The notes under the pieces were generated by a model, which was given only the letters and a program-made list of their open reading frames with translations, searched no databases and was not told the DNA's origin. DNA of 64,000 nt, taken from the NCBI RefSeq assembly GCF_000307105.1, contig NC_018645.1, positions 4,598,001 through 4,662,000 of the forward strand. The letters run 5' to 3'. Made by a program: the position numbers and the translations under genes. The stretch is from Desulfobacula toluolica Tol2 (GTDB lineage Bacteria; Desulfobacterota; Desulfobacteria; Desulfobacterales; Desulfobacteraceae). Shown piece after piece: positions 1 through 64,000 of this stretch (position 1 is its first letter; each line of letters begins with the position of its first letter).

Positions 1-154
1 AGAAGCCGGTTCGACCTGTTTTGATTTCAAGGTTCATGCGATTAACCGACAACTGTTTTTATCCTTAAAAAACACCCTGATCCATAAACATAAAATCAAA
101 GTATACAAGCACATATTAAACATGAAATATGAATATACAAGAAAAATCTTAGCC
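1..154. other. Window edge, no assignable gene
   Basis: Nothing certain is encoded between the window edge and the tilS stop. A plus-strand frame starting at base 2 stays open to about base 190, but it would overlap the tilS 3' end and turns lysine- and isoleucine-rich; a minus-strand frame from about base 49 with an AAGGAT-like site could be the first codons of a gene lying outside the window. Neither can be decided from this sequence. Confidence 0.3.
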
Positions 155-1222
155 TTAGCGACCTTGTTTTTCCCTTGCTGTTCGCCTTGATTGCTTCTCT
201 TTGTTTCCGATTTGCCTTAAGGGTTTATCTTCTTTTTTGATTATAATGCTATCCTTGTTTTTGTAAACCCTTATCTGACCAGGCAAATCCAGACTGATGC
301 CCGAGGGACGATCAAAGCAAAATTGTATCATATCCTCTATATGGGCAAAACAAATCCGCTTTAAATCTTTTTTAACCTTCCATATTGCCTTTCTGAAGAC
401 ACGGTTTAAAATCGCCGGATGAAGCTCTGACATTAAGTTTTTTGACAAGGCAACAGCATGATTGTCTGTTTTGATCAAACACCTGTTAAACTGCCTGTCG
501 GTTTCCATGTCCCAAAAATCTTCTTCCTTTCTTAATATCCGGCTCAGCCTGTCAAGGGCATCAATGATTTCAGGATTGTATTCCGACTGGAGCCGGGGAA
601 GCAACCGGTGGCGGATATTATTTCTTAAATAGGCCATATCCGTATTGGACGAATCAACCCGGTAAGCCTGTTTTTTATCTGTTAAAAAATCAAGGATCTG
701 GATTTTTAAAACCCGGATCAAGGGCCGGATATATCTGTTGTTGCGTATGGCCGGGATTCCTGAAAGCCCTTTGGAGCCTGCTCCCCTTAGCAGGTTCATC
801 AATACCAGTTCAACGTTATCGTCTTTGGTGTGACCGGTGGCAATTTTTGTATACCCATGAAGTTTGGCTGTTTGTTCAAAAAAACGGTATCTGACATCCC
901 GGCCGGCCTCTTCAATTGATAGACGATGCTGTTTGGCATACTTTTTTACATCTGTTTGCTCACCATGAAACAACAGGTCAAGATTGTGTGCAAAACTTTT
1001 TACAAAAATTTCGTCTGCTAAAGATTCATCTTCTCGAAGCATGTGATTCATATGGGCAATGCCGATATTTAAGCGGTATTTTTTTTTAACGGCCAGCAAC
1101 GACAACACCAGGGCAACGGAATCAGGGCCGCCTGATACGGCAACCAATACCTTGTCTTCCTGTTCAAGCAGGTTAAATTCATGAACAGTATCGGCAATGA
1201 TGTCAATAAATTCTTTTTTCAT
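155..1222 (-). CDS. tilS: tRNA(Ile)-lysidine synthase TilS
   Basis: TilS converts the wobble cytidine of the minor isoleucine tRNA (CAU anticodon) to lysidine with ATP and lysine, so that AUA is read as isoleucine; it is cytoplasmic and essential. The PP-loop SGGPDS lies near residue 30 after VLVAVSG, and the core continues with HMNHMLR, GHTKDDNVE and LLRGAGSKGLSGIPA, all typical of TilS. An upstream in-frame ATG at 1276 would overlap the preceding gene by about 35 bases; I prefer the ATG at 1222, which has AGGA about 8 bases upstream, lies 19 bases after the mqnD stop and gives about 355 residues beginning MKKEFID. The C-terminal tail is strongly basic. It is probably co-transcribed with mqnD. 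Confidence 0.93.
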   Translation of the reverse strand: MKKEFIDIIADTVHEFNLLEQEDKVLVAVSGGPDSVALVLSLLAVKKKYRLNIGIAHMNHMLREDESLADEIFVKSFAHNLDLLFHGEQTDVKKYAKQHRLSIEEAGRDVRYRFFEQTAKLHGYTKIATGHTKDDNVELVLMNLLRGAGSKGLSGIPAIRNNRYIRPLIRVLKIQILDFLTDKKQAYRVDSSNTDMAYLRNNIRHRLLPRLQSEYNPEIIDALDRLSRILRKEEDFWDMETDRQFNRCLIKTDNHAVALSKNLMSELHPAILNRVFRKAIWKVKKDLKRICFAHIEDMIQFCFDRPSGISLDLPGQIRVYKNKDSIIIKKEDKPLRQIGNKEKQSRRTAREKQGR

Positions 1223-1241
1223 GCACATCCTGGTGGTTGCG

Positions 1242-2099
1242 TCAGCATGCAAACAAAGGCATCCTGGATTTTTCAATCAATCCGGATGCCCATGCTTTTT
1301 CAAAAAAAGTGGTAATGGCGGCTTCCCCGTTTTTTCCAATATCTTTTGAAAAATCATTTACATAAAGTTCGATATGCTGTTGGATCACATCTTCATCCAG
1401 CTCCTGGGCATGAGTTTGAATATAATCATAGGCCATGGCAGGATTTAAAAAAGCATGGTCAATGCTTTGGCGAATCAGTTGTTGAATCGTGCAGACCACC
1501 TTGGGGTCAATGTCTCGCTTGACAGCAATACAGCCCAAAGGGATGGGAAGGGAGGTTTTATCTTCCCACCACTGACCCAGGTCTGCTTTTAATTCAAGCC
1601 CCATGGTTTGATAAACAAACCTGCCTTCATGGATAATAACCCCGAAATCGGCTTTGTTTTCCATGACTGCGGGCATGACTTTTTCAAAAGGCATGGGCAT
1701 GACCTGCATGTCTTGGCCCTTAAAGAGATCGTCCATATAAAATTTGAAAAGATGGTAAGCTGTTGTGCCAAGACCGGGCACGGCAATCACGGGCCTGGCC
1801 TTATCATCCAGGGACCTGCCGGGATTTGATATGATCAGCGGGCCGCAGCCCATGCCCAGGGCAGACCCAGTTCGCAGCAGGGCATATTTGTCCATGAGGC
1901 TGCCAAATGCGGCAAAGGACAGTTTGGTAATATCATATGCCCCTTTGGCTGCATTCTGGTTCAAAGTTTCCACATCCTCAAGCACGATGTCAAATGCGTA
2001 TCCTTGAAGATCAATCAATTGTCCGGCAATAGCCTTGAAAATAAAAGTGTCGTTGGGACAGCTTGAATAGGCCAGGCTGTATGTCTTGTTTGGTTTCAT
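1242..2099 (-). CDS. mqnD: 1,4-dihydroxy-6-naphthoate synthase MqnD
   Basis: MqnD cleaves cyclic dehypoxanthinyl futalosine to 1,4-dihydroxy-6-naphthoate in the futalosine route to menaquinone. The 285-residue protein has the family N-terminus LAYSSCPNDTFIF, followed by the periplasmic-binding-protein-like fold motifs DITKLSFAAFG, LRTGSALGMGCGPL and the GTTAYHLFKFY segment, and DFGVIIHEGRF in the C-terminal half. The length matches the family (270-290). The ATG at 2099 begins MKPNKTYSLAYSSCPND. It lies immediately upstream of tilS on the same strand and divergent from uvrA. The presence of the futalosine pathway fits an anaerobe that uses menaquinone. MqnA is a related paralogue; the SSCPNDTF start favours MqnD. 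Confidence 0.88.
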   Translation of the reverse strand: MKPNKTYSLAYSSCPNDTFIFKAIAGQLIDLQGYAFDIVLEDVETLNQNAAKGAYDITKLSFAAFGSLMDKYALLRTGSALGMGCGPLIISNPGRSLDDKARPVIAVPGLGTTAYHLFKFYMDDLFKGQDMQVMPMPFEKVMPAVMENKADFGVIIHEGRFVYQTMGLELKADLGQWWEDKTSLPIPLGCIAVKRDIDPKVVCTIQQLIRQSIDHAFLNPAMAYDYIQTHAQELDEDVIQQHIELYVNDFSKDIGKNGEAAITTFFEKAWASGLIEKSRMPLFAC

Positions 2100-2240
2100 T
2101 CTTTTCTTATTATCAAAACAAGCACCATAAAAGCAATTTGATTTTTAATATTGACCTAACTTTACTTTTATCTCTGCCATGATTATCGTTTCTGGACATG
2201 GGATGAATCAAAACAGCAGATCAGGAGTATATAGAGTCTT

Positions 2241-5183
2241 ATGAAAAACAGCGGTTCAATATGTGTATCACTGATTGAGACAGAAGATGCAGATGAAAGC
2301 ATCTTGGGTTCAACTTCCAAGGAGCTTGACAGGATTATCGTCAAAGGAGCCAGGGAACATAACCTTAAAAACATTGATGTGGACATCCCCAAAAAAAAGA
2401 TGGTGGTGTTTACCGGGGTGTCCGGGTCCGGCAAATCCAGCCTTGCATTTGACACCATTTTTGCCGAAGGTCAGCGCAGGTATGTTGAATCGCTTTCCTC
2501 CTATGCCAGACAGTTTATCGGACAGATGGAAAAACCCAAGTACGACACCATCCGGGGGCTTTCCCCCACCATTGCCATTGAACAAAAGGCGGCCAGCAAG
2601 AACCCCAGATCCACTGTGGGAACCATTACGGAAATTTACGATTACCTCAGAGTGCTGTTTGCCCGGGTCGGGACCCAGTACTGCTGTACATGCGGACAAA
2701 AGGTGGGCAGGGGCCATGCCCAGAGCATGGTGTCCCAGATCCTCTCCCTGCCCGACGCCTCAAAAATCCTGATACTTTCTCCAATTGTGGAAAACCGGAA
2801 AGGGGAACATAAAGAGCGGCTTGAAGAGCTGAAAAAACAAGGATATGCCAGGGTCAGGGTGGACGGGGTGGTGCAGGATCTTGAAAATGTCCAGACCCTT
2901 GCAAAAAATAAAAAGCACCACATAGAAGTGGTGGTGGACCGCCTCAAGGTGACCAATACCCAGGCGTTTGAGAAGCGCTTGACCGATTCGGTGGAGAACG
3001 CCCTCAAGTTGGGCAGTGGCCAGATCATTGTTCATATGCTGGGACGCGAAGACCTTAAAATGAGCGAGGCCAGATCCTGTTGCGGTATTGCATACCCGGA
3101 ACTTGCTCCCCAGATTTTTTCTTTTAACTCCCCTCTTGGCATGTGCCAGGAGTGTAATGGTATTGGAACGCTTCTGTCCATGGACCCGGATAAGATTGTC
3201 CCGGACAAAAATTTGAGTATCAGACAGGGCGCAGTTATACCTTGGAAAAATTATTTTATCAAAAATCCCCGGTATGCCAATGACAATTCCTGGGGAATGA
3301 GCCAGCTTACGGCCATGGAGCAGCAATGGGGCATCAACTTTGATATTCCCTGGAAAAAACTGCCCAAAAAAGACCGTGATCTTCTTTTGTACGGTTCCAA
3401 GAACAAAGAGATGACCGTCAACTGGAATTCACACAAGATCCAGGGTGAATTCACAAGAACCCATGAAGGATTGATCCATACCCTGATCCGGCGGTACAAA
3501 ACCACTCAGTCGGAAGGACAAAAAAAATATTACGCAAAGTTTATGACGGCCAGCACCTGTCCTGCCTGCCATGGTAGACGCCTGAAAGACGAGGTTCTTA
3601 ATGTCCATATCCAAGGGCAGTCAATCATGGATGTGACCGCCATGACCGTTAAACAAGCTTATGAGTTTATAAACACACTGAACATGACCGGAAACAAGAG
3701 GCTGATTGCCCAGGAACTGCTCAAAGAGATCTCGGACCGGCTGGGGTTCCTGGTAAATGTAGGTCTTGATTACCTGTCCCTTGACCGGAGCGGCCCGACT
3801 TTGTCCGGTGGCGAATCCCAAAGAATCCGCCTGGCCTCCCAGGTTGGATCGGAACTGACCGGGGTTCTCTACATTCTGGATGAACCGTCCATAGGCCTTC
3901 ACCAGCGGGATAATATCAAGCTTTTGCAAACCCTTCATCATCTGCGGGATATCGGTAACACTCTGATTATTGTAGAGCATGACCAGGAAACCATGGAAGA
4001 ATCAGACTGGATCGTAGATATCGGCCCGGGCGCAGGACACCTTGGCGGTCAGATTGTGGCTCAGGGAACTCCGGAACAGATCCGGCGCAACCCTGCCTCC
4101 ATAACAGGTCGGTTTTTAACGGGAAAAGAACGGATCAATATCCCGAAAAAAAGAAAAAGCCCTGAAGCCAGAGGCGGCAAATGGATCTCCATTGTCAAGG
4201 CAGAAGAAAATAATTTAAAACAGATAACGGCAAATATCCCCCTGGGGCTGCTTGTGGCGGTTACAGGGGTATCTGGTGCGGGAAAATCAACCTTGATCAA
4301 TCAGATTTTATACCCTGCCCTGGCTGTCAAGCTGCACAATTCTCAAATGACCGTGGGCCGACATGGCAAGATCAAGGGGCTGGCCCATTTGAACAAGATT
4401 ATCAATATCGACCAGAAGCCAATCGGCAGAACTCCCAGGAGCAATCCTGCAACCTATACAAAGGTGTTTGATCATATCAGGGAATTTTTTGCCCTGCTGC
4501 CCGAATCCAAGGCGCGCGGGTACAAAAAGGGACGATATTCTTTTAATGTCAAAGGCGGCCGGTGCGAAGCCTGTAAAGGCGACGGATATATCAAGGTGGA
4601 AATGCATTTTCTGGCCGATGTATTTGTTCCATGTGACGTGTGTTGCGCAAAGCGATTCAACCGGGCCACACTTGAAATTGCCTATAAGGATCATTCCATT
4701 TCAGATATTCTTGACCTGTCTGTGCTGCAGGCAAGGGATTTGTTTGCAAGTCACCCGAAAATCACAAACATACTGGATACCCTGATGGATGTGGGGCTGT
4801 CCTACATTAAGCTGGGACAGGCAGCCACCACCCTTTCCGGCGGGGAAGCCCAGAGAATCAAGCTTGCCAGGGAACTTGCCAAACGGGATACCGGGGACAC
4901 TCTCTATATCCTTGACGAACCCACAACAGGCCTGCATTTCCAGGACATAAGGCTGTTATTGAAGGTTTTGTCCCGCCTGACAGTCTCGGGCAACACCGTG
5001 ATCATTATTGAACACAACATGGACGTTATTAAAACTGCCGACTGGATTATTGATCTTGGGCCGGAAGGGGGCAGCAGCGGGGGAGAAATCATTGCTGAAG
5101 GTCCACCTGAAAAAATTGCACAATCCTCTAAAAGCCATACCGGCAAGTATTTGAAACAAATATTAAACAATTATAAAAGCTGA
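2241..5183 (+). CDS. uvrA: Excinuclease ABC subunit A
   Basis: UvrA recognises bulky DNA lesions with UvrB and starts nucleotide excision repair. The 980-residue protein has two ABC modules: Walker A GVSGSGKSS near residue 60 and GVSGAGKST near 680, two signature/Walker B blocks (TLSGGESQRIRLA with ILDEPSIGLH, and TLSGGEAQRIKLA with ILDEPTTGLH), and three cysteine clusters (CCTCGQK, CQECNGIGT/CPACHGRR and GGRCEACKGDGY with PCDVCCAKRFN). The usual family length is about 940; the extra 30 residues are at the N-terminus, before the usual IVKGAREHNLKNIDV start. No better initiation codon is seen between; the ATG at 2241 has AGGAG at a long spacing of about 13 bases, so the true start is slightly uncertain. 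Confidence 0.95.
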   Translation: MKNSGSICVSLIETEDADESILGSTSKELDRIIVKGAREHNLKNIDVDIPKKKMVVFTGVSGSGKSSLAFDTIFAEGQRRYVESLSSYARQFIGQMEKPKYDTIRGLSPTIAIEQKAASKNPRSTVGTITEIYDYLRVLFARVGTQYCCTCGQKVGRGHAQSMVSQILSLPDASKILILSPIVENRKGEHKERLEELKKQGYARVRVDGVVQDLENVQTLAKNKKHHIEVVVDRLKVTNTQAFEKRLTDSVENALKLGSGQIIVHMLGREDLKMSEARSCCGIAYPELAPQIFSFNSPLGMCQECNGIGTLLSMDPDKIVPDKNLSIRQGAVIPWKNYFIKNPRYANDNSWGMSQLTAMEQQWGINFDIPWKKLPKKDRDLLLYGSKNKEMTVNWNSHKIQGEFTRTHEGLIHTLIRRYKTTQSEGQKKYYAKFMTASTCPACHGRRLKDEVLNVHIQGQSIMDVTAMTVKQAYEFINTLNMTGNKRLIAQELLKEISDRLGFLVNVGLDYLSLDRSGPTLSGGESQRIRLASQVGSELTGVLYILDEPSIGLHQRDNIKLLQTLHHLRDIGNTLIIVEHDQETMEESDWIVDIGPGAGHLGGQIVAQGTPEQIRRNPASITGRFLTGKERINIPKKRKSPEARGGKWISIVKAEENNLKQITANIPLGLLVAVTGVSGAGKSTLINQILYPALAVKLHNSQMTVGRHGKIKGLAHLNKIINIDQKPIGRTPRSNPATYTKVFDHIREFFALLPESKARGYKKGRYSFNVKGGRCEACKGDGYIKVEMHFLADVFVPCDVCCAKRFNRATLEIAYKDHSISDILDLSVLQARDLFASHPKITNILDTLMDVGLSYIKLGQAATTLSGGEAQRIKLARELAKRDTGDTLYILDEPTTGLHFQDIRLLLKVLSRLTVSGNTVIIIEHNMDVIKTADWIIDLGPEGGSSGGEIIAEGPPEKIAQSSKSHTGKYLKQILNNYKS

Positions 5184-5192
5184 AAGAATCTC

Positions 5193-5948
5193 ATGTCTCT
5201 TTTTAGATGGGTCATCCGCCCGTATCTGTATAGCCAGTATATGTTTCAGAAGCTTGCCCGGAAAGGCACGTTTGGTGGAGATCAGGCAATTTATGTTAAA
5301 ACCGCATACAAAAATACTGGTAATGGTTTGAAAGACGGATTGTTCCGTCACCATGTCAAGCAGTTCCATGAAGCCTCCTGCTCGGTGGCATCGGTTGTGT
5401 CTGTGGTGAACACCCTTCTTGACAGACAAGGCCATTTGAACGGAACACCGTTATGCCAGCAGGATTTGCTCGAATCTGTTAGAACCGCGCACTGGAAGGA
5501 GCGGATGAGTGACAACGGTTATAACGGGCGAAGAGGGCTTCCGCTCCAGACCCTGGGCCAGGTGGTCGAAACCAGCCTCAAAGTATATGGAATTTCATAT
5601 CAATCACTTGAGACGGTCCAGGCAAGTCGTGATCCAATCAAGTCAAGAAAAATCAAAGACCGTCTGCGCGCCAGGCTTGAACAGTTTGAAACAGCGGGCA
5701 ATTGCCTGATCATTTCCCATTTTGACCAGGGATGCTTTGTCCGGGATCTTCACATCCCCCATATTTCACCTGTGGGCGGATTTGACCCTGAATCCGGAAC
5801 CGTGACCCTCCTTGATGTTGATCCGTCCCAAGAATGTCCCTACCAGGTTTCCTTTGATCTGTTTTACAAAGGATTGTCCAGCAATTATAATCCCATCTTC
5901 AGAAGATTCGGATATGGAGAAGGCGGATATGTTTTTATCCGGGTTTAA
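5193..5948 (+). CDS. Phytochelatin-synthase-like cysteine peptidase
   Basis: A 251-residue papain-fold protein of the phytochelatin synthase family, which in plants makes (gamma-Glu-Cys)n-Gly from glutathione and in bacteria mostly hydrolyses glutathione or acts as a dipeptidyl transferase. Visible catalytic triad: Cys in QFHEASCSVASVVSVVN (near residue 65), His in HISPVGGF (near 188) and Asp in VTLLDVDP (near 205); the spacing is as in the family. It lacks the plant Cys-rich C-terminal domain, as bacterial forms do. It starts 9 bases after the uvrA stop, so the two may be co-transcribed, although no functional link is known. No signal peptide is obvious. A role in thiol or metal homeostasis would fit other genes in this window but is an inference. 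Confidence 0.8.
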   Translation: MSLFRWVIRPYLYSQYMFQKLARKGTFGGDQAIYVKTAYKNTGNGLKDGLFRHHVKQFHEASCSVASVVSVVNTLLDRQGHLNGTPLCQQDLLESVRTAHWKERMSDNGYNGRRGLPLQTLGQVVETSLKVYGISYQSLETVQASRDPIKSRKIKDRLRARLEQFETAGNCLIISHFDQGCFVRDLHIPHISPVGGFDPESGTVTLLDVDPSQECPYQVSFDLFYKGLSSNYNPIFRRFGYGEGGYVFIRV

Positions 5949-5955
5949 GGCTTAT

Positions 5956-5974
5956 TGTATGAAAATACATTTTT
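5956..5974 (+). terminator. Weak hairpin terminator
   Basis: TGTAT, loop GAAA, ATACA, then TTTTT, directly downstream of the phytochelatin-synthase-like gene. The stem is only five base pairs and A/T-rich, so termination is uncertain. Confidence 0.4.
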
Positions 5975-6137
5975 AATGTTTTAAAATCAAACTGTTTTCA
6001 TGCTTATAGTGGCAGGATAATCAGCTATAGAGAGATATGCAAAAAGATCAACATAAAATGCACTGCTGCATATTTTCTAATCTCAATATGCGATTTTTGC
6101 GATCTTAGTAGTCTAAGATTAAAGGGTTTTTGGATGT

Positions 6138-6161
6138 ATTATGCATTACTGCATGCATAAT
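6138..6161. promoter_or_regulatory. ATGCAT-rich inverted repeat
   Basis: ATTATGCA and TGCATAAT are exact reverse complements separated by eight bases and lie in a longer run of overlapping ATGCAT palindromes about 270 bases upstream of mop. It could be an operator; no regulator can be named. Confidence 0.3.
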
Positions 6162-6311
6162 GCACATATGCATGAAGCATTTGTTGTTTCAAACAAATTA
6201 ATTTTCACGCCATCCCTGTCTTTAAAGGTTTTAAGACTAATACAACCATTCCATTAAAAAACAATCCAAGGCATATAATTTGCTTTATTAATAAAGTTGC
6301 CATTGGAGTTG

Positions 6312-6418
6312 ATAAGACTTTCATATCAATGCCACAGCCAGACCGCATGTTTGGCGGTTTTGCCCACAGACATAATGAAAGTCGGGGGGTTTTGTTTGCA
6401 AAATTTTTTCTATAAAAA
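6312..6418 (+). repeat. Degenerate double-hairpin repeat (copy G)
   Basis: Contains the family landmarks AAGACTTTCATATCAA (the usual 3' end of the element, here at 6312-6327), then TGCCACAGCCAGAC, TTTGCCCACA and ATGAAAGTC in the right order, and ends with TATAAAA 12 bases before the mop TTG start. The right arm of the second stem is missing, and an orphan 3' end precedes it, which suggests a rearranged tandem pair. Confidence 0.5.
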
Positions 6419-6429
6419 GGAGAATTCAT

Positions 6430-9156
6430 TTGTCTGAAGAATATCTTAACAAAAAAATTTATGTAAACGGCATTCCCCGGACCATAATCGCAGATGCAAA
6501 GGCCGGCCTTGCCGAAGTAATCCGGCAGAATCTCGGGCTTACCGGCACAAAAGTGGGCTGCAACAAAGGACAATGCGGTGCATGCAATATTATTCTTAAC
6601 GGTAAACTGGTACGTTCATGTATTACCAACTGGGATAGAGTTCCAAATAATTCTGTAATTGTTACTATTGAGGGTTTAGGTGATGCAAACAAGCTGCATC
6701 CCCTTCAATGGGCTTTTGCAGTGACCGGTGCCATACAATGCGGTTTCTGTACCCCGGGTTTTATTATGAGTGCAAAAGCGCTTCTGGATAAAAATCTTGA
6801 GCCGACAAGGCAGGAAGTTCGAACATGGTTTCAAAAACACCGCAATGCTTGCCGCTGCACTGGATACAAACAGATTGTTGATGCTGTCATGGATGCTGCA
6901 AAGGTTATCAGGGGCGAGCTTGAAATGAAAGAATTTTCATCTCTTTTAGGTAAAAAAGGCGAAGTATGGGGAACCTCTTATCCAAGACCCAGTGCGGTTT
7001 ATAAAGCAACCGGCACCTGGGATTTTGGCGAAGATTTCAGGAATAAACTCCCTGATGACACACTTTATGGCGCAATGGTACAATCTAAACTTTCCCATGC
7101 CGTCATAAAAAAAATCGACCTGTCAAAGGCTGAAAAAATGCCCGGAGTTTATAAGGTTGTTACGGCAAAGGATGTTAAAGGCACCAATAGAATTACAGGA
7201 CAGCCGACCTTTTGCCAGGATGGATTTGACCGGCCCATATTTTGTGATGAAAAAATTTTCATGTATGGCGATGTGGTTGCCCTTGTGTGTGCCGACACTC
7301 AGAAACATGCGGATGCAGCAGCCAAAGCCGTCATACTTGAGCTTGAAGAACTGCCGGCCTACATGTCCGCCATGGATGCCATTGCAGAGGATTCCATACA
7401 AATTCATCCGGGAACCCCAAACCTCTATAATGAAAAAAGAATCGCAAAAGGCGAAGAGACCGCACCCCTCATGGAAAAAGCCGCCCATGTAGTGGAAGGG
7501 GATTATTATCTTCAGCGCCAGCCACACCTTGTTATGGAGCCTGATGTCGGATTTGGTTATATTGATGAAAAAGGGCGTCTGACCATTCAGTCAAAAAGTA
7601 TATGGATCTATTTTCACCAGGCCCAGATGGCTCCGGGGCTTGGACTTGAGGCAAAGAATATCAGAATAATACAGAACAATTCAGGCGGGTCATTTGGATA
7701 TAAATTAAGTATCACCTGCGAGGCAATCATCGGCGCTGCAGTACTGGCAACGGGAAAACCGGTATTCCTGGCCTATAACATGGCCCAGACCATCAGCTAC
7801 ACCCCCAATCGTTCCCCTTTTGACATGCACATGAAATTAGGTGCGGATAAAAATGGGAAAATCATCGCAATGGAGACAAAATATTATGTGGATCACGGCC
7901 CCTATTCTGAGTTCTCAGAGCGCCTCACACAGCGTGGAACACAGTTCATGGGTGCAAACTATGCAATTCCCAATATCCGCGGTATAGGCCATACCGTCTG
8001 CACAAACCAGACCTGGGGTTCTGCATTCAGGGCTTTTGGAGCGCCCCAGGCCTATACTGCAACTGAAATTTTAATGGATGAGATGGCAAAAAAGATCGGC
8101 ATTGATCCCCTTGAGTTTCGCTATATGAATGTGATCCGTGAGGGAGATACCTTTCCTTTTGGGCAAAAACCGGATGTCTATGTTTACCCCCTTATGATAG
8201 AAACCATACGGCCAAAATATCAGGCTGCCCTTGAAAAAGCAGAACAAGAATCCACTGAAACGGTTAAAAAAGGCGTGGGCATTGCCCTTGGTGTGTTTGG
8301 CGCAACCCATGACGGACCGGATACAGCGGATATTATAATTGAGTTGACCCAAGAGGGCATCACACTTTACAACAACTGGGAAGACCATGGCCAGGGAGCT
8401 GATATTGGCGCGCTTGGAACGGCTCATGAAGCTTTACGGGAACTTGGGTTAAAACCCGAACAGATTAAACTTGTGATGAACGATACTGCCCTGGCTCCGA
8501 ATGCGGGTGCAGCATCGGGAAGCAGTTCCCAGGTTGTAAAAGGCAATGCTATTTTAAACGGGTGTGAGATTCTGCTTGATGCCATGAAAAAAGAAGATGG
8601 AAGTTTCAGAACCTATGATCAGATGATTGCCGAAAAAATTCCGGTCCGATATACCGGGACATGGACAAACACCGGCGGCACCATGTGCGATGAGAACTGC
8701 CAGGGAAACCCATTTGGGGCATTGATGTACGGCCTGTTTATGCCGGAGGTGGCCGTGGATATTACAACGGGAAAAGTCAAGGTTGAAAAATTCACTTTTG
8801 TTTCAGATATCGGAAAAATAAATAACATTGCCAATGTGGAAGGACAGATGTACGGAGGCCTTGCCCAGGGCATCGGCCTTGCTCTGTCTGAAAATTTTGA
8901 AAATATTAAAAAGCACTCGTCTTTGAGTGGAGCGGGACTGCCTTATATTGAAGATATTCCAGATGACATGGAACTGATACACCTGGCCGTGCCCAGAAAA
9001 CAAGGCGGGCCTTTCGGCTCCTCCGGTGTTGGTGAGCTTCCCCTTACAGCGCCCCATCCCGCAATTATAAATGCCATATATAATGCATGCGGCGTTCGCA
9101 TTCGAAAACTTCCTGCATTACCTGAAAAGATACTCAAAAAATTAAAATCAATGTAA
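6430..9156 (+). CDS. mop: Aldehyde oxidoreductase (molybdenum, MOP type)
   Basis: A 908-residue xanthine-oxidase-family enzyme that oxidises aldehydes to carboxylates at a molybdopterin cytosine dinucleotide centre; the Desulfovibrio gigas enzyme is almost the same length (907). The N-terminus has a plant-type [2Fe-2S] domain (Cys44, 49, 52, 64) and a second one (Cys104, 107, 141, 143, in CGFCTPGF and CRCTGY). The molybdenum domain follows, with GGSFGYKLS, GSAFRAFGAPQA and near the C-terminus GSSGVGELPLTAPHPA, which holds the conserved active-site glutamate. There is no separate FAD subunit, as in the Desulfovibrio enzyme. Start is TTG at 6430 with AAAGGAG 7 bases upstream. Apparently monocistronic; a copy of the repeat element sits in its leader. 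Confidence 0.93.
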   Translation: MSEEYLNKKIYVNGIPRTIIADAKAGLAEVIRQNLGLTGTKVGCNKGQCGACNIILNGKLVRSCITNWDRVPNNSVIVTIEGLGDANKLHPLQWAFAVTGAIQCGFCTPGFIMSAKALLDKNLEPTRQEVRTWFQKHRNACRCTGYKQIVDAVMDAAKVIRGELEMKEFSSLLGKKGEVWGTSYPRPSAVYKATGTWDFGEDFRNKLPDDTLYGAMVQSKLSHAVIKKIDLSKAEKMPGVYKVVTAKDVKGTNRITGQPTFCQDGFDRPIFCDEKIFMYGDVVALVCADTQKHADAAAKAVILELEELPAYMSAMDAIAEDSIQIHPGTPNLYNEKRIAKGEETAPLMEKAAHVVEGDYYLQRQPHLVMEPDVGFGYIDEKGRLTIQSKSIWIYFHQAQMAPGLGLEAKNIRIIQNNSGGSFGYKLSITCEAIIGAAVLATGKPVFLAYNMAQTISYTPNRSPFDMHMKLGADKNGKIIAMETKYYVDHGPYSEFSERLTQRGTQFMGANYAIPNIRGIGHTVCTNQTWGSAFRAFGAPQAYTATEILMDEMAKKIGIDPLEFRYMNVIREGDTFPFGQKPDVYVYPLMIETIRPKYQAALEKAEQESTETVKKGVGIALGVFGATHDGPDTADIIIELTQEGITLYNNWEDHGQGADIGALGTAHEALRELGLKPEQIKLVMNDTALAPNAGAASGSSSQVVKGNAILNGCEILLDAMKKEDGSFRTYDQMIAEKIPVRYTGTWTNTGGTMCDENCQGNPFGALMYGLFMPEVAVDITTGKVKVEKFTFVSDIGKINNIANVEGQMYGGLAQGIGLALSENFENIKKHSSLSGAGLPYIEDIPDDMELIHLAVPRKQGGPFGSSGVGELPLTAPHPAIINAIYNACGVRIRKLPALPEKILKKLKSM

Positions 9157-9223
9157 GCAAAGAAATTGTCCGGTTTTTTAATTTTCAACATTGAGTGTCG
9201 GTTTTGCGGCAATTTGCATTACC

Positions 9224-9267
9224 TGCCGGGTTGTAAGCATTAGAAAAATAAAGCTTATAACCCGGCA
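9224..9267 (+). terminator. Strong hairpin downstream of mop
   Basis: TGCCGGGTTGTAAGC pairs with GCTTATAACCCGGCA over 15 base pairs (one G-U), with a 14-base A-rich loop. No T-run follows, so it could be a factor-dependent terminator or an mRNA 3'-end stabiliser. Confidence 0.6.
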
Positions 9268-9389
9268 GAAATCAGGCAAACATTATATGCTGAAATTAAT
9301 AATCTTGATTTTTTTGAAATTTTCAGTGTCATTGTTCTATAAGAAGGGTTAAAATAAATAATATTTTAAACACGAAGGAGATCAGACAG

Positions 9390-9437
9390 ATGAAAAACAG
9401 TGGGCATGATAAAGGCAAAAGCAAGCAGGACTATTGA
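9390..9437 (+). CDS. Possible 15-residue leader peptide
   Basis: ATG with GAAGGAG nine bases upstream opens a 15-codon frame (MKNSGHDKGKSKQDY, stop TGA), ending 35 bases before the DUF4126 gene. The ribosome binding site is better than that of many real genes here, but the peptide is tiny and unrecognised. It may be a translated leader or chance. Confidence 0.25.
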   Translation: MKNSGHDKGKSKQDY

Positions 9438-9472
9438 GTCTCATGAGAATTTTATAGAAAGGACATCGTATT

Positions 9473-10135
9473 ATGGAACAACTTGACCAGATCATTAAAA
9501 CACTTTCATTGACCATGGGTGCGGCCTGGGCAAGCGGGATCAATTTGTATGCTACAATTCTTGTGCTGGGCTTTCTGGGCTTAACAGACAATATTGTTTT
9601 GCCTCAAAAACTTGAAATTCTAATGAACCCCATGGTTATGAGTGCTGCAGGACTCATGTACTGTGTTGAATTTTTTGCAGACAAAGTTCCGGGTGTGGAT
9701 ACGGGATGGGATACGCTTCATACCTTTATCCGTATTCCTGCGGGTGTGCTTCTGGCAGCAGGTGCCGTGGGGGATGTAAACCCTGCGGTTGCCATGGCGG
9801 CAGCGATTATGGGCGGCGGCCTTGCAGCCGGCAGTCATGTGACCAAGTCAGGCACCCGTTTGCTGATCAACACCTCGCCGGAACCCTTCAGCAACTGGAC
9901 CGCATCAATAGTTGAAGATGTCGCTGTTATTGCCGGTGTCTGGGCTGCGTTACAGCACCCCGTAATTTTCCTAGTGCTGCTGGCTGTTTTTATCTGTCTT
10001 GCTCTCTGGCTTCTTCCAAAAATCTGGAGCGGAATAAAAAAAATTTTTCGTTTTCTGGGATCTATTTTCAAAAAAAAAACACTTGGTACAATTTCCTCTG
10101 ATGACAGAACTGCAAAAAAGTCCGGTCAGGTATAG
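9473..10135 (+). CDS. DUF4126 family membrane protein
   Basis: A 220-residue inner-membrane protein of the DUF4126 family, function unknown. Features seen: an N-terminal amphipathic segment leading into GAAWASGINLYATILVLGFLG, further hydrophobic segments near residues 60-75, 90-115 and 155-180 (IFLVLLAVFICLALWLLP), the conserved-looking GAVGDVNPAVAMAAAIMGGG and HVTKSGTRLLINTSPEP segments, and a basic cytosolic tail. The glycine/alanine-rich segments resemble small channel or transporter folds, but no function is claimed. ATG at 9473 follows AGAAAGGA at an acceptable spacing. Convergent with the following kinase gene. Confidence 0.75.
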   Translation: MEQLDQIIKTLSLTMGAAWASGINLYATILVLGFLGLTDNIVLPQKLEILMNPMVMSAAGLMYCVEFFADKVPGVDTGWDTLHTFIRIPAGVLLAAGAVGDVNPAVAMAAAIMGGGLAAGSHVTKSGTRLLINTSPEPFSNWTASIVEDVAVIAGVWAALQHPVIFLVLLAVFICLALWLLPKIWSGIKKIFRFLGSIFKKKTLGTISSDDRTAKKSGQV

Positions 10136-10184
10136 AAGATGATTTTCAAAACAATCTGACCCAGTAAAATTATTCAAGGGTTTG

Positions 10185-12290
10185 TCAGTCCAGCACCTTG
10201 CGGATGGTCTTTGACAGCTCCGCCATGATGATTGGTTTCATGAGACAGGCCCTTATCCCAAGGGTTTTCGCCCTTTTTTCATCCACCAGGGCGCTGTAGC
10301 CTGTGGCGATGATAATCGGGATATCGGGACGGATCGCCATTAATTTTTCAGACAATTGAATCCCACTCATATGAGGCATCGTCATGTCGGTTATGACCAG
10401 ATCAAACCCATGGGGGTTTGACTTGAAAAGCGCCAGTGCGTCAACGGGGTTATTCCTTGTTTCAGGCCTATATCCCATGTAGGTCAGCATCGCTTCAGCC
10501 ATTTCCACAATAGAGGTTTCATCATCAACAAACAATACTGTTTCACTTCCCAACAAAAATTCTCCGGCGGTATTCTGTTTTGTCTCGGTTTTTTGGGCAG
10601 CCACCGGGAAAAGGAGATTGAATACTGCACCTTGGCCGGGCCTGGTGTGAACAAAAATACCGGCATTATGATTCTTAACAATGCCGTGAACGACGGCAAG
10701 GCCCAGACCGGAACCTTTGCCCACCTCCTTGGTGGTAAAATAAGGGTCAAAAATCCGGTTCATGATGTCGGGAGCGATTCCCGGACCCGTATCTTTTACG
10801 CTTATTTTGACGTGCCTGCCGTTACCCAGGCCGGGATACTTTCTGATTGAAGGGTTCTCAACGGTTTTCACATGCACCGTCAAGGTTCCGCCGGTCTGTT
10901 CCATTGCATGAAAAGCGTTGATGCACAGGTTCATCATGATCTGGTTGATCTGAGTCGGATCGGCAAGAATATTTTCATCTGCAGAATGAATATCCTGCAC
11001 AATTTCAATGGTGGTTGGAATCATTACCCGCAAAAACTTGAGTGCTTCTTTAATGACTAATGCAATTTTTATGGGTCTTTTTTTTGGGTCGGTCTTACGG
11101 CTGAAGCTGAGGAGTTGCCTTACAATATTTGTTGCTCTGAGACCGGCTTTCTCGATCTGTTTAAGGTTGGAATAAGCAGGATTACTTTCCTGGGTGTTCA
11201 TTAAAGCCAATTCTGTGTTTCCCATAATAATACCCAGAATATTATTAAAATCATGGGCAATGCCGCCTGTCAAAGTACCTATGGATTCCATTTTCTGCGC
11301 TTGGGCCAATTGTTTCTGAAGCAAATTCTTCTCCAATTCAGCCTTCTTACGTTCAGTAATATCCACATGGGTTCCAACCACCCGGACTGCCTGTCCGTGT
11401 TCATCAAAAATCACATTTGCTCTGGAGTGAATATAAATTTTGTGACCTTTTCTATGTTGCATTTGAAACTCTTTTTCAAATCGATCCCGTTTTTTTTCTA
11501 TTACTTGTTCCAACATTTCCCAACAAGCTTTAATATCTTCCGGTTTTGTAAGCCTTTCCCATTCTGAAAGTTCATTTTTAATTTCATGCGGCTCATACCC
11601 CAGCATCCGTTTCCAACCATTGGAGTAGTAAATTTTATTTGTTATGAGATTCCAGTCATAAAGGCCGTCATTTGCAAATTGCATGGCAAGCTCAAATCTT
11701 TCCATGCTCTCTTTGAGGGCCATTTCATTATTTTTTTGATCCGTAACATCGTTATAGACCGTAACAACTTCACCGGAAGGAATTTTAAAAACATAATTCT
11801 CGTAGTAATTGGAAAATTTTTCATCCTGGTATATTTTTACCGGGTAATAGTCAGGAGTCCCTGTTTCCCAAACCCTTTTAAGGACAGAGATCAGTCCGAA
11901 ATCATCAACCGTTGGCCGCAGGTCAAAAAGACTTTTGCCCATAACCTGCTCAAGGGTTTGCCCCTCTATCTCCAAGCTTTTTTTGTTAAATCCTTTTATG
12001 ATATAATCTGACCCTTTTGAACCATCATTGATAACTTCGTAAATGCCACAACCGCTGGTCATGTGATCGAATAACCCACGAAAAAGTTCTTCGCTTTTGG
12101 CAAGCTCAGTCTGGTTTTCAAGCAGCTGCTGATTTTTTTTATTGATTTGATATTCCGTTTTTTTTTGTTCAGTGCGGTACAACTCCGTATATTGATGCAA
12201 GGCATCCTCTATTTTTTTATGATCAGCTTCTGCTTGTTCTAATTTCCGAATTCTATTTTCCAATTCTTCATAAGTCGGTTTTTCAGTCAT
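10185..12290 (-). CDS. PAS hybrid sensor histidine kinase with receiver
   Basis: About 701 residues. Order: N-terminal coiled coil that begins with the TYEELENRIRKLEQAE motif common in sulfate-reducer kinases, two PAS domains (about 80-190 and 200-330, the second with a PAC segment ending RVVGTHVDITERKKAE), HisKA with GGIAHDFNNILGIIMGNTELA (phospho-acceptor His), HATPase_c (NLCINAFHAME, DTGPGI, GKGSGLGLAVVHGI) and a C-terminal receiver (VLFVDDE, VITDMTMPHMSG, KP). No transmembrane segment is seen, so it is a cytoplasmic sensor. An in-frame ATG at 12359 exists; I choose 12290 (MTEKPTYEELE) because AAAGGG precedes it. Ligand and target unknown; no cognate regulator is adjacent. Confidence 0.88.
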   Translation of the reverse strand: MTEKPTYEELENRIRKLEQAEADHKKIEDALHQYTELYRTEQKKTEYQINKKNQQLLENQTELAKSEELFRGLFDHMTSGCGIYEVINDGSKGSDYIIKGFNKKSLEIEGQTLEQVMGKSLFDLRPTVDDFGLISVLKRVWETGTPDYYPVKIYQDEKFSNYYENYVFKIPSGEVVTVYNDVTDQKNNEMALKESMERFELAMQFANDGLYDWNLITNKIYYSNGWKRMLGYEPHEIKNELSEWERLTKPEDIKACWEMLEQVIEKKRDRFEKEFQMQHRKGHKIYIHSRANVIFDEHGQAVRVVGTHVDITERKKAELEKNLLQKQLAQAQKMESIGTLTGGIAHDFNNILGIIMGNTELALMNTQESNPAYSNLKQIEKAGLRATNIVRQLLSFSRKTDPKKRPIKIALVIKEALKFLRVMIPTTIEIVQDIHSADENILADPTQINQIMMNLCINAFHAMEQTGGTLTVHVKTVENPSIRKYPGLGNGRHVKISVKDTGPGIAPDIMNRIFDPYFTTKEVGKGSGLGLAVVHGIVKNHNAGIFVHTRPGQGAVFNLLFPVAAQKTETKQNTAGEFLLGSETVLFVDDETSIVEMAEAMLTYMGYRPETRNNPVDALALFKSNPHGFDLVITDMTMPHMSGIQLSEKLMAIRPDIPIIIATGYSALVDEKRAKTLGIRACLMKPIIMAELSKTIRKVLD

Positions 12291-12834
12291 GTAATATCCC
12301 TTTTTATATCGGAATGCACAATTGATTCTATGGAGTGGAATACTTGTCATGTCCCACATAATTCAAAAAAAATGGCTACAGACATAAAGCGGGACAGTTT
12401 GAACCGGTTAATGAGAATCTCCCGGAACGTAAGCCTAAGAAACAGGGTTTTCCAGAAGAGGCTTCTTCTACGGAGTATCCCGGCTTAAGTTTGTAGCCTA
12501 AAAGCTATAATGCTTTTAATATTCTATTTAATTGTGATAAAAATCAACTTACAATAGATTATAGTATAAATCAAATTTTAGAGATAAAATTCAACGATAT
12601 GAGTCGCAATCCATAGCCCAATACAATCAAAACATTCAAGGCGTTACAGCCCGAAACAAATCCTGCAATCTCTGTTCATTCCTCCCAACAAAAGACTGAA
12701 GGGTTAAACCCGGGTTTTGACCTTATGCTGATCATCCACCCAAGGATACAGATGGATATTGCTTCTCCCACAATATTTTGATACCCATCTATAATGAATA
12801 AACCATGTGCAAAAGGAAGATAAAAAGAAGATAA
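12291..12834. other. Intergenic region between kinase and mrcB
   Basis: 544 bases between divergent genes. Around 12430-12487 there is an imperfect structured stretch: TAAGCC (12430-12435) can pair with GGCTTA (12482-12487) and encloses a GAAGA-GGCT-TCTTC hairpin (12455-12468). Otherwise A/T-rich and featureless. No known riboswitch class was recognised. Confidence 0.35.
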
Positions 12835-15132
12835 ATGAAAAAATGGTATTTAATATCGGCAGTGTGCCTGCTGGGCCTTGGAATAATTTTTTATGATCAT
12901 TTTTTAAAATTCAATACAGTTGTAGAAGAAAAGTTCCAGGGCCGGTTATGGGAACTGCCGGCCCGGGTTTATGCCCGCCCCCTGGAACTATACCCGGGCA
13001 TGCGTCTGGCCCCGGATCTGTTTGAAAAAGAGTTGAACCTCATGGGGTATCAAAATACTGGGAATATGAGTGGATTGGATGCCCCTGGCAAATATGTCCG
13101 CACAGCAAACAGGTTTGAACTTTTTTGCCGGCCGTTTAATTTTGGTGATGAACAAATGCCGGAGCGCAGGTTTTATATTAAAATTGAAAATAACCGGGTG
13201 GTGAACCTGCAAACTTCCCCGGACCGGACCGACAAAACAATGGAGCGCCTGGACCCGGTCATTGTCGGCGGATTTTATCCGTCATCCATGGAAGACCGCA
13301 TCCTGGTGACACTTGACCAGACCCCGCCATTACTGGGGAATGCCATCATTTGTGTCGAAGACAAGACCTTTTACTCCCACTATGGAATTGATCCCAAATC
13401 AATTTTCAGGGCCATGCTGATCAATTTAAAAAACAGGCGCATGTCCCAGGGTGCCAGCACCATTACCCAGCAACTGGCCAGGAATTTCTTTTTAACCAAA
13501 GAAAAAACCTTGATCCGCAAGTTCAATGAGATGATCATGGCTGCCGCACTGGAGCTTAATTACAGTAAAGCCGATATTCTGGAAGCATACATAAACGAGG
13601 TCTACCTTGGTCAGGACGGCAACCGGGCCATTCACGGATTCGGGCTGGCCGCTTATTTTTATTTTGGAAAATCCCTGACGGATCTGAGGCCCCATGAAAT
13701 AGCTTTGCTGGTCGGCATGCTGAAGGGGCCTTCGGTTTATAACCCCAGACGATATCCTGACCGGGCCATGGACCGGCGCAATCTTATTCTGGAGATGATG
13801 GAAAAACAGGGACTTGTCTCACAAGCACTGTTAAAAAAATTCCTGGCAGCCCCCCTGGATATTATTGAAAATCCTGTCAGGGGGCATTCCCCGTTTCCGT
13901 TTTACCTGGATCTGGTCAAGCGTCAGTTGCTTCAAGAATACAAGGAGGCCGACCTTAAAACCATGGGCATAAGGATTTTCACCACCCTGGATCCCCAGGT
14001 TCAACTGGCGGCAGAACACAGCGTGACTGATTTTTTAAAGCAGGCCCCGGCCGGACTGGAAGCCGGTGTCGTGGTCACTGCCAGGGCAAGCAACGAGGTA
14101 CAGGCCCTGGTGGGAGGGAAAGACTTCAGATACAAGGGTTTTAACCGTGCCCTGGATGCAAAACGACCCATCGGCTCCCTGGTAAAGCCAGCGGTCTTCC
14201 TGACGGCACTGGAACGTCCCTCCACCTATACACTGGTCACTCCGGTCGATGACAACCCTGTCAGGGTTCCTAACCCGGACGGCAGTTACTGGAGCCCTGA
14301 AAATTTTGATAAAACACACCATGGACAGGTGAAGCTGTACCAGGCCCTGGTTCATTCCTTTAATGTCCCGACCGTCAGGCTCGGCATGAATCTGGGAGTT
14401 GAATCCGTTTTAGACACGCTTGAAAAGATGGGACTTGATCATAAGCCGGCTGCCTTTCCTTCGGTTCTTCTGGGCAGCCTTGAAATGTCACCGCTCCAGG
14501 TGGCCCAAACCTACCAGACCCTTGCATCCGGCGGTTTTTTTACACCGATCAAATGCATCCGTTCTATTTACAGACCGGACGGTCAGGTACTTCAACGGTA
14601 TCCGCTGACCATTGAACAGCGTCTTGATCCGGGAGCCGTTTTTTTATTAAACAAAATGCTTCAGGCTGTAGTAAAGGAAGGCACCGGCAAATCACTGAAA
14701 AAATGGGTGTCCGATGATCTGGGCATAGCCGGAAAAACCGGCACCACAAATGATCTTAAGGACAGCTGGTTTGCCGGTTTTTCCGGCAACCGGCTGGCGG
14801 TCGTGTGGATCGGCCGGGATGATAACCGTTCTGCAGGGCTTACCGGCTCATCCGGGGCTTTGCAGATTTTCGGGCGTCTCATGAGCCGGATTCCAAATGC
14901 CCCTCTGGATCTGCAGGCACCTGGAAATGTTGAGTGGGCTGTCATTGATGCCCAAACAGGTTATCTAACCCAAAAGACCTGCCCCGATGCAATGGCGGTT
15001 CCCTTTCTCAAAGGATCAACGCCAACCCGTTTGCATTCCTGCACTTCAAAAGCAAAAACCCGATATAATGATCAAGAAACAAAAAAAAAGCCAAACATTT
15101 TGATGGACTGGCTGAAAGAGATTTTCAAATGA
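12835..15132 (+). CDS. mrcB: Penicillin-binding protein 1B (bifunctional)
   Basis: A 765-residue class A PBP that polymerises lipid II and cross-links peptidoglycan at the outer face of the inner membrane. An N-terminal anchor (residues 5-22) is followed by a UvrB-interaction-type/UB2H-like region, then the GT51 transglycosylase with the catalytic Glu in VEDKTFYSHYGID and the QGASTITQQLARNFFL block, then the transpeptidase with SLVK (active Ser, about residue 447), SFN and KTGT (about 634). Motif spacing is canonical. ATG at 12835 with GAAGA upstream. The following lipoprotein gene overlaps the stop (ATGA), so they form an operon, analogous to PBP1B with a lipoprotein partner. Confidence 0.93.
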   Translation: MKKWYLISAVCLLGLGIIFYDHFLKFNTVVEEKFQGRLWELPARVYARPLELYPGMRLAPDLFEKELNLMGYQNTGNMSGLDAPGKYVRTANRFELFCRPFNFGDEQMPERRFYIKIENNRVVNLQTSPDRTDKTMERLDPVIVGGFYPSSMEDRILVTLDQTPPLLGNAIICVEDKTFYSHYGIDPKSIFRAMLINLKNRRMSQGASTITQQLARNFFLTKEKTLIRKFNEMIMAAALELNYSKADILEAYINEVYLGQDGNRAIHGFGLAAYFYFGKSLTDLRPHEIALLVGMLKGPSVYNPRRYPDRAMDRRNLILEMMEKQGLVSQALLKKFLAAPLDIIENPVRGHSPFPFYLDLVKRQLLQEYKEADLKTMGIRIFTTLDPQVQLAAEHSVTDFLKQAPAGLEAGVVVTARASNEVQALVGGKDFRYKGFNRALDAKRPIGSLVKPAVFLTALERPSTYTLVTPVDDNPVRVPNPDGSYWSPENFDKTHHGQVKLYQALVHSFNVPTVRLGMNLGVESVLDTLEKMGLDHKPAAFPSVLLGSLEMSPLQVAQTYQTLASGGFFTPIKCIRSIYRPDGQVLQRYPLTIEQRLDPGAVFLLNKMLQAVVKEGTGKSLKKWVSDDLGIAGKTGTTNDLKDSWFAGFSGNRLAVVWIGRDDNRSAGLTGSSGALQIFGRLMSRIPNAPLDLQAPGNVEWAVIDAQTGYLTQKTCPDAMAVPFLKGSTPTRLHSCTSKAKTRYNDQETKKKPNILMDWLKEIFK

Positions 15133-15605
15133 AGCAGATGCCGTATTTTCAATGGATACTTTGTATTTTTACCACCCTTTTTATGATTTCCTGTTCACAA
15201 CACCGGGCCTTAGAACCGCCCTCAAACCTTCCTGCTGAAAATTTACCTCAAATCGGAACCCGGCAGCCCGCTTCTCCCCGGAACACCCCCCGGCCAGCAA
15301 TTCTTTCAAAAATAATTCATACGGCTGAAAATCAACTTAGATCTAATAAACCCGAGGCTGCGTTTCATACTCTGGAGCGCTCCCTTGATATTGACGGCCA
15401 GGACCCTCTCATCTGGCATCTTATGGCCAAAGCCCAACAGATGCAGAACAATTTTCAACAGGCAAAATATTTTGCTGAAAAATCCAATGCCATGGCCGCA
15501 CGCACGCCATCCCTTCAAAAGAAGAACTGGCGAATCATAGGCGATGTACTGAAAAAACAGGGCCGGATGCAGGAAGCCGAAGAGGCCTATGAAAATGCAC
15601 GGTAA
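15129..15605 (+). CDS. TPR-containing lipoprotein
   Basis: A 158-residue exported lipoprotein: signal peptide with lipobox MISC (Cys22), a proline-rich linker (residues 30-60) and a helical region of about two to three tetratricopeptide-like repeats (AAFHTLERSLDIDGQDPLIWHLMAKAQ, ending GRMQEAEEAYENAR). The start ATG overlaps the mrcB stop. Position and architecture suggest an accessory factor for the PBP1B upstream, functionally comparable to LpoB or CpoB, although there is no clear sequence relation to either. That partnership is an inference. Confidence 0.75.
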   Translation: MKQMPYFQWILCIFTTLFMISCSQHRALEPPSNLPAENLPQIGTRQPASPRNTPRPAILSKIIHTAENQLRSNKPEAAFHTLERSLDIDGQDPLIWHLMAKAQQMQNNFQQAKYFAEKSNAMAARTPSLQKKNWRIIGDVLKKQGRMQEAEEAYENAR

Positions 15606-15960
15606 ATTATATGAGGACACACCTGCCCGCAGTTTTTGCTGTTTACATGCAGCGAGTTCAGACCTTGTCAAACCGTTCAACCGGCTAATTCAAGGTGAGC
15701 GCCCTGAACGGTCAATGGGTATCAGTATTTAACAATCCATCAACGAATTCGCTGTGGTTGGGGGCGACGATTATTTGTTACCGACAATTGCCGGTGTCAA
15801 TTAAAAACATTTTGTATTTTATAATACTTATGATAATATCACATAATCTGAAAATTATTCCTACTGAATTAGAAGAATTGCAATCTTCTGCTCTGTTGTG
15901 ATCGAACCGGCAAGATCGCTTGCCTGAAAAAAATAAGATTAACCTCTGGAAAAATAAATT
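15606..15960. other. Intergenic region, no feature seen
   Basis: 355 bases, A/T-rich in the second half. A 68-codon open frame (15695-15901) has no ribosome binding site or recognisable content and is not called. Confidence 0.4.
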
Positions 15961-17886
15961 ATGGAAAATTATATTCATGATATATTGAAGCCCGATCTTT
16001 TGGATCAACTGCCGATACCTATTGCGTTTCACAGTCTGAATTTTACCATCCCATGGGCAAACAAAGCATATCAGAAGGCTATTCATCTAACCAATCATAA
16101 AATAAAGGGGCAAAAATGTTACATGACCTGGGGACAAAAAAAGCCCTGCAGTCTCTGCCCTGTAAAGACTTCCATTGAGGTCGGTGAACCCACCGGGATG
16201 GAATTGACATCTTCAGGTGATAATCATTGGCACGGAAGCAGGCTCTTCTGGATGACAAAATGTTTACCGGTAAGAGATAAAACGGGAAATATCCTTGGCG
16301 TGTTTGAAATTTCCTTTGAGGCCGCAAACAAAAACAACACAGAGATGGCCCTTCGAAAAAGCGAAACCATCCTTAAAGAGGCGCAGTATCTGGCGAAAAT
16401 AGGCTCGTGGGACCTTGACCTGAAGACAAACTGCCTGACCTGGTCCGATGAAATATTTCGCATCTTTGAAGTTGACCCTGCCGGCTTTGGTGCTTCTTAT
16501 GAAGCATTTATAGATATGGTCCATCCCGATGACAAAACATCGGTTGATGTTGCCTACAAGGCCTCTATCAAAACCAGGATTCCCTATTCCCTATGCCATC
16601 GCCTGTTATTGCGGAACGGGCGGATAAAGTATGTCCATAATCGGTGTAAGACCTATTATGCCGCTAATGGAGAACCCGTTCGCTCCATTGGGACGGTACA
16701 GGATATCACCCGGCGCAAACAAGCGGAACTGGAGTACAAAAATCTGCAGGAACAATATATGCAAGCCCAAAAAATGGAATCCATCGCAAGGCTTGCCAGT
16801 GGTGTTGCCCATGATTTCAATAATATGCTGTTCGTTATTCTGGGGAACATGGATATGATCCTTGATCACATGGAGATCTCCCATCCGCTCCACGATGCCC
16901 TGAAAGATGTGAAAACCGCAGCCCTGCGGTCAGCTGAGCTTGTTCGTCACCTGCTTGCCTTTGCTCGGCGTCAGACCATTATTCCCCAAACTCTGAACTT
17001 AAATGATGTGATTGGAAACATGATTAAAATGATGAAACGGCTGATTGGTGAAAATATTGATCTGGTCTGGATACCGGGGGCTGAGCTGGGACGGATTAAA
17101 ATGGACCCATCCCAGGTCGATCAAGTATTGGCAAATCTATGTGTCAATGCCCGGGATGCCATCTCCGATATAGGCAAAATCACCATTGAGACTCACAATG
17201 CCACTTTCACCGAAGCCTATTGTGCGGAACACCTTGACTTTTATCCCGGATCATATGTCATGCTGGCCGTCAGCGATGATGGGTGTGGAATGAACCAGGA
17301 AACTTCCACCCGTATTTTTGAGCCGTTCTTTACGACCAAGGAAGAAGAAAAAGGAACCGGCTTAGGCCTTGCAACAGTTTACGGTATTGTTAAGCAGAAT
17401 GGCGGATTTATTAATGTTTACACCGAGCCGGACAACGGCACGACTTTCAAACTTTACTTTTCAGTGCATGAATCCGAAACCAAGTCAAATAGAATTGAAC
17501 CGGAACTGCATCCCCCACGCGGTAATGGAGAAAAAATTCTGCTTGTGGAAGATGAAACCGCTTTCCTCAAAACAGGCAGAAAAATGCTGGAGGCGATTGG
17601 ATATCAGGTTTTGACCGTTAACAGTCCCATGGATGCACTTAAGCTGGCAAACAACTATTCAGGATCAATTGATCTGCTGATCACCGACATTGTGATGCCC
17701 GAGATGAAGGGTCAGGATCTGGCGGCCACCCTTAAAACCATATGGCCTGGTCTTAAAACACTTTTTATATCCGGGTACACCGCTGATGTCATTTTGCACC
17801 ATGGGGGCCTTGACAAAGGCGTTGCATTCCTTCAAAAACCGTTCTCAAAAACAGAACTGGCCCTTAAGATAAATAATATCATTTGA
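15961..17886 (+). CDS. PAS hybrid histidine kinase with Cys-rich sensor PAS
   Basis: 641 residues: an N-terminal PAS domain (1-120) carrying the cysteine pattern C-x10-C-x2-C (KCYMTWGQKKPCSLCPVK), a second PAS/PAC (about 145-265, ending SIGTVQDITRRKQAE), HisKA with SGVAHDFNNMLFVILGN, HATPase_c (NLCVNARDA, SDDGCGM, GTGLGLATVYGI) and a C-terminal receiver (ILLVEDE, LLITDIVMPEMKG, LQKPF). No membrane segment. The cysteine cluster in the first PAS is shared with the kinase at 47281-48870 and could bind a metal, heme or Fe-S cluster or act as a thiol switch; this is an inference. ATG at 15961 has only a weak GGA upstream. Confidence 0.88.
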   Translation: MENYIHDILKPDLLDQLPIPIAFHSLNFTIPWANKAYQKAIHLTNHKIKGQKCYMTWGQKKPCSLCPVKTSIEVGEPTGMELTSSGDNHWHGSRLFWMTKCLPVRDKTGNILGVFEISFEAANKNNTEMALRKSETILKEAQYLAKIGSWDLDLKTNCLTWSDEIFRIFEVDPAGFGASYEAFIDMVHPDDKTSVDVAYKASIKTRIPYSLCHRLLLRNGRIKYVHNRCKTYYAANGEPVRSIGTVQDITRRKQAELEYKNLQEQYMQAQKMESIARLASGVAHDFNNMLFVILGNMDMILDHMEISHPLHDALKDVKTAALRSAELVRHLLAFARRQTIIPQTLNLNDVIGNMIKMMKRLIGENIDLVWIPGAELGRIKMDPSQVDQVLANLCVNARDAISDIGKITIETHNATFTEAYCAEHLDFYPGSYVMLAVSDDGCGMNQETSTRIFEPFFTTKEEEKGTGLGLATVYGIVKQNGGFINVYTEPDNGTTFKLYFSVHESETKSNRIEPELHPPRGNGEKILLVEDETAFLKTGRKMLEAIGYQVLTVNSPMDALKLANNYSGSIDLLITDIVMPEMKGQDLAATLKTIWPGLKTLFISGYTADVILHHGGLDKGVAFLQKPFSKTELALKINNII

Positions 17887-18243
17887 GTGTACCTTTTTTA
17901 AAGGCCGCCCCATACTTCAACCTCACTGACGGTCGAGCGTCAATTCCTGCACTGACAAGAGCAGATTCTTTCATGCTTTCTTTATAACGGGACAAATTTT
18001 TTTTATCAGACAAAATTACCCCCATTTTCTTCAGCAGGAATTTAAGATTGCTTACTGCATAATTTCTTATCAGGACGGATTTGGAAAAAAACGGCCAATA
18101 CCGGAACGATTCCAATTAAGGGATTGAAATATCTGGATTGTTTAATAATTTAAACCTTCTGCTTTTCATTTTAATGCTACCATTGAGCTTCAAAATTCTC
18201 AATATCAAAATGATTGACAGAAGATGCCGTAGCATTGATTTTC
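17887..18243. other. Intergenic region, no gene called
   Basis: 357 bases between convergent genes. A minus-strand frame (17879-18115, 78 codons) is basic and overlaps the kinase stop, with no ribosome binding site; no promoter or terminator is convincing. Confidence 0.4.
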
Positions 18244-18615
18244 CTAATCAAGTTTCCCTTTTAATAAATCTCCCAGTCCGGCAAACGGATTGGTGGTGCC
18301 CCCTTTTTCAGATGACCTGTCAGACGGCTCGTCTGAATAGGCATCGGCAACCTGATCCCGGGAATGTTCATTGTCATGGCAGTAAATGCACAACAGCTCC
18401 CAATTGCTGCCGTCTGGAGGATTGTTGTCATGATTATGGTCTTTATGGTGTACGGTCAGCTCCCTCAGGCGTTTCCCTTCGAACTCGCGACCACAATGAG
18501 CGCAGATCCAGGGGTACATTTTAAGCGCACGCTCCCTATAGGTTTTTTCACGCTCAAGCCGGCTTGTTTGAACCTCTGAAATAATACGTTTGATATTGTT
18601 ATCATCTTTTGACAT
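18244..18615 (-). CDS. YajD-type HNH nuclease
   Basis: About 123 residues with a treble-clef HNH domain: CAHCGREF, then LTVHHKDHNHDNNPPDGSNWELLCIYCHDNEHS in two parts (HHKDHNHDN and LLCIYCHDNEHS). The two CxxC zinc pairs and the catalytic His-Asn-His positions are all present. The family (YajD-like) is widespread and chromosomal, of unknown cellular role. An ATG at 18645 is in frame, but 18615 (MSKDDNN) has GGAGGG at good spacing and is preferred. The C-terminal tail is low in complexity (GGTTNPFAGLGDLLKGKLD). Same strand as yjgA, 57 bases downstream. Confidence 0.82.
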   Translation of the reverse strand: MSKDDNNIKRIISEVQTSRLEREKTYRERALKMYPWICAHCGREFEGKRLRELTVHHKDHNHDNNPPDGSNWELLCIYCHDNEHSRDQVADAYSDEPSDRSSEKGGTTNPFAGLGDLLKGKLD

Positions 18616-18672
18616 ATATGGTGCCCTCCTGTTTTTTAATCCCAAATTACCTGAAAAAGTATCATCAATTGT

Positions 18673-19167
18673 TTATTTGCCGTTCATGCTCTTCATAATT
18701 AGTTGTTCTAATGCCTTTAAGGATTTGGAAGATTTACCTGTTGTTTTCTCTTTTTTGACATTTCTCATAAGTTGCCTCAGTCTCTGATGATCCAGTCCAG
18801 GACAGGCACAAATAAACTCTTCCATGACAGCCGGGTCATCCGTTAATAGCCTGTCCAGCCACATCCGGGTCTTTTTGACAATTTCAGATTCAATGGGAAG
18901 GTTGGCATCGGTTTGCATCAATGCATGACGGATTGGTTCCGGGTCCACATCCCGCATCAAGGTTCCGATAAATTGCCTCTGCCTTCTGCCTGCAATCTTC
19001 GATTTAATAGATCTGGCTTCTATCAGTGCATCCCGCAGATCATCGGGAAGCTCCATGCGTTCCAATTGCCGTATAGGAAGTTTGATGAGCTGTTCTCCTA
19101 GTTTCTGGAGTTTTTCAGCCTCTTTTTTTATCTGTGTTCTACTCTTGTCTTGAATATCTTTTTCCAT
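18673..19167 (-). CDS. darP: Ribosome biogenesis factor YjgA/DarP (DUF615)
   Basis: A 164-residue protein of the DUF615 family; E. coli YjgA (DarP) binds late 50S subunit precursors and helps fold the peptidyl transferase centre. The family hallmark SRTQIKKEAEKLQKLGEQLIKLP is at the N-terminus, followed by LERMELPDDLRDALIEAR and GRRQRQFIGTLMRDVD, and a helical C-terminal half ending in a basic tail. Length fits (about 170-180). Starts at 19167, downstream of a terminator that separates it from the aminotransferase gene. Confidence 0.88.
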   Translation of the reverse strand: MEKDIQDKSRTQIKKEAEKLQKLGEQLIKLPIRQLERMELPDDLRDALIEARSIKSKIAGRRQRQFIGTLMRDVDPEPIRHALMQTDANLPIESEIVKKTRMWLDRLLTDDPAVMEEFICACPGLDHQRLRQLMRNVKKEKTTGKSSKSLKALEQLIMKSMNGK

Positions 19168-19182
19168 GGTTTCCGCCGATAA

Positions 19183-19204
19183 TAAAAGCCTGAAATATCA
19201 GGCT
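19183..19204 (-). terminator. Terminator after aminotransferase gene
   Basis: On the minus strand AGCCTGA, loop TATT, TCAGGCT, then TTTATT. It lies between the class IV aminotransferase and darP and probably separates their transcripts. Confidence 0.6.
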
Positions 19205-19341
19205 GTAAAATTATAAAATATAGGACAGGACATCCGTTTTTGTCAAGGAAACTACGATGGTATTGCAAGCTGCCAACAAGTAAATGGTGGATCTGTATAT
19301 CATTCTCAAGCAGGCCTTGTAAGCCCATTTGAAAAGAGTTG

Positions 19342-20202
19342 TCAATCATTGACATATACTTTTCTTGCTCTCTTGAGTCTTTTACTGACATATCCGGCGA
19401 TTTTTTTTTCATACTCTGCAACGATTTTGCGGATCAGAGGAATGTTCGGTGAATCAAGTTGAGTATTACCAATAGAGCGTACCGGGGTGACATCCACTGT
19501 CGTGCCGGTAATAAAGGCTCCCTGGATATCGGCAAGATTCCTGGTATGGACTGTTTTTTCCAACACTTCCAATCCAAGCCGGCTGCAGATTTGCATCACA
19601 TGAGTTCGTGTCACACCCTTTAGTACGCTTCCGGCAGGTGAGGTGTAGAGTTTGTTGTCTTTTCCCATAAAAAAAACATTGGAGCGTGAGCCTTCAGTGA
19701 TGTGCCCGGATTCATTAACGAGCAGGGCTTCATAAGCGTTTGACGACTCTCTAACCGCCTTAACCTGCTCTCTAAAAGAGCCTTTTATGGTCTTAATGTT
19801 TGGACAAATCCGTTCTCCTGAGAATAAAATGGTATGAACACCTTCCAAACGGGCCTTGCTGTCCAAAAATTCAGCAGGGATAAAATAAGCCAGAAATATT
19901 TCTTTTTCGTTCATCAAGGCTGATACCAGCTTAACGTTGCCATGGTCGCATTTGTTTTTTTCGACCAGGTCTGCAATATTATGCAGAATCTCTGCTTCTT
20001 TTTTTGGAATCCGGGTTCCGACAAGGGAGGCTGACATCACAAATCTTTCCAAATGCGCCTCGAAAAAAAGAGGTATACCCTGGCGAACCTGCATCACTTC
20101 ATAGATGGCCGTAGCTGGAACCTTGTCAAAAATCGCCATATCCGCAGTGGACTTTATGATTTGGTTTGCAACAAAAAAATTGTGAATCGCTTCTCTTTTC
20201 AT
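19342..20202 (-). CDS. Class IV PLP aminotransferase (IlvE/Dat-like)
   Basis: 286 residues, fold-type IV PLP enzyme, which acts on branched-chain or D-amino acids or lyses aminodeoxychorismate. Seen: ATAIYEVMQVRQGIPLFFEAHLERF at the N-terminus, the PLP lysine region IKTIKGSFREQVKAVRE, the EALLVNESGHITEGSRSN block, GVTRTHVMQI and FITGTTVDVTPV. The FITGTTVDVTPV motif resembles the IlvE/D-amino acid transaminase pattern; substrate cannot be fixed. ATG at 20202. Slightly unusual is the conserved Lys position, read here from context only. Stands with AEC transporter on the same strand, 77 bases downstream of it. Confidence 0.82.
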   Translation of the reverse strand: MKREAIHNFFVANQIIKSTADMAIFDKVPATAIYEVMQVRQGIPLFFEAHLERFVMSASLVGTRIPKKEAEILHNIADLVEKNKCDHGNVKLVSALMNEKEIFLAYFIPAEFLDSKARLEGVHTILFSGERICPNIKTIKGSFREQVKAVRESSNAYEALLVNESGHITEGSRSNVFFMGKDNKLYTSPAGSVLKGVTRTHVMQICSRLGLEVLEKTVHTRNLADIQGAFITGTTVDVTPVRSIGNTQLDSPNIPLIRKIVAEYEKKIAGYVSKRLKRARKVYVND

Positions 20203-20279
20203 AACCGTTTCTCGCTTTCAACCTATTGATTTTTTAATATTATTTGGCCTGACAGGGGATTGCCAAATTCATGCCAATG

Positions 20280-21230
20280 CTAACCCACCGTATATTGCCA
20301 GGCGGCAATCCACAATGGCATCATCAGTATGCAGATCAAATACTGTATAAACATCATGCTGCTTATGGATTGGGTGTCACCTCCATAATTTTTAACTATT
20401 AGAATCAGATTGGTTGCCGGGGGTGCTGCCGCCTGTATCATCATCAGGCTGCAAAACAAAGGCATTGAAATATAAAATTTTCCATAATAAAGAATTGCGA
20501 AAACAGTTGAAGGCACCAGAACAAATTTTACCGCCGTTACAATTAAAATATCTCTTAATGGCGGCATATCTTTAAATGAAATTGATCCAATGGTGGCTCC
20601 CAGAATAAAAACTGCCAATGGGACTGTGGCCTGGCCAAGCAAATCAATGGATGCAATTACAGATTTTGGTATAAAAGTTGAAAGATGTGTAAAAACGGCT
20701 GCAACGGAAATAAAAATAGCAACAAAAGGGGGAGTGATAAAATCCTTCCAATGAATTCTGCTCTCTTTTTTTCCTGAGATCATAACCTTTCCTATACTCC
20801 ACATGACGGGAGTTAAACCCAGCACAAGAAGAAAACAATACAAAGCAAACAGATCGAACTGATCGGCAAAAAGAATCTGACCAATGGGAAGAACTATATA
20901 AACGGCATTCTGCATGCTGGACAGTATCATTAAAGGTTTCTTCTCCGGTTTCAGTTGAAAAGCAAGTCCACTGAAAGCAAGCCCGATCATAACAATTAAA
21001 ATTCCAGACACAGGCAGAATCCACAAGTTTGTAAAGTTTTCAGGATGAAACCGGATTAATGTTTTAGCAATGATCAGGCAGGGAAGAAATATATTTACAG
21101 TAACAACTGATAAAGCTTGAATCTGTGATTTTGAGACAATATTCCTTCTGACCAGAATGCCTGCGGCAAATGAAATAAGAAACAATTGAAAAATTGCACT
21201 AAAAACGGTTATTCCTGTTTGTATAAACAT
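20280..21230 (-). CDS. AEC family transporter (auxin efflux carrier fold)
   Basis: About 316 residues with around ten hydrophobic segments, typical of the AEC/PIN-type family that exports organic acids or amino-acid-like anions across the inner membrane. Family features: the N-terminal IFQLFLISFAAGILVRRNIVS, the LPCLIIAKTL bundle, the central cytoplasmic break near residues 150-170 and the C-terminal MIQAAAPPATNLILIVKNYG half-repeat, the latter highly characteristic. I prefer the ATG at 21230 (MFIQTG), with GGCGG upstream, to 21260. Substrate unknown. Confidence 0.82.
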   Translation of the reverse strand: MFIQTGITVFSAIFQLFLISFAAGILVRRNIVSKSQIQALSVVTVNIFLPCLIIAKTLIRFHPENFTNLWILPVSGILIVMIGLAFSGLAFQLKPEKKPLMILSSMQNAVYIVLPIGQILFADQFDLFALYCFLLVLGLTPVMWSIGKVMISGKKESRIHWKDFITPPFVAIFISVAAVFTHLSTFIPKSVIASIDLLGQATVPLAVFILGATIGSISFKDMPPLRDILIVTAVKFVLVPSTVFAILYYGKFYISMPLFCSLMMIQAAAPPATNLILIVKNYGGDTQSISSMMFIQYLICILMMPLWIAAWQYTVG

Positions 21231-21647
21231 GTATCCGCCTGTTTGCATGTGTTTTATCACACAAAATTTATTTTGAAACTTTTGTCGGACAAATCCATAA
21301 CAGCACTCATAAATCGCAACTGCTGTATGAGGCTATATATTTTAAGTCTTTATGATTGTCATTCATAGTGCATATTTCCATCCAATTGCATATTTCTGAA
21401 TATTTCCATCCAGAATGATTATTATTTGTCCGCAGTCCGTTATTATATAATATTTAAGTTGGAAAATCTTTGTTTTTAAAGCAAGTATGTCTTTGTTTCT
21501 TTTATTTAAACATCAAAATCACAACCATAACAATCTTTTTGTATGGCTGATGGTCATCTCCAATGTAATACGAGCATCAATAACGGTCTCTTTGTTATAA
21601 AATTTTGAATCTTTGTTGTTTTTTAATTTTATTTTTAATTCTATTGT

Positions 21648-21676
21648 TTGACAATATGAGTTCAAATCGATATATT
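21648..21676 (+). promoter_or_regulatory. Sigma-70 promoter of arsR with overlapping operator
   Basis: TTGACA at 21648-21653, a 17-base spacer and TATATT at 21671-21676: a near-consensus promoter about 150 bases upstream of arsR. The spacer and -10 lie within an imperfect inverted repeat (AATAT at 21653-21657 and ATATT around 21672-21676), the usual place for an autoregulating ArsR/SmtB repressor. The operator assignment is inference. Confidence 0.6.
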
Positions 21677-21705
21677 CTATTCTAACGATTCAATAAAGAG
21701 GTTTT

Positions 21706-21807
21706 ATGCAAAGCATTATACGAATCAAATTCAAAAAACATAAAACCTTTATTGCAGGGTTTGAAAACACCTTAAAAGAATCAGGCCCTAACAGAATCAG
21801 CAATTGA
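21706..21807 (+). CDS. Possible 33-residue peptide in arsR leader
   Basis: ATG preceded by AAAGAGG opens a 33-codon frame (MQSIIRIKFKKHKTF...) ending in TGA 16 bases before arsR. It lies wholly within the predicted transcript. Basic and unrecognised; it could be a real small protein translationally coupled to arsR, or chance. Confidence 0.35.
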   Translation: MQSIIRIKFKKHKTFIAGFENTLKESGPNRISN

Positions 21808-21823
21808 CAGGCAGGAGATAATC

Positions 21824-22168
21824 ATGAAAACGTTCATTAGAGTTATGAAAGCATTATCAGATCCTAACCGGGTTAAAATGATGAAAATGCTTCAAACACG
21901 TCCCTTATGCGTATGTGAAATAAAAGAAGCACTCGGCATTGCCCAGTCCACCGCCAGCAAACATTTAAAAATTCTTGAAGATGCTGAACTGGTAAGAAGC
22001 TTTAAGGATGGTTTGTGGGTGAACTATTCTCTTTCCGACGGAAGTAAATCGCCCTATTCAGCCAGCATGATTGGAAACTTGAAACATTGGCTGGATAATG
22101 AATCGGAAATACAAAAGTTGAATCAAATCCTGCCGGGTATTGATCGTCATGAAATTGTTGGAAAATAA
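21824..22168 (+). CDS. arsR: ArsR/SmtB family repressor
   Basis: A 114-residue winged-helix repressor that leaves DNA when arsenite, antimonite or another soft metal binds. It carries the ArsR metal-sensing CVC pair in RPLCVCEIKEALGIAQSTASKHLKIL, directly at the start of the recognition helix-turn-helix, and the winged segment KDGLWVNYSLSD. ATG at 21824 follows AGGAG. First gene of a likely operon extending to about 28.4 kb; it probably represses its own promoter at 21648-21676. Selectivity for As(III) is suggested by the CVC pair but not proven. Confidence 0.9.
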   Translation: MKTFIRVMKALSDPNRVKMMKMLQTRPLCVCEIKEALGIAQSTASKHLKILEDAELVRSFKDGLWVNYSLSDGSKSPYSASMIGNLKHWLDNESEIQKLNQILPGIDRHEIVGK

Positions 22169-22207
22169 TTGAATATCAAAAACTATACATTTATATAGTA
22201 TCGTTAA

Positions 22208-23311
22208 ATGACCACATATAATAAAGATAGGATAGAAGAAATCATGAATTTAAAAGTTGCCAAAACCCCTTCGGCTGGGAAAAAAGAAAATATAATGATG
22301 GGTCTTAATTTGATGATGGGGGCAGCAGGTGTATACCTGTGGTGGCTTATTTACAAAGCTCTCCCCGGCTTGTCCAAATGGCTCTCATACAATCTGTTGA
22401 ACATTGAACAAGGCTCCCACCTGGGCGCTTCTGTTGAATTTTTTCTTTATGACACGCCAAAAGTCATGATGCTGTTATTTTTGGTCGTTTTCGGTGTCGG
22501 AATTATCAGAAGTTTTTTTACACCGGAAAAAACCAGGGCATTTCTTTCAGGGAAAAGTGAGTTTGCCGGCAATGTTTTTGCCGCGTTATTAGGGATTATC
22601 ACACCTTTTTGTTCATGTTCCGCTGTTCCGCTATTTATTGGTTTTGTTACGGCTGGAGTTCCCTTAGGCGTTACTTTTTCTTTTTTGATTGCCGCACCCA
22701 TGGTCAATGAAATCGCCCTGGGACTTCTTTATGGTCTTTTAGGCTGGAAAGTGGCGGCCATCTATATGGGGACGGGTCTTTTTATCGCCATCATTGCCGG
22801 TTGGGTGATCGGCCGTTTAAAACTTGAACATCATATTGAGGATTGGGTCACTCAGGCCAATATGGCCGACATTAATATTGAAGATGAAAAAATGACCTGG
22901 AACGACCGGTTTGTATATGGATGGGATGCCGTAAAAGAGATCATCGGAAGGGTCTGGATTTATGTGATTATTGGTATTGGCGTAGGAGCCGGAATTCACG
23001 GGTTTGTCCCTGAAGGGGTGATGGCCTCAATTATGGGCAAAAGCTCCTGGTGGTCTGTTCCCCTGTCTGTTCTTATCGGTGTTCCGATGTACTCAAATGC
23101 TGCCGGCGTCATCCCGGTTGTTGAGGCACTTTTAGGCAAAGGAGCCGCCCTGGGTTCTGTACTGGCGTTCATGATGAGTGTCATTGCACTGTCCTTACCT
23201 GAAATGGTGATTTTGCGGAAAGTATTAAAGCCTAAACTTATTGCCGTATTCATCAGTGTTGTTGCTTGCGGCATCCTTTTTGTAGGGTATTTATTTAATT
23301 TGATTTTATAA
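22208..23311 (+). CDS. UPF0718/ArsP-like permease (CSC motif)
   Basis: A 367-residue inner-membrane permease of the DUF318/UPF0718 family, whose characterised member ArsP exports trivalent organoarsenicals. Two homologous halves of about four transmembrane helices each; first half with the signature GIITPFCSCSAVPLFIGFV, second half with VPLSVLIGVPMYSNAAGVIPVVEAL, and a cytosolic loop near residues 210-245. The Cys-Ser-Cys in a membrane-embedded turn is the family hallmark. An alternative ATG at 22244 (MNLKVAK) has a slightly better upstream GGA; start is uncertain by 12 residues. Next to arsR, so likely arsenical or other thiophilic metalloid export. Confidence 0.85.
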   Translation: MTTYNKDRIEEIMNLKVAKTPSAGKKENIMMGLNLMMGAAGVYLWWLIYKALPGLSKWLSYNLLNIEQGSHLGASVEFFLYDTPKVMMLLFLVVFGVGIIRSFFTPEKTRAFLSGKSEFAGNVFAALLGIITPFCSCSAVPLFIGFVTAGVPLGVTFSFLIAAPMVNEIALGLLYGLLGWKVAAIYMGTGLFIAIIAGWVIGRLKLEHHIEDWVTQANMADINIEDEKMTWNDRFVYGWDAVKEIIGRVWIYVIIGIGVGAGIHGFVPEGVMASIMGKSSWWSVPLSVLIGVPMYSNAAGVIPVVEALLGKGAALGSVLAFMMSVIALSLPEMVILRKVLKPKLIAVFISVVACGILFVGYLFNLIL

Positions 23312-23327
23312 AAAATACAACTGAACA

Positions 23328-23420
23328 ACTGCCACTGGCAGATCTGGTCTTTCGCTCAGATTTGCCCACAACAAAACATGAAAGTTGCTGTTTGGATTTT
23401 TTGAAGACTTTCATATAAAA
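23328..23420 (+). repeat. Double-hairpin intergenic element (copy A)
   Basis: First stem GGCAGATCTG / CAGATTTGCC (10 bp, one G-U), then the conserved linker CCACAACAAAACATGAAAG, then second stem ATGAAAGT / ACTTTCAT and the terminal ATAAAA. It ends 36 bases before the small thioredoxin gene. See the finding on this family. Confidence 0.75.
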
Positions 23421-23455
23421 ATTGAAACAATCATAAATTTAAAAGGAGTTTTATC

Positions 23456-23689
23456 ATGGAAATAAAAGTATTAGGTCCTGGCTGTGCCAAATGCAACAAA
23501 ACTGAAAAACTGGTTCAAGAAGTGATCAAAGAAACCGGAGCAGATGCAAGTGTAGAAAAAGTCACCGATATGATGCAGATTGCTTCTTACGGTGTGTTTG
23601 GCACACCGTCGATCATTGTGGACGGAGAGGTCAAATGCAGTGGCAAAGTGCCCAAAAAAAAGGATATCAAAACCTGGATCGGAAAATAG
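23456..23689 (+). CDS. Small thioredoxin-fold protein (TM0996/MTH895 family)
   Basis: A 77-residue redox-active disulfide protein with the active site GPGCAKCNKTEKLVQ (CxxC at residues 10-13) and the cis-Pro segment FGTPSIIVDGEVKCSG. A further cysteine (residue 63) lies after the cis-Pro strand. This family regularly accompanies ArsP-like permeases and is thought to supply electrons or thiol transfer to them. ATG at 23456 with AAAGGAG upstream. It is preceded by a copy of the double-hairpin element, so it may be separately regulated within the operon. Confidence 0.88.
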   Translation: MEIKVLGPGCAKCNKTEKLVQEVIKETGADASVEKVTDMMQIASYGVFGTPSIIVDGEVKCSGKVPKKKDIKTWIGK

Positions 23690-23789
23690 ATCAAAAAAAA
23701 TATGAAAAACATACGCAATTGCTTAACATCGTGTGTGTTTAATATGTTTTTTAAAAGAAAACAAAATTCTTTGGTAAAGGAGATAAATC

Positions 23790-24248
23790 ATGTCCCAGGA
23801 AAACTGTGCTTGTTCAAAAGACATCATGATTTTTGCTTGCTCCGGAGCGTCCAATCTTGGGCAACTTGCGAACCAAGCCGCTGTTGAATTGACTCAGGAA
23901 GGCTTTGGAAAAATGTTTTGCCTTGCTCAAATCGGGGCAAATATTGGCAAATATGTCCAGTCCGCTAAGGTTATGGATGAAATAGTTGTCATTGACGGGT
24001 GTGAAAAAGCATGTGGAAAAACTGTTCTTGAAAATGCCTTGATGCACATGAAAAAACATATAGTGATCTCCCGGTTGGGAATTAAAGAAAAAAACAATTT
24101 TTTTAACAATCCTGATGACCTGGCGGCATTAAAACACAAGGTAAAACTTGCTTTTCCATATCCTATTAAAGTTACTTTTCCATCGTCAACACCGCTTTCA
24201 CCAGGAGACAGGGCAAAATCAAGGCAGTTAGGCGGCAAGTGCTGCTGA
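23790..24248 (+). CDS. DGC-domain putative zinc/thiol protein
   Basis: A 152-residue protein of the DGC family, named for a conserved Asp-Gly-Cys. Seen: IFACSGASNLGQLANQAAVEL at the N-terminus, IDGCEKACGKTVLE in the centre (DGC followed by CxxxC-type cysteines) and a C-terminal GGKCC. The cysteines look metal- or persulfide-binding; function is unknown, but it repeatedly sits between arsR-type permeases and thioredoxins in anaerobes. ATG at 23790 with AAAGGAG. The stop is TGA straight after Cys-Cys; selenocysteine was considered and rejected. Confidence 0.75.
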   Translation: MSQENCACSKDIMIFACSGASNLGQLANQAAVELTQEGFGKMFCLAQIGANIGKYVQSAKVMDEIVVIDGCEKACGKTVLENALMHMKKHIVISRLGIKEKNNFFNNPDDLAALKHKVKLAFPYPIKVTFPSSTPLSPGDRAKSRQLGGKCC

Positions 24249-24319
24249 CAATTATTACCGATCCTGGAATCGAAAAAAAAATAAGAATTCAAATATATAC
24301 CGCCAGTACCTTGAAACGA

Positions 24320-24375
24320 TTAACGACCATGACATATTTAGCTGCCACAACAAAAAACAAAAGAATCTGTAAGAT
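24320..24375 (+). repeat. Partial double-hairpin element (copy H)
   Basis: TTAACGACCATGACATATTTAG and CTGCCACAACAAA match the left half of copies B and C closely; the second stem is not preserved. It ends about 34 bases before the periplasmic thioredoxin gene. Confidence 0.45.
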
Positions 24376-24408
24376 AATTACAGCGATTTTACCAAAGGAA
24401 AATAAACA

Positions 24409-24825
24409 ATGATACATATCCCTAAACAATTGAGTCTGCTGTGTATTATTCTGATACTATGCTTTACCTTCCATACAGGTGTGTTTGCAGAAGATTTTTC
24501 AAATGTGCCAGCCAAAGGAAAAGTGACAATGATTGATCTGGGTGCAACAACATGTCTTCCATGTAAAATGATGGCTCCAATTCTTGTCAAACTTGAAAAG
24601 GCTTACAGGGGCAAGGCGGATATCATTTTCATTGATGTAAAGTATAATCGTCAGCAGGCATCAAGATTTAAAATCCGGGCAATTCCAACCCAGATTTTCT
24701 TTAATGAGCAAGGAGAAGAAGTTTACCGTCATGTGGGATTTTTAAATGAAAAATCCATAATCGAACAAATGGCACAAATGGCACAAATGGGTATAGAAAA
24801 ACCAGACCCGGCAAGCAAAGGATAA
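24409..24825 (+). CDS. Periplasmic thioredoxin
   Basis: 138 residues: signal peptide (1-27, ...FHTGVFA/ED), then a thioredoxin domain with DLGATTCLPCKMMAPIL (CxxC with Leu-Pro between the cysteines), IDVKYN and the cis-Pro IRAIPTQIFF. Exported thioredoxins of this kind are kept reduced by a CcdA-type membrane protein, which is encoded 4 bases downstream. A short in-frame duplication gives MAQMAQMG near the C-terminus. Likely reduces disulfides or metal-thiol adducts in the periplasm, perhaps in binding proteins of the nearby transport systems (inference). Confidence 0.9.
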   Translation: MIHIPKQLSLLCIILILCFTFHTGVFAEDFSNVPAKGKVTMIDLGATTCLPCKMMAPILVKLEKAYRGKADIIFIDVKYNRQQASRFKIRAIPTQIFFNEQGEEVYRHVGFLNEKSIIEQMAQMAQMGIEKPDPASKG

Positions 24826-24829
24826 TTTA

Positions 24830-25531
24830 ATGTTGGATACGTTATTTTTAACGGTTAACCAATGGATGACCGGCGGGACTGCCTTTGCCGCATTTGGATG
24901 CTTTTTATGGGGCTTGATCAGCGTGCTGTTCAGTCCATGCCACCTTGCTTCAATTCCCCTGATAGTCGGATATGTCGGTGGCCAGGAAAAAATGATCAAT
25001 CCCAGGCAGGCAGGATTGTATTCAGTCTTGTTCACATCGGGTCTTTTTCTTACAATCGCCTTGATCGGTTTTATTTGTGCCTTGCTTGGAAGAATGCTGG
25101 GGGATGTGGGAAACTATTGGCAGATTCTGATCGGTATTATTCTGATTTGGGTTGCACTGGGAATATTAGGCGTTGAAAAATGTTCAATGTCCGGAAGTCT
25201 GCTATACAAACTGAATCTGAAAGGTAGGTTTGGTGCCTTTGCACTGGGCCTTGCTTATGGCGTTCTGTCAGGATCTTGCACCTTTGGTTTCATTGCTCCT
25301 ATTTTGGCTATAATCACTGTACAGGAAAAAATAGCTACTGGTGTTCTCTATATTCTCCTCTTTGCTTTGGGACACTGCCTTCCCATTGTAATTGCAGGAA
25401 GCTCGACAGCCGCCGTAAAGAAGCTGCTTGAAAACAGTGCATGGAACGGGATAGGAATATGGTTTAGAAAAATTTCCGGATCAACCATAGCGGTTTTAGG
25501 AGTTTATTTTATTATCACTCCCTTTTTTTAA
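24830..25531 (+). CDS. ccdA: CcdA-type thiol-disulfide electron carrier
   Basis: A 233-residue inner-membrane protein of the CcdA/DsbD-beta family that moves electrons from cytoplasmic thioredoxin to periplasmic partners. About six transmembrane segments. The two redox cysteines are in the symmetric motifs LFSPCHLASIPLIVGYVGGQ and GVLSGSCTFGFIAPILAI, matching helices 1 and 4 of CcdA. Start 4 bases after the thioredoxin stop, so translationally coupled. With the thioredoxin it forms a complete inside-to-outside reduction route. Confidence 0.9.
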   Translation: MLDTLFLTVNQWMTGGTAFAAFGCFLWGLISVLFSPCHLASIPLIVGYVGGQEKMINPRQAGLYSVLFTSGLFLTIALIGFICALLGRMLGDVGNYWQILIGIILIWVALGILGVEKCSMSGSLLYKLNLKGRFGAFALGLAYGVLSGSCTFGFIAPILAIITVQEKIATGVLYILLFALGHCLPIVIAGSSTAAVKKLLENSAWNGIGIWFRKISGSTIAVLGVYFIITPFF

Positions 25532-25615
25532 ATAACGGCCATGGCAGATTAAACTGCCACAGCAAAGCATGAAAGATATTTAATTCCATCAGGTTAGAAA
25601 TTCTTTCATATAAAT
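25531..25615 (+). repeat. Double-hairpin intergenic element (copy B)
   Basis: TGGCAG / CTGCCA first stem, linker CACAGCAAAGCATGAAAG, second stem ATGAAAGA / TCTTTCAT and terminal ATAAA. It starts on the ccdA stop codon and ends 36 bases before the next gene. The closing pair of stem 2 is A-T here and T-A in copies A, D, E and F (covariation). Confidence 0.75.
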
Positions 25616-25651
25616 TGTTCAACATTCAAAAAACAGGAGGAATACGGCATC

Positions 25652-26176
25652 ATGCTTTTAAAGAAATATACTTTGGAAATATTCAAATCAAAGTGTCAGG
25701 CCGATGCAAAAGGTGTGCATTGCTTTGCACACCTGGAACAGGATGTAAGTGATACTATCCCGTATCTGAACACAGTTCTCGGCGGATTTGAATACCTGTC
25801 CGATCCACCGGCGGTTACATTCAAAGCTCAAGGCAAGCTGATTACGGTCCACGGACGAAAGATTGCAGTTAATGCACTAAAAGATGAAAAAGAAGCAAGA
25901 AAAATTGTTGAGTGGCTGAAAAATGAAATCAACACTGTCTGGGAGACAAAAGATGATATTGAACCATGCTACACAGGAATGCCAAGGCCGGGTATCATTG
26001 AAATCCTGAAGCTGTTGCCAAAAACCAACTGTAGAGAATGCAATGAAGCCACATGCATGGTTTTTGCCACAAAAATCGCCGAAGGTGCCAAAGGGCCTGA
26101 GGACTGTCCCCGGTTGGGAGAAGATGAAAATAAAAAATTAACTGAATATATGAGCCAATTCAATTTAGATCTGTAA
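25652..26176 (+). CDS. [4Fe-4S] protein with PF04060-type domain
   Basis: 174 residues. The C-terminal third holds the four-cysteine motif of the Fe-S domain found in CdhE/AcsC and electron-transport proteins: KTNCRECNEATCMVFATKIAEGAKGPEDCP in two parts (CRECNEATC and GPEDCP). The N-terminal part (1-115) is an unrecognised domain rich in charged residues. It could donate electrons to the reductase encoded next. ATG at 25652 with AGGAGGA. A copy of the repeat element precedes it. Confidence 0.8.
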   Translation: MLLKKYTLEIFKSKCQADAKGVHCFAHLEQDVSDTIPYLNTVLGGFEYLSDPPAVTFKAQGKLITVHGRKIAVNALKDEKEARKIVEWLKNEINTVWETKDDIEPCYTGMPRPGIIEILKLLPKTNCRECNEATCMVFATKIAEGAKGPEDCPRLGEDENKKLTEYMSQFNLDL

Positions 26177-26274
26177 ACAAACGTTGATTATAGATATTTT
26201 CAATACATTTTGATTTTCGCAGTCTTATTAACGATTTGATTTACTGTTTAAACCTTATTAAAGGAGTGTAAAAA

Positions 26275-26280
26275 ATGTAA
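26275..26280 (+). promoter_or_regulatory. Start-stop (ATG-TAA) behind strong SD
   Basis: AAGGAG at 26261-26266 is followed at 8 bases by ATGTAA, 25 bases ahead of the HgdB-like gene, whose own site is the weaker AAGGAAAA. A minimal ORF of this type could stall ribosomes and modulate the gene downstream; equally it may be the degenerate former start. Confidence 0.35.
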
Positions 26281-26304
26281 TCTATCGAAAAAAGGAAAAC
26301 TGTT

Positions 26305-27585
26305 ATGAGCAACGAATATATTTCCATGTGGAAGGATTTGGGATTGAATCTTGAATCTCATGATGCTTTGTTGAGCGTTTTGGGAAATGCCTATACAGAC
26401 ATTTATCTGGCCCAGAAAGACCGCCCCGAAGGAATGGGATACTTTGATTTTGTGATGAGTGAGGTGCATGGCCTCAGGATCAAGGAACTGCTGGATGAAA
26501 AAAAACAGGGCCGTAAAATCATTGGCTCCTATTGTGTATTTGTTCCCGAAGAAATCGTTCTGGCAGCCAATGCAACCCTTGTGGGGCTGTGTTCAGGTGC
26601 GGATTTTGCCATGGAAGAAGTTGAAAAATATTTGCCGAGAAACACCTGCGCCCTGATCAAATCCGCATTCGGGTTCAAGCTGGGACAGGTATGCCCCTAC
26701 CTTGAGGGGGCGGACATGGTTGTGGGCGAAAACACCTGTGACGGAAAGAAAAAAGCCTATGAAACCTTGGGAAGCCTTATTGACAACCTGTATGTGATGG
26801 ATCTGCCCCAGATGAAATCAGTCAATGGACGCGAACTTCTGAGATCTGAATATGATCGATTTAAGACAGCCGTTGAAAAGCTTACAGGGGTCGCCATTAC
26901 CTTTGACTCTTTAAAAACCGCCATTCAAACCGTTAACGCAAAACGATCTGCTCTTCACCGTCTGTATACCTTGAGAAACAATGATCCTGCACCCATTTCA
27001 GGACTGGACGCCCTTCTGGCAAACCAGGTTTCCTTTTATGATAATCCGGTCAGATTCACGCAGTCTCTTCATAAAATCTGCGATGAACTGGAAACAAGGA
27101 TAGAAGAAAAAAAGGGTGTCATGCAGGAAAAGACGCCCCGTATACTATTGTCAGGCTGCCCCATGGCCGTTCCCAATTGGAAACTGCCATGGATTGTTGA
27201 AACATCGGGCGCAGTGATTGTGGGAGAAGAATCATGCGTGGGAGAGCGGGGAACAAGAAACCTGACAGATGATTCCGGTGACACAATTGACGCCCTCATG
27301 GATGCCGTTACCGACAGGTATTTCCAGGTGGACTGCGCGATCTTTACACCCAATTCGGACCGGCTGGAAAATATTATGCAAATGGCCCAGGCCTATAATG
27401 CCGATGGGGTTATCCATTACGGACTCCAATTTTGTCAGCCATATCTGATGGAATCCATACCCGTGGAAAAAATGCTGGAAGACAAAGATATTCCATGCCT
27501 GCGCATTGAAACCGATTATGGAATGGAAGATGCCGGACAACTCAAAACACGGGTGGAAGCATTTATTGAGCTGCTTAAAGGATAA
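26305..27585 (+). CDS. Double-cubane/HgdB-type reductase (1)
   Basis: A 426-residue single-subunit member of the 2-hydroxyacyl-CoA dehydratase D/BcrC family. Members acting alone with an HgdC activator are the double-cubane cluster proteins, which bind an [8Fe-9S] cluster and reduce small molecules with ATP-derived low-potential electrons. Visible cysteines that fit cluster ligation: GSYCVFVPEE, GLCSGAD, PRNTCALIKS, GQVCPYLE, GENTCDGKKK, LSGCPMA, GEESCVGERG, DCAIFTPNS and LQFCQPY. There is no partner C subunit, so a dehydratase of an acyl-CoA is less likely. Activator gene follows 18 bases downstream. Substrate unknown; the ArsR operon context hints at a metalloid or thiol-linked compound. 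Confidence 0.85.
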   Translation: MSNEYISMWKDLGLNLESHDALLSVLGNAYTDIYLAQKDRPEGMGYFDFVMSEVHGLRIKELLDEKKQGRKIIGSYCVFVPEEIVLAANATLVGLCSGADFAMEEVEKYLPRNTCALIKSAFGFKLGQVCPYLEGADMVVGENTCDGKKKAYETLGSLIDNLYVMDLPQMKSVNGRELLRSEYDRFKTAVEKLTGVAITFDSLKTAIQTVNAKRSALHRLYTLRNNDPAPISGLDALLANQVSFYDNPVRFTQSLHKICDELETRIEEKKGVMQEKTPRILLSGCPMAVPNWKLPWIVETSGAVIVGEESCVGERGTRNLTDDSGDTIDALMDAVTDRYFQVDCAIFTPNSDRLENIMQMAQAYNADGVIHYGLQFCQPYLMESIPVEKMLEDKDIPCLRIETDYGMEDAGQLKTRVEAFIELLKG

Positions 27586-27603
27586 ACAAAAGGAAATGGA
27601 TGA

Positions 27604-28359
27604 ATGAAATGTGCAGGAATTGATATCGGTTCGCGTACCATTGAACTGGTTGTCGTGGAAAATGGCCGGATACTTGAAACCCGGAAAACAGATACCGGGT
27701 TTGATCCGATCACTCAAGCAAAAAAAATCCTTGACGGGGTTTGTTACGACGACATCATGGCTACCGGATACGGACGAGGCCTGTTTGAAACCGTTTTTGA
27801 CCATGTAAAAACCGTTACGGAAATCAAGGCACATGCAAGGGGAGTGCAGGCCTTTTTTGATACGGCAACAACCATCCTGGATATCGGCGGCCAGGACAGC
27901 AAGGCGATTGCCCTCAACAAAAAAGGACGTGTGAAAAAGTTTGAAATGAATGACCGCTGTGCCGCAGGAACCGGCAAGTTTCTGGAAATCATGGCCACAA
28001 ATCTCGGGTTTGAGATCGACCGGTTTGGCCCGGCAGCGCTTTGTGCTGAAAATGCCATGAGCATCAACAGCATGTGTACGGTGTTTGCAGAATCAGAAGT
28101 CACATCACTTATTGCAAAGGGAGCAGACAGACAAGAAATTGCCCGGGGCCTTCATCTGAGCGTCGTTAAAAGGGCCTCGGCAATGATCGCCAGAGTTTCT
28201 TCCCAAGGGCCGATTGTTTTTTCAGGTGGTGTGGCGCAAAATCCATGCATACGCGAATTGATATCTGAAAATCTTGACAGGCAAGTTGTCGTCCCGGACA
28301 ATCCCCAGATGATGGGGGCTTTGGGAGCAGCGCTTATACTTGAAAAGGAAAACTTCTGA
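27604..28359 (+). CDS. HgdC-type activator ATPase (1)
   Basis: 251 residues, BcrA/BadF/HgdC family: an ASKHA-fold ATPase homodimer that holds one [4Fe-4S] cluster between subunits and injects electrons into the HgdB-type partner upon ATP hydrolysis. Features: GIDIGSRTIELVVVE phosphate-1 loop, ILDIGGQDSKAI, the two cluster cysteines Cys119 (NDRCAAGTGKF) and Cys158 (NSMCTVFAESEV), and adenosine motif FSGGVAQN. Length is typical (250-270). Cognate to the reductase just upstream by spacing. Last gene of the ArsR-led run; a 556-base gap follows. Confidence 0.92.
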   Translation: MKCAGIDIGSRTIELVVVENGRILETRKTDTGFDPITQAKKILDGVCYDDIMATGYGRGLFETVFDHVKTVTEIKAHARGVQAFFDTATTILDIGGQDSKAIALNKKGRVKKFEMNDRCAAGTGKFLEIMATNLGFEIDRFGPAALCAENAMSINSMCTVFAESEVTSLIAKGADRQEIARGLHLSVVKRASAMIARVSSQGPIVFSGGVAQNPCIRELISENLDRQVVVPDNPQMMGALGAALILEKENF

Positions 28360-28915
28360 ATTACCTTTCAATTGTTTGGCATGAGGCGGTATACCTTCTG
28401 GTTAAATGCATTTAGCCGTTTTACGAACATCAATGCGAACTAGCCTGATTGTTCAGATCAGATATCGGTATTGAGTTTTTACACAACTAATGGCGTTGGC
28501 CTTGAATTTAAGCGTAAGTGCATAGAATAATCATATAGCACAATTTTTACTGCTGTCCAATTTTTCTATTATAGTTATAATCTCTTTACAATACCTTCAC
28601 CAACTCAATTTTTGATCAAATACCAATCTATATAATGTGTTTAATTCAATCAGGACAAGCAATATATAGCATGGTATTGATTTATTCAAAAACCAGTTTG
28701 AAAATTTGGTAAAGGTATTATCTTTAATATTCAAATATTTATTCAAAAAAAGCAGAATAAAACTACGATACCTGGGTTGCTATAGGATATTTCTATAGCT
28801 TTACCATGATATTATCAATATTATAATTTTGACTTCTATATCACTACCTTGTAATCAACACCTGGCATTGCCAATTGTTTATAATTATTATGACTGATTT
28901 TGCTAAAGGAGTAAA
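28360..28915. other. A/T-rich gap between the two reductase units
   Basis: 556 very A/T-rich bases, no gene. A TATAAT (28880-28885) about 35 bases before the next start could be a -10 element but has no clear -35. No hairpin terminator is convincing after the first activator gene. Likely holds the promoter of the second unit. Confidence 0.35.
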
Positions 28916-29683
28916 ATGTTTATCGGAATTGATATCGGTTCAAGAACAGCCAAAGGAATTGTGTTTGATGGAAAATCAATTGTCGGCAGCTCTGTTTGCG
29001 ACACTGGTATTCGTCCCAAGGATTCAGGTGAAAAAATACTCGGGCAACTCCTGAAAACAACCGGATCAAAAGAATCAGACATTAAGAAAATTGTCGGGAC
29101 CGGTTATGGCAGGGTTTCTCTGACCATTGCAGATAAAACAATAACCGAGCTTTCCTGCCATGCAAAGGGCGCTCATTTTATCTGTCCTTCCGCACGCACA
29201 GTTATTGATATCGGCGGACAGGACAGCAAGGTGATCCATGTCAATGAAACCGGCGGTATGAAAGATTTTTCCATGAATGACAAATGTGCTGCAGGTACGG
29301 GCCGTTTTTTTGAAATTGCAGCAAGGGCTCTTGAAATGGATCTGGATTCATTTTGCAATATTGGTCCGGCAGTGGCGAAGTCCTGTCAAATTAATAATAT
29401 GTGCGCGGTATTTGCAGAAACAGAGATCATCTCATTGCTGGCAAAGGAAATCCCTGTGGAAGAAATTGCTTCAGGAATCAACCAGGCCTTTGCAAAACGA
29501 ATTGCAGGTCTGGCCAAAAGGTTGGGTGTCTCCAATGATGTTTTGTTTGTAGGGGGTGTTGCAAAAAATGAAGCTTTGAAAAAAGCGGTTTCCCATGCCC
29601 TTGATATTGAATTTTATCCGTTCACAACAGATCCCCAGCTGATGGGGGCTTTGGGCGCAGCTATTTTTGCCAGTCAACTTTAA
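28916..29683 (+). CDS. HgdC-type activator ATPase (2)
   Basis: 255 residues, same family as the gene at 27604-28359 but clearly diverged. GIDIGSRTAKGIVFDG phosphate loop, VIDIGGQDSKVI, cluster cysteines Cys124 (NDKCAAGTGRF) and Cys163 (NNMCAVFAETEI), and FVGGVAKNEAL. Here the activator precedes its reductase, opposite to the first pair, so the pair did not arise by a simple tandem copy of the operon. ATG at 28916 with AAAGGAG. First gene of the receptor/transporter cluster. Confidence 0.92.
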   Translation: MFIGIDIGSRTAKGIVFDGKSIVGSSVCDTGIRPKDSGEKILGQLLKTTGSKESDIKKIVGTGYGRVSLTIADKTITELSCHAKGAHFICPSARTVIDIGGQDSKVIHVNETGGMKDFSMNDKCAAGTGRFFEIAARALEMDLDSFCNIGPAVAKSCQINNMCAVFAETEIISLLAKEIPVEEIASGINQAFAKRIAGLAKRLGVSNDVLFVGGVAKNEALKKAVSHALDIEFYPFTTDPQLMGALGAAIFASQL

Positions 29684-29700
29684 AAAAAGGAATCAAACCA

Positions 29701-30870
29701 ATGGAATTAAGCGTAACACAAACCATACAGGATCTGAGAACAGACCTGGCCATGGAACTTGAGATGGCAAAAGATGAAGGCAAAAAAGTTGTTGGCTGCC
29801 TATGTTCTTATACCCCCATCGAACTTATACTGGCTGCCGGTGCAATTCCGGTGGGACTGTGCGGTTCCACCCAGACTCCCATCCTTGCTGCAGAAGAAGT
29901 CCTTTCCCCTGACCAGTGTCCAAAGGTGAAAGCAACCTATGGCAGGGCAATTTCCGGAACCTGCCCTCTTTTTCCCCTGGCAGACTGCATTATATCGGAA
30001 ACCACCTGTGACGGCAGGAAAAAAATGTATGAGCTTCTGGCCAGGGAAGTGCCGCTTCTGGTAATGGATCTGCCTCAAAAACCGGATGAACAAGAAGCAT
30101 TGACCCACTGGATCGCTGAAGTTGACAAGGCAAAATCATTTCTTGAACATCAGCTGGATGTTGTTATTACATCAGAGAATTTGAGAGATGCCATCCAACG
30201 GGGTAATCGTAGAAGACATAGCCTTACCAGGCTGTTCATGGCAATGGGATCAACGCCGCCGCCGGTCACAGGCGTTGAGTTTATGGAAATCATGTCCAAG
30301 ATCGGCCATTATGTGGATTATGACAAACATATCAACTTGTTGAGCCAGCTTTTACAAACACTTGAAAAAACAGTGACAGATAAAATATCACAAGTTTCAA
30401 CCAAGCGCCATAGAATTCTCTGGACAGGACTTGGCAACAGCCTGGGCTGCAGCAAGGTGCTTGAACTGGTGGAAGAAAGCGGTGGTGTGGTGGTTTGTCA
30501 GGAAGGGTGCGGTGGCATTACACGGACCGAAGATTTAATTGATGAAACAAAAGATCCCCTCCACGCGATTGCCGAACGGTATTTGCGGGTGACCTGTGCC
30601 TGTATGACCCCAAACGCTCAACGATTTAAAGATCTAAAAAGACTGATTCAAGAATTTAAAATCGATGGGGTGATTGATCTGGCCTGGCAATTTTGCCAGC
30701 CCTTTGAAATCGAATCTTACAGAGTGGGCGAGCTTGTCAAAAAAGAAATGGGACTGCCTTTTTTACATATTGTTACCGATTTTTCCCAATCTGATGTCGA
30801 ACAACTCAGGGTTCGTATTGAGGGGTTTATTGAGCAGATCAGCGAGAATAAAAAATATGCCCGTCATTAA
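29701..30870 (+). CDS. Double-cubane/HgdB-type reductase (2)
   Basis: 389 residues, paralogue of the protein at 26305-27585. Cysteines in matching places: GCLCSYTPIE, GLCGSTQ, PDQCPKVKA, SGTCPLFPLADC, SETTCDGRKK, SLGCSKV, VCQEGCGGITR, TCACMTPNAQ and WQFCQPFEIE. Compared with the first, it lacks the N-terminal 40 residues and has extra cysteine pairs (CLC, CAC). It overlaps the ABC ATPase start by 14 bases, so reductase and importer are translationally linked. That link suggests the imported ligand, or a product from it, is the substrate. Confidence 0.86.
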   Translation: MELSVTQTIQDLRTDLAMELEMAKDEGKKVVGCLCSYTPIELILAAGAIPVGLCGSTQTPILAAEEVLSPDQCPKVKATYGRAISGTCPLFPLADCIISETTCDGRKKMYELLAREVPLLVMDLPQKPDEQEALTHWIAEVDKAKSFLEHQLDVVITSENLRDAIQRGNRRRHSLTRLFMAMGSTPPPVTGVEFMEIMSKIGHYVDYDKHINLLSQLLQTLEKTVTDKISQVSTKRHRILWTGLGNSLGCSKVLELVEESGGVVVCQEGCGGITRTEDLIDETKDPLHAIAERYLRVTCACMTPNAQRFKDLKRLIQEFKIDGVIDLAWQFCQPFEIESYRVGELVKKEMGLPFLHIVTDFSQSDVEQLRVRIEGFIEQISENKKYARH

Positions 30871-31636
30871 AGCAAAACATCTCAGAAAGATCTTTAATGA
30901 AAACCAAACCAATTCCCAGGTTGTTGCAATTGATGATTTCAGCCTTGATATAAAAAAGAATGAATTCGTTGCCATTGTAGGACCCAGCGGCTGCGGCAAA
31001 TCAACCTTTTTACTAATGGTTGCAGGGCTTGAGAAAGCAACATCCGGGACCCTGCTGCTCCATGACAAGCCTGTGGGAAAACCGGAAGCCAGCCGGGCTA
31101 TAGTTTTTCAGGAATATCTGCTGTTTCCCTGGAAAACGGTCAAGTCAAACATTGAATTCGGTCCTTCCTTACAGAAGATACCTAAAAAAGACCTTGAGAA
31201 AATAGGTCGTCATTATATTGATATGGTTGGTTTAAACGGGTTTGAAAATCGATATCCCCATGAGCTTTCCGGGGGAATGAAGCAGCGTGTGGCCATCGCC
31301 CGCGCTCTTGCCAATGAACCTGACATACTTTTAATGGACGAACCTTTCGGCGCACTTGATTCGCTGACACGGGAAAGCCTTCAAATGGAACTTTTAACTA
31401 TCTGGCAGCAAACCACATGTACAGTTCTTTTTGTTACCCACAGCATCACCGAAGCCGTCTATCTGGCGGACAGAGTGGTGGTCATGAGCAAACGGCCTGG
31501 AAGAATAAAAGATATCATTCCAATTAATCTGGAACGCCCGCGTTACAGGGAAATGTACGTTTCTAACGAATTCAGGGAATATGAAAACATGCTGAAAGAA
31601 ATTGTTTGGAAAGAAGTTGGAGACACGGTTTTATGA
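30857..31636 (+). CDS. NitT/TauT-type ABC importer ATPase
   Basis: 259 residues from the ATG at 30857 ([13 protein letters not shown]). Walker [11 protein letters not shown]-loop [10 protein letters not shown], signature [15 protein letters not shown], Walker [18 protein letters not shown] and H-loop [16 protein letters not shown], the pattern of the nitrate/sulfonate/taurine ATPases (SsuB/TauB). It overlaps the reductase gene upstream (14 bases) and the permease downstream (ATGA). Substrate class cannot be fixed by the ATPase. Confidence 0.92.
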
Positions 31637-32406
31637 AACACATAAATATCAAGAAACTCATCTCCCCTATTATCCTTCTTCTCTTATGGGAATTGATTGC
31701 CAGAATCGGGTGGATACCGAACTGGTTTTTACCGGTGCCGTCAACGGTTTTACAGGTGCTGTGGGAAATGATTTTATCCGGTGAGGTTCCAAAACATACC
31801 GGCATCAGTCTTTTAAGGGGTTTTACCGGGTATGGGTTTGCCGCAGTATTTGGTATTGGTCTGGGGCTGTTGATTGCCTGGTCAAAAATTATTGAAAATA
31901 TTTTTGACCCGCTCATTGAGTTGATTCGCCCCCTTTCAACATTTGCATTAATCCCGATTTTTTTTCTCTGGTTCGGCATCGGCAATACCTCAAAAATAAT
32001 AATTATTTTCAAAGCCTGTTTTTTCCCCATCGTGATCAACACAATATCGGGTATTAAAGGTGTGGACAGCAAACTGATTCAGGCTGCCCGCTCCCTTGGA
32101 GCTACGGAACGGCAATTGTGGACAAAGGTATTCATTCCTTCGGCTCTTCCCATGATTATCACGGGCATGAGAATATCCACGGCTATTTCAATCATGGCCC
32201 TGGTGGGTGTAGAAATGCTGGCCGGTGATTCAGGTATAGGATTTTTGGTGATTGATGCCCAACGTACTTTTGACACTGAGCGCGTTTTTGCCGGCATTAT
32301 CGTTTTATCAATTCTTGGGTTTTCTCTGGATCGAATTGCAAGGATGATCCAGTATAGAATCCTTTCCTGGCATACACAGACGTCTTTGGAGGGAGGACGG
32401 ACATGA
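31633..32406 (+). CDS. NitT/TauT-type ABC importer permease
   Basis: About 257 residues with six transmembrane segments; the EAA loop is in INTISGIKGVDSKLIQAARSLGATERQLWTKVFIPSALP (read as SLGATERQLWTKVFIPSALP), the contact to the ATPase. LVGVEMLAGDSGIGFLVIDAQ near the C-terminus is typical of TauC/SsuC. I use the ATG at 31633, which overlaps the ATPase stop; an upstream in-frame ATG at 31606 is within the ATPase gene. The stop overlaps the receptor gene start. Confidence 0.92.
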   Translation: MKHINIKKLISPIILLLLWELIARIGWIPNWFLPVPSTVLQVLWEMILSGEVPKHTGISLLRGFTGYGFAAVFGIGLGLLIAWSKIIENIFDPLIELIRPLSTFALIPIFFLWFGIGNTSKIIIIFKACFFPIVINTISGIKGVDSKLIQAARSLGATERQLWTKVFIPSALPMIITGMRISTAISIMALVGVEMLAGDSGIGFLVIDAQRTFDTERVFAGIIVLSILGFSLDRIARMIQYRILSWHTQTSLEGGRT

Positions 32407-34568
32407 CCGGGTTACAAAAAACTATTTTAAACATAAAAAACATAAAAGGAAAACAGATGATAAAGATTGTTAGATTGATTTTCCCGTTGCTGCTGATGGT
32501 ATGCCTTTTATGGCCACCGATAGCCGGCTCAGAACCGATGAATCCAGACAAAGAAAATTGTCCGGATTGCCAAAAGACCGAGCCCATTAACATAGGCGAT
32601 GTGCTTGTCACCGCATTTCACGGTGGTGCCGTTACAATTACGCCCACGAAAACAGTTATAGACATCGAAAAATTTAACAAAAGCGGAACTGTGGACCGTG
32701 TGGAAGATATTTTGATGCATTTGACAGGTATTGATGTATTGCGAGGGACGGCAGGCGCTGATCCACAGCAGATGATTATGATGCGTGGATTTGATGACAG
32801 CCGATTTACCATTGCCATTGACGGCAGAACAATTACTGCTCCAACGGCAGGCGCTGACACCTATGTTGACTGGTCAAGCCTGACCACAGGTGATATGAAA
32901 AAAATTGAAATCATCCGAGGTGCAGCATCAGTCCAATATGAAAATTCCCAGGGCGGTATCATCAATATCATTACACAAAAGGGAAAGAAACAATCCACCC
33001 TTGTTCCCCAACTGACAGTCTCTTCTGAATATGCCAGGTACAATACATGGGTACACCGGACGACAGCAGACGGCGGTATTGGCGATTTAACCTATTTTTT
33101 AAACTATGGATACAAGGAGTCGGACGGCTATTTAAGAAACAATGATTATAACGGGAACGATTATTCAGCCAGGTTTGCTTATACCTTTGCATCTGATGGC
33201 ATCCTGACGCTTTCCGCAAAAGGATCGGACCTTACTATGGGATATACAGTGGCCAATGATCCTGACGGCATATATGCCGACTATGACCCTTCCTACCCGG
33301 TTGTACCTGAAGATGCAGATACCCTCCGACGTTACAGGGACATGTCCTTTGCCGGAGGGGATAATTACAAAGATAAAGAATCTCTGCATAAAGACATCAG
33401 CTTTGAACAACCATTTGGTAAAAACACCTTAAAAGTCCAATTATATGAAACAACAGGCGAGGAAAGCAGTTATTATTACACCCTTGTCAAAAACAACGCA
33501 TATGACCCGACCATAGACCCACCTGAAAATCAATATAAACTGACCCAAAAATCTTCCGTTGGTGATAGCCGCAAGGAGAGACATATCGGCGGAAGACTCC
33601 AGTATCATATGGAACTGTGGGATAACCACTCCCTGGTCATGGGGTATGACCAGAGACGGATGGAGGTTGAATCCAATAAGGATATCTGGCGGATGCAGGC
33701 AGGTTACCTTGAAGACAACTGGCAAATCACTTCTAAACTATCTGCGCTTCTCGGTATGCGGTATGCCCATATTCGTGAGAATACCTATCCCTATGCAGAT
33801 CCCGGTACAATTGAAAAATACAGCCACAAACTGAAAACACAGCTTTGGTTACCCAAATCCACACTTACCTATCAGTTTACAAAGGACACCTCAGCCTTTA
33901 TTTCTGTCAACAAGGACTACCACGTCCCTGGCTGTTGAGATCGGTCTGCTTGGGCCAGTTTTGGCTCTGATGAAAAAGGAAATGAAATTGAAACAGAAAC
34001 CAGTATGCACTACGACACAGGGCTTTTCCATAAATTAAACGAGAAGATCGATACCCGGTTGTCAATATATTACATCGCCATCGACAATTATATTGTAGCA
34101 AATTCAGGTGATTCCCACCATGCATCAAGCAGTTACGGCTACAATGTCGATAAAATTGCTTTTTACGGTTTTGAAGCGGAATTCAACGCGGCACTGTCTA
34201 AAAAGGTGACACTTTTCGGTAACTACACTTTTAGACAAATCAATTATGACCAGGAAGATATCCTGGCAGATGCCATCCTGCTGGAACTATCTCCAGAGCA
34301 TAAAGCCAATCTGAGTATCCGCTACAAAATGTTTGAGAACACGCGTTTGACATCGGATATCAGGTATGTCGGGGAGCGTAAAACTGAAGGCAATGTGTAC
34401 AACCTGGATGATTTTATCACGGTGGATGTGGGAATTGAACAAACCCTGTTCAAAAAAATTGCCCTGCGCGCCTATATTAGTAACCTTTTTGGAGAAGAGT
34501 ACCAGGAAGTATATGGCTATCCATTGCCTGAGCAGACCTTTGGTATTCGTGTAAAAGTTACATTTTAA
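32403..34568 (+). CDS. TonB-dependent receptor with in-frame UGA (Cys-Sec)
   Basis: Outer-membrane gated-porin receptor, 721 residues if the UGA at 33936-33938 is read. Signal peptide around residues 20-43, a CPDC pair at Cys53/56 of the mature N-terminus, a plug domain (VEDILMHLTGIDV, MRGFDDSRFTIAIDGR, KKIEIIRGAASVQYEN, GGIINIIT) and a beta barrel ending in the aromatic IRVKVTF. The UGA is residue 512, directly after Cys511 (DYHVPGC-UGA-DRSAWASFG); the same frame stays open for another 209 codons with barrel-like sequence to the natural C-terminus. Immediately 3' a hairpin (33952-33967) meets the bacterial SECIS pattern. Start ATG at 32403 overlaps the permease stop and has GGAGG; ATG 32457 is an alternative. 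A nonsense mutation is the rival explanation. Confidence 0.8.
33936..33967 (+). promoter_or_regulatory. UGA codon and candidate bSECIS (receptor)
   Basis: UGA, 13 bases, then GGGCCA / TGGCTC (six pairs, one G-U) closing a GUUU loop. The loop starts 19 bases after the UGA with G as its first base, inside the 16-37 range of the bacterial SECIS model. Confidence 0.65.
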
Positions 34569-34586
34569 CAATACACAGGAGTAAAA

Positions 34587-35564
34587 ATGAAGTTGTTCTT
34601 CAGATCAAGTGTAGCCACATTCGTTCTGTTATTCATATTTTTACCGTCCCAGTTGCTTGCGGATTCGCAAGCAACTGAAAAAAGGCCGACGGTCAAATTA
34701 ACCTATTGGAAAAGCATTGACGACCTTCCCTTGTATGTGGCCAAGGAAAAAGGCTATTTTGAAGAATCCGGTGTCAATGTAGAACTTCTGCACATTAAAG
34801 GAGAACAAAATGCGCTTGCCGCAGCATTGAGAGGAGATGTGAATGGCGGATATATTTCGCTTGCTTCACTGATCAAGCTGGCTGAAAAAAAAGTACCGAT
34901 AAAAGTGGTAATATGGATGGGACATGCCCATAAAGGAACCAAATGCGGTATACACGTAGGTACACAGACAACGTATCAGCAATTGACTGACCTTAAAGGT
35001 ATCCGCCTGGCAACCGGTGGCAGCATCAACACAAAGACCATGCTGACCCATGCTCTTTACAAGGGAAATCTAGGATTAAAAGATATCCGAACATTATGGG
35101 GAGGCACACCGGATAATCCCATGCAATATGAAGCAGCTCTCAGGTCAGGCGGTGTTGACGCATTTATTGTTTGAGACCCCCTTGCAGCCATGCTGGAATT
35201 GCATGGAGCAAGTAGGATATTAGCTTCTTTTCATGATATTGTACCCAATTGGATTTTTGCAGGCTTGTATTTTTCAGACACCTTTTTAAAAAAGAATAAA
35301 GAAAGTGTAAAAAAAGTGCTGCAGGCTATTGAAAAAGCATTTGTCTTTATCAAAGAAAATGAAATTCAGGCAAGAGAGTATCTGCCAAAATATACCGGAA
35401 TCAAAAGGGATATCTGCATGATAGCGGCATTAAGGGAATATGGTGCAGCAAAAGAACCCATAGAACGCATCAACTTTCAACGAAACTTGATGATTAAATA
35501 CGGGTATATTAAAACCAATACCCCAATAGAACACATGATCGATTATCAATATTTATCTCAATAG
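34587..35564 (+). CDS. NMT1/TauA-like substrate-binding protein with in-frame UGA
   Basis: Periplasmic binding protein of the ABC importer, 325 residues when UGA 35172-35174 is read through. Signal peptide 1-25 (LPSQLLA/DS), then the family start VKLTYWKSIDDLPLYVAKEKGYFEESGVNVELL, GDVNGGYISLAS, and GIRLATGGSINTKTML. Residue 196 is the UGA (GGVDAFIV-UGA-DPLAAMLEL); related proteins usually have Trp or another large residue before the acidic-Pro pair, in the ligand cleft. The frame stays open for 129 more codons of typical C-lobe sequence. A 13-pair hairpin follows the UGA. A single Cys120 (KGTKCGIHV) in the N-lobe could pair with Sec or co-ligate a metal. TGG to TGA mutation is the alternative. 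Confidence 0.8.
35172..35212 (+). promoter_or_regulatory. UGA codon and candidate bSECIS (binding protein)
   Basis: UGA, six bases, then CTTGC-AG-CCATGC, loop UGGAAUU, GCATGG-A-GCAAG: eleven pairs with one small internal loop. The apical loop begins 19 bases after the UGA and has G as its second base, a textbook bacterial SECIS geometry. Confidence 0.75.
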
Positions 35565-35575
35565 GGGATGATCTT

Positions 35576-37381
35576 ATGAAAAAGTATCTGTTTCTAATGC
35601 TGCTGGGTTTATTGTTTTCCAGCCCAGCCTCCTGCTTTGCAGGTGATGCTACCTCCCTTTTTTCAGATGGGTTCAAAAGAATCCCCAAACAAAGCACTTC
35701 CAAATTACTTTTTATACAACTATGTATGATTATTATATGTGTTTTTTTTGCTGTACCTCTGCGGGCAGAACAGAGGATCGAAAAAGATCTGGATGAAGAC
35801 GGAATAGTGGATCAGGTGCTTATCTATAATGATAAGGGTACCATTATAAAGGTAGAGACAGATCAGGATCAGGATGGTTTTGCCGAACGACTTCTAATTT
35901 ATACCGACGGCAACTTGGCCCGCATTGAACGGGATACGGACAAGAATCAAAAAATGGACAGCCTGGATTATATTGAAAATAACCGGCGACTGCGGCAAGA
36001 AAGGTTCGATCCTGAAGGCCGTTTGTTTCAAGTAGTCATATTTGACGAGGATGAACGTATTTTAAAAATGAAAAAAGACACCACCGGAAACCAGCAGTTT
36101 GATACACACTATCAGTTTTCAAACGGCAATCTGGTATCATCCACCAGAGATACGGACAACAATAAACAGATCAATGTCTGGACAAACTATAAGAATCAGC
36201 TGCCTGTTCAGCAACAAGAAGATAAAAATGAAGACGGGATTATGGACCGGATATTGACCTTTGATGACCAGGGTCAGATACAAAAGATGCTAAAAGATCC
36301 CTTTGCAAAAGGTCAGTTCCGGACCATTGATTTTTTTGAAAATGGTCGGATCAAGACCCGGCATAAGGATAAGAACCAAGACTTAAAGATTGATGAGATT
36401 ACCCTATTTGACAACGACAACCCCATTGAACAGCAAAAAGACAGAAATTTTGACGGCACCTGGGATTATTTTGCTGATTTTGATGCAAAAGGGGAACTGC
36501 TTAAAACCAGAGAAGACACCTCTGGCAATGGAAAAGTAGACCGGATACGATTTTTCAGGGCATCAGAGCCCTATAAGGTACAGACAGATACAAATGGGGA
36601 TGGTTTTTTTGAAACCGTATCATTGTTGAAAAATCAAAAAATTGTAAAAAATATGATTGATAAAAATCAGGATGGGAAGACCGATGTAACAGTCTTTTTC
36701 AATAAAGATGAGGAAAAAGAAAAACTGATCAGTGATACAAATCTGGATGGTAAAAAAGATTTATGGCAGTTTTATGCCAATAATAATTTAAGCCGCCTTC
36801 TAAAAGATGAGAATCATGATGACCGGGTAGACCTGAAAGTAACCTATAAAAATGGAATCAAAGCCATATTGGAAAAGGATTCGGACTACGACAGTGTTTT
36901 TGAAATAACACAAGTTTACACAGATCCTGCCTGGACACTTATCGTTTCACACGATTTCAATGCAGATGGGAAAATGGATATTCAATCCTTTTATACTGGC
37001 AAGGTCTTGCGAAAAAAGCAAATGGATGAAGACCTGGACGGCCTTTTCGATATTGTGGAATATTATTCACAACAGGCCGCCCTTGAAAAAATAGAAGAAA
37101 AAAAAGAAGGCAAACCATGGATGATCTGGTTTTATGGTGCAAATGAAGAGTTGATTCGCGGTGAAGAAGATAAAAACCAGGATGGCAAAAGTGATGTCTG
37201 GTATCTGTATGACAAGGGGGCACTTGTTGAGGTGCAAGAAGATACCAACCATGATAGTAAGGCCGATTTGTGGGAATACTATGATGAAACACAGACTGTG
37301 GTCAAACGCCGGAAGGATCTGGATTTTGACGGCATGTCTGATTTTACGGATCAAATAAATCACGCTGAAACAGACAGCTGA
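35576..37381 (+). CDS. Exported DxDxDG-repeat protein with tandem signal peptides
   Basis: 601 residues. Two secretion signals occur in series: MKKYLFLMLLGLLFSSPASCFAGD (1-24) and, after a 20-residue basic spacer, LLFIQLCMIIICVFFAVPLRAEQ (about 44-66). The rest is about twenty degenerate repeats of 28-30 residues, each with a calcium-loop-like DxDxDGxxD (DLDEDGIVD, DQDQDGFAE, DKNEDGIMD, DTNGDGFFE, DKNQDGKTD, DTNLDGKKD, DEDLDGLFD, DTNHDSKAD) followed by two short strands. Likely a calcium-binding, elongated periplasmic or outer-membrane protein. ATG at 35576 has AGGGGAT; an internal ATG before the second signal has no ribosome site. Located between binding protein and exbB, 11 bases after the former, so probably part of the uptake system; role unknown. 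Confidence 0.75.
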   Translation: MKKYLFLMLLGLLFSSPASCFAGDATSLFSDGFKRIPKQSTSKLLFIQLCMIIICVFFAVPLRAEQRIEKDLDEDGIVDQVLIYNDKGTIIKVETDQDQDGFAERLLIYTDGNLARIERDTDKNQKMDSLDYIENNRRLRQERFDPEGRLFQVVIFDEDERILKMKKDTTGNQQFDTHYQFSNGNLVSSTRDTDNNKQINVWTNYKNQLPVQQQEDKNEDGIMDRILTFDDQGQIQKMLKDPFAKGQFRTIDFFENGRIKTRHKDKNQDLKIDEITLFDNDNPIEQQKDRNFDGTWDYFADFDAKGELLKTREDTSGNGKVDRIRFFRASEPYKVQTDTNGDGFFETVSLLKNQKIVKNMIDKNQDGKTDVTVFFNKDEEKEKLISDTNLDGKKDLWQFYANNNLSRLLKDENHDDRVDLKVTYKNGIKAILEKDSDYDSVFEITQVYTDPAWTLIVSHDFNADGKMDIQSFYTGKVLRKKQMDEDLDGLFDIVEYYSQQAALEKIEEKKEGKPWMIWFYGANEELIRGEEDKNQDGKSDVWYLYDKGALVEVQEDTNHDSKADLWEYYDETQTVVKRRKDLDFDGMSDFTDQINHAETDS

Positions 37382-37397
37382 AGAACTGGAGGAAGAG

Positions 37398-38009
37398 ATG
37401 CTCGATTTTTTATCAAAAGGTGGAATGCTGGTTATACCAATCATATTTTGTTCTGTCATTGTCCTGGCAATTTTTTTTGAACGGATCATTCGATATGCAG
37501 TCAATCGCAATCGGGGGAAAAACATTGAACATCAGGTGACTCAATTGATGAAACTGGGAGATACAGACCAAGCGCTGGCCGTCTCAAAAAAAAGCCGGTC
37601 GCCCATGGGCCGGGTGTTGGAAAAAGCCATTGATGCAAGAGATATGGAAAGCGACGTACTGGAATCGGTTATTGCAAATGCCACAGAAAATGAGGTCAGG
37701 GGACTGTCTTCATATCTTCAAGCCCTGGCAACCATTGGTAATATAGCACCGCTGCTCGGGCTTTTGGGTACGATTATCGGCATGATAAAGGCTTTTATGG
37801 TCATCCAGCAGATGGGGGGCAAGGTCAATGCCGCCGTGCTGGCCGGAGGGATATGGGAAGCCATGCTTACCACTGCGTTAGGATTAGCCGTGGCACTGCC
37901 CACCATGGTGGCGCATTCATATTTAATTGCCAAGGTGGACATGTATGAAGCACGGCTTCAAAACGGTTCCATCCTTTTTTTAAAAGCAATTTCAAAAAAG
38001 GTGGCGTAA
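37398..38009 (+). CDS. exbB: ExbB-type proton channel subunit
   Basis: 203 residues, MotA/TolQ/ExbB family: N-terminal membrane helix (GGMLVIPIIFCSVIVLAIFFERI), cytoplasmic loop, and two further helices in SSYLQALATIGNIAPLLGLLGTIIGMIKAF and AGGIWEAMLTTALGLAVALPTM. With ExbD it harvests the proton motive force to energise TonB. ATG at 37398 after GGAGGAAGAG. It is dedicated by position to the receptor two genes upstream. Confidence 0.93.
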   Translation: MLDFLSKGGMLVIPIIFCSVIVLAIFFERIIRYAVNRNRGKNIEHQVTQLMKLGDTDQALAVSKKSRSPMGRVLEKAIDARDMESDVLESVIANATENEVRGLSSYLQALATIGNIAPLLGLLGTIIGMIKAFMVIQQMGGKVNAAVLAGGIWEAMLTTALGLAVALPTMVAHSYLIAKVDMYEARLQNGSILFLKAISKKVA

Positions 38010-38010
38010 G

Positions 38011-38418
38011 ATGCCGGTGTTTAAAAAAAAAAGAGACCGATACCAGATTCAGCCGCCCATGACCTCATTGATTGATATCGTGTTTTTATTGCTCATCTAT
38101 TTTATGTTGACCACCAATTTTATTGTGGAAGAGGGTATTAATATCAAACTTCCCAATGCCAAAGCCTCTGCCCCCCAAGTAAAACAGGAAATCACCATTT
38201 ATATAGATAAAAGAGGAACCATCTACATGATGGAAAAAGAAATTCCTTTAGATATGCTCTATGCACAGATCAAAGAGATGATTGGCGGGGCGACAGATCG
38301 CCTGGTTGTGGTAAAAGCTGACAAGACAATTGTCTTAAATAAAGCGGTCCGGGTAATGGATATCGCAAAAGCGGCCGGTGCATCCCGGCTGTGCCTGGCT
38401 ACTGAAAAAGGATTATAA
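38011..38418 (+). CDS. exbD: ExbD-type proton channel subunit
   Basis: 135 residues: basic N-terminus, one transmembrane helix with the essential aspartate in PPMTSLIDIVFLLLIYFMLTTNFIVEEG, then a periplasmic domain (ITIYIDKRGTIYMMEKEIPLDML, VVVKADKTIVLNKAVRVMDIAKAAG). ATG one base after the exbB stop. Confidence 0.93.
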   Translation: MPVFKKKRDRYQIQPPMTSLIDIVFLLLIYFMLTTNFIVEEGINIKLPNAKASAPQVKQEITIYIDKRGTIYMMEKEIPLDMLYAQIKEMIGGATDRLVVVKADKTIVLNKAVRVMDIAKAAGASRLCLATEKGL

Positions 38419-38421
38419 ATC

Positions 38422-39114
38422 GTGACAGCACAAGAACAAAATACATCCAATTGGCTGCTGCGCGGATTTATATGTTTGTCAATGGTGATCCATTTTTTTA
38501 TTTTTCTCCACATGGCAGGTATTTATAAAAACAATGCCATGTCATATATTGAATTCACCATGCACGAGTTTTCCAAACCCAATATTCGACATATTCCAAC
38601 CCCGCGGATGCGACAGAAAAATCCGGATATTTCCAAAGTTCAACAAATTAAAACCAGAAAATTGATCATCCCCCAATTTAAAATGGAAAAGGTCCAAACT
38701 CACCAGATGGACAATAGTTATGAAAAAATAAGCATGCCGGGCTTTACAGACACGATAAAAATCAGTGATATGACTATTAACAGCATTGCAGATATCAATG
38801 CCTTTCACGAACCGGTTAAATTCACCACTGCAAAAGAATATTTTGAGATGCTGAACCTGCGTATAAACAGTGCAAAAGAATATCCGGAATATGCGAAATC
38901 CCGCCATTTAGAAGGCCGTGTTACAGTGGAATTTGTGTTGCAAAAGGACGGGGTACTGAACAATATTAAAGTTGCAAAAAGTTCCCGCCACGAGCGCCTG
39001 GATAATGCCGCCATTGAGGCTGTAAAGCGTGCATCACCCTTTCCCAGACCCCCTTCATTTTTATTCAAGACACCAATAACTCTTCAGGTTAATATTATGT
39101 TTGAAATGGCATAA
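38422..39114 (+). CDS. tonB: TonB energy transducer
   Basis: 230 residues from GTG 38422. N-terminal signal anchor (RGFICLSMVIHFFIFLHMAGIY with the His in the helix typical of TonB), a linker with little proline compared with E. coli TonB, and the C-terminal TonB fold: YPEYAKSRHLEGRVTVEFVLQKDGVLNNIKVAKSS and LDNAAIEAVKRASPFPRPP. It spans the periplasm and pulls on the receptor plug. Last gene of the cluster; starts 3 bases after exbD. Confidence 0.92.
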   Translation: MTAQEQNTSNWLLRGFICLSMVIHFFIFLHMAGIYKNNAMSYIEFTMHEFSKPNIRHIPTPRMRQKNPDISKVQQIKTRKLIIPQFKMEKVQTHQMDNSYEKISMPGFTDTIKISDMTINSIADINAFHEPVKFTTAKEYFEMLNLRINSAKEYPEYAKSRHLEGRVTVEFVLQKDGVLNNIKVAKSSRHERLDNAAIEAVKRASPFPRPPSFLFKTPITLQVNIMFEMA

Positions 39115-39215
39115 AACTAAGATGCATTGATAATTATTGAAAAATAAAACAGAGTAAAAATGAACTATTGTTTCAGATTGAGCTTTGAAGCAATCATTTG
39201 AACAGGTCCGGCTTC

Positions 39216-39237
39216 TTGCCCCGGAAATCCGGGACAA
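39216..39237. terminator. Short hairpin between convergent genes
   Basis: TTG-c-CCCGG, loop AAAT, CCGGG-a-CAA between the tonB stop and the DUF1846 stop. No long T-run; probable weak bidirectional terminator. Confidence 0.4.
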
Positions 39238-39250
39238 GTGTATCGACAGC

Positions 39251-40771
39251 CTATAGGGTATAAAGGTTTTTTGATGCAAAGACCGGGTCTGTTGTAAGAT
39301 TCACCCCAAGGCGTCTGAGTCCCTCTTCATCGCCCCTGGAGGGCATATGGGTCATATGCATTTCACAGCCCCGGAACGATTTGAGCCCTTCCATGGCCAG
39401 TTGGACGGCATGGTTGCCGGTGGCGCTGATGGCAAGGGCAATCAGGGTTTCCTGGAGATCCAGGCTAAGGCTTTTTTCGCCCAGAACCTCGGTTTTCATC
39501 CGGGTCACGGAATCACAGATATTTGCCGGCATAATATTGATCTTGTTGGGAATACCGGCCAGATGCTTGATGGCCCGGACAATGGCGCTGGATGCGGCAT
39601 GCATGCGGGGAGAGTTGCTGCCCGTGATAATTGTTTTATCTTTGAGTTCAATTGCAGCACCAAAGAAAACCCCGTTTATTCCCAGGCGGGGATCATTTTG
39701 GGCTTCTTGTGCTGCCTGACGGGCAGGAAGAACTACAGCCCGGTCTTCTTGTGTCAGATCAAACTCCTTCATCAGCAGTTCCGAGCGCTGGACAGTCTCC
39801 TTGTCCGTAAGGCCCAGGATGTATTCGCAACGATATCTCAAGTATCGTCTTATCAGCTCCTGTTTGGCTGCCATCCTTGCCCCTTTGTCATCGGTAATGG
39901 CAAATCCCACCCGGTTGACCCCCATGTCCGTGGGTGAGAGGTAACACGATTCATTTCCGGTGATTTTTTCAAGAATCCGCTTTAAAACAGGAAAAATATC
40001 CACATCCCGGTTGTAGTTCACTGATTTGGTGTTATAGGCTTCCAGGTGAAACGGGTCGATCATGTTGATATCCCCCAGATCTGCAGTGGCTGCTTCATAA
40101 GCCGCGTTCACCGGATGCTTTAAGGGAATGTTCCATACGGGGAAGGTTTCAAACTTGGCATAACCCGACTGGATACCGTGGCGGTGGTCATGGTAGAGCT
40201 GGGAAAGGCAGGTTGCCATCTTGCCGCTTCCCGGTCCGGGTCCGGTAACGACCACCAATGGCTTTTCAGTCTTGATGTAATCGTTTGCCCCGTATCCCTC
40301 TTTGCTGACAATTAGTCCCACATCAGTGGGATACCCTTTGGTGTAGTAATGGGTGTAAACATTGATGTTGCGCCGTTCCAGTTTGTTTTTAAAAATTATT
40401 GCCGCAGGCTGGTTTTCAAAACGGGTTATGATGACCCCCCTGACACTGATTTCCCAGCTTTTCAGGTCATCAATGATTTTCAAAATATCTGTCTCGTATG
40501 TGATACCAAAGTCTGCCCGGATTTTCTTGCGCTCAATGTCACCGGCATATATGCAGATGAGTACCTCTGCCTGATCCCTGAGTTCATGGAGAAGACGAAT
40601 TTTTATATTGGGGTCATACCCCGGCAGAACCCGTTCCGCATGATAGTCAAAGAGAAGTTTTCCCCCGAATTCAAGATAGAGTTTATTGTTAAAGCGATTA
40701 ATGCGTTTCGTGATTTCAGCAGCCTGTTCCTTTAGGTAGCGTTCATTGTCAAAAATTTTCTTTTCCTGCAT
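39251..40771 (-). CDS. DUF1846 / UPF0371 family protein
   Basis: About 506 residues of the DUF1846 family, a conserved cytosolic protein of unknown function with a nucleotide-kinase-like N-terminal domain (VVVTGPGPGSGKMATCLSQLY resembles a Walker A) and a C-terminal aldolase-class-like region. Other conserved-looking stretches: LYLEFGGKLLFDYHAERVLPG, NESCYLSPTDMGVNRVGF, TGSNSPRMHAASSAI. The start ATG at 40771 (MQEKKIFDNERYL) has AGGGGAA upstream; the ATG at 40801 is less likely. Convergent with tonB and not obviously linked to its neighbours. Confidence 0.85.
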   Translation of the reverse strand: MQEKKIFDNERYLKEQAAEITKRINRFNNKLYLEFGGKLLFDYHAERVLPGYDPNIKIRLLHELRDQAEVLICIYAGDIERKKIRADFGITYETDILKIIDDLKSWEISVRGVIITRFENQPAAIIFKNKLERRNINVYTHYYTKGYPTDVGLIVSKEGYGANDYIKTEKPLVVVTGPGPGSGKMATCLSQLYHDHRHGIQSGYAKFETFPVWNIPLKHPVNAAYEAATADLGDINMIDPFHLEAYNTKSVNYNRDVDIFPVLKRILEKITGNESCYLSPTDMGVNRVGFAITDDKGARMAAKQELIRRYLRYRCEYILGLTDKETVQRSELLMKEFDLTQEDRAVVLPARQAAQEAQNDPRLGINGVFFGAAIELKDKTIITGSNSPRMHAASSAIVRAIKHLAGIPNKINIMPANICDSVTRMKTEVLGEKSLSLDLQETLIALAISATGNHAVQLAMEGLKSFRGCEMHMTHMPSRGDEEGLRRLGVNLTTDPVFASKNLYTL

Positions 40772-41057
40772 ATTCTTCCCCTGATCAAAAAAAATCAGCA
40801 TCCTTTTAAATTTTTAAGCGATTATTCCAGGTTGCTGTGTCATAATAGATGCAAAAAACTTCACACATACGCCATTTACCACAACTTGCTCTCTGTGACA
40901 AATACTGCTTTATATGCGGACTGTAAAAAAATATGAGTTTGCTCTTGTAAATTCCATTGTTTCTTACGATACTTCCAGGCATGAAAAACAACATATATAA
41001 TATTGACCATGCTTTGAAATTTAACGGTTTGACTGTTTTGAGTTGCCTGTATTTGCC

Positions 41058-42182
41058 ATGAAACCCAATGTGAAAATTATTTTATTTTTTCTGCTGACGG
41101 CTTTTGTTGCAGTGCTTGGAATTCTTCACACCCTTACACCGGGGCACATGATTTTTTTTCATGATACCTACCGGCGGCTGAGCTATTTTCCCATTACCAT
41201 TGGTGCTATACTTTTTGGAATCCGGGGAGGTATTGTTCTGGCTGTCCTGTCCTGCATGGCATTTGTCCCTCATCTTTACATGTTCTGGGCAAGGGGACCG
41301 CAAGCTTATTACAGCGAATTATCGGAAATTGTCTTTTACCTTGCTGCCGGGGGGGTGGTCGGGCTTATTTCAAGCCGGGAAAACAAATTAAGAGAAAAAT
41401 ATAAAACGCTTTCGGAAAAACTGGCTGGATCATATAAACGCCTTCATGAACAGGCATTCCAGCTTGTGAAAGCCGAACAGCAATTGGGTCAAAGCCAAAA
41501 ACTTTCCATGCTTGGGCATGTATCGGCATCCCTTGCCCATGAAATCAAAAATCCCCTGGCATCCATCAAAGGGGCAGCTGAAATCCTGGCAGATGAAGTC
41601 CCCCAAGGCCATCCCAAACATGAATTTATCGAAATCATGCGCCTGGAAATTGCAAGGCTTAATAATTCAGTGGAAGATGTCCTGACATATTGCCGGGGCA
41701 GTCAACATCAAGACAGAGGCAAAAAACAAACCGTTGAAAAGATTGTCAACCGTGTGGTTGCGTTGCTTGAAGCAAAAATCAAGGAAAAATTCATAGGCGT
41801 TGATATCCGTCCGAAACCCAGCATTCGTCCATTTTTGACAAACGAAGCTGCCATGATTCAAGTGTTGATGAACATTATTATTAATGCAATTGATGCTGTT
41901 GAAAAAAACGGCAGAATCCTCGTTGACATTGGCGACTATGAACAAGGTTGCCTCATAAAAATTTGCGACGACGGCCCAGGCATAGATGAAGCCATGGTTA
42001 CCAAAGTGTTTGAGTCCTTTGTCTCCTTCAAGGAAGGCGGGACAGGCCTTGGACTTTCCATTTCAAAACGGATAGTTGAAAGCCTGGGTGGAAAAATCAG
42101 TGTTGAAAAATCAGAACTTGGCGGTGCAGGGTTTTTAATATTTTTACCTGAAAAAACATTTTTAAATAACGGCCATGGCTGA
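41058..42182 (+). CDS. Membrane sensor histidine kinase (ZraS/AtoS-like)
   Basis: About 374 residues: four to five transmembrane helices in the first 110 residues (ILFFLLTAFVAVLGILHTL, FPITIGAILFGIRGGIVLAVLSCMAFV, IVFYLAAGGVVGLISS) with no large periplasmic domain, a coiled coil, then HisKA with VSASLAHEIKNPLASIKGAAE and HATPase_c (NIIINAIDAVE, DDGPGI, GGTGLGLSISKRI). Its small extracytoplasmic surface suggests sensing within or near the membrane. ATG at 41058; a TTG at 41043 is possible; neither has a good ribosome site. Paired with the sigma-54 activator 81 bases downstream. Confidence 0.88.
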   Translation: MKPNVKIILFFLLTAFVAVLGILHTLTPGHMIFFHDTYRRLSYFPITIGAILFGIRGGIVLAVLSCMAFVPHLYMFWARGPQAYYSELSEIVFYLAAGGVVGLISSRENKLREKYKTLSEKLAGSYKRLHEQAFQLVKAEQQLGQSQKLSMLGHVSASLAHEIKNPLASIKGAAEILADEVPQGHPKHEFIEIMRLEIARLNNSVEDVLTYCRGSQHQDRGKKQTVEKIVNRVVALLEAKIKEKFIGVDIRPKPSIRPFLTNEAAMIQVLMNIIINAIDAVEKNGRILVDIGDYEQGCLIKICDDGPGIDEAMVTKVFESFVSFKEGGTGLGLSISKRIVESLGGKISVEKSELGGAGFLIFLPEKTFLNNGHG

Positions 42183-42250
42183 TTGACCTGCCACAACAAA
42201 AAAATGAAAGATATCTGATTCCAAGAGGTTAGAAATTCTTTCACATAAAT
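42165..42250 (+). repeat. Double-hairpin intergenic element (copy C)
   Basis: Close to copy B: AATAACGGCCATGGC start, CTGCCACAACAAA linker, TGAAAGA / TCTTTCA second stem, ATAAAT end. It begins within the last codons of the kinase and ends 13 bases before the regulator gene. Confidence 0.7.
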
Positions 42251-42263
42251 GAAAGTATAAAAC

Positions 42264-43604
42264 ATGTCTGATCTAATATTATTGATTGATGATGATCAAA
42301 GCTTGAGAAGGGTTACCGAATACAATCTGGGCGCAAAAGGGTTTATAGTCGTGACTGCTGCATCAGGCAAAGAGGGACTTGAATCATTTGAGACAAACAC
42401 ACCTGATCTTGTGGTGACAGATGTTAAATTAGGGGACATGAGCGGGCTTGATATTCTTGCAACCATAAAAGAAAAAGCCCCTGATATACCCGTGATTATC
42501 ATGACGGCATTCGGGTCCATTGAGATGGCTGTCCAGGCAATGCACAAAGGCGCGTTTAATTTTATCACCAAACCCTTTGAGCGGGAAACCCTGATTCAAT
42601 CTTGCAAAAAGGCATTAGAGCTTAGCAAATTACAGTCCCGAACAAAACTTTTGTCTAATGAAATAAACCGGCTGACCGGCACACAAGGCATTGTGTCTGC
42701 AAGTTCCGTCATGAAAGAATTGTTGGAAACCGCGTCCAGGGCTGCAAACAGTGAAGCAACAATTTTGATATCCGGAGAGTCGGGCACAGGCAAAGAGGTG
42801 CTGGCAAGGCTGATACACCAGAACAGCCCCAAAAGAAACGGTCCCATGGTTGCTGTCAATTGCGCGGCCATTCCTGCCGGACTGATAGAAAGCGAGTTGT
42901 TCGGCCATGTAAAAGGGTCTTTTACCGGAGCCATAAAAGACAGAAAAGGACATTTTCAAACAGCTGCCGGCGGAACCCTTTTTCTGGATGAAATCGGCGA
43001 ACTGACAACGGATATACAGGTCAAGCTGTTGCGGGCAATCCAGGAAAAAGAGGTGCAGGCCGTGGGATCGGAACGGGTGAAGCGTGTTGATATCAGAATT
43101 ATTGCCGCCACCAATCTTGATCTTAAACAACAAATTACCCAAGGCAAATTCAGGGAAGATTTATATTACAGGTTGAGCGTCATTCCGCTGTTTATTCCGC
43201 CATTAAGGGAGCGAACCGAAGACATTCCAGCCCTGGTAAAACATTTTTTAAAAAAATTTGATGCCCCACGGGATGTTGGGTTCTCTTCACAGGCCCTGGC
43301 AATATTAAAAACCTATCACTGGCCAGGAAACATAAGGGAAATGCAAAATATTATTGAAAGATGTATTATCTTACGCAAACAAAGCGTGATTGAGCCTGAA
43401 GACCTTCAATTGCTCGTTAACAAACCCTCATCTTCAGCACTTACACCGGTTATTCCTGATGAAGGAATTGCACTTGAGGATATTGAAAAAAGCTATATTT
43501 TAAAAGCCCTTGAAAAGGCAAACCAGAACCGTTCAAAAGCTGCCAGATTGTTAAAAATACCTCGACACGTTCTGTTATACCGGCTGGAAAAATATGGCTT
43601 GTAA
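42264..43604 (+). CDS. NtrC-type sigma-54 response regulator
   Basis: 446 residues: receiver (LILLIDDDQS, phospho-acceptor Asp53 in VVTDVKLGDMSG, MTAFG, TKPF), AAA+ domain with Walker A GESGTGKE, the sigma-54 contact loop GSFTGA (usual GAFTGA, Ala to Ser), Walker B GGTLFLDEIGEL, arginine-finger region REDLYYRLSVIPL, and a Fis-type helix-turn-helix (ALEKANQNRSKAARLLKIPRHVLLYRLEKYGL, seen as NRSKAARLLKIPRHVLLYRL). It should drive sigma-54 promoters in answer to the kinase upstream. The next operon starts with a TGGCAC-type element, the likely target. Confidence 0.92.
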   Translation: MSDLILLIDDDQSLRRVTEYNLGAKGFIVVTAASGKEGLESFETNTPDLVVTDVKLGDMSGLDILATIKEKAPDIPVIIMTAFGSIEMAVQAMHKGAFNFITKPFERETLIQSCKKALELSKLQSRTKLLSNEINRLTGTQGIVSASSVMKELLETASRAANSEATILISGESGTGKEVLARLIHQNSPKRNGPMVAVNCAAIPAGLIESELFGHVKGSFTGAIKDRKGHFQTAAGGTLFLDEIGELTTDIQVKLLRAIQEKEVQAVGSERVKRVDIRIIAATNLDLKQQITQGKFREDLYYRLSVIPLFIPPLRERTEDIPALVKHFLKKFDAPRDVGFSSQALAILKTYHWPGNIREMQNIIERCIILRKQSVIEPEDLQLLVNKPSSSALTPVIPDEGIALEDIEKSYILKALEKANQNRSKAARLLKIPRHVLLYRLEKYGL

Positions 43605-43836
43605 ACTTGTAGAGTATTCTACACCTCTTTGTTGAATACTCTTTAACTTCCTTTCTTTTTAATCAACTCTTTCTTTTTATTCAACTCTTTCTTTTTTCAC
43701 AATCAAATATTTATCTTGTATTTTAAAGCTATTAGAAGCGAATTCACTCAAACGCAACCTATTGGCACAACTTTTGAAATATCAAGTTAAAAATATCAAC
43801 GCAAGCAGTGTCAAAAAATCAAAACAGGAGAATACT
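43605..43836 (+). promoter_or_regulatory. Upstream activating region with repeats
   Basis: Between the sigma-54 activator and the HMA gene: GAGTATTC and GAATACTC form an inverted repeat (about 43610-43641), and TCAACTCTTTCTTTTT occurs twice in an 18-base register (43663-43678, 43681-43696) with a poorer third copy before it. Position 65-150 bases upstream of the sigma-54-like element suits an enhancer. Inference only. Confidence 0.4.
43762..43778 (+). promoter_or_regulatory. Sigma-54-like promoter
   Basis: TTGGCAC, five bases, TTGAA: a full -24 element and a weaker -12 (consensus TTGC). It lies about 60 bases before the GTG start of the HMA protein and next to a gene for a sigma-54 activator. 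Confidence 0.6.
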
Positions 43837-44358
43837 GTGAAAAAAACAAAGCATATCATTTTGAGTTCTATTGGACTCATAGGCTTGTTGCTGCTGATAA
43901 CGGCAGTAGCGGTTATGGCTGAAAAACCAGAAACCCGAACCCTCAGCCGGGCGGTTTTAAAAATAGACAGTTTATCCTGCGGAGGATGCTTTTCCACGAT
44001 CAGTTCAGGATTTGCACCCCTCAAAGGATATTCAGGCATGGGAACCAATTTATTCAGAAAATTGATTGCAATTGATTTTGCCGAACCATTAACAATTGAA
44101 AAAATATCCAGCAAACTTGCTCAAGTCGGATATCCTGGAAAACTCAAATATGTTGATAATATTTCACAAAAAGAATCCTTTGCATATATTGACGCAAAAA
44201 AAAACAGGGGTTCATCAAATAGTGGCAGTTGCTGCAGCAGTGGTGCAATCCCCGACAGCCGCAGCATTGACCCTGGATCATCCGGCCTGGCAGAACCAAC
44301 ATCGGGCGGGTCATGCTGCACCCTGCCGGATGTTTCTCAATCGACAAAAGCACTTTAA
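43837..44358 (+). CDS. Exported HMA-domain (MerP-like) protein
   Basis: 173 residues from GTG 43837, which has AGGAG at good spacing. An N-terminal membrane/signal segment (SSIGLIGLLLLITAVAVMA) is followed by a heavy-metal-associated domain with KIDSLSCGGCFSTIS (CxxC metal site) and a Cys-rich tail with two CC pairs (GSCCSSG and GGSCCTLPD). Probably binds and hands over a metal at the outer face of the inner membrane. First gene of the operon to 47172. An upstream TTG in frame lies inside the sigma-54-like element and is rejected as a start. Confidence 0.82.
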   Translation: MKKTKHIILSSIGLIGLLLLITAVAVMAEKPETRTLSRAVLKIDSLSCGGCFSTISSGFAPLKGYSGMGTNLFRKLIAIDFAEPLTIEKISSKLAQVGYPGKLKYVDNISQKESFAYIDAKKNRGSSNSGSCCSSGAIPDSRSIDPGSSGLAEPTSGGSCCTLPDVSQSTKAL

Positions 44359-44378
44359 TTTTTATAAGGGAAACCATA

Positions 44379-44858
44379 ATGAAAGTATTTCAGAAAACAA
44401 TCATCGCCATCACCCTTTTTTCGATCCTGCTTTTGGCAGGTTCCAACGCATATGCGCTGTTTGGGGGCAAATTTAAAACTTTGACGCCCAAAGACGGGCA
44501 TCTTCAGATTCCCATCAAACAAGTGAATGACGGCAAAGCCCATTATTTTCAGACAACGGCTGATGACGGACCCGATGCTGGAACCAGGGTGAATTTTTTC
44601 CTGGTTCAAAGTATGGATGGTGTGATCCGCGCCGCCATAGATTCTTGTGATGTCTGTTACCGCTCCGGCAAAGGGTATGTCCAGAATGAAAACGTCATGG
44701 TCTGCACCAACTGCGGCCGTCAGTTTGCCACTGACCGGATCAATGAGATCAAAGGCGGATGCAATCCTGCTCCTTTAACCAGGATGATCAACGGAAAAAA
44801 TATTGTGATTTCCATGCAGGACATCAATGCCAATGCCTGGTATTGCAAGTTTAAGTAG
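44379..44858 (+). CDS. Periplasmic DUF2318 protein
   Basis: 159 residues with a signal peptide (LFSILLLAGSNAYA) and a DUF2318 domain: YFQTTADDGPDAGTRVNFFLVQS, DSCDVCYRSGKGY, MVCTNCGRQFATDRINEIKGGCNP. The CxxC pairs and third Cys are those of the redox/metal domain found in the membrane iron-transport accessory proteins (FtrD-like, Campylobacter Cj1660-type). ATG at 44379. The operon resembles the accessory part of the P19/Fet iron systems but has no P19 or FTR1 here. Confidence 0.82.
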   Translation: MKVFQKTIIAITLFSILLLAGSNAYALFGGKFKTLTPKDGHLQIPIKQVNDGKAHYFQTTADDGPDAGTRVNFFLVQSMDGVIRAAIDSCDVCYRSGKGYVQNENVMVCTNCGRQFATDRINEIKGGCNPAPLTRMINGKNIVISMQDINANAWYCKFK

Positions 44859-44870
44859 GAGGCAGTGTCC

Positions 44871-45311
44871 ATGTCATATGATCCTGAAAAATACCGGAAA
44901 AAAAGAGAAAAAGTCCTTGGCATAAAAAAAAAGGGATTGGGATTTGGCACCCTTGCAATGCTCGTATCATTGGTTATCGTAACAGTTTTAAGCATTGTGA
45001 CTATTCCCCAGGCCATATCGTACATGGCCACACGCCATCTGGATGATGCGATTTTCAAGCTGGAATCAAATCCAGCCTGGCCAAAAAGTATCATTACAGG
45101 GATAAACGCCATGGACGGGGTTAAAACCATTGCGGATGACACGCACAACACCCGCCTTGTTGTTACCTATGATCGGCGCATGGTCAAGCTTTCCAACATC
45201 ACGGCATTGTTTGAGCAGCAGAATCTGAATGTGACGCTGCTCAACCAGGTTAACCATCGCCAGCATCAGAACACATTGAAAAAAGAGGAGAAAGACCTTG
45301 CGACTCCATGA
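44871..45311 (+). CDS. Single-pass membrane protein of the ABC unit
   Basis: About 146 residues, one N-terminal transmembrane helix (TLAMLVSLVIVTVLSIVTIPQAISYMA) followed by a periplasmic domain of about 95 residues that may have an HMA-like or ferredoxin-like fold (VKTIADDTHNTRLVVTYDRRMVKLSNITALFEQQNLNVTLL), without cysteines. I choose ATG 44871, 8 bases after AGGAGG, over GTG 44865. Its 3' end overlaps the permease start by 14 bases. Not recognised as a named family. Confidence 0.7.
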   Translation: MSYDPEKYRKKREKVLGIKKKGLGFGTLAMLVSLVIVTVLSIVTIPQAISYMATRHLDDAIFKLESNPAWPKSIITGINAMDGVKTIADDTHNTRLVVTYDRRMVKLSNITALFEQQNLNVTLLNQVNHRQHQNTLKKEEKDLATP

Positions 45312-46458
45312 TATCTCGTTGGGAAACATTAAGCGCAGAAAAGGCAAGATGCTGTTTCTTGTGATGGGGCTTGTGATCGGTATTTCAACGGTTGTCACCC
45401 TTCTTTCCATTACCGAAAGCATGACCCTGAACATTGAAGAACGGCTCAACCAGTTTGGTGCAAATATTGTCATGGTTCCCAAAAGCGAGAACCTGTCACT
45501 CAATTACGGAGGCATTGATGTGGGCGGAATCAATTACCAGGTTCAAGAATTTGAACAGGAAAAGCTGGCCGACATCAGAACCATAAAAAACAGCAAAAAC
45601 CTTTCCATTATTGCCCCTAAAATCCTGGGGTCCGTCACGGTAAAAGATAAAATTGTTCTGTTGATTGGGGTTGTGTTTGAAGAGGAACTGGCCTTGAAAA
45701 CCTGGTGGCACAAAGCAGCAGGAACATTTGCCAAAAAAGAAGATGAAATCATGCTGGGTTCCAGGGCAGCCGACCTGCTGGGGTTTAATGTGGGGGACAC
45801 CGTACTTGTTTCAGGCAAATCCTTTAAATTGTCAGCGATTTTAAGGCCCACTGGGACTTCCGAGGATGATGCCGTTATTGCAAGCCTGGGCGCGGCCCAG
45901 ACACTGCTGGGAAAACAAGGCAAGCTGTCAATGGTGGAGATATCGGCCTTTTGCCAGGGATGTCCCATTTCGGAAATGACATTGCAGATTGCCGAAAAAT
46001 TTCCCAATGCAAAGGTTACTGCCATGAAGCAGGCCGTGATGTCCAAAATGCAGTCCATTGACATGTTTAAATCCTTCAGCCTTGGGGTATCCATTATCGT
46101 GATTCTCATCGGTTCTCTGCTGGTCATGGTCACCATGATGGGATCAGTCAACGAAAGAACCCGTGAAATCGGAATCTTCAGGGCCATTGGGTTCAGAAGG
46201 GGGCATATCATGCAGATTATTTTACTCGAAGCCCTGCTGCTGGGGATCATTGGCGGTATCCTGGGATTTGGCCTCGGGAATTTGATTGCCTGCAGCATAA
46301 TTCCAATAGTGATCAAAGACGGGGGATTTGCCGGAATCAATTTGTCTCTTGGAATCATCTCCATCCTCATGGCCGTGGCTTTAAGTCTTCTGGCAAGCCT
46401 TTACCCCGCATTTAAAGCCAGCAACATGGACCCTAGTCAAGCATTAAGAGCCCTTTAA
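45298..46458 (+). CDS. FtsX/MacB-type ABC permease
   Basis: 386 residues: N-terminal helix (MLFLVMGLVIGISTVVTLLSI), a large periplasmic MacB_PCD-type domain (about 50-250) with CQGCP near residue 220, and three C-terminal helices of the FtsX domain (LGVSIIVILIGSLLVMVTMMGSV, LLEALLLGIIGGILGFGLGNLIA, SILMAVALSLLASLYPAFKAS). These are mechanotransmission or lipoprotein/metal-system permeases and not importers. TTG start at 45298 with AGAGGAG. Companion ATPase follows. Confidence 0.87.
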   Translation: MRLHDISLGNIKRRKGKMLFLVMGLVIGISTVVTLLSITESMTLNIEERLNQFGANIVMVPKSENLSLNYGGIDVGGINYQVQEFEQEKLADIRTIKNSKNLSIIAPKILGSVTVKDKIVLLIGVVFEEELALKTWWHKAAGTFAKKEDEIMLGSRAADLLGFNVGDTVLVSGKSFKLSAILRPTGTSEDDAVIASLGAAQTLLGKQGKLSMVEISAFCQGCPISEMTLQIAEKFPNAKVTAMKQAVMSKMQSIDMFKSFSLGVSIIVILIGSLLVMVTMMGSVNERTREIGIFRAIGFRRGHIMQIILLEALLLGIIGGILGFGLGNLIACSIIPIVIKDGGFAGINLSLGIISILMAVALSLLASLYPAFKASNMDPSQALRAL

Positions 46459-46476
46459 AACAGAAAGGAAATCAAC

Positions 46477-47172
46477 ATGACACAGATTAATCATTTGATC
46501 GAGATTCACGAATTAAAAAAAACATATCAAAGTGGCGACACAAATGTGGATGCCATAAAACAGATGAATTTTTTTATTGACGATCAAGAGTTTGTCACTC
46601 TCATGGGACAGTCCGGTTCAGGCAAGAGTACATTGTTGTCCATTATGGGGGGGCTCAATCATCCGACACAGGGAAAGGTTCTTGTGGATTCCCTTGACCT
46701 TTATGATTTAACCGCAGAACAGCGGGCGGATTTCAGGAGTGAATATATTGGATTTATTTTTCAGTCTTTTCAGCTTATTCCCTATCTGACTGTGCTGGAA
46801 AACGTCAAACTTCCCATGGCTGTCACGGGCCTGAAAAAAAATATCAAACATCAGATGGCCGTAGAGGTCATTGACCGGGTGGGTCTTGGATCAAAAGCCC
46901 TTCGCCTGCCGGATCAGCTGTCAGGAGGAGAACAGGAACGGGTGGCCATTGCAAGGGCCATTGTAAACAAGCCCCCCATTATCCTGGCGGATGAACCCAC
47001 GGGAAATCTGGATTCAAAAACCGCCAAAGAGATCATGATGCTGTTGCAATCTTTGAACACTGACGGGCATACCGTTATTGTGGTGACCCATAACTCGGAT
47101 ATGGAAGCCTATGCAACCAGAAATATCAGGGTCATGGACGGGGAATGTTTTGTTGCGTGCAAACCCAAATAA
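46477..47172 (+). CDS. LolD/MacB-type ABC ATPase
   Basis: 231 residues: Walker [11 protein letters not shown]-loop [18 protein letters not shown], signature [15 protein letters not shown], Walker [16 protein letters not shown]-loop VVTHNSD. The long [18 protein letters not shown] block is typical of LolD/MacB/FtsE-like ATPases that partner FtsX-fold permeases. Start 18 bases after the permease stop. Last gene of the operon. Confidence 0.92.
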
Positions 47173-47186
47173 AATACCAGGTCGCC

Positions 47187-47226
47187 TTTAGCATCTTGTC
47201 TGGCTTTAGCTCCTTGTCTGGCTTTA
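47187..47226. repeat. 18-bp tandem duplication
   Basis: TTTAGCATCTTGTCTGGC and TTTAGCTCCTTGTCTGGC lie head to tail, followed by TTTA, between two convergent genes. Two mismatches. No function apparent. Confidence 0.6.
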
Positions 47227-47280
47227 TAAAACAAAATCAACCTAACCCAATATATCAACTTAAACAAATATACAATTCAA

Positions 47281-48870
47281 TTATAATGCCAAAATGCCTG
47301 TTATCTTATCTTTCAAGTGTTTTATGGAAAAAGGTTTATCAAGCACGCTGGTAAAACCGTAACAATTGATTTCTTTTTCATCCATATCGTCAGGGTATTC
47401 AGTAATTAAAACGCCCTTGATATCGGGATCTATTTTTTTGAGTTCTTCCATGGTTGAAAATTCGCCCTGCCCTTTCCTGATATCAAAATCAAGCAAAGCA
47501 ATATCAATTTTTTTATCACCGGCTTTAGCTGTTTTACAAATTCCAATGGCCTGATTACGGTTAGATGCGACAAGCGTTTTATATCCCAGGTGCCTCAACA
47601 TCTGGGATATGGCATCCAAGAGCAATTCATCCTCATCCATGACCAGCACCCAAATATTGGTTTTATTCAAAACCGGTTTGGCCTGATGTTCAAAATTTTT
47701 ATCATGCTTGATCTCCAACCCTTTTTGATTGAAAACCGGCAGGATAATATTAAAAATGGTTCCTTTATTCAAGGTTGATTCAACATTAATATGGCCGCCA
47801 TGCCTTGTGATGATTGTCCAGGCAACACTCAGGCCAAGGCCTTTGCTTTTCCGGTTGTCCATGTGTTTGGTTGTAAAGTATGGATTAAAGACCATATCCA
47901 GATTCTCTCCGGGTATGCCGCAGCCTGAATCAGAAATAAAAATGGAAATTTGGGGATTTTTAGGACGGTGGTCCAGGTATCTTACGATAATATCAATTTT
48001 GCCGGCACCCTTCATTGCTTCAACCGAATTTTGAAGCATATTTTCAATTGCAACCTTTAACTGATCCGGATCTGCATAAAAGGGAACGGGAATGCTCTCC
48101 GGTTCAAAAGAAAAAATGACCGTCTCCGGGTAAAAATTATTTTCAAGGATCTGCCTGATCAATATTTCAATATCCGTCTTTTCCTTTAACGGTTTGGAAC
48201 CTTTTCCAAACAAAACAAGCTTTGACGATATCCCTTTTGCCTGCATAACGCCTTTTTCGGCGTTTTCCAGATATTCTTGCGTTTCACTGTCAAGAGAACC
48301 CATCTGGGCCAGATTGATATTACCGATAATCGCGGTAAGGGTATTGTTAAAATCGTGGGCAACCCCACCGGCAAAGGTGCTGATACTTTTAAGTTTTCTT
48401 GATGTCTCAATTGTTTTATCAAATTCCCGGAATAATTTTTCGTGTTCTTTTTTGTCTGTGATATCAAATGCCGTTTCAAGGCGGACGATTCTATTGTCAG
48501 GCCACTCAATGGCTTTGTCAATAATCCTGTACCAGCGGTTATTGAGTGTGTTGCAAAATTCCCATTCATATGCTTCATCCGGTTTTCCATCGGGATGAAC
48601 AAGTCTTTTGTTGGTGCAAAAAGAACAGACCCCTGTCTGATTTTTCTGGATAACCTGCCAGCATTTTTGTCCTTCAAGTACCACTGAATCATCATATCCC
48701 AATGTCTGTTTTAATTTTTTATTGGTATAGATCAATTCATGGGTCTGCATATCCGATACAAATACGATTGACTCCATTGAATCAAGTATAGCCCTGAAAA
48801 TATCAACATCTTTTTCAATATTCTTTTTTGGTATGATTTGATCGTTTATCTGATTATATTTTTTTTCCAT
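47281..48870 (-). CDS. PAS hybrid histidine kinase with Cys motif
   Basis: 529 residues: PAS domain (about 25-140) with the C-x13-C-x2-C pattern in KCWQVIQKNQTGVCSFCTNK, HisKA with FAGGVAHDFNNTLTAIIGN, HATPase_c (ENMLQNSVEAMK, SDSGCGI, KGLGLSVAWTI) and a C-terminal receiver with VLVMDEDE, LLDFDIRKG and DKPFS. Soluble. The PAS cysteines match in type those of the kinase at 15961-17886 and suggest a common redox or metal input. ATG at 48870. Confidence 0.87.
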   Translation of the reverse strand: MEKKYNQINDQIIPKKNIEKDVDIFRAILDSMESIVFVSDMQTHELIYTNKKLKQTLGYDDSVVLEGQKCWQVIQKNQTGVCSFCTNKRLVHPDGKPDEAYEWEFCNTLNNRWYRIIDKAIEWPDNRIVRLETAFDITDKKEHEKLFREFDKTIETSRKLKSISTFAGGVAHDFNNTLTAIIGNINLAQMGSLDSETQEYLENAEKGVMQAKGISSKLVLFGKGSKPLKEKTDIEILIRQILENNFYPETVIFSFEPESIPVPFYADPDQLKVAIENMLQNSVEAMKGAGKIDIIVRYLDHRPKNPQISIFISDSGCGIPGENLDMVFNPYFTTKHMDNRKSKGLGLSVAWTIITRHGGHINVESTLNKGTIFNIILPVFNQKGLEIKHDKNFEHQAKPVLNKTNIWVLVMDEDELLLDAISQMLRHLGYKTLVASNRNQAIGICKTAKAGDKKIDIALLDFDIRKGQGEFSTMEELKKIDPDIKGVLITEYPDDMDEKEINCYGFTSVLDKPFSIKHLKDKITGILAL

Positions 48871-49360
48871 AATGCTCCCTGCTATATTCCCAATCGGCTT
48901 AAACAGACAGGAAAATTTTCAGGCGATAAGCGCCGATATTAATTTTATATATCAAAAAATCGCATTGTCATAAATTTTTCTATAACTGCCACGGGCAGAC
49001 TTGGTATTTCATCCTGGTTTGCCCACAACAAAGATTGAAAGCCTCTGTATGAATTTTTTAAGACTTTCATATAAAATCATCTGGATTTTAATTAAAACCA
49101 AGTTTATACTCTGTATAAAAAAAATACAATCAGTAAAAACCCTTAATTTCAATAAATAATTTTCAATATTCCCAAAAAAGTTATGCTTAAAAATTTGGCT
49201 ATATTTATTTTGCATGGGATTTTTTATAAAATCATTACGATTTCAAGATAGCAGAAGAGACGATATGCGCCTGAAAAAACAGTTTGCCCAGTGAAAATTC
49301 ATGCATATATTATGAAATGACAGATTCTAACAGCAACCCAAAAATCATGGAGACATAACT
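48871..49360. other. Intergenic region before rhodanese gene
   Basis: 490 bases with copy D of the double-hairpin element at 48982-49076; the rest (49077-49360) is A/T-rich without recognised signals, except for the ribosome site GGAGAC just before the rhodanese ATG. Confidence 0.45.
48982..49076 (+). repeat. Double-hairpin intergenic element (copy D)
   Basis: GGGCAGAC / GTTTGCCC first stem (8 bp, one G-U), CACAACAAAGATTGAAAG linker, GAAAG / CTTTC second stem with inner CT / AG pairs, ATAAAA end. It lies about 285 bases before the rhodanese gene, unlike most copies. Confidence 0.75.
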
Positions 49361-49678
49361 ATGACAACCCTGAATAGAATTTCAGCAGTTGATGCAAAAA
49401 CAAGGGTGGATTCTGGTCTGTCCTTGCTGGTTTGCATCTATGACGATGAAAAATTTCATTCCCAGGCCCACCTTGAAGGTGCCATTCCCATGAGTGAATT
49501 TTTAAAATTAAAACCTGATCTTGGCAAAGACACGGACATTATTTTTTACTGAGGCTGAGTAGATGATAAGTCTTCGGCAGGTCTTGCCGTACAATACACA
49601 AAAGAAGGTTACACCAATGTCAGGTTTCTTGACAAAGGAATCAATGGATGGAAAGAAGCGGGATTTAATGTTCTTTAA
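49361..49678 (+). CDS. Rhodanese-domain selenoprotein with Sec-Gly-Sec
   Basis: 105 residues when two in-frame UGA codons (49550-49552 and 49556-49558) are read. It starts RISAVDAKTRVDSGLSLLVCIYDDEKF, shows HLEGAIPMSEF, and then DTDIIFY-U-G-U-VDDKSSAGLAVQY, where rhodaneses of this type have Y-C-x-C and a downstream Ser-Ala-x-x-Ala. After the UGAs the frame gives the normal C-terminus (YTKEGYTNVRFLDKGINGWKEAGF). The second Sec (residue 66) aligns with the catalytic Cys by its distance to the Ser-Ala; the first (64) with the additional Cys. A hairpin follows in bSECIS range of both codons. Two independent nonsense mutations at exactly the two active-site Cys positions are very unlikely. Single-domain rhodaneses transfer sulfane sulfur or, here, might handle selenium. 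Confidence 0.88.
49550..49589 (+). promoter_or_regulatory. Two UGA codons and candidate bSECIS (rhodanese)
   Basis: CGGCA / TGCCG (49575-49579 with 49585-49589) closes the loop GGUCU. The loop begins 21 bases after the second UGA and 27 after the first; its first base is G. One hairpin could therefore serve both codons. Confidence 0.7.
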
Positions 49679-49724
49679 TTGCATACCCTGCCATGGCGAT
49701 TTTGCCATGGCAGGGTATGCAATT
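49677..49724. terminator. Long perfect hairpin between rhodanese and cobT
   Basis: AATTGCATACCCTGCCATGGC pairs without mismatch with its complement across a GATTTT loop (21 bp). It starts on the rhodanese stop codon. No T-run follows on either strand, so it may act as a bidirectional, factor-aided terminator or mRNA end. Confidence 0.6.
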
Positions 49725-49798
49725 CCTATTGGATTTAACTGATTTCAGAACGCATCAACCAAATCAACCGGTAACCCAAAATCATCAACTTCTAATAC

Positions 49799-50860
49799 CT
49801 ATTGGACATCATTGATTCCCACTTCTTCAAAAGTTTTGATGTCTGCAAGAATTCTTGTGGAAAGATCCAGAAGTTCCATACACAAGGCAGCACCGGTTCC
49901 TTCCCCTAATCTGAATTTCAAATCAATCAAGGGTTCAAGCCCCAGTCGTTTGTGCATGAACCGATGACCTGTTTCCACGGATTTATGACTGACAAAAAGA
50001 TAATTTTTTGCCGCAGGTGCAAGTTCGCAGGCAATCAAAGCACCTGCAGTAGAGATAAACCCGTCGCAGATAACCGGAATGCCCCTGGCGGCAGCGCCCA
50101 GGACGAGGCCTGCAAGCCCGCCGATCTCAAGTCCCCCGACTTTTGACAACACGTCAACAGGATCATGGGGATCAGGCTTATGAAGGGCAAGGCCTTTTTT
50201 GATGACATTAATCTTATTTTTCAAGCTCTTATCATCAATACCGGTCCCGCGGCCCGTAAGTTTTTCAACTTCAATTCCGGAAAAGGCGGCAATAATGGCG
50301 GAAGAAGGTGTTGTGTTGCCGATCCCCATATCGCCGGTTCCCAACAGATCAACCGGCTCCAGAGCCTCAAGTTCATTTACGATTTCAATGCCTGCTTCAA
50401 TAGACAAAATAGCCTCTGCCCGTGTCATGGCAGGTTCTTTTGTGAAATTGGCGGTCCCGTATCTGACTTTTTTATGAAAGATGGGCAGGTCCGGTGCAAA
50501 ATCATGATTTACCCCTATATCAGCCGCTTTAACAATAGCACCCGCATGTTTTCCAATGACATTGACCGATGCCCCGTTATTGGCAAAATTATAGACCATC
50601 TGGGGGGTGACGTCAGCCGGGAAAAGACTGACCCCTTCCTGGGTAACCCCGTGATCTCCCGCACAGGTAATGATCCGTTTATTTGAAAGATTAACATTAA
50701 TGGTGCCTTTTATTGCGGCAAGCCTTGCTGAGATATCTTCCATGATGCCAAGACTTCCAACCGGCTTGGCCTGATTTGCCAGCCGTTCTTTTGCCGAATG
50801 AAATGCATCCTCATCAAGTGTTTCATCAATGGATAAAATAGTCTGATCTAATAAGCTCAT
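49799..50860 (-). CDS. cobT: Nicotinate-nucleotide-DMB phosphoribosyltransferase CobT
   Basis: 353 residues. CobT activates the lower-ligand base of cobamides as its alpha-ribotide. Seen: AKPVGSLGIMEDISARLA, CAGDHGVTQEGVSLFPADVTPQMVYNF, GDMGIGNTTPSSAI, CDGFISTAGAL and the catalytic Glu in GEGTGAALCMELL. Length is normal. ATG at 50860 with AGAGG. It follows bzaF by five bases on the same strand, under the cobalamin riboswitch, so the two make and attach the benzimidazole base. Confidence 0.94.
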   Translation of the reverse strand: MSLLDQTILSIDETLDEDAFHSAKERLANQAKPVGSLGIMEDISARLAAIKGTINVNLSNKRIITCAGDHGVTQEGVSLFPADVTPQMVYNFANNGASVNVIGKHAGAIVKAADIGVNHDFAPDLPIFHKKVRYGTANFTKEPAMTRAEAILSIEAGIEIVNELEALEPVDLLGTGDMGIGNTTPSSAIIAAFSGIEVEKLTGRGTGIDDKSLKNKINVIKKGLALHKPDPHDPVDVLSKVGGLEIGGLAGLVLGAAARGIPVICDGFISTAGALIACELAPAAKNYLFVSHKSVETGHRFMHKRLGLEPLIDLKFRLGEGTGAALCMELLDLSTRILADIKTFEEVGINDVQ

Positions 50861-50865
50861 AATAC

Positions 50866-52170
50866 TTACCTCTTGTCTGTAATATCCTTCTCAAATATTT
50901 CCATGCCTTTTTTCATGGCACAAAAATCCCCGCACATGGTGCAGGTTTCTTGTTGGGCAGGCGCACGTTCCTCACGGGTTTTTCTGGCAATTTCAGGGAA
51001 TAACAGATATTTTTCCAGATCATTCCATCTCATGTCCCGTCTTGCCATGGCAGCCTGTTTTTCATTTTCCCGCCGGTCAGGGTATTTGGAAATATCCCCG
51101 ATACGGGCTGCAAGCCGAGTGGCCCTCACGCCTTCTCTCACGTCATTGACATCCGGCAGGGCAAGATGTTCGGCAGGAGTGATATAACAGATCAGATCCG
51201 CGCCAAACCGGGCGGAACTTGCCGCACCAATGGCGGCGGTGATATGATCGTATCCTGCGCCGGTATCGCAGGGGATGGGGCCTAAAACATAATAAGGCGC
51301 ATTGCCGGACATGCGTTTTTCCAGCATGATATTGCCTTCAATTTCGTCCAGGGGGACATGGCCCGGTCCTTCCACCATCATCTGGCAGCCCTGATTCCGA
51401 CCGATTTCCGCCAGTTCGCAGTTGATGATCATTTCAGCCATCTGGGCACGGTCATGGCTGTCATGGATGGCACCGGCCCTGATCCCGTTGCCTAAGGAAA
51501 GAACGGCATCATATTTTTTCATCAACGCACACACACGGTCAAACTGCTCATACAAGGGGTTCTCTTTTTTATTGATATCCATCCAGGCCACCATATAGGT
51601 TCCGCCCTTGGATGCCAGACCGCCATAACGAAATCCCTGTTTTCTTAAGCGTTCAATGGTGTACTGGTTGATCCCGCAATGAATGGCCATAAAGCTCAAG
51701 CCGTCATCCAATTGCTTTTCAATCAGGTCAAACAGGTATTCAGGATCTAATTTTGCCGGATTTTTGTATTTGCGGATGGCTTCTTTAAATGCCTGGTACA
51801 ACGGCACATTGCCCACAGCAAGATCGGTATTGGCCAGAACCGTTTGCCTTACGTTATCAAGATCCCCGGCGGCAGACAATTCCATTAAGGTGTCAGCCCC
51901 TTCTTCCTGGGCAGCCTCTGCCTTTGCCACCTCAAGATTAACATCACAGATATCTGAAGAGGTTCCAATGGAAGCGTTCACCTTGGTGCGCAGGCCGGTT
52001 CCAATTCCGGTAACCTTTTGCCCGGGGCGCTTGGGATTACAGGGGATAACAATTTCACCCTTTGCCACATGATCTAAAATAAAGGATTCAGACAGCCCTT
52101 CGGTCCGGGCTATAATTTGCATCTGTTTTGTGATGGTGCCCTGACGGGCATGCTCAAGCTGTGTTGTCAT
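50866..52170 (-). CDS. bzaF: 5-hydroxybenzimidazole synthase BzaF (ThiC paralogue)
   Basis: 434 residues, radical-SAM ThiC superfamily with the C-terminal CxxCxxxxC (ETCTMCGDFCAMKKGMEIF). ThiC makes the thiamine pyrimidine from aminoimidazole ribotide; BzaF makes 5-hydroxybenzimidazole from the same substrate for cobamides. Core motifs: GTSSDICDVNLEVAKAEAAQE, HCGINQYTIERL, VEGPGHVPLDEIEGNI, GPIPCDTGAGYDHI and SARFGADLICYITPAEHL. The sequence alone does not separate the two; the call BzaF rests on the cobalamin riboswitch upstream and cobT immediately downstream, with no thiamine gene or TPP riboswitch nearby. ATG at 52170 has GAGGAAACT. Confidence 0.75.
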   Translation of the reverse strand: MTTQLEHARQGTITKQMQIIARTEGLSESFILDHVAKGEIVIPCNPKRPGQKVTGIGTGLRTKVNASIGTSSDICDVNLEVAKAEAAQEEGADTLMELSAAGDLDNVRQTVLANTDLAVGNVPLYQAFKEAIRKYKNPAKLDPEYLFDLIEKQLDDGLSFMAIHCGINQYTIERLRKQGFRYGGLASKGGTYMVAWMDINKKENPLYEQFDRVCALMKKYDAVLSLGNGIRAGAIHDSHDRAQMAEMIINCELAEIGRNQGCQMMVEGPGHVPLDEIEGNIMLEKRMSGNAPYYVLGPIPCDTGAGYDHITAAIGAASSARFGADLICYITPAEHLALPDVNDVREGVRATRLAARIGDISKYPDRRENEKQAAMARRDMRWNDLEKYLLFPEIARKTREERAPAQQETCTMCGDFCAMKKGMEIFEKDITDKR

Positions 52171-52267
52171 AGTTTCCTCGCTATAAAATCTCCTGTAAAA
52201 CCCAAAAAAAGCTTTGCAAGAGATGAGTTCTTACAAAACCTTTTACCATCAGATTCTACAATGATTT

Positions 52268-52425
52268 TTACCTGGCTCGTCTTCTGACTTCCGGCATTAA
52301 ACCTGTTTTTTTAGCCTTCCCGTTTTCACAGTGGCCTTTACAAAAAAAAACAGATGTTTCCGGTTACAGCGGCGGGACCGTCACGGAGTTTCACCGTGTT
52401 CCGTTTGCCAAGGCAACCAACAAAA
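52268..52425 (-). ncRNA. Cobalamin riboswitch
   Basis: On the minus strand, in order: GGAACACGGTGAAACTCCG, the B12-box-like core GACGGTCCCGCCGCTGTAA, a GCCACTGTGAAAACGGGAAGGC arm and the closing GAAGTCAGAAGACGAGCCAGG. These match the class-I cobalamin riboswitch consensus. It ends about 100 bases before bzaF and should shut the bzaF-cobT operon down when cobamide is plentiful. Confidence 0.92.
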
Positions 52426-52671
52426 TATGAACACTTTTTATAGAATACGGCAGATGAAGTCAATATTTTACAAAAAAAATAATTTACTTTATTTCTGCTG
52501 GACTTGATAAAATGCCCATGTCATATAAAAGAGTGGGGTCTTCATTGAACAACAAAAGGGTCTTGTTGTGGATATGACAAATTTTTAAGCTGAACTGGAA
52601 AAAATCTCGCCAAGTCAACATAAAAAAAACAATTAATCATCATTTTTTATCAACCAGCCAAGGAGGAAAAA
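52426..52671. other. Divergent promoter region, bzaF and AOR
   Basis: About 245 A/T-rich bases that must hold promoters in both directions. No clear consensus promoter or operator. AOR has the strong site AAGGAGGAAAAA directly before its ATG. Confidence 0.35.
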
Positions 52672-54399
52672 ATGGGGAAATTATTAAGGGTTAACACCCA
52701 AAACAAAACCTTTGGGTTTGAACAAGTTCCCAAAGCTTATGCAGGTCTTGGGGGCCGGGCGCTCACATCCAAAATGATTCTGGATGAAGTGCCTGCAACC
52801 TGTCACCCGCTTGGAAAAGCAAACAAATTAATCTTTGCACCCGGCATTATGTCCGGATCTCCTGCCGCAGATTCAGGACGGCTTTCAGCAGGAGCCAAAT
52901 CGCCTCTTACAGGCGGCATCAAAGAGAGCAACGCAGGCGGACTTGTTTCACAGAAACTGGCCAAACTGGGGATCACCGCCCTTGTTCTGGAAGGCAAACC
53001 CCAAACAGAGGGTTACAGCATCATTGTCATCAATAAGGATGAAGTTGAAATCCTTGATGCAGGCCATCTTGCGGGCAAGGGCAATTATGAGGTCATGGAA
53101 AATCTATGGCAAAAATATGGCAAATCAGTTGGAGTCTTAAGCATTGGCCAGGCAGGCGAACAATGTTTGAAGGGCGCAAGCATCCAGCAGGCCGACATGA
53201 ACGGGAGACCGGGACGTGCCCACGGCAGAGGCGGTTTGGGAGCGGTTATGGGGGCAAAAAGAATCAAAGCCATTGTCGTGGATGATAAGGGTGCAGGACG
53301 TCTTGAAATAAAAGATCCGGATGCCTTTAAAGCAGCCAATAAAAAATGGGTGGACATGCTCAGAAAACATCCGGTTACAGGACAAGGCCTTCCCGCACTT
53401 GGTACGGCAGTATTGGTAAATGTCATCAATGAAGCAGGCACCCTGCCAACAAAAAATTTCAGGTCAGGCCGGTTTGAGCATGCCCAGGACATCAGTGGGG
53501 AAAAAATGGCACAAAACATTGAGCAAAGAGGGGGTATTACAACAGAGCCCTGCCATCCGGGTTGTGTGATCAGATGCTCCAATGTTTACCATGACAAGAA
53601 AGGCAAATATCTCACCTCCGGGTTTGAATATGAAACCATCTGGGCATTTGGTGCCCACACCACCATCAGGGAGCTGGATGATATTGCCATGCTGGACAGG
53701 ATGTGTGATGACTTCGGTCTTGATACCATTGAAACGGGAGTTGCCATCGGCATTGCCATGGAAGGCGGCATGATTCCATGGGGAGACGGCAAGGCTGCCA
53801 TAGATCTTCTGTCCAAAGTCGGAACGGCTGCACCAGAGGGTAAAATCATTGGAAACGGCGCTTTGTTCACAGGAGACGCCCTGGGCGTGGACAGAGTTCC
53901 CGTGGTAAAAAAACAGGCATTCCCGGCCTATGACCCGAGAGCATGCAAAGGGGTTGGGGTCACCTATGCCACAACGCCAATGGGTGCGGATCATACGGCA
54001 GGCTATGGGGTTACAGCCAATATCCTGGGCGTGGGAGGCACTATTGATCCTCTTAAAAAAGAGGGTAATGTTGAATTGTCACAGGGGCTTCAAATCGCAA
54101 CAGCTGCCATTGATGCAGCCGGGCTTTGCCTATTTGTTGCTTTTGCCGTTCTTGACAACGAAGACGGGCTTCCAACCATCGTGGAGATGATCAATGCACA
54201 GCATGGCCTTTCTCTAACACCGGATGATGTTCTGGAACTTGGAAAATCAATATTAAACAATGAAAAGGAATTCAACAAAAAAGCAGGGTTCACACAAGTT
54301 GATGATCAGCTTCCTGAAATGTTTAACGAAACATTTCCCCCTCATAACACCAAATGGGATTTTTCTTCCGAAGAATTATCAAAAACACTCAGCTTTTAA
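52672..54399 (+). CDS. Aldehyde:ferredoxin oxidoreductase family protein
   Basis: 575 residues, tungstopterin AOR family that couples aldehyde oxidation to ferredoxin (or carboxylate reduction in reverse). N-terminal LLRVNTQNKTFGFEQVPKAYAGLGGRALTSKMI, pterin-binding SGSPAADSGRLSAGAKSPLTGGIKESNAGG, GRPGRAHGRGGLGAVMGAKRIKAI, and cluster cysteines EPCHPGCVIRC with a fourth in DAAGLCLFVAF. The cluster spacing is C-x3-C-x3-C and not the C-x2-C-x3-C of the Pyrococcus enzyme, which marks a subfamily whose substrate is less certain. No separate small subunit or MoaD nearby. ATG at 52672. Confidence 0.88.
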   Translation: MGKLLRVNTQNKTFGFEQVPKAYAGLGGRALTSKMILDEVPATCHPLGKANKLIFAPGIMSGSPAADSGRLSAGAKSPLTGGIKESNAGGLVSQKLAKLGITALVLEGKPQTEGYSIIVINKDEVEILDAGHLAGKGNYEVMENLWQKYGKSVGVLSIGQAGEQCLKGASIQQADMNGRPGRAHGRGGLGAVMGAKRIKAIVVDDKGAGRLEIKDPDAFKAANKKWVDMLRKHPVTGQGLPALGTAVLVNVINEAGTLPTKNFRSGRFEHAQDISGEKMAQNIEQRGGITTEPCHPGCVIRCSNVYHDKKGKYLTSGFEYETIWAFGAHTTIRELDDIAMLDRMCDDFGLDTIETGVAIGIAMEGGMIPWGDGKAAIDLLSKVGTAAPEGKIIGNGALFTGDALGVDRVPVVKKQAFPAYDPRACKGVGVTYATTPMGADHTAGYGVTANILGVGGTIDPLKKEGNVELSQGLQIATAAIDAAGLCLFVAFAVLDNEDGLPTIVEMINAQHGLSLTPDDVLELGKSILNNEKEFNKKAGFTQVDDQLPEMFNETFPPHNTKWDFSSEELSKTLSF

Positions 54400-54421
54400 A
54401 ACCTGAAGCCGGATAATACTT

Positions 54422-54456
54422 AAAACCAGGGGCGGACTTTCTGCTCCTGGTTTTTT
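54422..54456 (+). terminator. Terminator after AOR
   Basis: AAAACCAGGGGC, loop GGACTTTCT, GCTCCTGGTTTT (12 pairs with one G-U) with continued T-run: a classic intrinsic terminator. Confidence 0.85.
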
Positions 54457-54463
54457 AGTTGTC

Positions 54464-54491
54464 ATTCAATCACGGCAATTCAATCACGGCA
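54464..54491. repeat. 14-bp tandem duplication
   Basis: ATTCAATCACGGCA occurs twice head to tail without mismatch just after the AOR terminator. Recent slippage is the simplest explanation. Confidence 0.7.
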
Positions 54492-54676
54492 ACACAGTTT
54501 TTTCAAGATCATGATGTCTGGAATACGCCTGTTTAAATTTATTTAATGGATTTATAAAGCTTGTTTTGCTATAAAAAGGACAAAAAAAAGTAATTATATG
54601 TGTCTGAAATTTATCGTAATTTAATGGCCATGTAATATATCATAATATAACCCATATGTTCTGGAATAATAATAAA

Positions 54677-55972
54677 ATGAAAATATATCAATATCCTTCC
54701 AAGAGTGCGGAAAAAAGAGTGAAAGATACCATAGATCGTGGTTTGGGGTTTTCAAAACAAGATTATGAGACAGTCGAAACCTATCTTGAAGATGTCAAAA
54801 CAAGAGGGGATGAGGCCCTTGTTGAATATACCAATAAATTTGATTCAAGCAAGGTAACTGTTGAAAATTTAAAAGTAACCCCAAAAGAATTTGATCTTGC
54901 ATTAAAAAAAGTTGATGCATCCTTTTTAAAGAGCCTTGACCGGTCCGTCAATCAACTGGAGTATTTTCATTCCAAGCAAAAAGAAAATTCCTGGATCGAC
55001 ACACCCAGAAGCGGTGTCATGGTAGGCCAGCTTGTAAAGCCCGTTAGCGCGGCAGGCGTTTATGCCCCCGGAGCAAAGGGTGGGAAAACTCCTCTGGTGT
55101 CATCCGTATTGATGGGAGGAATTCCAGCCAAAGTCGCGGGTGTCCCTTCTATAAATCTTGTGACCCCTCCCATGGAAGACGGAAACATCAACCCTCATAT
55201 TCTTGCCGCAGCCCACAAAATTGGAATTGACTCGGTGTTTAAGGCTGGAAGTGCATGGGCCATTGCCGCCCTGGCCTATGGCACTCAAACAGTTCCAAAA
55301 GTTGATGTAATTGTAGGCCCTGGAAATATTTATGTGACCCTGGCCAAAAAAATTGTTTCAGGAACCGTGGGCATTGACATGATTGCAGGCCCAAGTGAGA
55401 TCCTGATAATTGCAGATCAGGATGCCGACCCCCAATTTCTGGCAGCAGACCTTCTTTCCCAGGCCGAACATGATGTCATGGCATCTTCCATATTGGTTAC
55501 CGATTCCGAAGATCTTGCAAAAGCAACCGTTGCCGCCCTGGAAGAACAGATTGAAAAATTATCCAGAAAAGAGATTGCAAAGCAGTCCATTGAAAATTTC
55601 GGTGCCGTCATGCTGGTGCCGGACATTGAAACCGGTATTGACCTTTCCAACCGCCTGGCACCTGAACACCTTGAACTTATCGTCAAGGAGCCATTTGATT
55701 ATATCAACCGGATACAAAATGCCGGGGCCCTGTTTTTAGGCTCATATACGCCCGAACCCATGGGAGATTATATTGCCGGTCCCAATCATGTCCTGCCCAC
55801 TGCCGGAACAGCCCGATTTTCTTCAGCCTTAAGTGTTGAACATTTTACAAAAAAAACCAGCTTGATTCATTATTCTAAGGCTGCCTTTAAAAAAGAAGCC
55901 GACGATGTGATACGGCTGGCTCAAACAGAAGGTTTGGGGGCACATGCCAATTGTGTTAAAATCAGAAAATAA
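54677..55972 (+). CDS. hisD: Histidinol dehydrogenase
   Basis: About 431 residues; oxidises L-histidinol to histidine with two NAD+ in the last steps of histidine synthesis. Motifs: PVSAAGVYAPGAKGGKTPLVSSVLMG, GVDSVFKAGSAWAIAALAYGT-like block, PKVDVIVGPGNIYVTLAKK, MIAGPSEILIIAD, AEHDVMASSILVT, and the catalytic Glu-His in NRLAPEHLEL, with GPNHVLPTAGTARF. ATG 54677 (MKIYQYPS) matches the usual family start; ATG 54656 adds seven residues without a better ribosome site. Isolated from other his genes here and next to hisS. Confidence 0.94.
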   Translation: MKIYQYPSKSAEKRVKDTIDRGLGFSKQDYETVETYLEDVKTRGDEALVEYTNKFDSSKVTVENLKVTPKEFDLALKKVDASFLKSLDRSVNQLEYFHSKQKENSWIDTPRSGVMVGQLVKPVSAAGVYAPGAKGGKTPLVSSVLMGGIPAKVAGVPSINLVTPPMEDGNINPHILAAAHKIGIDSVFKAGSAWAIAALAYGTQTVPKVDVIVGPGNIYVTLAKKIVSGTVGIDMIAGPSEILIIADQDADPQFLAADLLSQAEHDVMASSILVTDSEDLAKATVAALEEQIEKLSRKEIAKQSIENFGAVMLVPDIETGIDLSNRLAPEHLELIVKEPFDYINRIQNAGALFLGSYTPEPMGDYIAGPNHVLPTAGTARFSSALSVEHFTKKTSLIHYSKAAFKKEADDVIRLAQTEGLGAHANCVKIRK

Positions 55973-56064
55973 CTGCCATGGGCAAACCGGGCCTTTCAAT
56001 TTAGTTTGCCCACAACAAAGATTTAAAGTCTCTGTATGAATTTTTCAAGACTTTCATATCAAAA
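55969..56064 (+). repeat. Double-hairpin intergenic element (copy E)
   Basis: GGGCAAAC / GTTTGCCC perfect 8-bp first stem, CACAACAAAG linker, AAAGTCT / AGACTTT second stem, ATATCAAAA end. It overlaps the hisD stop codon and stands in tandem with copy F. Confidence 0.75.
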
Positions 56065-56131
56065 ACATTATTTTATATATTGACTAACACTCTGATTTTA
56101 ATCTATAAAGGACGTTTGTTTAAATTTTGAT

Positions 56132-56228
56132 AATAACTGCCGCGGGCAGACCTGGTATTTAACCTTATGTTTGCCCGCAGCAAAACATGAAAGTCTTTGT
56201 TGGAATTGTTCAAGACTTTCATATAAAA
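56132..56228 (+). repeat. Double-hairpin intergenic element (copy F)
   Basis: CGGGCAGAC / GTTTGCCCG first stem (9 pairs with one G-U), linker CAGCAAAAC, and a perfect 11-bp second stem ATGAAAGTCTT / AAGACTTTCAT. It ends 23 bases before the hisS ATG. The best-formed copy in the window. Confidence 0.8.
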
Positions 56229-56251
56229 ATTTTAGTGGTAAAGAAAAAACA

Positions 56252-57508
56252 ATGCAGACCATACGAGGATTCAGAGATATACTGCCGGAGCATATTTCCC
56301 TTTGGCAGAAAGTGGAAAAAGAAGCAAAAGATTTATTTGAAGCGTTCGGTTTTAAGGAAATCCGGATTCCCATCATTGAAAAAACACATCTGTTTGCCAG
56401 AAGCATCGGAGAGGTCACTGATATTGTTGAAAAAGAGATGTACACCTTTGCCGATCGAAAAGGGGACAAGCTGACCTTAAGGCCGGAAGCCACTGCATCC
56501 ATTGTCAGATCCTATATCCAGCACAAGATGTATGCCGCAGATCCAGTCAGAAAATTTTTCATGATCGGCCCCATGTTCAGACGGGAAAGACCTCAAAAAG
56601 GCAGATACCGCCAATTTTATCAAATTGATGCGGAAGTGTTCGGCATTGAATCCGCCTATATTGACAGCCAGATGATTTTTCTGTTAAACGAATTGTTTAA
56701 ACGCCTTGGTTTAACAGGCCTTTCAGCCCATATCAACTCCCTTGGCTGCCCTGACTGCAGGCCGGATTTTCAAAAAGCACTCTTAGATTTTCTTGAATCA
56801 AAAAAAGACCGGCTGTGTGAAAACTGCTTAAGACGGATGGATAAAAATCCCTTGAGAATCATTGACTGCAAAGCCACTGATTGCCAAGAGGCTCTTCAGG
56901 ATGCCCCGGCAACTCTGGATTATCTCTGCAATGAGTGCGAAGACCATTTTGCCACGGTTAAAACAACCCTTGAACATCAGGGGGTTGATTTTATTGTGGA
57001 CAAATCCCTGGTACGGGGTCTGGATTATTATACCCGGACTGCCTGGGAAATTCAGACTACAGCCCTTGGTGCCCAGAGTGCCGTTGCCGGCGGCGGCAGG
57101 TATGACGGCCTTGTCAAAGAGCTGGGAGGCCCCCAGACACCAGGAATCGGATTTGCCATTGGATTTGACCGTCTGGTGGAGGTCATGGAACAAATTGACA
57201 AGACACCTCAAATTCCTGGCCTTGATCTGTTTATCGTGTCTTTAGGGGATGCGGCCATGGAAAAAGGATATCATTGGTCTTGTGAGTTGAACCAGGCCGG
57301 TATTCGCACAGAAATTGATTTCAGGGCAAAAAGCATGAAAGCCCTTATGAAAAGGGCAAATAAGTTCAATGCTCAATATGTATTGATTGCAGGAGAAAAC
57401 GAACTGACACAAAATGCCATCATTTTAAGAAACATGAACACCAAAGAACAGGTTTTACTTGCCGTTGAAACCCTGGTTCCGGAACTGATCAAGATATTAA
57501 AAAAATAA
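56252..57508 (+). CDS. hisS: Histidyl-tRNA synthetase
   Basis: 418 residues, class II synthetase. Motif 1 region RGFRDILPEHISLWQKVE, motif 2 MFRRERPQKGRYRQFYQIDAE, the histidine A box LVRGLDYYTRTAWEI, motif 3 GIGFAIGFDRLVEVME, and the C-terminal anticodon domain (GIRTEIDFRAKSMKALMKRANK). The cysteines in GCPDCRPDF and LCENCLRRM are common in bacterial HisRS. I use ATG 56252 (MQTIRGFRD); an upstream in-frame ATG at 56171 would run through repeat copy F. Near-overlap with aspS (18 bases) suggests an operon. Confidence 0.95.
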   Translation: MQTIRGFRDILPEHISLWQKVEKEAKDLFEAFGFKEIRIPIIEKTHLFARSIGEVTDIVEKEMYTFADRKGDKLTLRPEATASIVRSYIQHKMYAADPVRKFFMIGPMFRRERPQKGRYRQFYQIDAEVFGIESAYIDSQMIFLLNELFKRLGLTGLSAHINSLGCPDCRPDFQKALLDFLESKKDRLCENCLRRMDKNPLRIIDCKATDCQEALQDAPATLDYLCNECEDHFATVKTTLEHQGVDFIVDKSLVRGLDYYTRTAWEIQTTALGAQSAVAGGGRYDGLVKELGGPQTPGIGFAIGFDRLVEVMEQIDKTPQIPGLDLFIVSLGDAAMEKGYHWSCELNQAGIRTEIDFRAKSMKALMKRANKFNAQYVLIAGENELTQNAIILRNMNTKEQVLLAVETLVPELIKILKK

Positions 57509-57526
57509 AATAGAGGAATTATTGAA

Positions 57527-59314
57527 GTGACTGATTTGCTAGGAGATCTGACAAGGACACATCATTGTTGCCAGTTAAGGGACACTGATATCGATAAAGA
57601 AGTGGTCTTAATGGGCTGGGTACAGCACCGCCGTGACCACGGAGGGGTAATATTCATTGATTTAAGGGATAAAGAAGGTATCACACAGATCGTTTTTAAC
57701 CCGGAACATTCAAAAACAGTCCATGAAAAAGCCCAGGAAATCAGAAACGAGTATGTTCTTGGCGTAAAAGGAAAAGTCATTGCGCGACCCGGTGATATGC
57801 TTAATCCGAATATGAAAACCGGGGCTGTTGAAGTGATGACAGATGAACTTTATATTTTTTCAAAAGCCAAAACACCGGCATTCCAGATAGAAGACCGGGT
57901 GGAAACATCGGAAGTTCTTCGTTTGCAGTACAGATATCTGGATTTAAGACGGCCCCAGCTGAAAAACAATATCCTGGCAAGGCACAAGGCCACAATGGCA
58001 ATACGCAACTATCTGGACAATAAAGGCTTTGTGGATATTGAAACACCCTTTTTGACCAAAAGCACACCCGAAGGTGCCAGGGATTACCTGGTTCCGTCCA
58101 GGGTCAACCAAGGGGAATTTTATGCCCTGCCCCAGTCTCCCCAGCTGTTCAAGCAATTATTGATGATTTCAGGGTTTGACAAGTATTACCAGATTGTCAA
58201 ATGTTTCAGGGATGAAGACTTAAGAGCGGACCGGCAGCCCGAGTTTACCCAGATCGATATGGAACTTTCGTTTGTTGATGAACAGCAGATCATGGACGTT
58301 GCAGAGGGCATGATCGTTGCTATTTTCAAAAAAGTATTGGATATTGACCTTGTTACGCCGTTTCCCAGGATCACCTATGATGAAGCCATGTCAAGATTTG
58401 GTCTGGACAGACCTGATCTCAGGTTTGGTCTGGAATTGTGTGAGGTCTCCGATATTGTAAAAGATGCAGGATTCAAGGTGTTTGCCAATGTGGTAAAAAA
58501 CGGCGGTCTTGTTAAAGCTGTCAATGCAAAAGGGTGTGCCACTTTTACCCGCAAACAGATTGATGAACTGACTGATTTTACAGCCGTTTACAAAGCAAAG
58601 GGACTGGCCTGGATAAAAATCAAAGAAGATAGCTGGCAATCACCCATTGCCAAATTCTTTACAGACGAAGAAAAAGAGGCCTTAAGAAAACGGCTTGACC
58701 TTGAACCAGGGGATATTGTTTTTTTCGTGGCTGATCAGCCGAAAATTACAAACGAAGCCCTTGGCCAGTTGAGAAACGAACTGGCAAGGCGGCTTGAACT
58801 GATTTCCGACGATACCTATGAATTTACCTGGGTGACCCGTTTTCCCCTGCTGGATTATGATGAAACTGAAAAACGCTACCAAGCCCTGCACCATCCTTTT
58901 ACAGCTCCCCTTGAAGAAGATATTGAAAAGCTTGATTCCGACCCTCTTGCCATTAAATCAAGGGCTTATGACCTGGTGTTGAACGGGATTGAAATAGGTG
59001 GCGGAAGTATTCGTATTCACGACACTGAACTCCAGGCAAAGGTCTTAAACTGTCTTGGCATTGATGAAACCGAAGCCAATGAAAAATTCGGGTTTCTTTT
59101 AAAGGCATTGTCGTCCGGAGCCCCCCCGCATGGAGGAATTGCTTTCGGGCTGGACCGGCTGATGATGCTGTTGTGCCGTGAAGACTCCATCAGAAATGTC
59201 ATTGCATTCCCAAAGACCCAGAAAGCCACCTGCCTTTTGACGGATGCACCGTCCAAGGCATCGACTGCACAGCTTCGGGAGCTTGCCATCAAAGTTACTA
59301 AAATAGAAGAATAA
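57527..59314 (+). CDS. aspS: Aspartyl-tRNA synthetase
   Basis: 595 residues, bacterial class IIb enzyme with N-terminal OB-fold anticodon domain (VLMGWVQHRRDHGGVIFIDLRDKEGITQIVF), catalytic motifs RYLDLRRPQLK, FLTKSTPEGARDYLVPSR, QSPQLFKQLLMISGFDKYYQI, FRDEDLRADRQPEFTQIDME, the GAD insertion (about 290-400), and motif 3 GIAFGLDRLMMLL. GTG start at 57527 with AGAGGA. Whether it is discriminating or also charges tRNA-Asn cannot be decided here. Confidence 0.95.
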   Translation: MTDLLGDLTRTHHCCQLRDTDIDKEVVLMGWVQHRRDHGGVIFIDLRDKEGITQIVFNPEHSKTVHEKAQEIRNEYVLGVKGKVIARPGDMLNPNMKTGAVEVMTDELYIFSKAKTPAFQIEDRVETSEVLRLQYRYLDLRRPQLKNNILARHKATMAIRNYLDNKGFVDIETPFLTKSTPEGARDYLVPSRVNQGEFYALPQSPQLFKQLLMISGFDKYYQIVKCFRDEDLRADRQPEFTQIDMELSFVDEQQIMDVAEGMIVAIFKKVLDIDLVTPFPRITYDEAMSRFGLDRPDLRFGLELCEVSDIVKDAGFKVFANVVKNGGLVKAVNAKGCATFTRKQIDELTDFTAVYKAKGLAWIKIKEDSWQSPIAKFFTDEEKEALRKRLDLEPGDIVFFVADQPKITNEALGQLRNELARRLELISDDTYEFTWVTRFPLLDYDETEKRYQALHHPFTAPLEEDIEKLDSDPLAIKSRAYDLVLNGIEIGGGSIRIHDTELQAKVLNCLGIDETEANEKFGFLLKALSSGAPPHGGIAFGLDRLMMLLCREDSIRNVIAFPKTQKATCLLTDAPSKASTAQLRELAIKVTKIEE

Positions 59315-59333
59315 AACTGATTTTTCAAATAAG

Positions 59334-59373
59334 AAGGTGTCTTGCCCGTTGCAGGCAAGACACCTTTTTTTTT
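59334..59373. terminator. Terminator between aspS and convergent gene
   Basis: AAGGTGTCTTGCC, loop CGTTGCA, GGCAAGACACCTT (13 perfect pairs) followed by a T-run on the plus strand. Confidence 0.92.
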
Positions 59374-59450
59374 AAAACAAATTGCTTGTTAAAGCCCTTG
59401 ATCGATAATTATCTGTGCATTTTTTTTTAGAGATGCGCTTTTGCCAAAAT

Positions 59451-62400
59451 TTAAGAATCAACAATGGGAATATCATCCATTATATCATCTGGTTCTTCTT
59501 TTTTGTATGGCATTAATACTGCCTGGGAGGTCTTTCCGTCCACAAGAATTTTTATGGGATTTTCAAATTTTATATGCTTCAGATAAGTTGTTGTGGTTTC
59601 GCATGTCTGACAACTGAAAAATTCATAATCAATAAAATCCTCTCCTTTATCTGATACGGTAATATAACTGATACCAAGAGAGGTGATATTCTGGAAAAAA
59701 TGAGACCCCTGGGAAGGATCTGCCTTGATGCTTTCAATGGTGGTTTCCAGCATTACTCCCACATTGGAAATATCATTCCAGACAACCGGAATCCCCAGCC
59801 ACCGGTCTGAAGTTCCCCACCTGCCCGGCCCGATCAGGACGTATTTTTTGTTATTTTCATTAAACAGGGCATTGATTTTATTTATTTCCGTTGCTATTTC
59901 AATGGTTTTACCTGGATCAAAGGTTGCAGGGTCCACATAGACAACATCATAGATATCCTTATATTCTCCGTTCCCAAGTGACATAGTGGAATAACAAAAC
60001 GCATCCTTAATGTCATCTTTTCCTATTTTCACCTTGAGATTTTGTTTGTACCGTCCCATGGGCCTGATTTGCAGCAAGGAAAACTGTGCTTTTTGAGTCC
60101 CGTTTTCCGGTAACGTAACTGCAAATTCGATCTCAACAGACGCCCCCATCCATTTTCTTCCGATTTTGGTCACTTCTTCAAGAATGGAGGCCAGGGGAAA
60201 AGAATTGTATTTTAAAATATTGGCAAAGGTTAATATGGGAAAGCCTTTATTTGAAAAAGAATCTCTGATCCGGTTATCCTGGACATGAAAGGTGGAGGAT
60301 AAACTCCTGACAACCGGATGATCGGTTGCATCATTTATGTCTATTTTTGCAATAGTAGGATCTTCAGGAGATTCAGATATGAATTTTTCATCATCCGGGA
60401 ATTCATCAAGTTTTAATGCATAAAAATATTTTTGAGAGTTTTCAAGGATATCATTTATCATGGAAAACTGGGGCAGAAACTGGGGATATTTCGGGCAGAA
60501 TCTCAAAGTTTGACCGCCTTCCATAACGATTTTTCCAAGGCCCAGCGCAATATAGCTTATGCCCTCTTCCGCCTTTAAATGGGATATGGGATAAAAATTA
60601 TATGACCGGGCCACGCCTGAAATTGACGGGTAAAAGTACTGTTTGTGTGCCTTGCCGGTCAATTGCTGCAGAATCACGGCCATTTCCTCATCCTCAGTTC
60701 GGTGCATGGTGGATCTTGCATAAGATCTGGGTGCTTTAAGATAGGTGGAGGCATAGACCAGTTTGATTGCCATAATAAGCCGTTCCAGCCGTTTTTCAAA
60801 ATCAGGATGTGAATTGGGAAGCATATAGGTGTTATACAATCCGGCAAAAGGTTGATAATGGGCATCTTCAAAAAGAGAGGAAGACCTCACTGCAATGGGG
60901 TATTTTACATTCCTCAAATAGGCTTCCAGGCTTTTTTTCAACCCTACCGGGAAACGGGCCTCAACAAATTGCGCAACAATATACTCGTCTTCCGGGGCAT
61001 TATCAGGTTCAAGGAGCCGGGAAAGTCTGTTTTCTTCAATAAAACTTTTAAATCCTTCCGTTGAAATCACAAAAGTCTGTGGAATACTGATATCCACGTC
61101 AGGAAACTTGTTTTGCAAAGAAGGGTCGCGTTTTATCTGGGAGGCTATAAAGGCAAGTCCCCTGGCCTTGCCGCCAAGGGAGCCGTTTCCGATTTTCATA
61201 AAATCCGTATCAGAATCTAATTTTTCAGAATCAAAATCAATAATCTGACCCTGCCTGGACCCTTTTCTTCTGGCATGGATGCTTTCGGTTAAAAAACTTT
61301 TCAATTCCCGGGCATCTGGAAAATCACTTATCTTATAAGGCCTGAGCCGCATTGCAAAATCAAATTCACTTCTGGCCATGAACCACCTTGAAAAATCATT
61401 GTTCATGGCATGATAAACAATTGAATCATCGGGAATTTCAGACAAAAGCTTTTCAATGGCTCTTAAGTCCCTGGCCCTGGCAATTTCCTTTCCATTGGGC
61501 AGTCGAAAAACAAAATCCCCAAACCCGAGATAGGACACAAAAAAACTTTTAATTCGATTGTTTAAGTTGTTTGAATTCTTATTGATAAATACTGCCGGGA
61601 TATCAAGAACTTTTTTCCTGTTACGCTCCTCCGTACTCAGGATCAATACCGGCAGATCCGGGATCTCTTTTTTGATTTTTGATAGAAGCTTATATCCTGC
61701 TTCTTCATCCTCAACCCCTTTTTTCCGGTATCGCATATCGGAAAAAACCGACAACAGATAAGGTTTGTATTTTTCATACAGAACCATGGCCTCTTCATAA
61801 TTATGAGCCATCAGCACCTTGGGCCTGCCACGCATCTTTAACAATCTATGTTCTTCGTTAATGGATTCATCAATAACTGAAAGAGTCTGCAGTACAATCT
61901 GTTTATAAAGCACCGGCAAAAAAGAAGAATAATGATAAGGTGAATCCTCCACCAGGATAATCACCCTGACATTGCCGTTCTCCGTATCAAATGCCACATT
62001 CATTTCATCTTCAAAATTTTTGATAATGGCCAGCAAAAGGTCTGCATTCCCGCCCCAGATATAAGTGCGGTCAATGGCCGTGGAATTATCCACACAGATG
62101 TACTTGTCAATATCACAGGTATTGTGCAGCAGCATGAAAAAAGGCAGTTCGGAATATCTGGCCTTTACTTGCTCACCAAAGGTGTAGACATCCATTCCAT
62201 CCAGGCTGGGCATGGCAAGAATCAAATCAAATTTCTTGTTCTCAAGTCGCCGGAATGCTTCTGATGCAGATGACACCCATGTAAGCCTCGGCGGTTTTGA
62301 CAGGTTAAGTCCTTTATACTCATTGATAATTCTTGTTGACAGGCGGCCTTCTTCCTCCATGATGAATGCATCATACGGACAGGATACCAGGAGGATATCC

Positions 62401-62477
62401 CCCACCTTTTTGGCCATTAGCTCATGATATAATTTAAGGGAAGGAACTTTAATCGAGTCATTTGAATGATTCTTCAT
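59451..62477 (-). CDS. Receiver-PEP/pyruvate-binding fusion protein
   Basis: 1008 residues. Residues about 25-150 form a degenerate receiver-like domain (ILLVSCPYDAF, FDLILAMPSLDGMDVY); about 170-330 a second with acidic pocket VIILVEDSP and candidate phospho-acceptor in SVFSDMRY; then a region with HAMNNDFSRWFMARSEFDFA, and from about 430 the PEP-synthase/PPDK ATP-grasp N-domain (GNGSLGGKARGLAFIASQI, PIAVRSSSLFEDAHYQPFAG, LLQIRPMG). The swivelling phosphohistidine and C-terminal PEP domains of PpsA are absent. Protein families of this layout are annotated only as PEP/pyruvate-binding; function unknown, probably regulatory phosphotransfer. CxxC at the C-terminus (SCQTCETTT). ATG at 62477. Confidence 0.8.
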   Translation of the reverse strand: MKNHSNDSIKVPSLKLYHELMAKKVGDILLVSCPYDAFIMEEEGRLSTRIINEYKGLNLSKPPRLTWVSSASEAFRRLENKKFDLILAMPSLDGMDVYTFGEQVKARYSELPFFMLLHNTCDIDKYICVDNSTAIDRTYIWGGNADLLLAIIKNFEDEMNVAFDTENGNVRVIILVEDSPYHYSSFLPVLYKQIVLQTLSVIDESINEEHRLLKMRGRPKVLMAHNYEEAMVLYEKYKPYLLSVFSDMRYRKKGVEDEEAGYKLLSKIKKEIPDLPVLILSTEERNRKKVLDIPAVFINKNSNNLNNRIKSFFVSYLGFGDFVFRLPNGKEIARARDLRAIEKLLSEIPDDSIVYHAMNNDFSRWFMARSEFDFAMRLRPYKISDFPDARELKSFLTESIHARRKGSRQGQIIDFDSEKLDSDTDFMKIGNGSLGGKARGLAFIASQIKRDPSLQNKFPDVDISIPQTFVISTEGFKSFIEENRLSRLLEPDNAPEDEYIVAQFVEARFPVGLKKSLEAYLRNVKYPIAVRSSSLFEDAHYQPFAGLYNTYMLPNSHPDFEKRLERLIMAIKLVYASTYLKAPRSYARSTMHRTEDEEMAVILQQLTGKAHKQYFYPSISGVARSYNFYPISHLKAEEGISYIALGLGKIVMEGGQTLRFCPKYPQFLPQFSMINDILENSQKYFYALKLDEFPDDEKFISESPEDPTIAKIDINDATDHPVVRSLSSTFHVQDNRIRDSFSNKGFPILTFANILKYNSFPLASILEEVTKIGRKWMGASVEIEFAVTLPENGTQKAQFSLLQIRPMGRYKQNLKVKIGKDDIKDAFCYSTMSLGNGEYKDIYDVVYVDPATFDPGKTIEIATEINKINALFNENNKKYVLIGPGRWGTSDRWLGIPVVWNDISNVGVMLETTIESIKADPSQGSHFFQNITSLGISYITVSDKGEDFIDYEFFSCQTCETTTTYLKHIKFENPIKILVDGKTSQAVLMPYKKEEPDDIMDDIPIVDS

Positions 62478-62844
62478 CTGTATAAACCTTTTTAAATGAT
62501 TGATACCTTTTTAATTAAGGTAAACTTTTTTAATCTTAATTTATATAAAAAATAATACTTGAATGCAATGAAAGAGCGGACTTGGCTCAAGGTAAATGGC
62601 GTCTTATTTCTATACTGCCATGATTTATGATTTTTTTGTATAAATTATTGCTAAGACCGACGGCAGTCTCTTCTGGAGATTATAAGTGAAATATACAGAA
62701 GTTTGCAACTTGCAGAAAATTAAAAAATGATATTATAATCTTCCGCACAGTGGATTTATTGAACCAATAACTGGTGCGAATTCAAAGTACAGGATCAAAC
62801 ATTTCAACCGTTAACACATAAAACAAGTATTGATAGGAGGAGAC
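62478..62844. other. Divergent intergenic region
   Basis: 367 A/T-rich bases. ACTGCC near 62614 and GGCAGT near 62662 form a distant inverted repeat. No clear promoter. Ends with the strong ribosome site TAGGAGGAGAC before the next gene. Confidence 0.35.
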
Positions 62845-64000
62845 ATGAAATTGAGATTAGCTGTATTTATTGTTGCAATTTTCACAATAGCCGGATGTTC
62901 AACTCTTGAAATAAAATCAAGTTCTAATTTGGATAATGCACATAAAACTGCTCTGCTTTATGAAGAACTGATTGAAGGCAAATCACCGGATACAGCTCAA
63001 CTTACCCTTTTTTTTTCCAACATGCCAAAAGGCGGAGACCTGCACAATCATTATTCAGGAAGTATTTATGCGGAAACATATTTAGATTGGGTTAAAGATG
63101 CCGGTTATTGGATAGACAAAAACACACTTTATATCAGTAAAGCAACTACTGACAGCAGTATTTGCGTTGATGAATTACGTTCCGACAACAAGCTTTATAG
63201 AAAACTTTTAACCCTTTGGTCTGACAAAGACTACCAGAATCATTACCACTTGCAGCCACCCCCGGATGCTAATTTTTTTAATACATTCAGTTATTTTGGT
63301 CCAATTTCTCAGCATTACAACAAAGGCCTGATGATTTTAAAAGACCGGGCCATAAAAGAAAATGTCGGTTTTATAGAACTCATGCTTAAATCAGTCGGTT
63401 ACTCATACTCTGATAAAGAATTTAATGAAAATTTTGATGAAAAAATCAGGAAAGCCGCCGATAATGAAGCTGTTTCATTACTTCTTGACGTAATGTCTTC
63501 GAGAATAGATGCAGACAATACTTTTAAAGAATCGGTTTATGGATTCATCAAGACAGTAGAAGAAGCTCATAAGGGTGTGGATGATGATCAATTTATGATG
63601 CGTTATCAAACATATGCATCAAGAAACAGTTCGCCAAGCAAAGTATTTTCAGCGCTGTATTCAGCATTTAAGGCTGTTGATCAATCCGATCTTCTGGTAG
63701 GGGTTAATATTGTCGGCCCTGAAAATGGTGTGGTTGCAATCGCGGATTATAATTTACACATGCAGATGTTTGCATACTTAAAAAAGAAATTCCCAAGCGT
63801 TAACAAATCATTGCACGCAGGCGAACTTACACTCGGCATGGTGCGCCCGAAAAATTTAAAGTTCCATATTTCTAAGGCCATACATACCGCCGGCGCTCAA
63901 AGGATAGGGCATGGTGTGGATTTGCCTTATGAAGACAACGCTATCAAGCTATTGCAGGAAATCAAAGAAAAATCGGTCATAGAGATCTGCTTTACCAGCA
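62845..64000 (+). CDS. Adenosine-deaminase-like lipoprotein (partial)
   Basis: The first about 385 codons of a protein that runs off the window. Signal peptide with lipobox IAGC (Cys18, MKLRLAVFIVAIFTIAGC), so anchored to a membrane and extracytoplasmic. The adenosine/AMP deaminase metal-dependent TIM barrel follows: N-terminal HxH in KGGDLHNHYSGS, SLHAGELT (third metal His and catalytic Glu) and AQRIGHGVDL. Most bacterial adenosine deaminases are cytoplasmic and about 330 residues; an exported, lipidated, longer form recalls the secreted ADGF class and suggests nucleoside salvage outside the cytoplasm. The last metal Asp lies beyond the window. Confidence 0.85.
   Translation, partial: MKLRLAVFIVAIFTIAGCSTLEIKSSSNLDNAHKTALLYEELIEGKSPDTAQLTLFFSNMPKGGDLHNHYSGSIYAETYLDWVKDAGYWIDKNTLYISKATTDSSICVDELRSDNKLYRKLLTLWSDKDYQNHYHLQPPPDANFFNTFSYFGPISQHYNKGLMILKDRAIKENVGFIELMLKSVGYSYSDKEFNENFDEKIRKAADNEAVSLLLDVMSSRIDADNTFKESVYGFIKTVEEAHKGVDDDQFMMRYQTYASRNSSPSKVFSALYSAFKAVDQSDLLVGVNIVGPENGVVAIADYNLHMQMFAYLKKKFPSVNKSLHAGELTLGMVRPKNLKFHISKAIHTAGAQRIGHGVDLPYEDNAIKLLQEIKEKSVIEICFTS

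Follow-up and report, generated by a model that had tools for sequence, protein, structure and literature searches.

A block of ten genes in Desulfobacula toluolica Tol2 combines an ABC importer, a TonB-dependent receptor with its own ExbB-ExbD-TonB set, and a double-cubane reductase with its activator. On the import side, two proteins, the receptor and the periplasmic binding protein, contain a conserved in-frame TGA codon at which they appear to use selenocysteine (Sec). We consider it very probable that these genes form one import-and-reduce unit with Sec in its binding sites. The chance that selenium is its cargo is about even, and the same holds for the reading that we favour, of a TonB-energised, Sec-dependent import-and-reduce pathway for a scarce selenium compound.

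Gene content of the block

The ten genes were read from positions 28916 to 39114 of the window, the 64 kb stretch of DNA that was analysed, with the activator first and tonB last. The first-pass annotation had claimed a one-strand block of ten genes here; all ten were present on the forward strand, and the overlaps and short gaps were confirmed. The act2 gene (28916..29683) encodes an ATPase activator of the BcrAD_BadFG or acyl-CoA dehydratase activase type (PF01869, 197.9 bits; TIGR00241, 255.6 bits, cut-off 125.4). It is followed by the double-cubane-cluster reductase gene dcc2 (29701..30870; NF040772, 459.6 bits), the ABC ATPase gene abcA (about 30857..31636; PF00005), the ABC permease gene abcP (31633..32406; PF00528), which starts at ATG 31633 or alternatively at TTG 31606, and the genes for the receptor (32403..34568) and the binding protein (34587..35564). 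The 3' part of the block encodes a DxDxDG-repeat exported protein (35576..37381; nearest NCBIfam family Lsa25.6, 42.9 bits, cut-off of 150 not reached), ExbB (37398..38009; PF01618, 105.9 bits), ExbD (38011..38418; PF02472, 104.4 bits) and TonB (38422..39114; PF03544, 68.8 bits). The ATPase gene overlaps the reductase gene, the permease gene overlaps the ATPase gene and the receptor gene overlaps the permease gene by 4 bases, while the remaining intergenic gaps measure 17, 18, 11, 16, 1 and 3 bases. Because about the first 35 codons of the DxDxDG reading frame look like the beginning of a small gene that stands on its own 3' of the binding protein in three relatives (L080, L003 and L004), the true start of this protein is probably at about 35726.

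The dcc2 product strongly matched the solved double-cubane proteins 7yyl and 6eno (phmmer E values of 1.3e-77 and 2e-77), and an [Fe8S9] double-cubane cluster and ATP-dependent reduction are predicted from this match. A second reductase and activator pair (26305-28359, forward strand) is located directly upstream of the block and consists of dcc1 (26305..27585; NF040772, 473.4 bits) and act1 (27604..28359; TIGR00241, 216.2 bits). Both reductases of the window exceed the curated NF040772 cut-off of 350. The dcc1 gene accompanies the system in one relative (L083) and its product may be a helper. We know of no natural substrate for any double-cubane reductase. Unlike the known double-cubane pairs, the reductase of the block comes with a dedicated Sec importer and an outer-membrane receptor.

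Conserved TGA codons in the receptor and the binding protein

With its TGA read as Sec, the receptor scored 1113.5 bits against the NCBIfam model TonB_dep_CU (NF049946, curated cut-off 700) and is a clear member of this CU motif-type family, which has the sister types PCPU, PUIUD and FCYXU. No paper on the function or gene context of NF049946 was found in the literature searched. The predicted Sec codon (33936..33938) belongs to the motif VPGCUD and falls into a loop flanked by predicted strands 496-506 and 533-546. The CU pair is kept in relatives, and GCUD is present in all 11 receptors above the NF049946 cut-off. A SECIS-like stem of the receptor was matched in stability by 145 of 200 shuffles.

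The binding protein (PF09084/PF13379) is split by ordinary ORF calling into 195 and 124 residues at its predicted Sec codon (35172..35174). The same codon occurs in 17 of 17 sequences, the window included, always as TGA and never as TGG, and is part of a UDP motif in all of them; coding conservation extends to both sides. This recurrence, like the receptor score, goes beyond what chance would give. A SECIS-like stem-loop (35184..35209) begins 10 and ends 35 bases past the last base of this codon. Across 16 sequences 97.2% of its cells are paired, with covariation no greater than in shuffles, and 8 of 200 shuffles of the 60-base stretch of the window gave an equally good fold. Four members of this group were scanned against NCBIfam and passed no cut-off. 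Searches of 389, 395 and 85 genomes (E<=1e-30) returned four matches without the TGA.

Two ways in which the codons would not encode Sec were weighed: they could be stops that split the genes, or be read as Trp. The latter was raised because the closest relatives of the binding protein that lack Sec (L092, L094 and L095) have Trp at the aligned position; four further Sec-less relatives have Pro or Thr. None of the relatives aligned has Cys at this place, no Cys form of either Sec site turned up that would speak for a Cys/Sec exchange, and the SECIS covariation is not significant, all of which would suit such a reading. It is nevertheless highly improbable, given that the Tol2 genome has selA and a selD that itself contains an in-frame TGA, that the sequence is conserved as coding on either side of the TGA, that none of the 17 binding proteins has TGG in its place, that NCBIfam curates the receptor family under the CU type, and that the receptor has a Cys adjoining its TGA while the predicted pocket of the binding protein includes an invariant Cys.

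This Cys120 and Sec196 are both invariant, as are His115 and His123 in the alignment, and a profile alignment to E. coli TauA equates Cys120 with Glu106 and Sec196 with Trp176. According to passages of a TauA study, Glu106 and Trp176 contact the morpholino group of MES, and no taurine binding was reported for an Ala mutant of residue 106 (PMC6906117). Because their TauA equivalents are ligand contacts, Cys120 and Sec196 should lie together in the pocket, where the window protein does not share the TauA residues at these two places. The AF2 model of the binding protein has a pLDDT of 89.6. By Foldseek its fold is that of the SsuA/TauA type (TIGR01728, 104.1 bits, under the curated cut-off of 163.5), with PqqT among the matches at 17% identity, and the matches of the receptor include PqqU (18% identity) and siderophore receptors. 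The two proteins share their folds with the PqqU/PqqT and the TauABC/SsuABC uptake systems.

The SsuA/TauA fold and family would be in keeping with organosulfur assimilation, in which a sulfonate or another sulfur compound is imported and cleaved reductively. Passages of a Rhodobacter study offer a precedent, as the nitrogenase-like Isr cleaves isethionate reductively and the SsuABC transporter is also needed (PMC11423573). For the block this is improbable: Sec at two binding sites would be costly for a sulfur source, and the metabolic link, where seen, is to selenium genes. The named hosts are moreover relatives of sulfate reducers, for which sulfur is not scarce. Uptake of a metal complex or a redox cofactor, with the reductase releasing the metal, was considered as well. 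PqqU and PqqT, which take up PQQ, are the same kinds of protein as the receptor and the binding protein, and siderophore receptors stand beside them in the fold matches; other Sec receptors adjoin Peripla_BP_2 proteins, methyltransferases and a tetrapyrrole methylase. These fold matches are of low identity and general to their families, however, and no chelator biosynthesis gene was recognised in the block, so that we regard this explanation as quite improbable.

Conservation and genomic neighbours

The first-pass annotation would have been refuted by a lack of conserved association of these genes elsewhere; other genomes were searched for it, and the association proved to be conserved. The block of activator, reductase, ATPase, permease and Sec binding protein recurs in relatives. 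The reductase shares a block with the Sec binding protein in 13 of 17 genomes or contigs; two others run off the contig, and two (L087 and L088) have the Sec importer with no reductase in the 20 kb examined. A CU receptor above the cut-off was found in 11 of the 15 searched genomes with the Sec binding protein, in every case on the contig of the binding protein (11/11). In a sample of 395 genomes of the phylum both proteins are confined to the same five genomes, a coincidence with a chance of 1.3e-11 if they were independent and kinship is ignored. The claims of one conserved gene unit, of a Sec-type receptor and a Sec-type binding protein for import, and of a double-cubane reductase with its activator were borne out. 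The first-pass annotation had known of no described system of this composition, and here the parts turned out to be less new: the receptor belongs to an existing NCBIfam family, the reductases to NF040772, and the transporter is distant kin of Sao.

SaoA and SaoP are the best NCBIfam matches of the ATPase and the permease, and SaoX is the second-best of the binding protein; all three are distant Sao relatives. None reaches its cut-off (SaoA 267.1 bits of 360, SaoP 170.8 of 295, SaoX 63.2 of 300). Haft and Gwadz reportedly described Sao in 2023 as the selenocysteine-assisted organometallic genes SaoA, SaoP, SaoX, SaoB and SaoE. As far as excerpts of the literature describe it, Sao pairs a NitT/TauT-type ABC importer with a binding protein that contains Sec, as does the window, which adds a Sec TonB receptor, its own ExbB-ExbD-TonB and the DxDxDG protein. 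The SaoX motif is listed as UxP in part of a review (PMC13188914) and resembles the UDP of the window as a motif. The upstream neighbours of the block are an ArsR, a permease like SaoE and ArsP (140.9 bits, SaoE cut-off 325), a permease kind also found in Sao, and an MTH895/ArsE-like thioredoxin. These features would favour binding of organomercury, organoarsenic or an Hg, As or Cu ion by the Cys/Sec pairs, followed by import and reductive detoxification, and the Cys-Sec pairs and the two invariant His residues would suit soft ligands. We consider this unlikely, as every Sao score is below its cut-off and it would be unusual to import a poison actively through TonB in order to detoxify it. In addition, the arsR, permease, ArsE-like and DGC genes of the window had no match (E<=1e-4) in the stretches of the 16 other loci, and clustering of 19 loci revealed no further gene family common to more than four of them.

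Selenium genes flank three of the 17 loci, the window not being among them. L081, from the same genus, has LysR_Sec_metab (267.6 bits, cut-off 250), YedE (486.3 bits, cut-off 200) and Se_S_carrier (PF11823), L091 has YedE (493.0 bits) and Se_S_carrier, and L003 has YedF (184.0 bits, cut-off 110). None of these four families was detected in the other 14 loci, the 64 kb of the window included (tblastn, E<=1e-4; several of the 17 stretches end at contig ends), and in the Tol2 genome selD and yedE are far from the block. A selenium-consuming system could attract selenium genes for its supply and not as a sign of its cargo. The first-pass annotation had left the ligand open, and the clues to it diverge, in that the neighbours in relatives point to selenium and those of the window itself are of metal(loid) type.

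A relative of dcc1 adjoins selD and yedF in G707, as does another double-cubane gene in G730; of the 50 family genomes with a double-cubane gene, only 3 have selD no more than 10 kb away from it (coordinates judged by eye, many contigs short). E. coli has a match above the NF040772 cut-off, which we take to be yjiM, and YjiM and YjiL are presumably its double-cubane reductase and activator; the ynj operon is assumed to be of the ABC type. An expression module of E. coli joins ynjXYZABCD, yedEF, yjiLM and ynjE, so that a reductase pair that is a putative counterpart of ours is co-expressed with putative selenium genes and the ynj operon, and excerpts of that source make no mention of Sec in transport proteins or of a TonB receptor (PMC7888660). 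In the single-organism STRING table that Lin et al. published in 2015, the selenium LysR has a 2-hydroxyglutaryl-CoA dehydratase subunit as its first partner, and YedE, YedF and DUF3343 each have a CoA-enzyme activase as a partner (PMC5322559); the double-cubane membership of these Slackia proteins is putative. Excerpts on type 1 mlp gene clusters list DCCP, DCCPR, Sao and sel genes, tie the reductase pair provisionally to selenium metabolism and name it with Sao genes in one figure legend; corrinoid methyltransferases form the core of these clusters, and TonB is absent from the text (PMC10418091).

A proposed route for selenium

In the proposed pathway the ligand would dock on an extracellular loop of the receptor and be held there by a Cys-Sec pair. 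ExbB, ExbD and TonB would power passage across the outer membrane, as is standard for these families, and the SsuA/TauA-like protein would then take the ligand into a periplasmic pocket with Cys120 and Sec196, as the TauA alignment suggests. The NitT/TauT-type ABC importer would carry it inside, again the standard role. There the activator and ATP would provide the double-cubane reductase with low-potential electrons, and the reductase would split or reduce the compound, freeing selenide for SelD. Capture of a ligand by Sec and its subsequent reduction had been proposed in the first-pass annotation; capture fits both the pocket mapping and the predicted receptor loop, and the ligand, the reductive chemistry and the direction of flow are predictions. 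We place somewhat below an even chance the specific proposal that this is selenium acquisition from the outer membrane to the cytoplasm built from selenium itself, with Sec-Cys pairs grabbing the compound and the reductase freeing selenide.

If true, the pathway would be a nutrient loop that feeds itself, and the orphan double-cubane reductases would gain a physiological role. To our knowledge, the uptake of trace selenium by bacteria is largely an open question, and YedE is still a putative transporter. The cluster ties selenium uptake to the question of the double-cubane reductase substrate and makes both testable, as it names a binding protein for ligand screening and a reductase to assay with that ligand. 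It also adds a selenoprotein group of binding proteins and suggests that Sec occupies ligand-binding positions of both an outer-membrane receptor and a periplasmic carrier.

Composition and conservation of the block

All ten genes described in the first-pass annotation were recovered from the sequence and by Pfam/NCBIfam searches at 28916-39114, on the + strand and with the order and overlaps claimed there; the window is part of a single-contig genome of 5,197,905 bases. In the Pfam/NCBIfam scan of the window the activator (act2) matched TIGR00241, the double-cubane reductase (dcc2) reached 459.6 bits against NF040772 (cut-off 350) and the TonB-dependent receptor 1113.5 bits against NF049946, TonB_dep_CU (cut-off 700). 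The SsuA/TauA-like binding protein, ExbB, ExbD and TonB were likewise assigned via Pfam/NCBIfam. The ABC ATPase is nearest to SaoA and the permease to SaoP, both below the NCBIfam cut-off, and the DxDxDG protein matched no Pfam or NCBIfam family over cut-off. Promoter-like sites (37 against 37.2 in shuffles) and terminator-like sites (19 against 17.5) showed no readable excess in the window. A histidine kinase and an NtrC-type sigma-54 activator, a possible regulator of the block, are encoded downstream at 41043-43604, and a cobalamin riboswitch (86.2 bits) lies at 52257-52436 on the - strand.

Binding protein and receptor were searched for separately with profiles in the genomes of relatives. 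The binding-protein profile matched in 10 of 389 genomes of the order, strongly in 5 of 395 genomes of a phylum sample and in 4 of 85 genomes from the order of genome G132, one of these four being new. Four further phylum matches at 108-112 bits (G108, G143, G299, G369) had no TGA and were left out as members. A scan of named contigs gave three matches, one of which was taken as the contig of G738, whose length and gene layout it shares. Loci L002 and L080 were taken as one contig of 11231 bases and counted once, and L090, a second G132 match of about 90 residues, was left out of the locus count; 17 distinct genomes or contigs with the selenocysteine (Sec) binding protein form the basis of the counts. 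A plasmid search with the binding protein returned 184 records, none of them reaching 60% identity; among the ten listed, one is unannotated and the others are binding proteins of the NrtA/SsuA or general ABC type.

A dcc2-type reductase lies within the binding-protein block at 13 of the 17 loci, and the association of reductase and transporter, for which a neighbourhood search had been proposed, is thus conserved in other genomes. Two loci (L037, L084) stop at a contig end, and two (L087, L088) encode ATPase, permease and binding protein with no reductase in the 20 kb stretch examined. After the binding protein, the latter two share a lipoprotein-like protein of about 196 residues (L087 10573-11163, L088 10711-11304), the L087 copy of which has no Pfam match. 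NapG/NapH-like genes adjoin the binding protein in L086 (5730-9560) and L089 (8211-9859, copies recognized by clustering), and in L086 they are adjoined by a molybdopterin oxidoreductase. An act2-type activator is part of the block at ten of the 17 loci, including two incomplete cases: in L080 the contig end truncates it, and in L038 it is split in two. The second reductase-activator pair, dcc1/act1 just upstream (26305-28359), was rejected as a fixed part of the system. Relatives of dcc1 are present in 36 of the 86 genomes of the family, and the Sec binding protein was found in 4, counted in a sample that may not include all 86; dcc1 is therefore not specific to the system.

The CU receptor scored over cut-off in 11 of 15 genomes searched; every copy has a single TGA and shares a contig with the binding protein, and seven of the eleven are accompanied by the DxDxDG gene and exbB. 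It was absent over cut-off from G764, G738, G686 and G563 in genome searches, and no CU receptor was seen in the block surroundings of L003 and L004, the latter of which ends soon after the block. In the phylum sample of 395 genomes a receptor over cut-off and the Sec binding protein are confined to one and the same set of five, a coincidence with a chance of 1.3e-11 if the two were independent and kinship is ignored; two of these five share a genus.

The binding protein of the window is 82% identical to that of L080 and 63-69% identical to those of L081, L003 and L004, and these four closest loci show no receptor next door. Identity is 35-47% to the remaining loci, which include every locus with a receptor as well as L087 and L088, where none is present; between the receptors of the window and L084 it is 71%. 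At its beginning, the DxDxDG reading frame has ~35 residues resembling the N-terminus of a small protein encoded after the binding protein in L080, L003 and L004. Taken together, these relationships suggest as the simplest reading that a receptor-less block gained the receptor and TonB genes. The start of the DxDxDG frame (35576-35690) itself looks like a remnant of a different small exported gene of about 150 residues.

Predicted selenocysteines in the binding protein and receptor

The TGA of the binding protein stands at one codon in all 17 members, and the GCUD motif of the receptor is kept in 11 of 11 sequences over cut-off. In the genome searches members score 405-570 bits and all have the TGA, and the next relatives score 108-112 bits and none has it, with a G132 fragment (125.5 bits) set aside from this comparison. 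In three of the next relatives the Sec position is Trp, and the same three are without the Cys and two His common to 16 aligned members. Pro or Thr occupies the position in two binding proteins of G143 and in two from other reductase-linked transporters, and no Cys/Sec exchange was seen there among the relatives aligned. The stem-loop following the TGA of the binding protein is paired in 97.2% of cells, compared with at most 46.5% when slid. Covariation of the SECIS stem was not significant and no greater than in shuffles, and protein sequence alone may preserve the pairing. For the window sequences, 8 of 200 shuffles fold as well as the binding-protein stem-loop and 145 of 200 as well as that of the receptor. 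The genome carries selA and one selD with an in-frame TGA, so that Sec is likely made. On these sequence grounds the TGA codons of both genes are likely read as Sec. A second Sec TonB receptor, of the PCPU motif type, is encoded in the same genome (L043, G000:C1:3135500-3155400, at 8831-10954; 1210.3 bits, cut-off 800), where its neighbours are a methyltransferase and a Peripla_BP_2 protein; the PCPU-type receptor of L041 adjoins tetrapyrrole methylase and DUF4198 genes.

A profile alignment of the binding protein to E. coli TauA places Cys120 at Glu106 and Sec196 at Trp176; a numbering offset of 21 matches 8 of the 11 residues named in PMC6906117, with mismatches at Ser109, Asp84 and Asn55. 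According to that paper, Glu106 belongs to the hinge, its Ala mutant no longer binds taurine, and the morpholino group of bound MES is contacted by Glu106 as well as by Trp176 (PMC6906117). Judged by homology from this alignment, Cys120 and Sec196 are both predicted to point towards the ligand and to be near each other. The AF2 model of the binding protein (pLDDT 89.6) resembles SsuA, TauA and PqqT. The receptor model is moderate (pLDDT 74.7, pTM 0.77) and has the CU motif within a long loop separating predicted strands 496-506 and 533-546; with strands counted back from the C-terminus, this is predicted to be extracellular loop 7. Uptake of a metal chelate or cofactor, which has a parallel for receptor and binding protein in PqqU/PqqT, is the least probable of the readings of the cargo. 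Organosulfur assimilation, hardly more probable, is well paralleled by isethionate use in Rhodobacter, reported to need both SsuABC and a nitrogenase-like reductase (PMC11423573).

Selenium genes near the block and the candidate ligand

The best lead on the ligand is the set of genes that neighbour the block in related genomes. L081, which belongs to the same genus as the window, has the order LysR_Sec_metab (267.6 bits, cut-off 250), reductase, ATPase, permease, binding protein, small exported protein, YedE (486.3 bits, cut-off 200) and Se_S_carrier (PF11823). In L091 YedE (493.0 bits) and Se_S_carrier are divergent to the reductase, after an OprD-like porin, and in L003 a divergent YedF gene (184.0 bits, cut-off 110) adjoins the activator. 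None of LysR_Sec_metab, YedE, YedF or Se_S_carrier was found in the stretches of the other 14 of 17 loci, including the whole 64 kb of the window, and yedE and selD lie elsewhere in its genome, away from the block. Three loci with selenium genes compare with 0.14-0.30 expected (P 0.0004-0.004, under assumed gene densities and with loci treated as independent). Ahead of selD and yedF, G707 has a dcc1 relative with its activator; G730 (L130) has a Sec-less reductase-ABC block that adjoins selD and yedF in divergent orientation. A general selD-reductase linkage was rejected: of 50 genomes that have a double-cubane gene, 3 carry selD within 10 kb of it (coordinates compared by eye). The third double-cubane reductase of the window's genome (L155 8235-12227, within G000:C1:4714000-4732000) is in one block with a Sec-less SsuA-like binding protein, permease and ATPase, and the G730 block is alike.

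The literature supports from outside a link of the reductase pair to selenium. Lin et al. 2015 (PMC5322559) give a STRING table, covering one organism, in which the selenium LysR has a 2-hydroxyglutaryl-CoA dehydratase subunit as its first partner, and YedE, YedF and DUF3343 have a CoA-substrate-specific activase among theirs; both are listed there by annotation and not discussed as candidates. An E. coli expression module joins ynjXYZABCD, yedEF, yjiLM and ynjE, for which a relation to molybdenum and selenium usage was proposed (PMC7888660). In a preprint on mlp gene clusters a dicubane protein is provisionally linked to selenium metabolism, and a figure legend names it together with the Sao genes, described as selenocysteine-assisted organometallic genes (PMC10418091).

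Among the systems named in NCBIfam, Sao comes closest to the transporter, and a soft-metal or organometal system of that kind is a rival reading. The cluster directly upstream (21824-28359) looks metal(loid)-directed, with an ArsR-type regulator, a SaoE/ArsP-like permease (PF03773), an MTH895/ArsE thioredoxin, a DGC protein, an exported thioredoxin, a CcdA-like protein and an Fe-S protein, then dcc1 and act1. However, none of its arsR, permease, ArsE-like and DGC genes was matched (E<=1e-4) in the sequence around the 16 other loci; the island was rejected as the key to the ligand, and a Sao-like function appears improbable, if less so than the organosulfur reading.

The first-pass annotation held that no described system has such a composition. 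The combination was not found in the literature searched, and to that extent the claim stands; Haft and Tolstoy 2025 as well as Haft and Gwadz 2023 could contain overlap with it. It does not extend to the parts, as the receptor family (NCBIfam), the reductase and Sao-like transport are known already; Sec-assisted ABC import and TonB-ABC nutrient uptake are known kinds that the block shares. The Sec TonB receptor listed in a review is of the FCYXU type (PMC13188914), and the deep-Sep paper includes one from Desulfosarcina sp. BuS5 (PMC12013277). For the block itself, Sec-dependent import and reduction of a selenium compound is favored at about an even chance, and judged from gene content and neighbourhood there is a real chance that it would constitute a dedicated selenium acquisition pathway.
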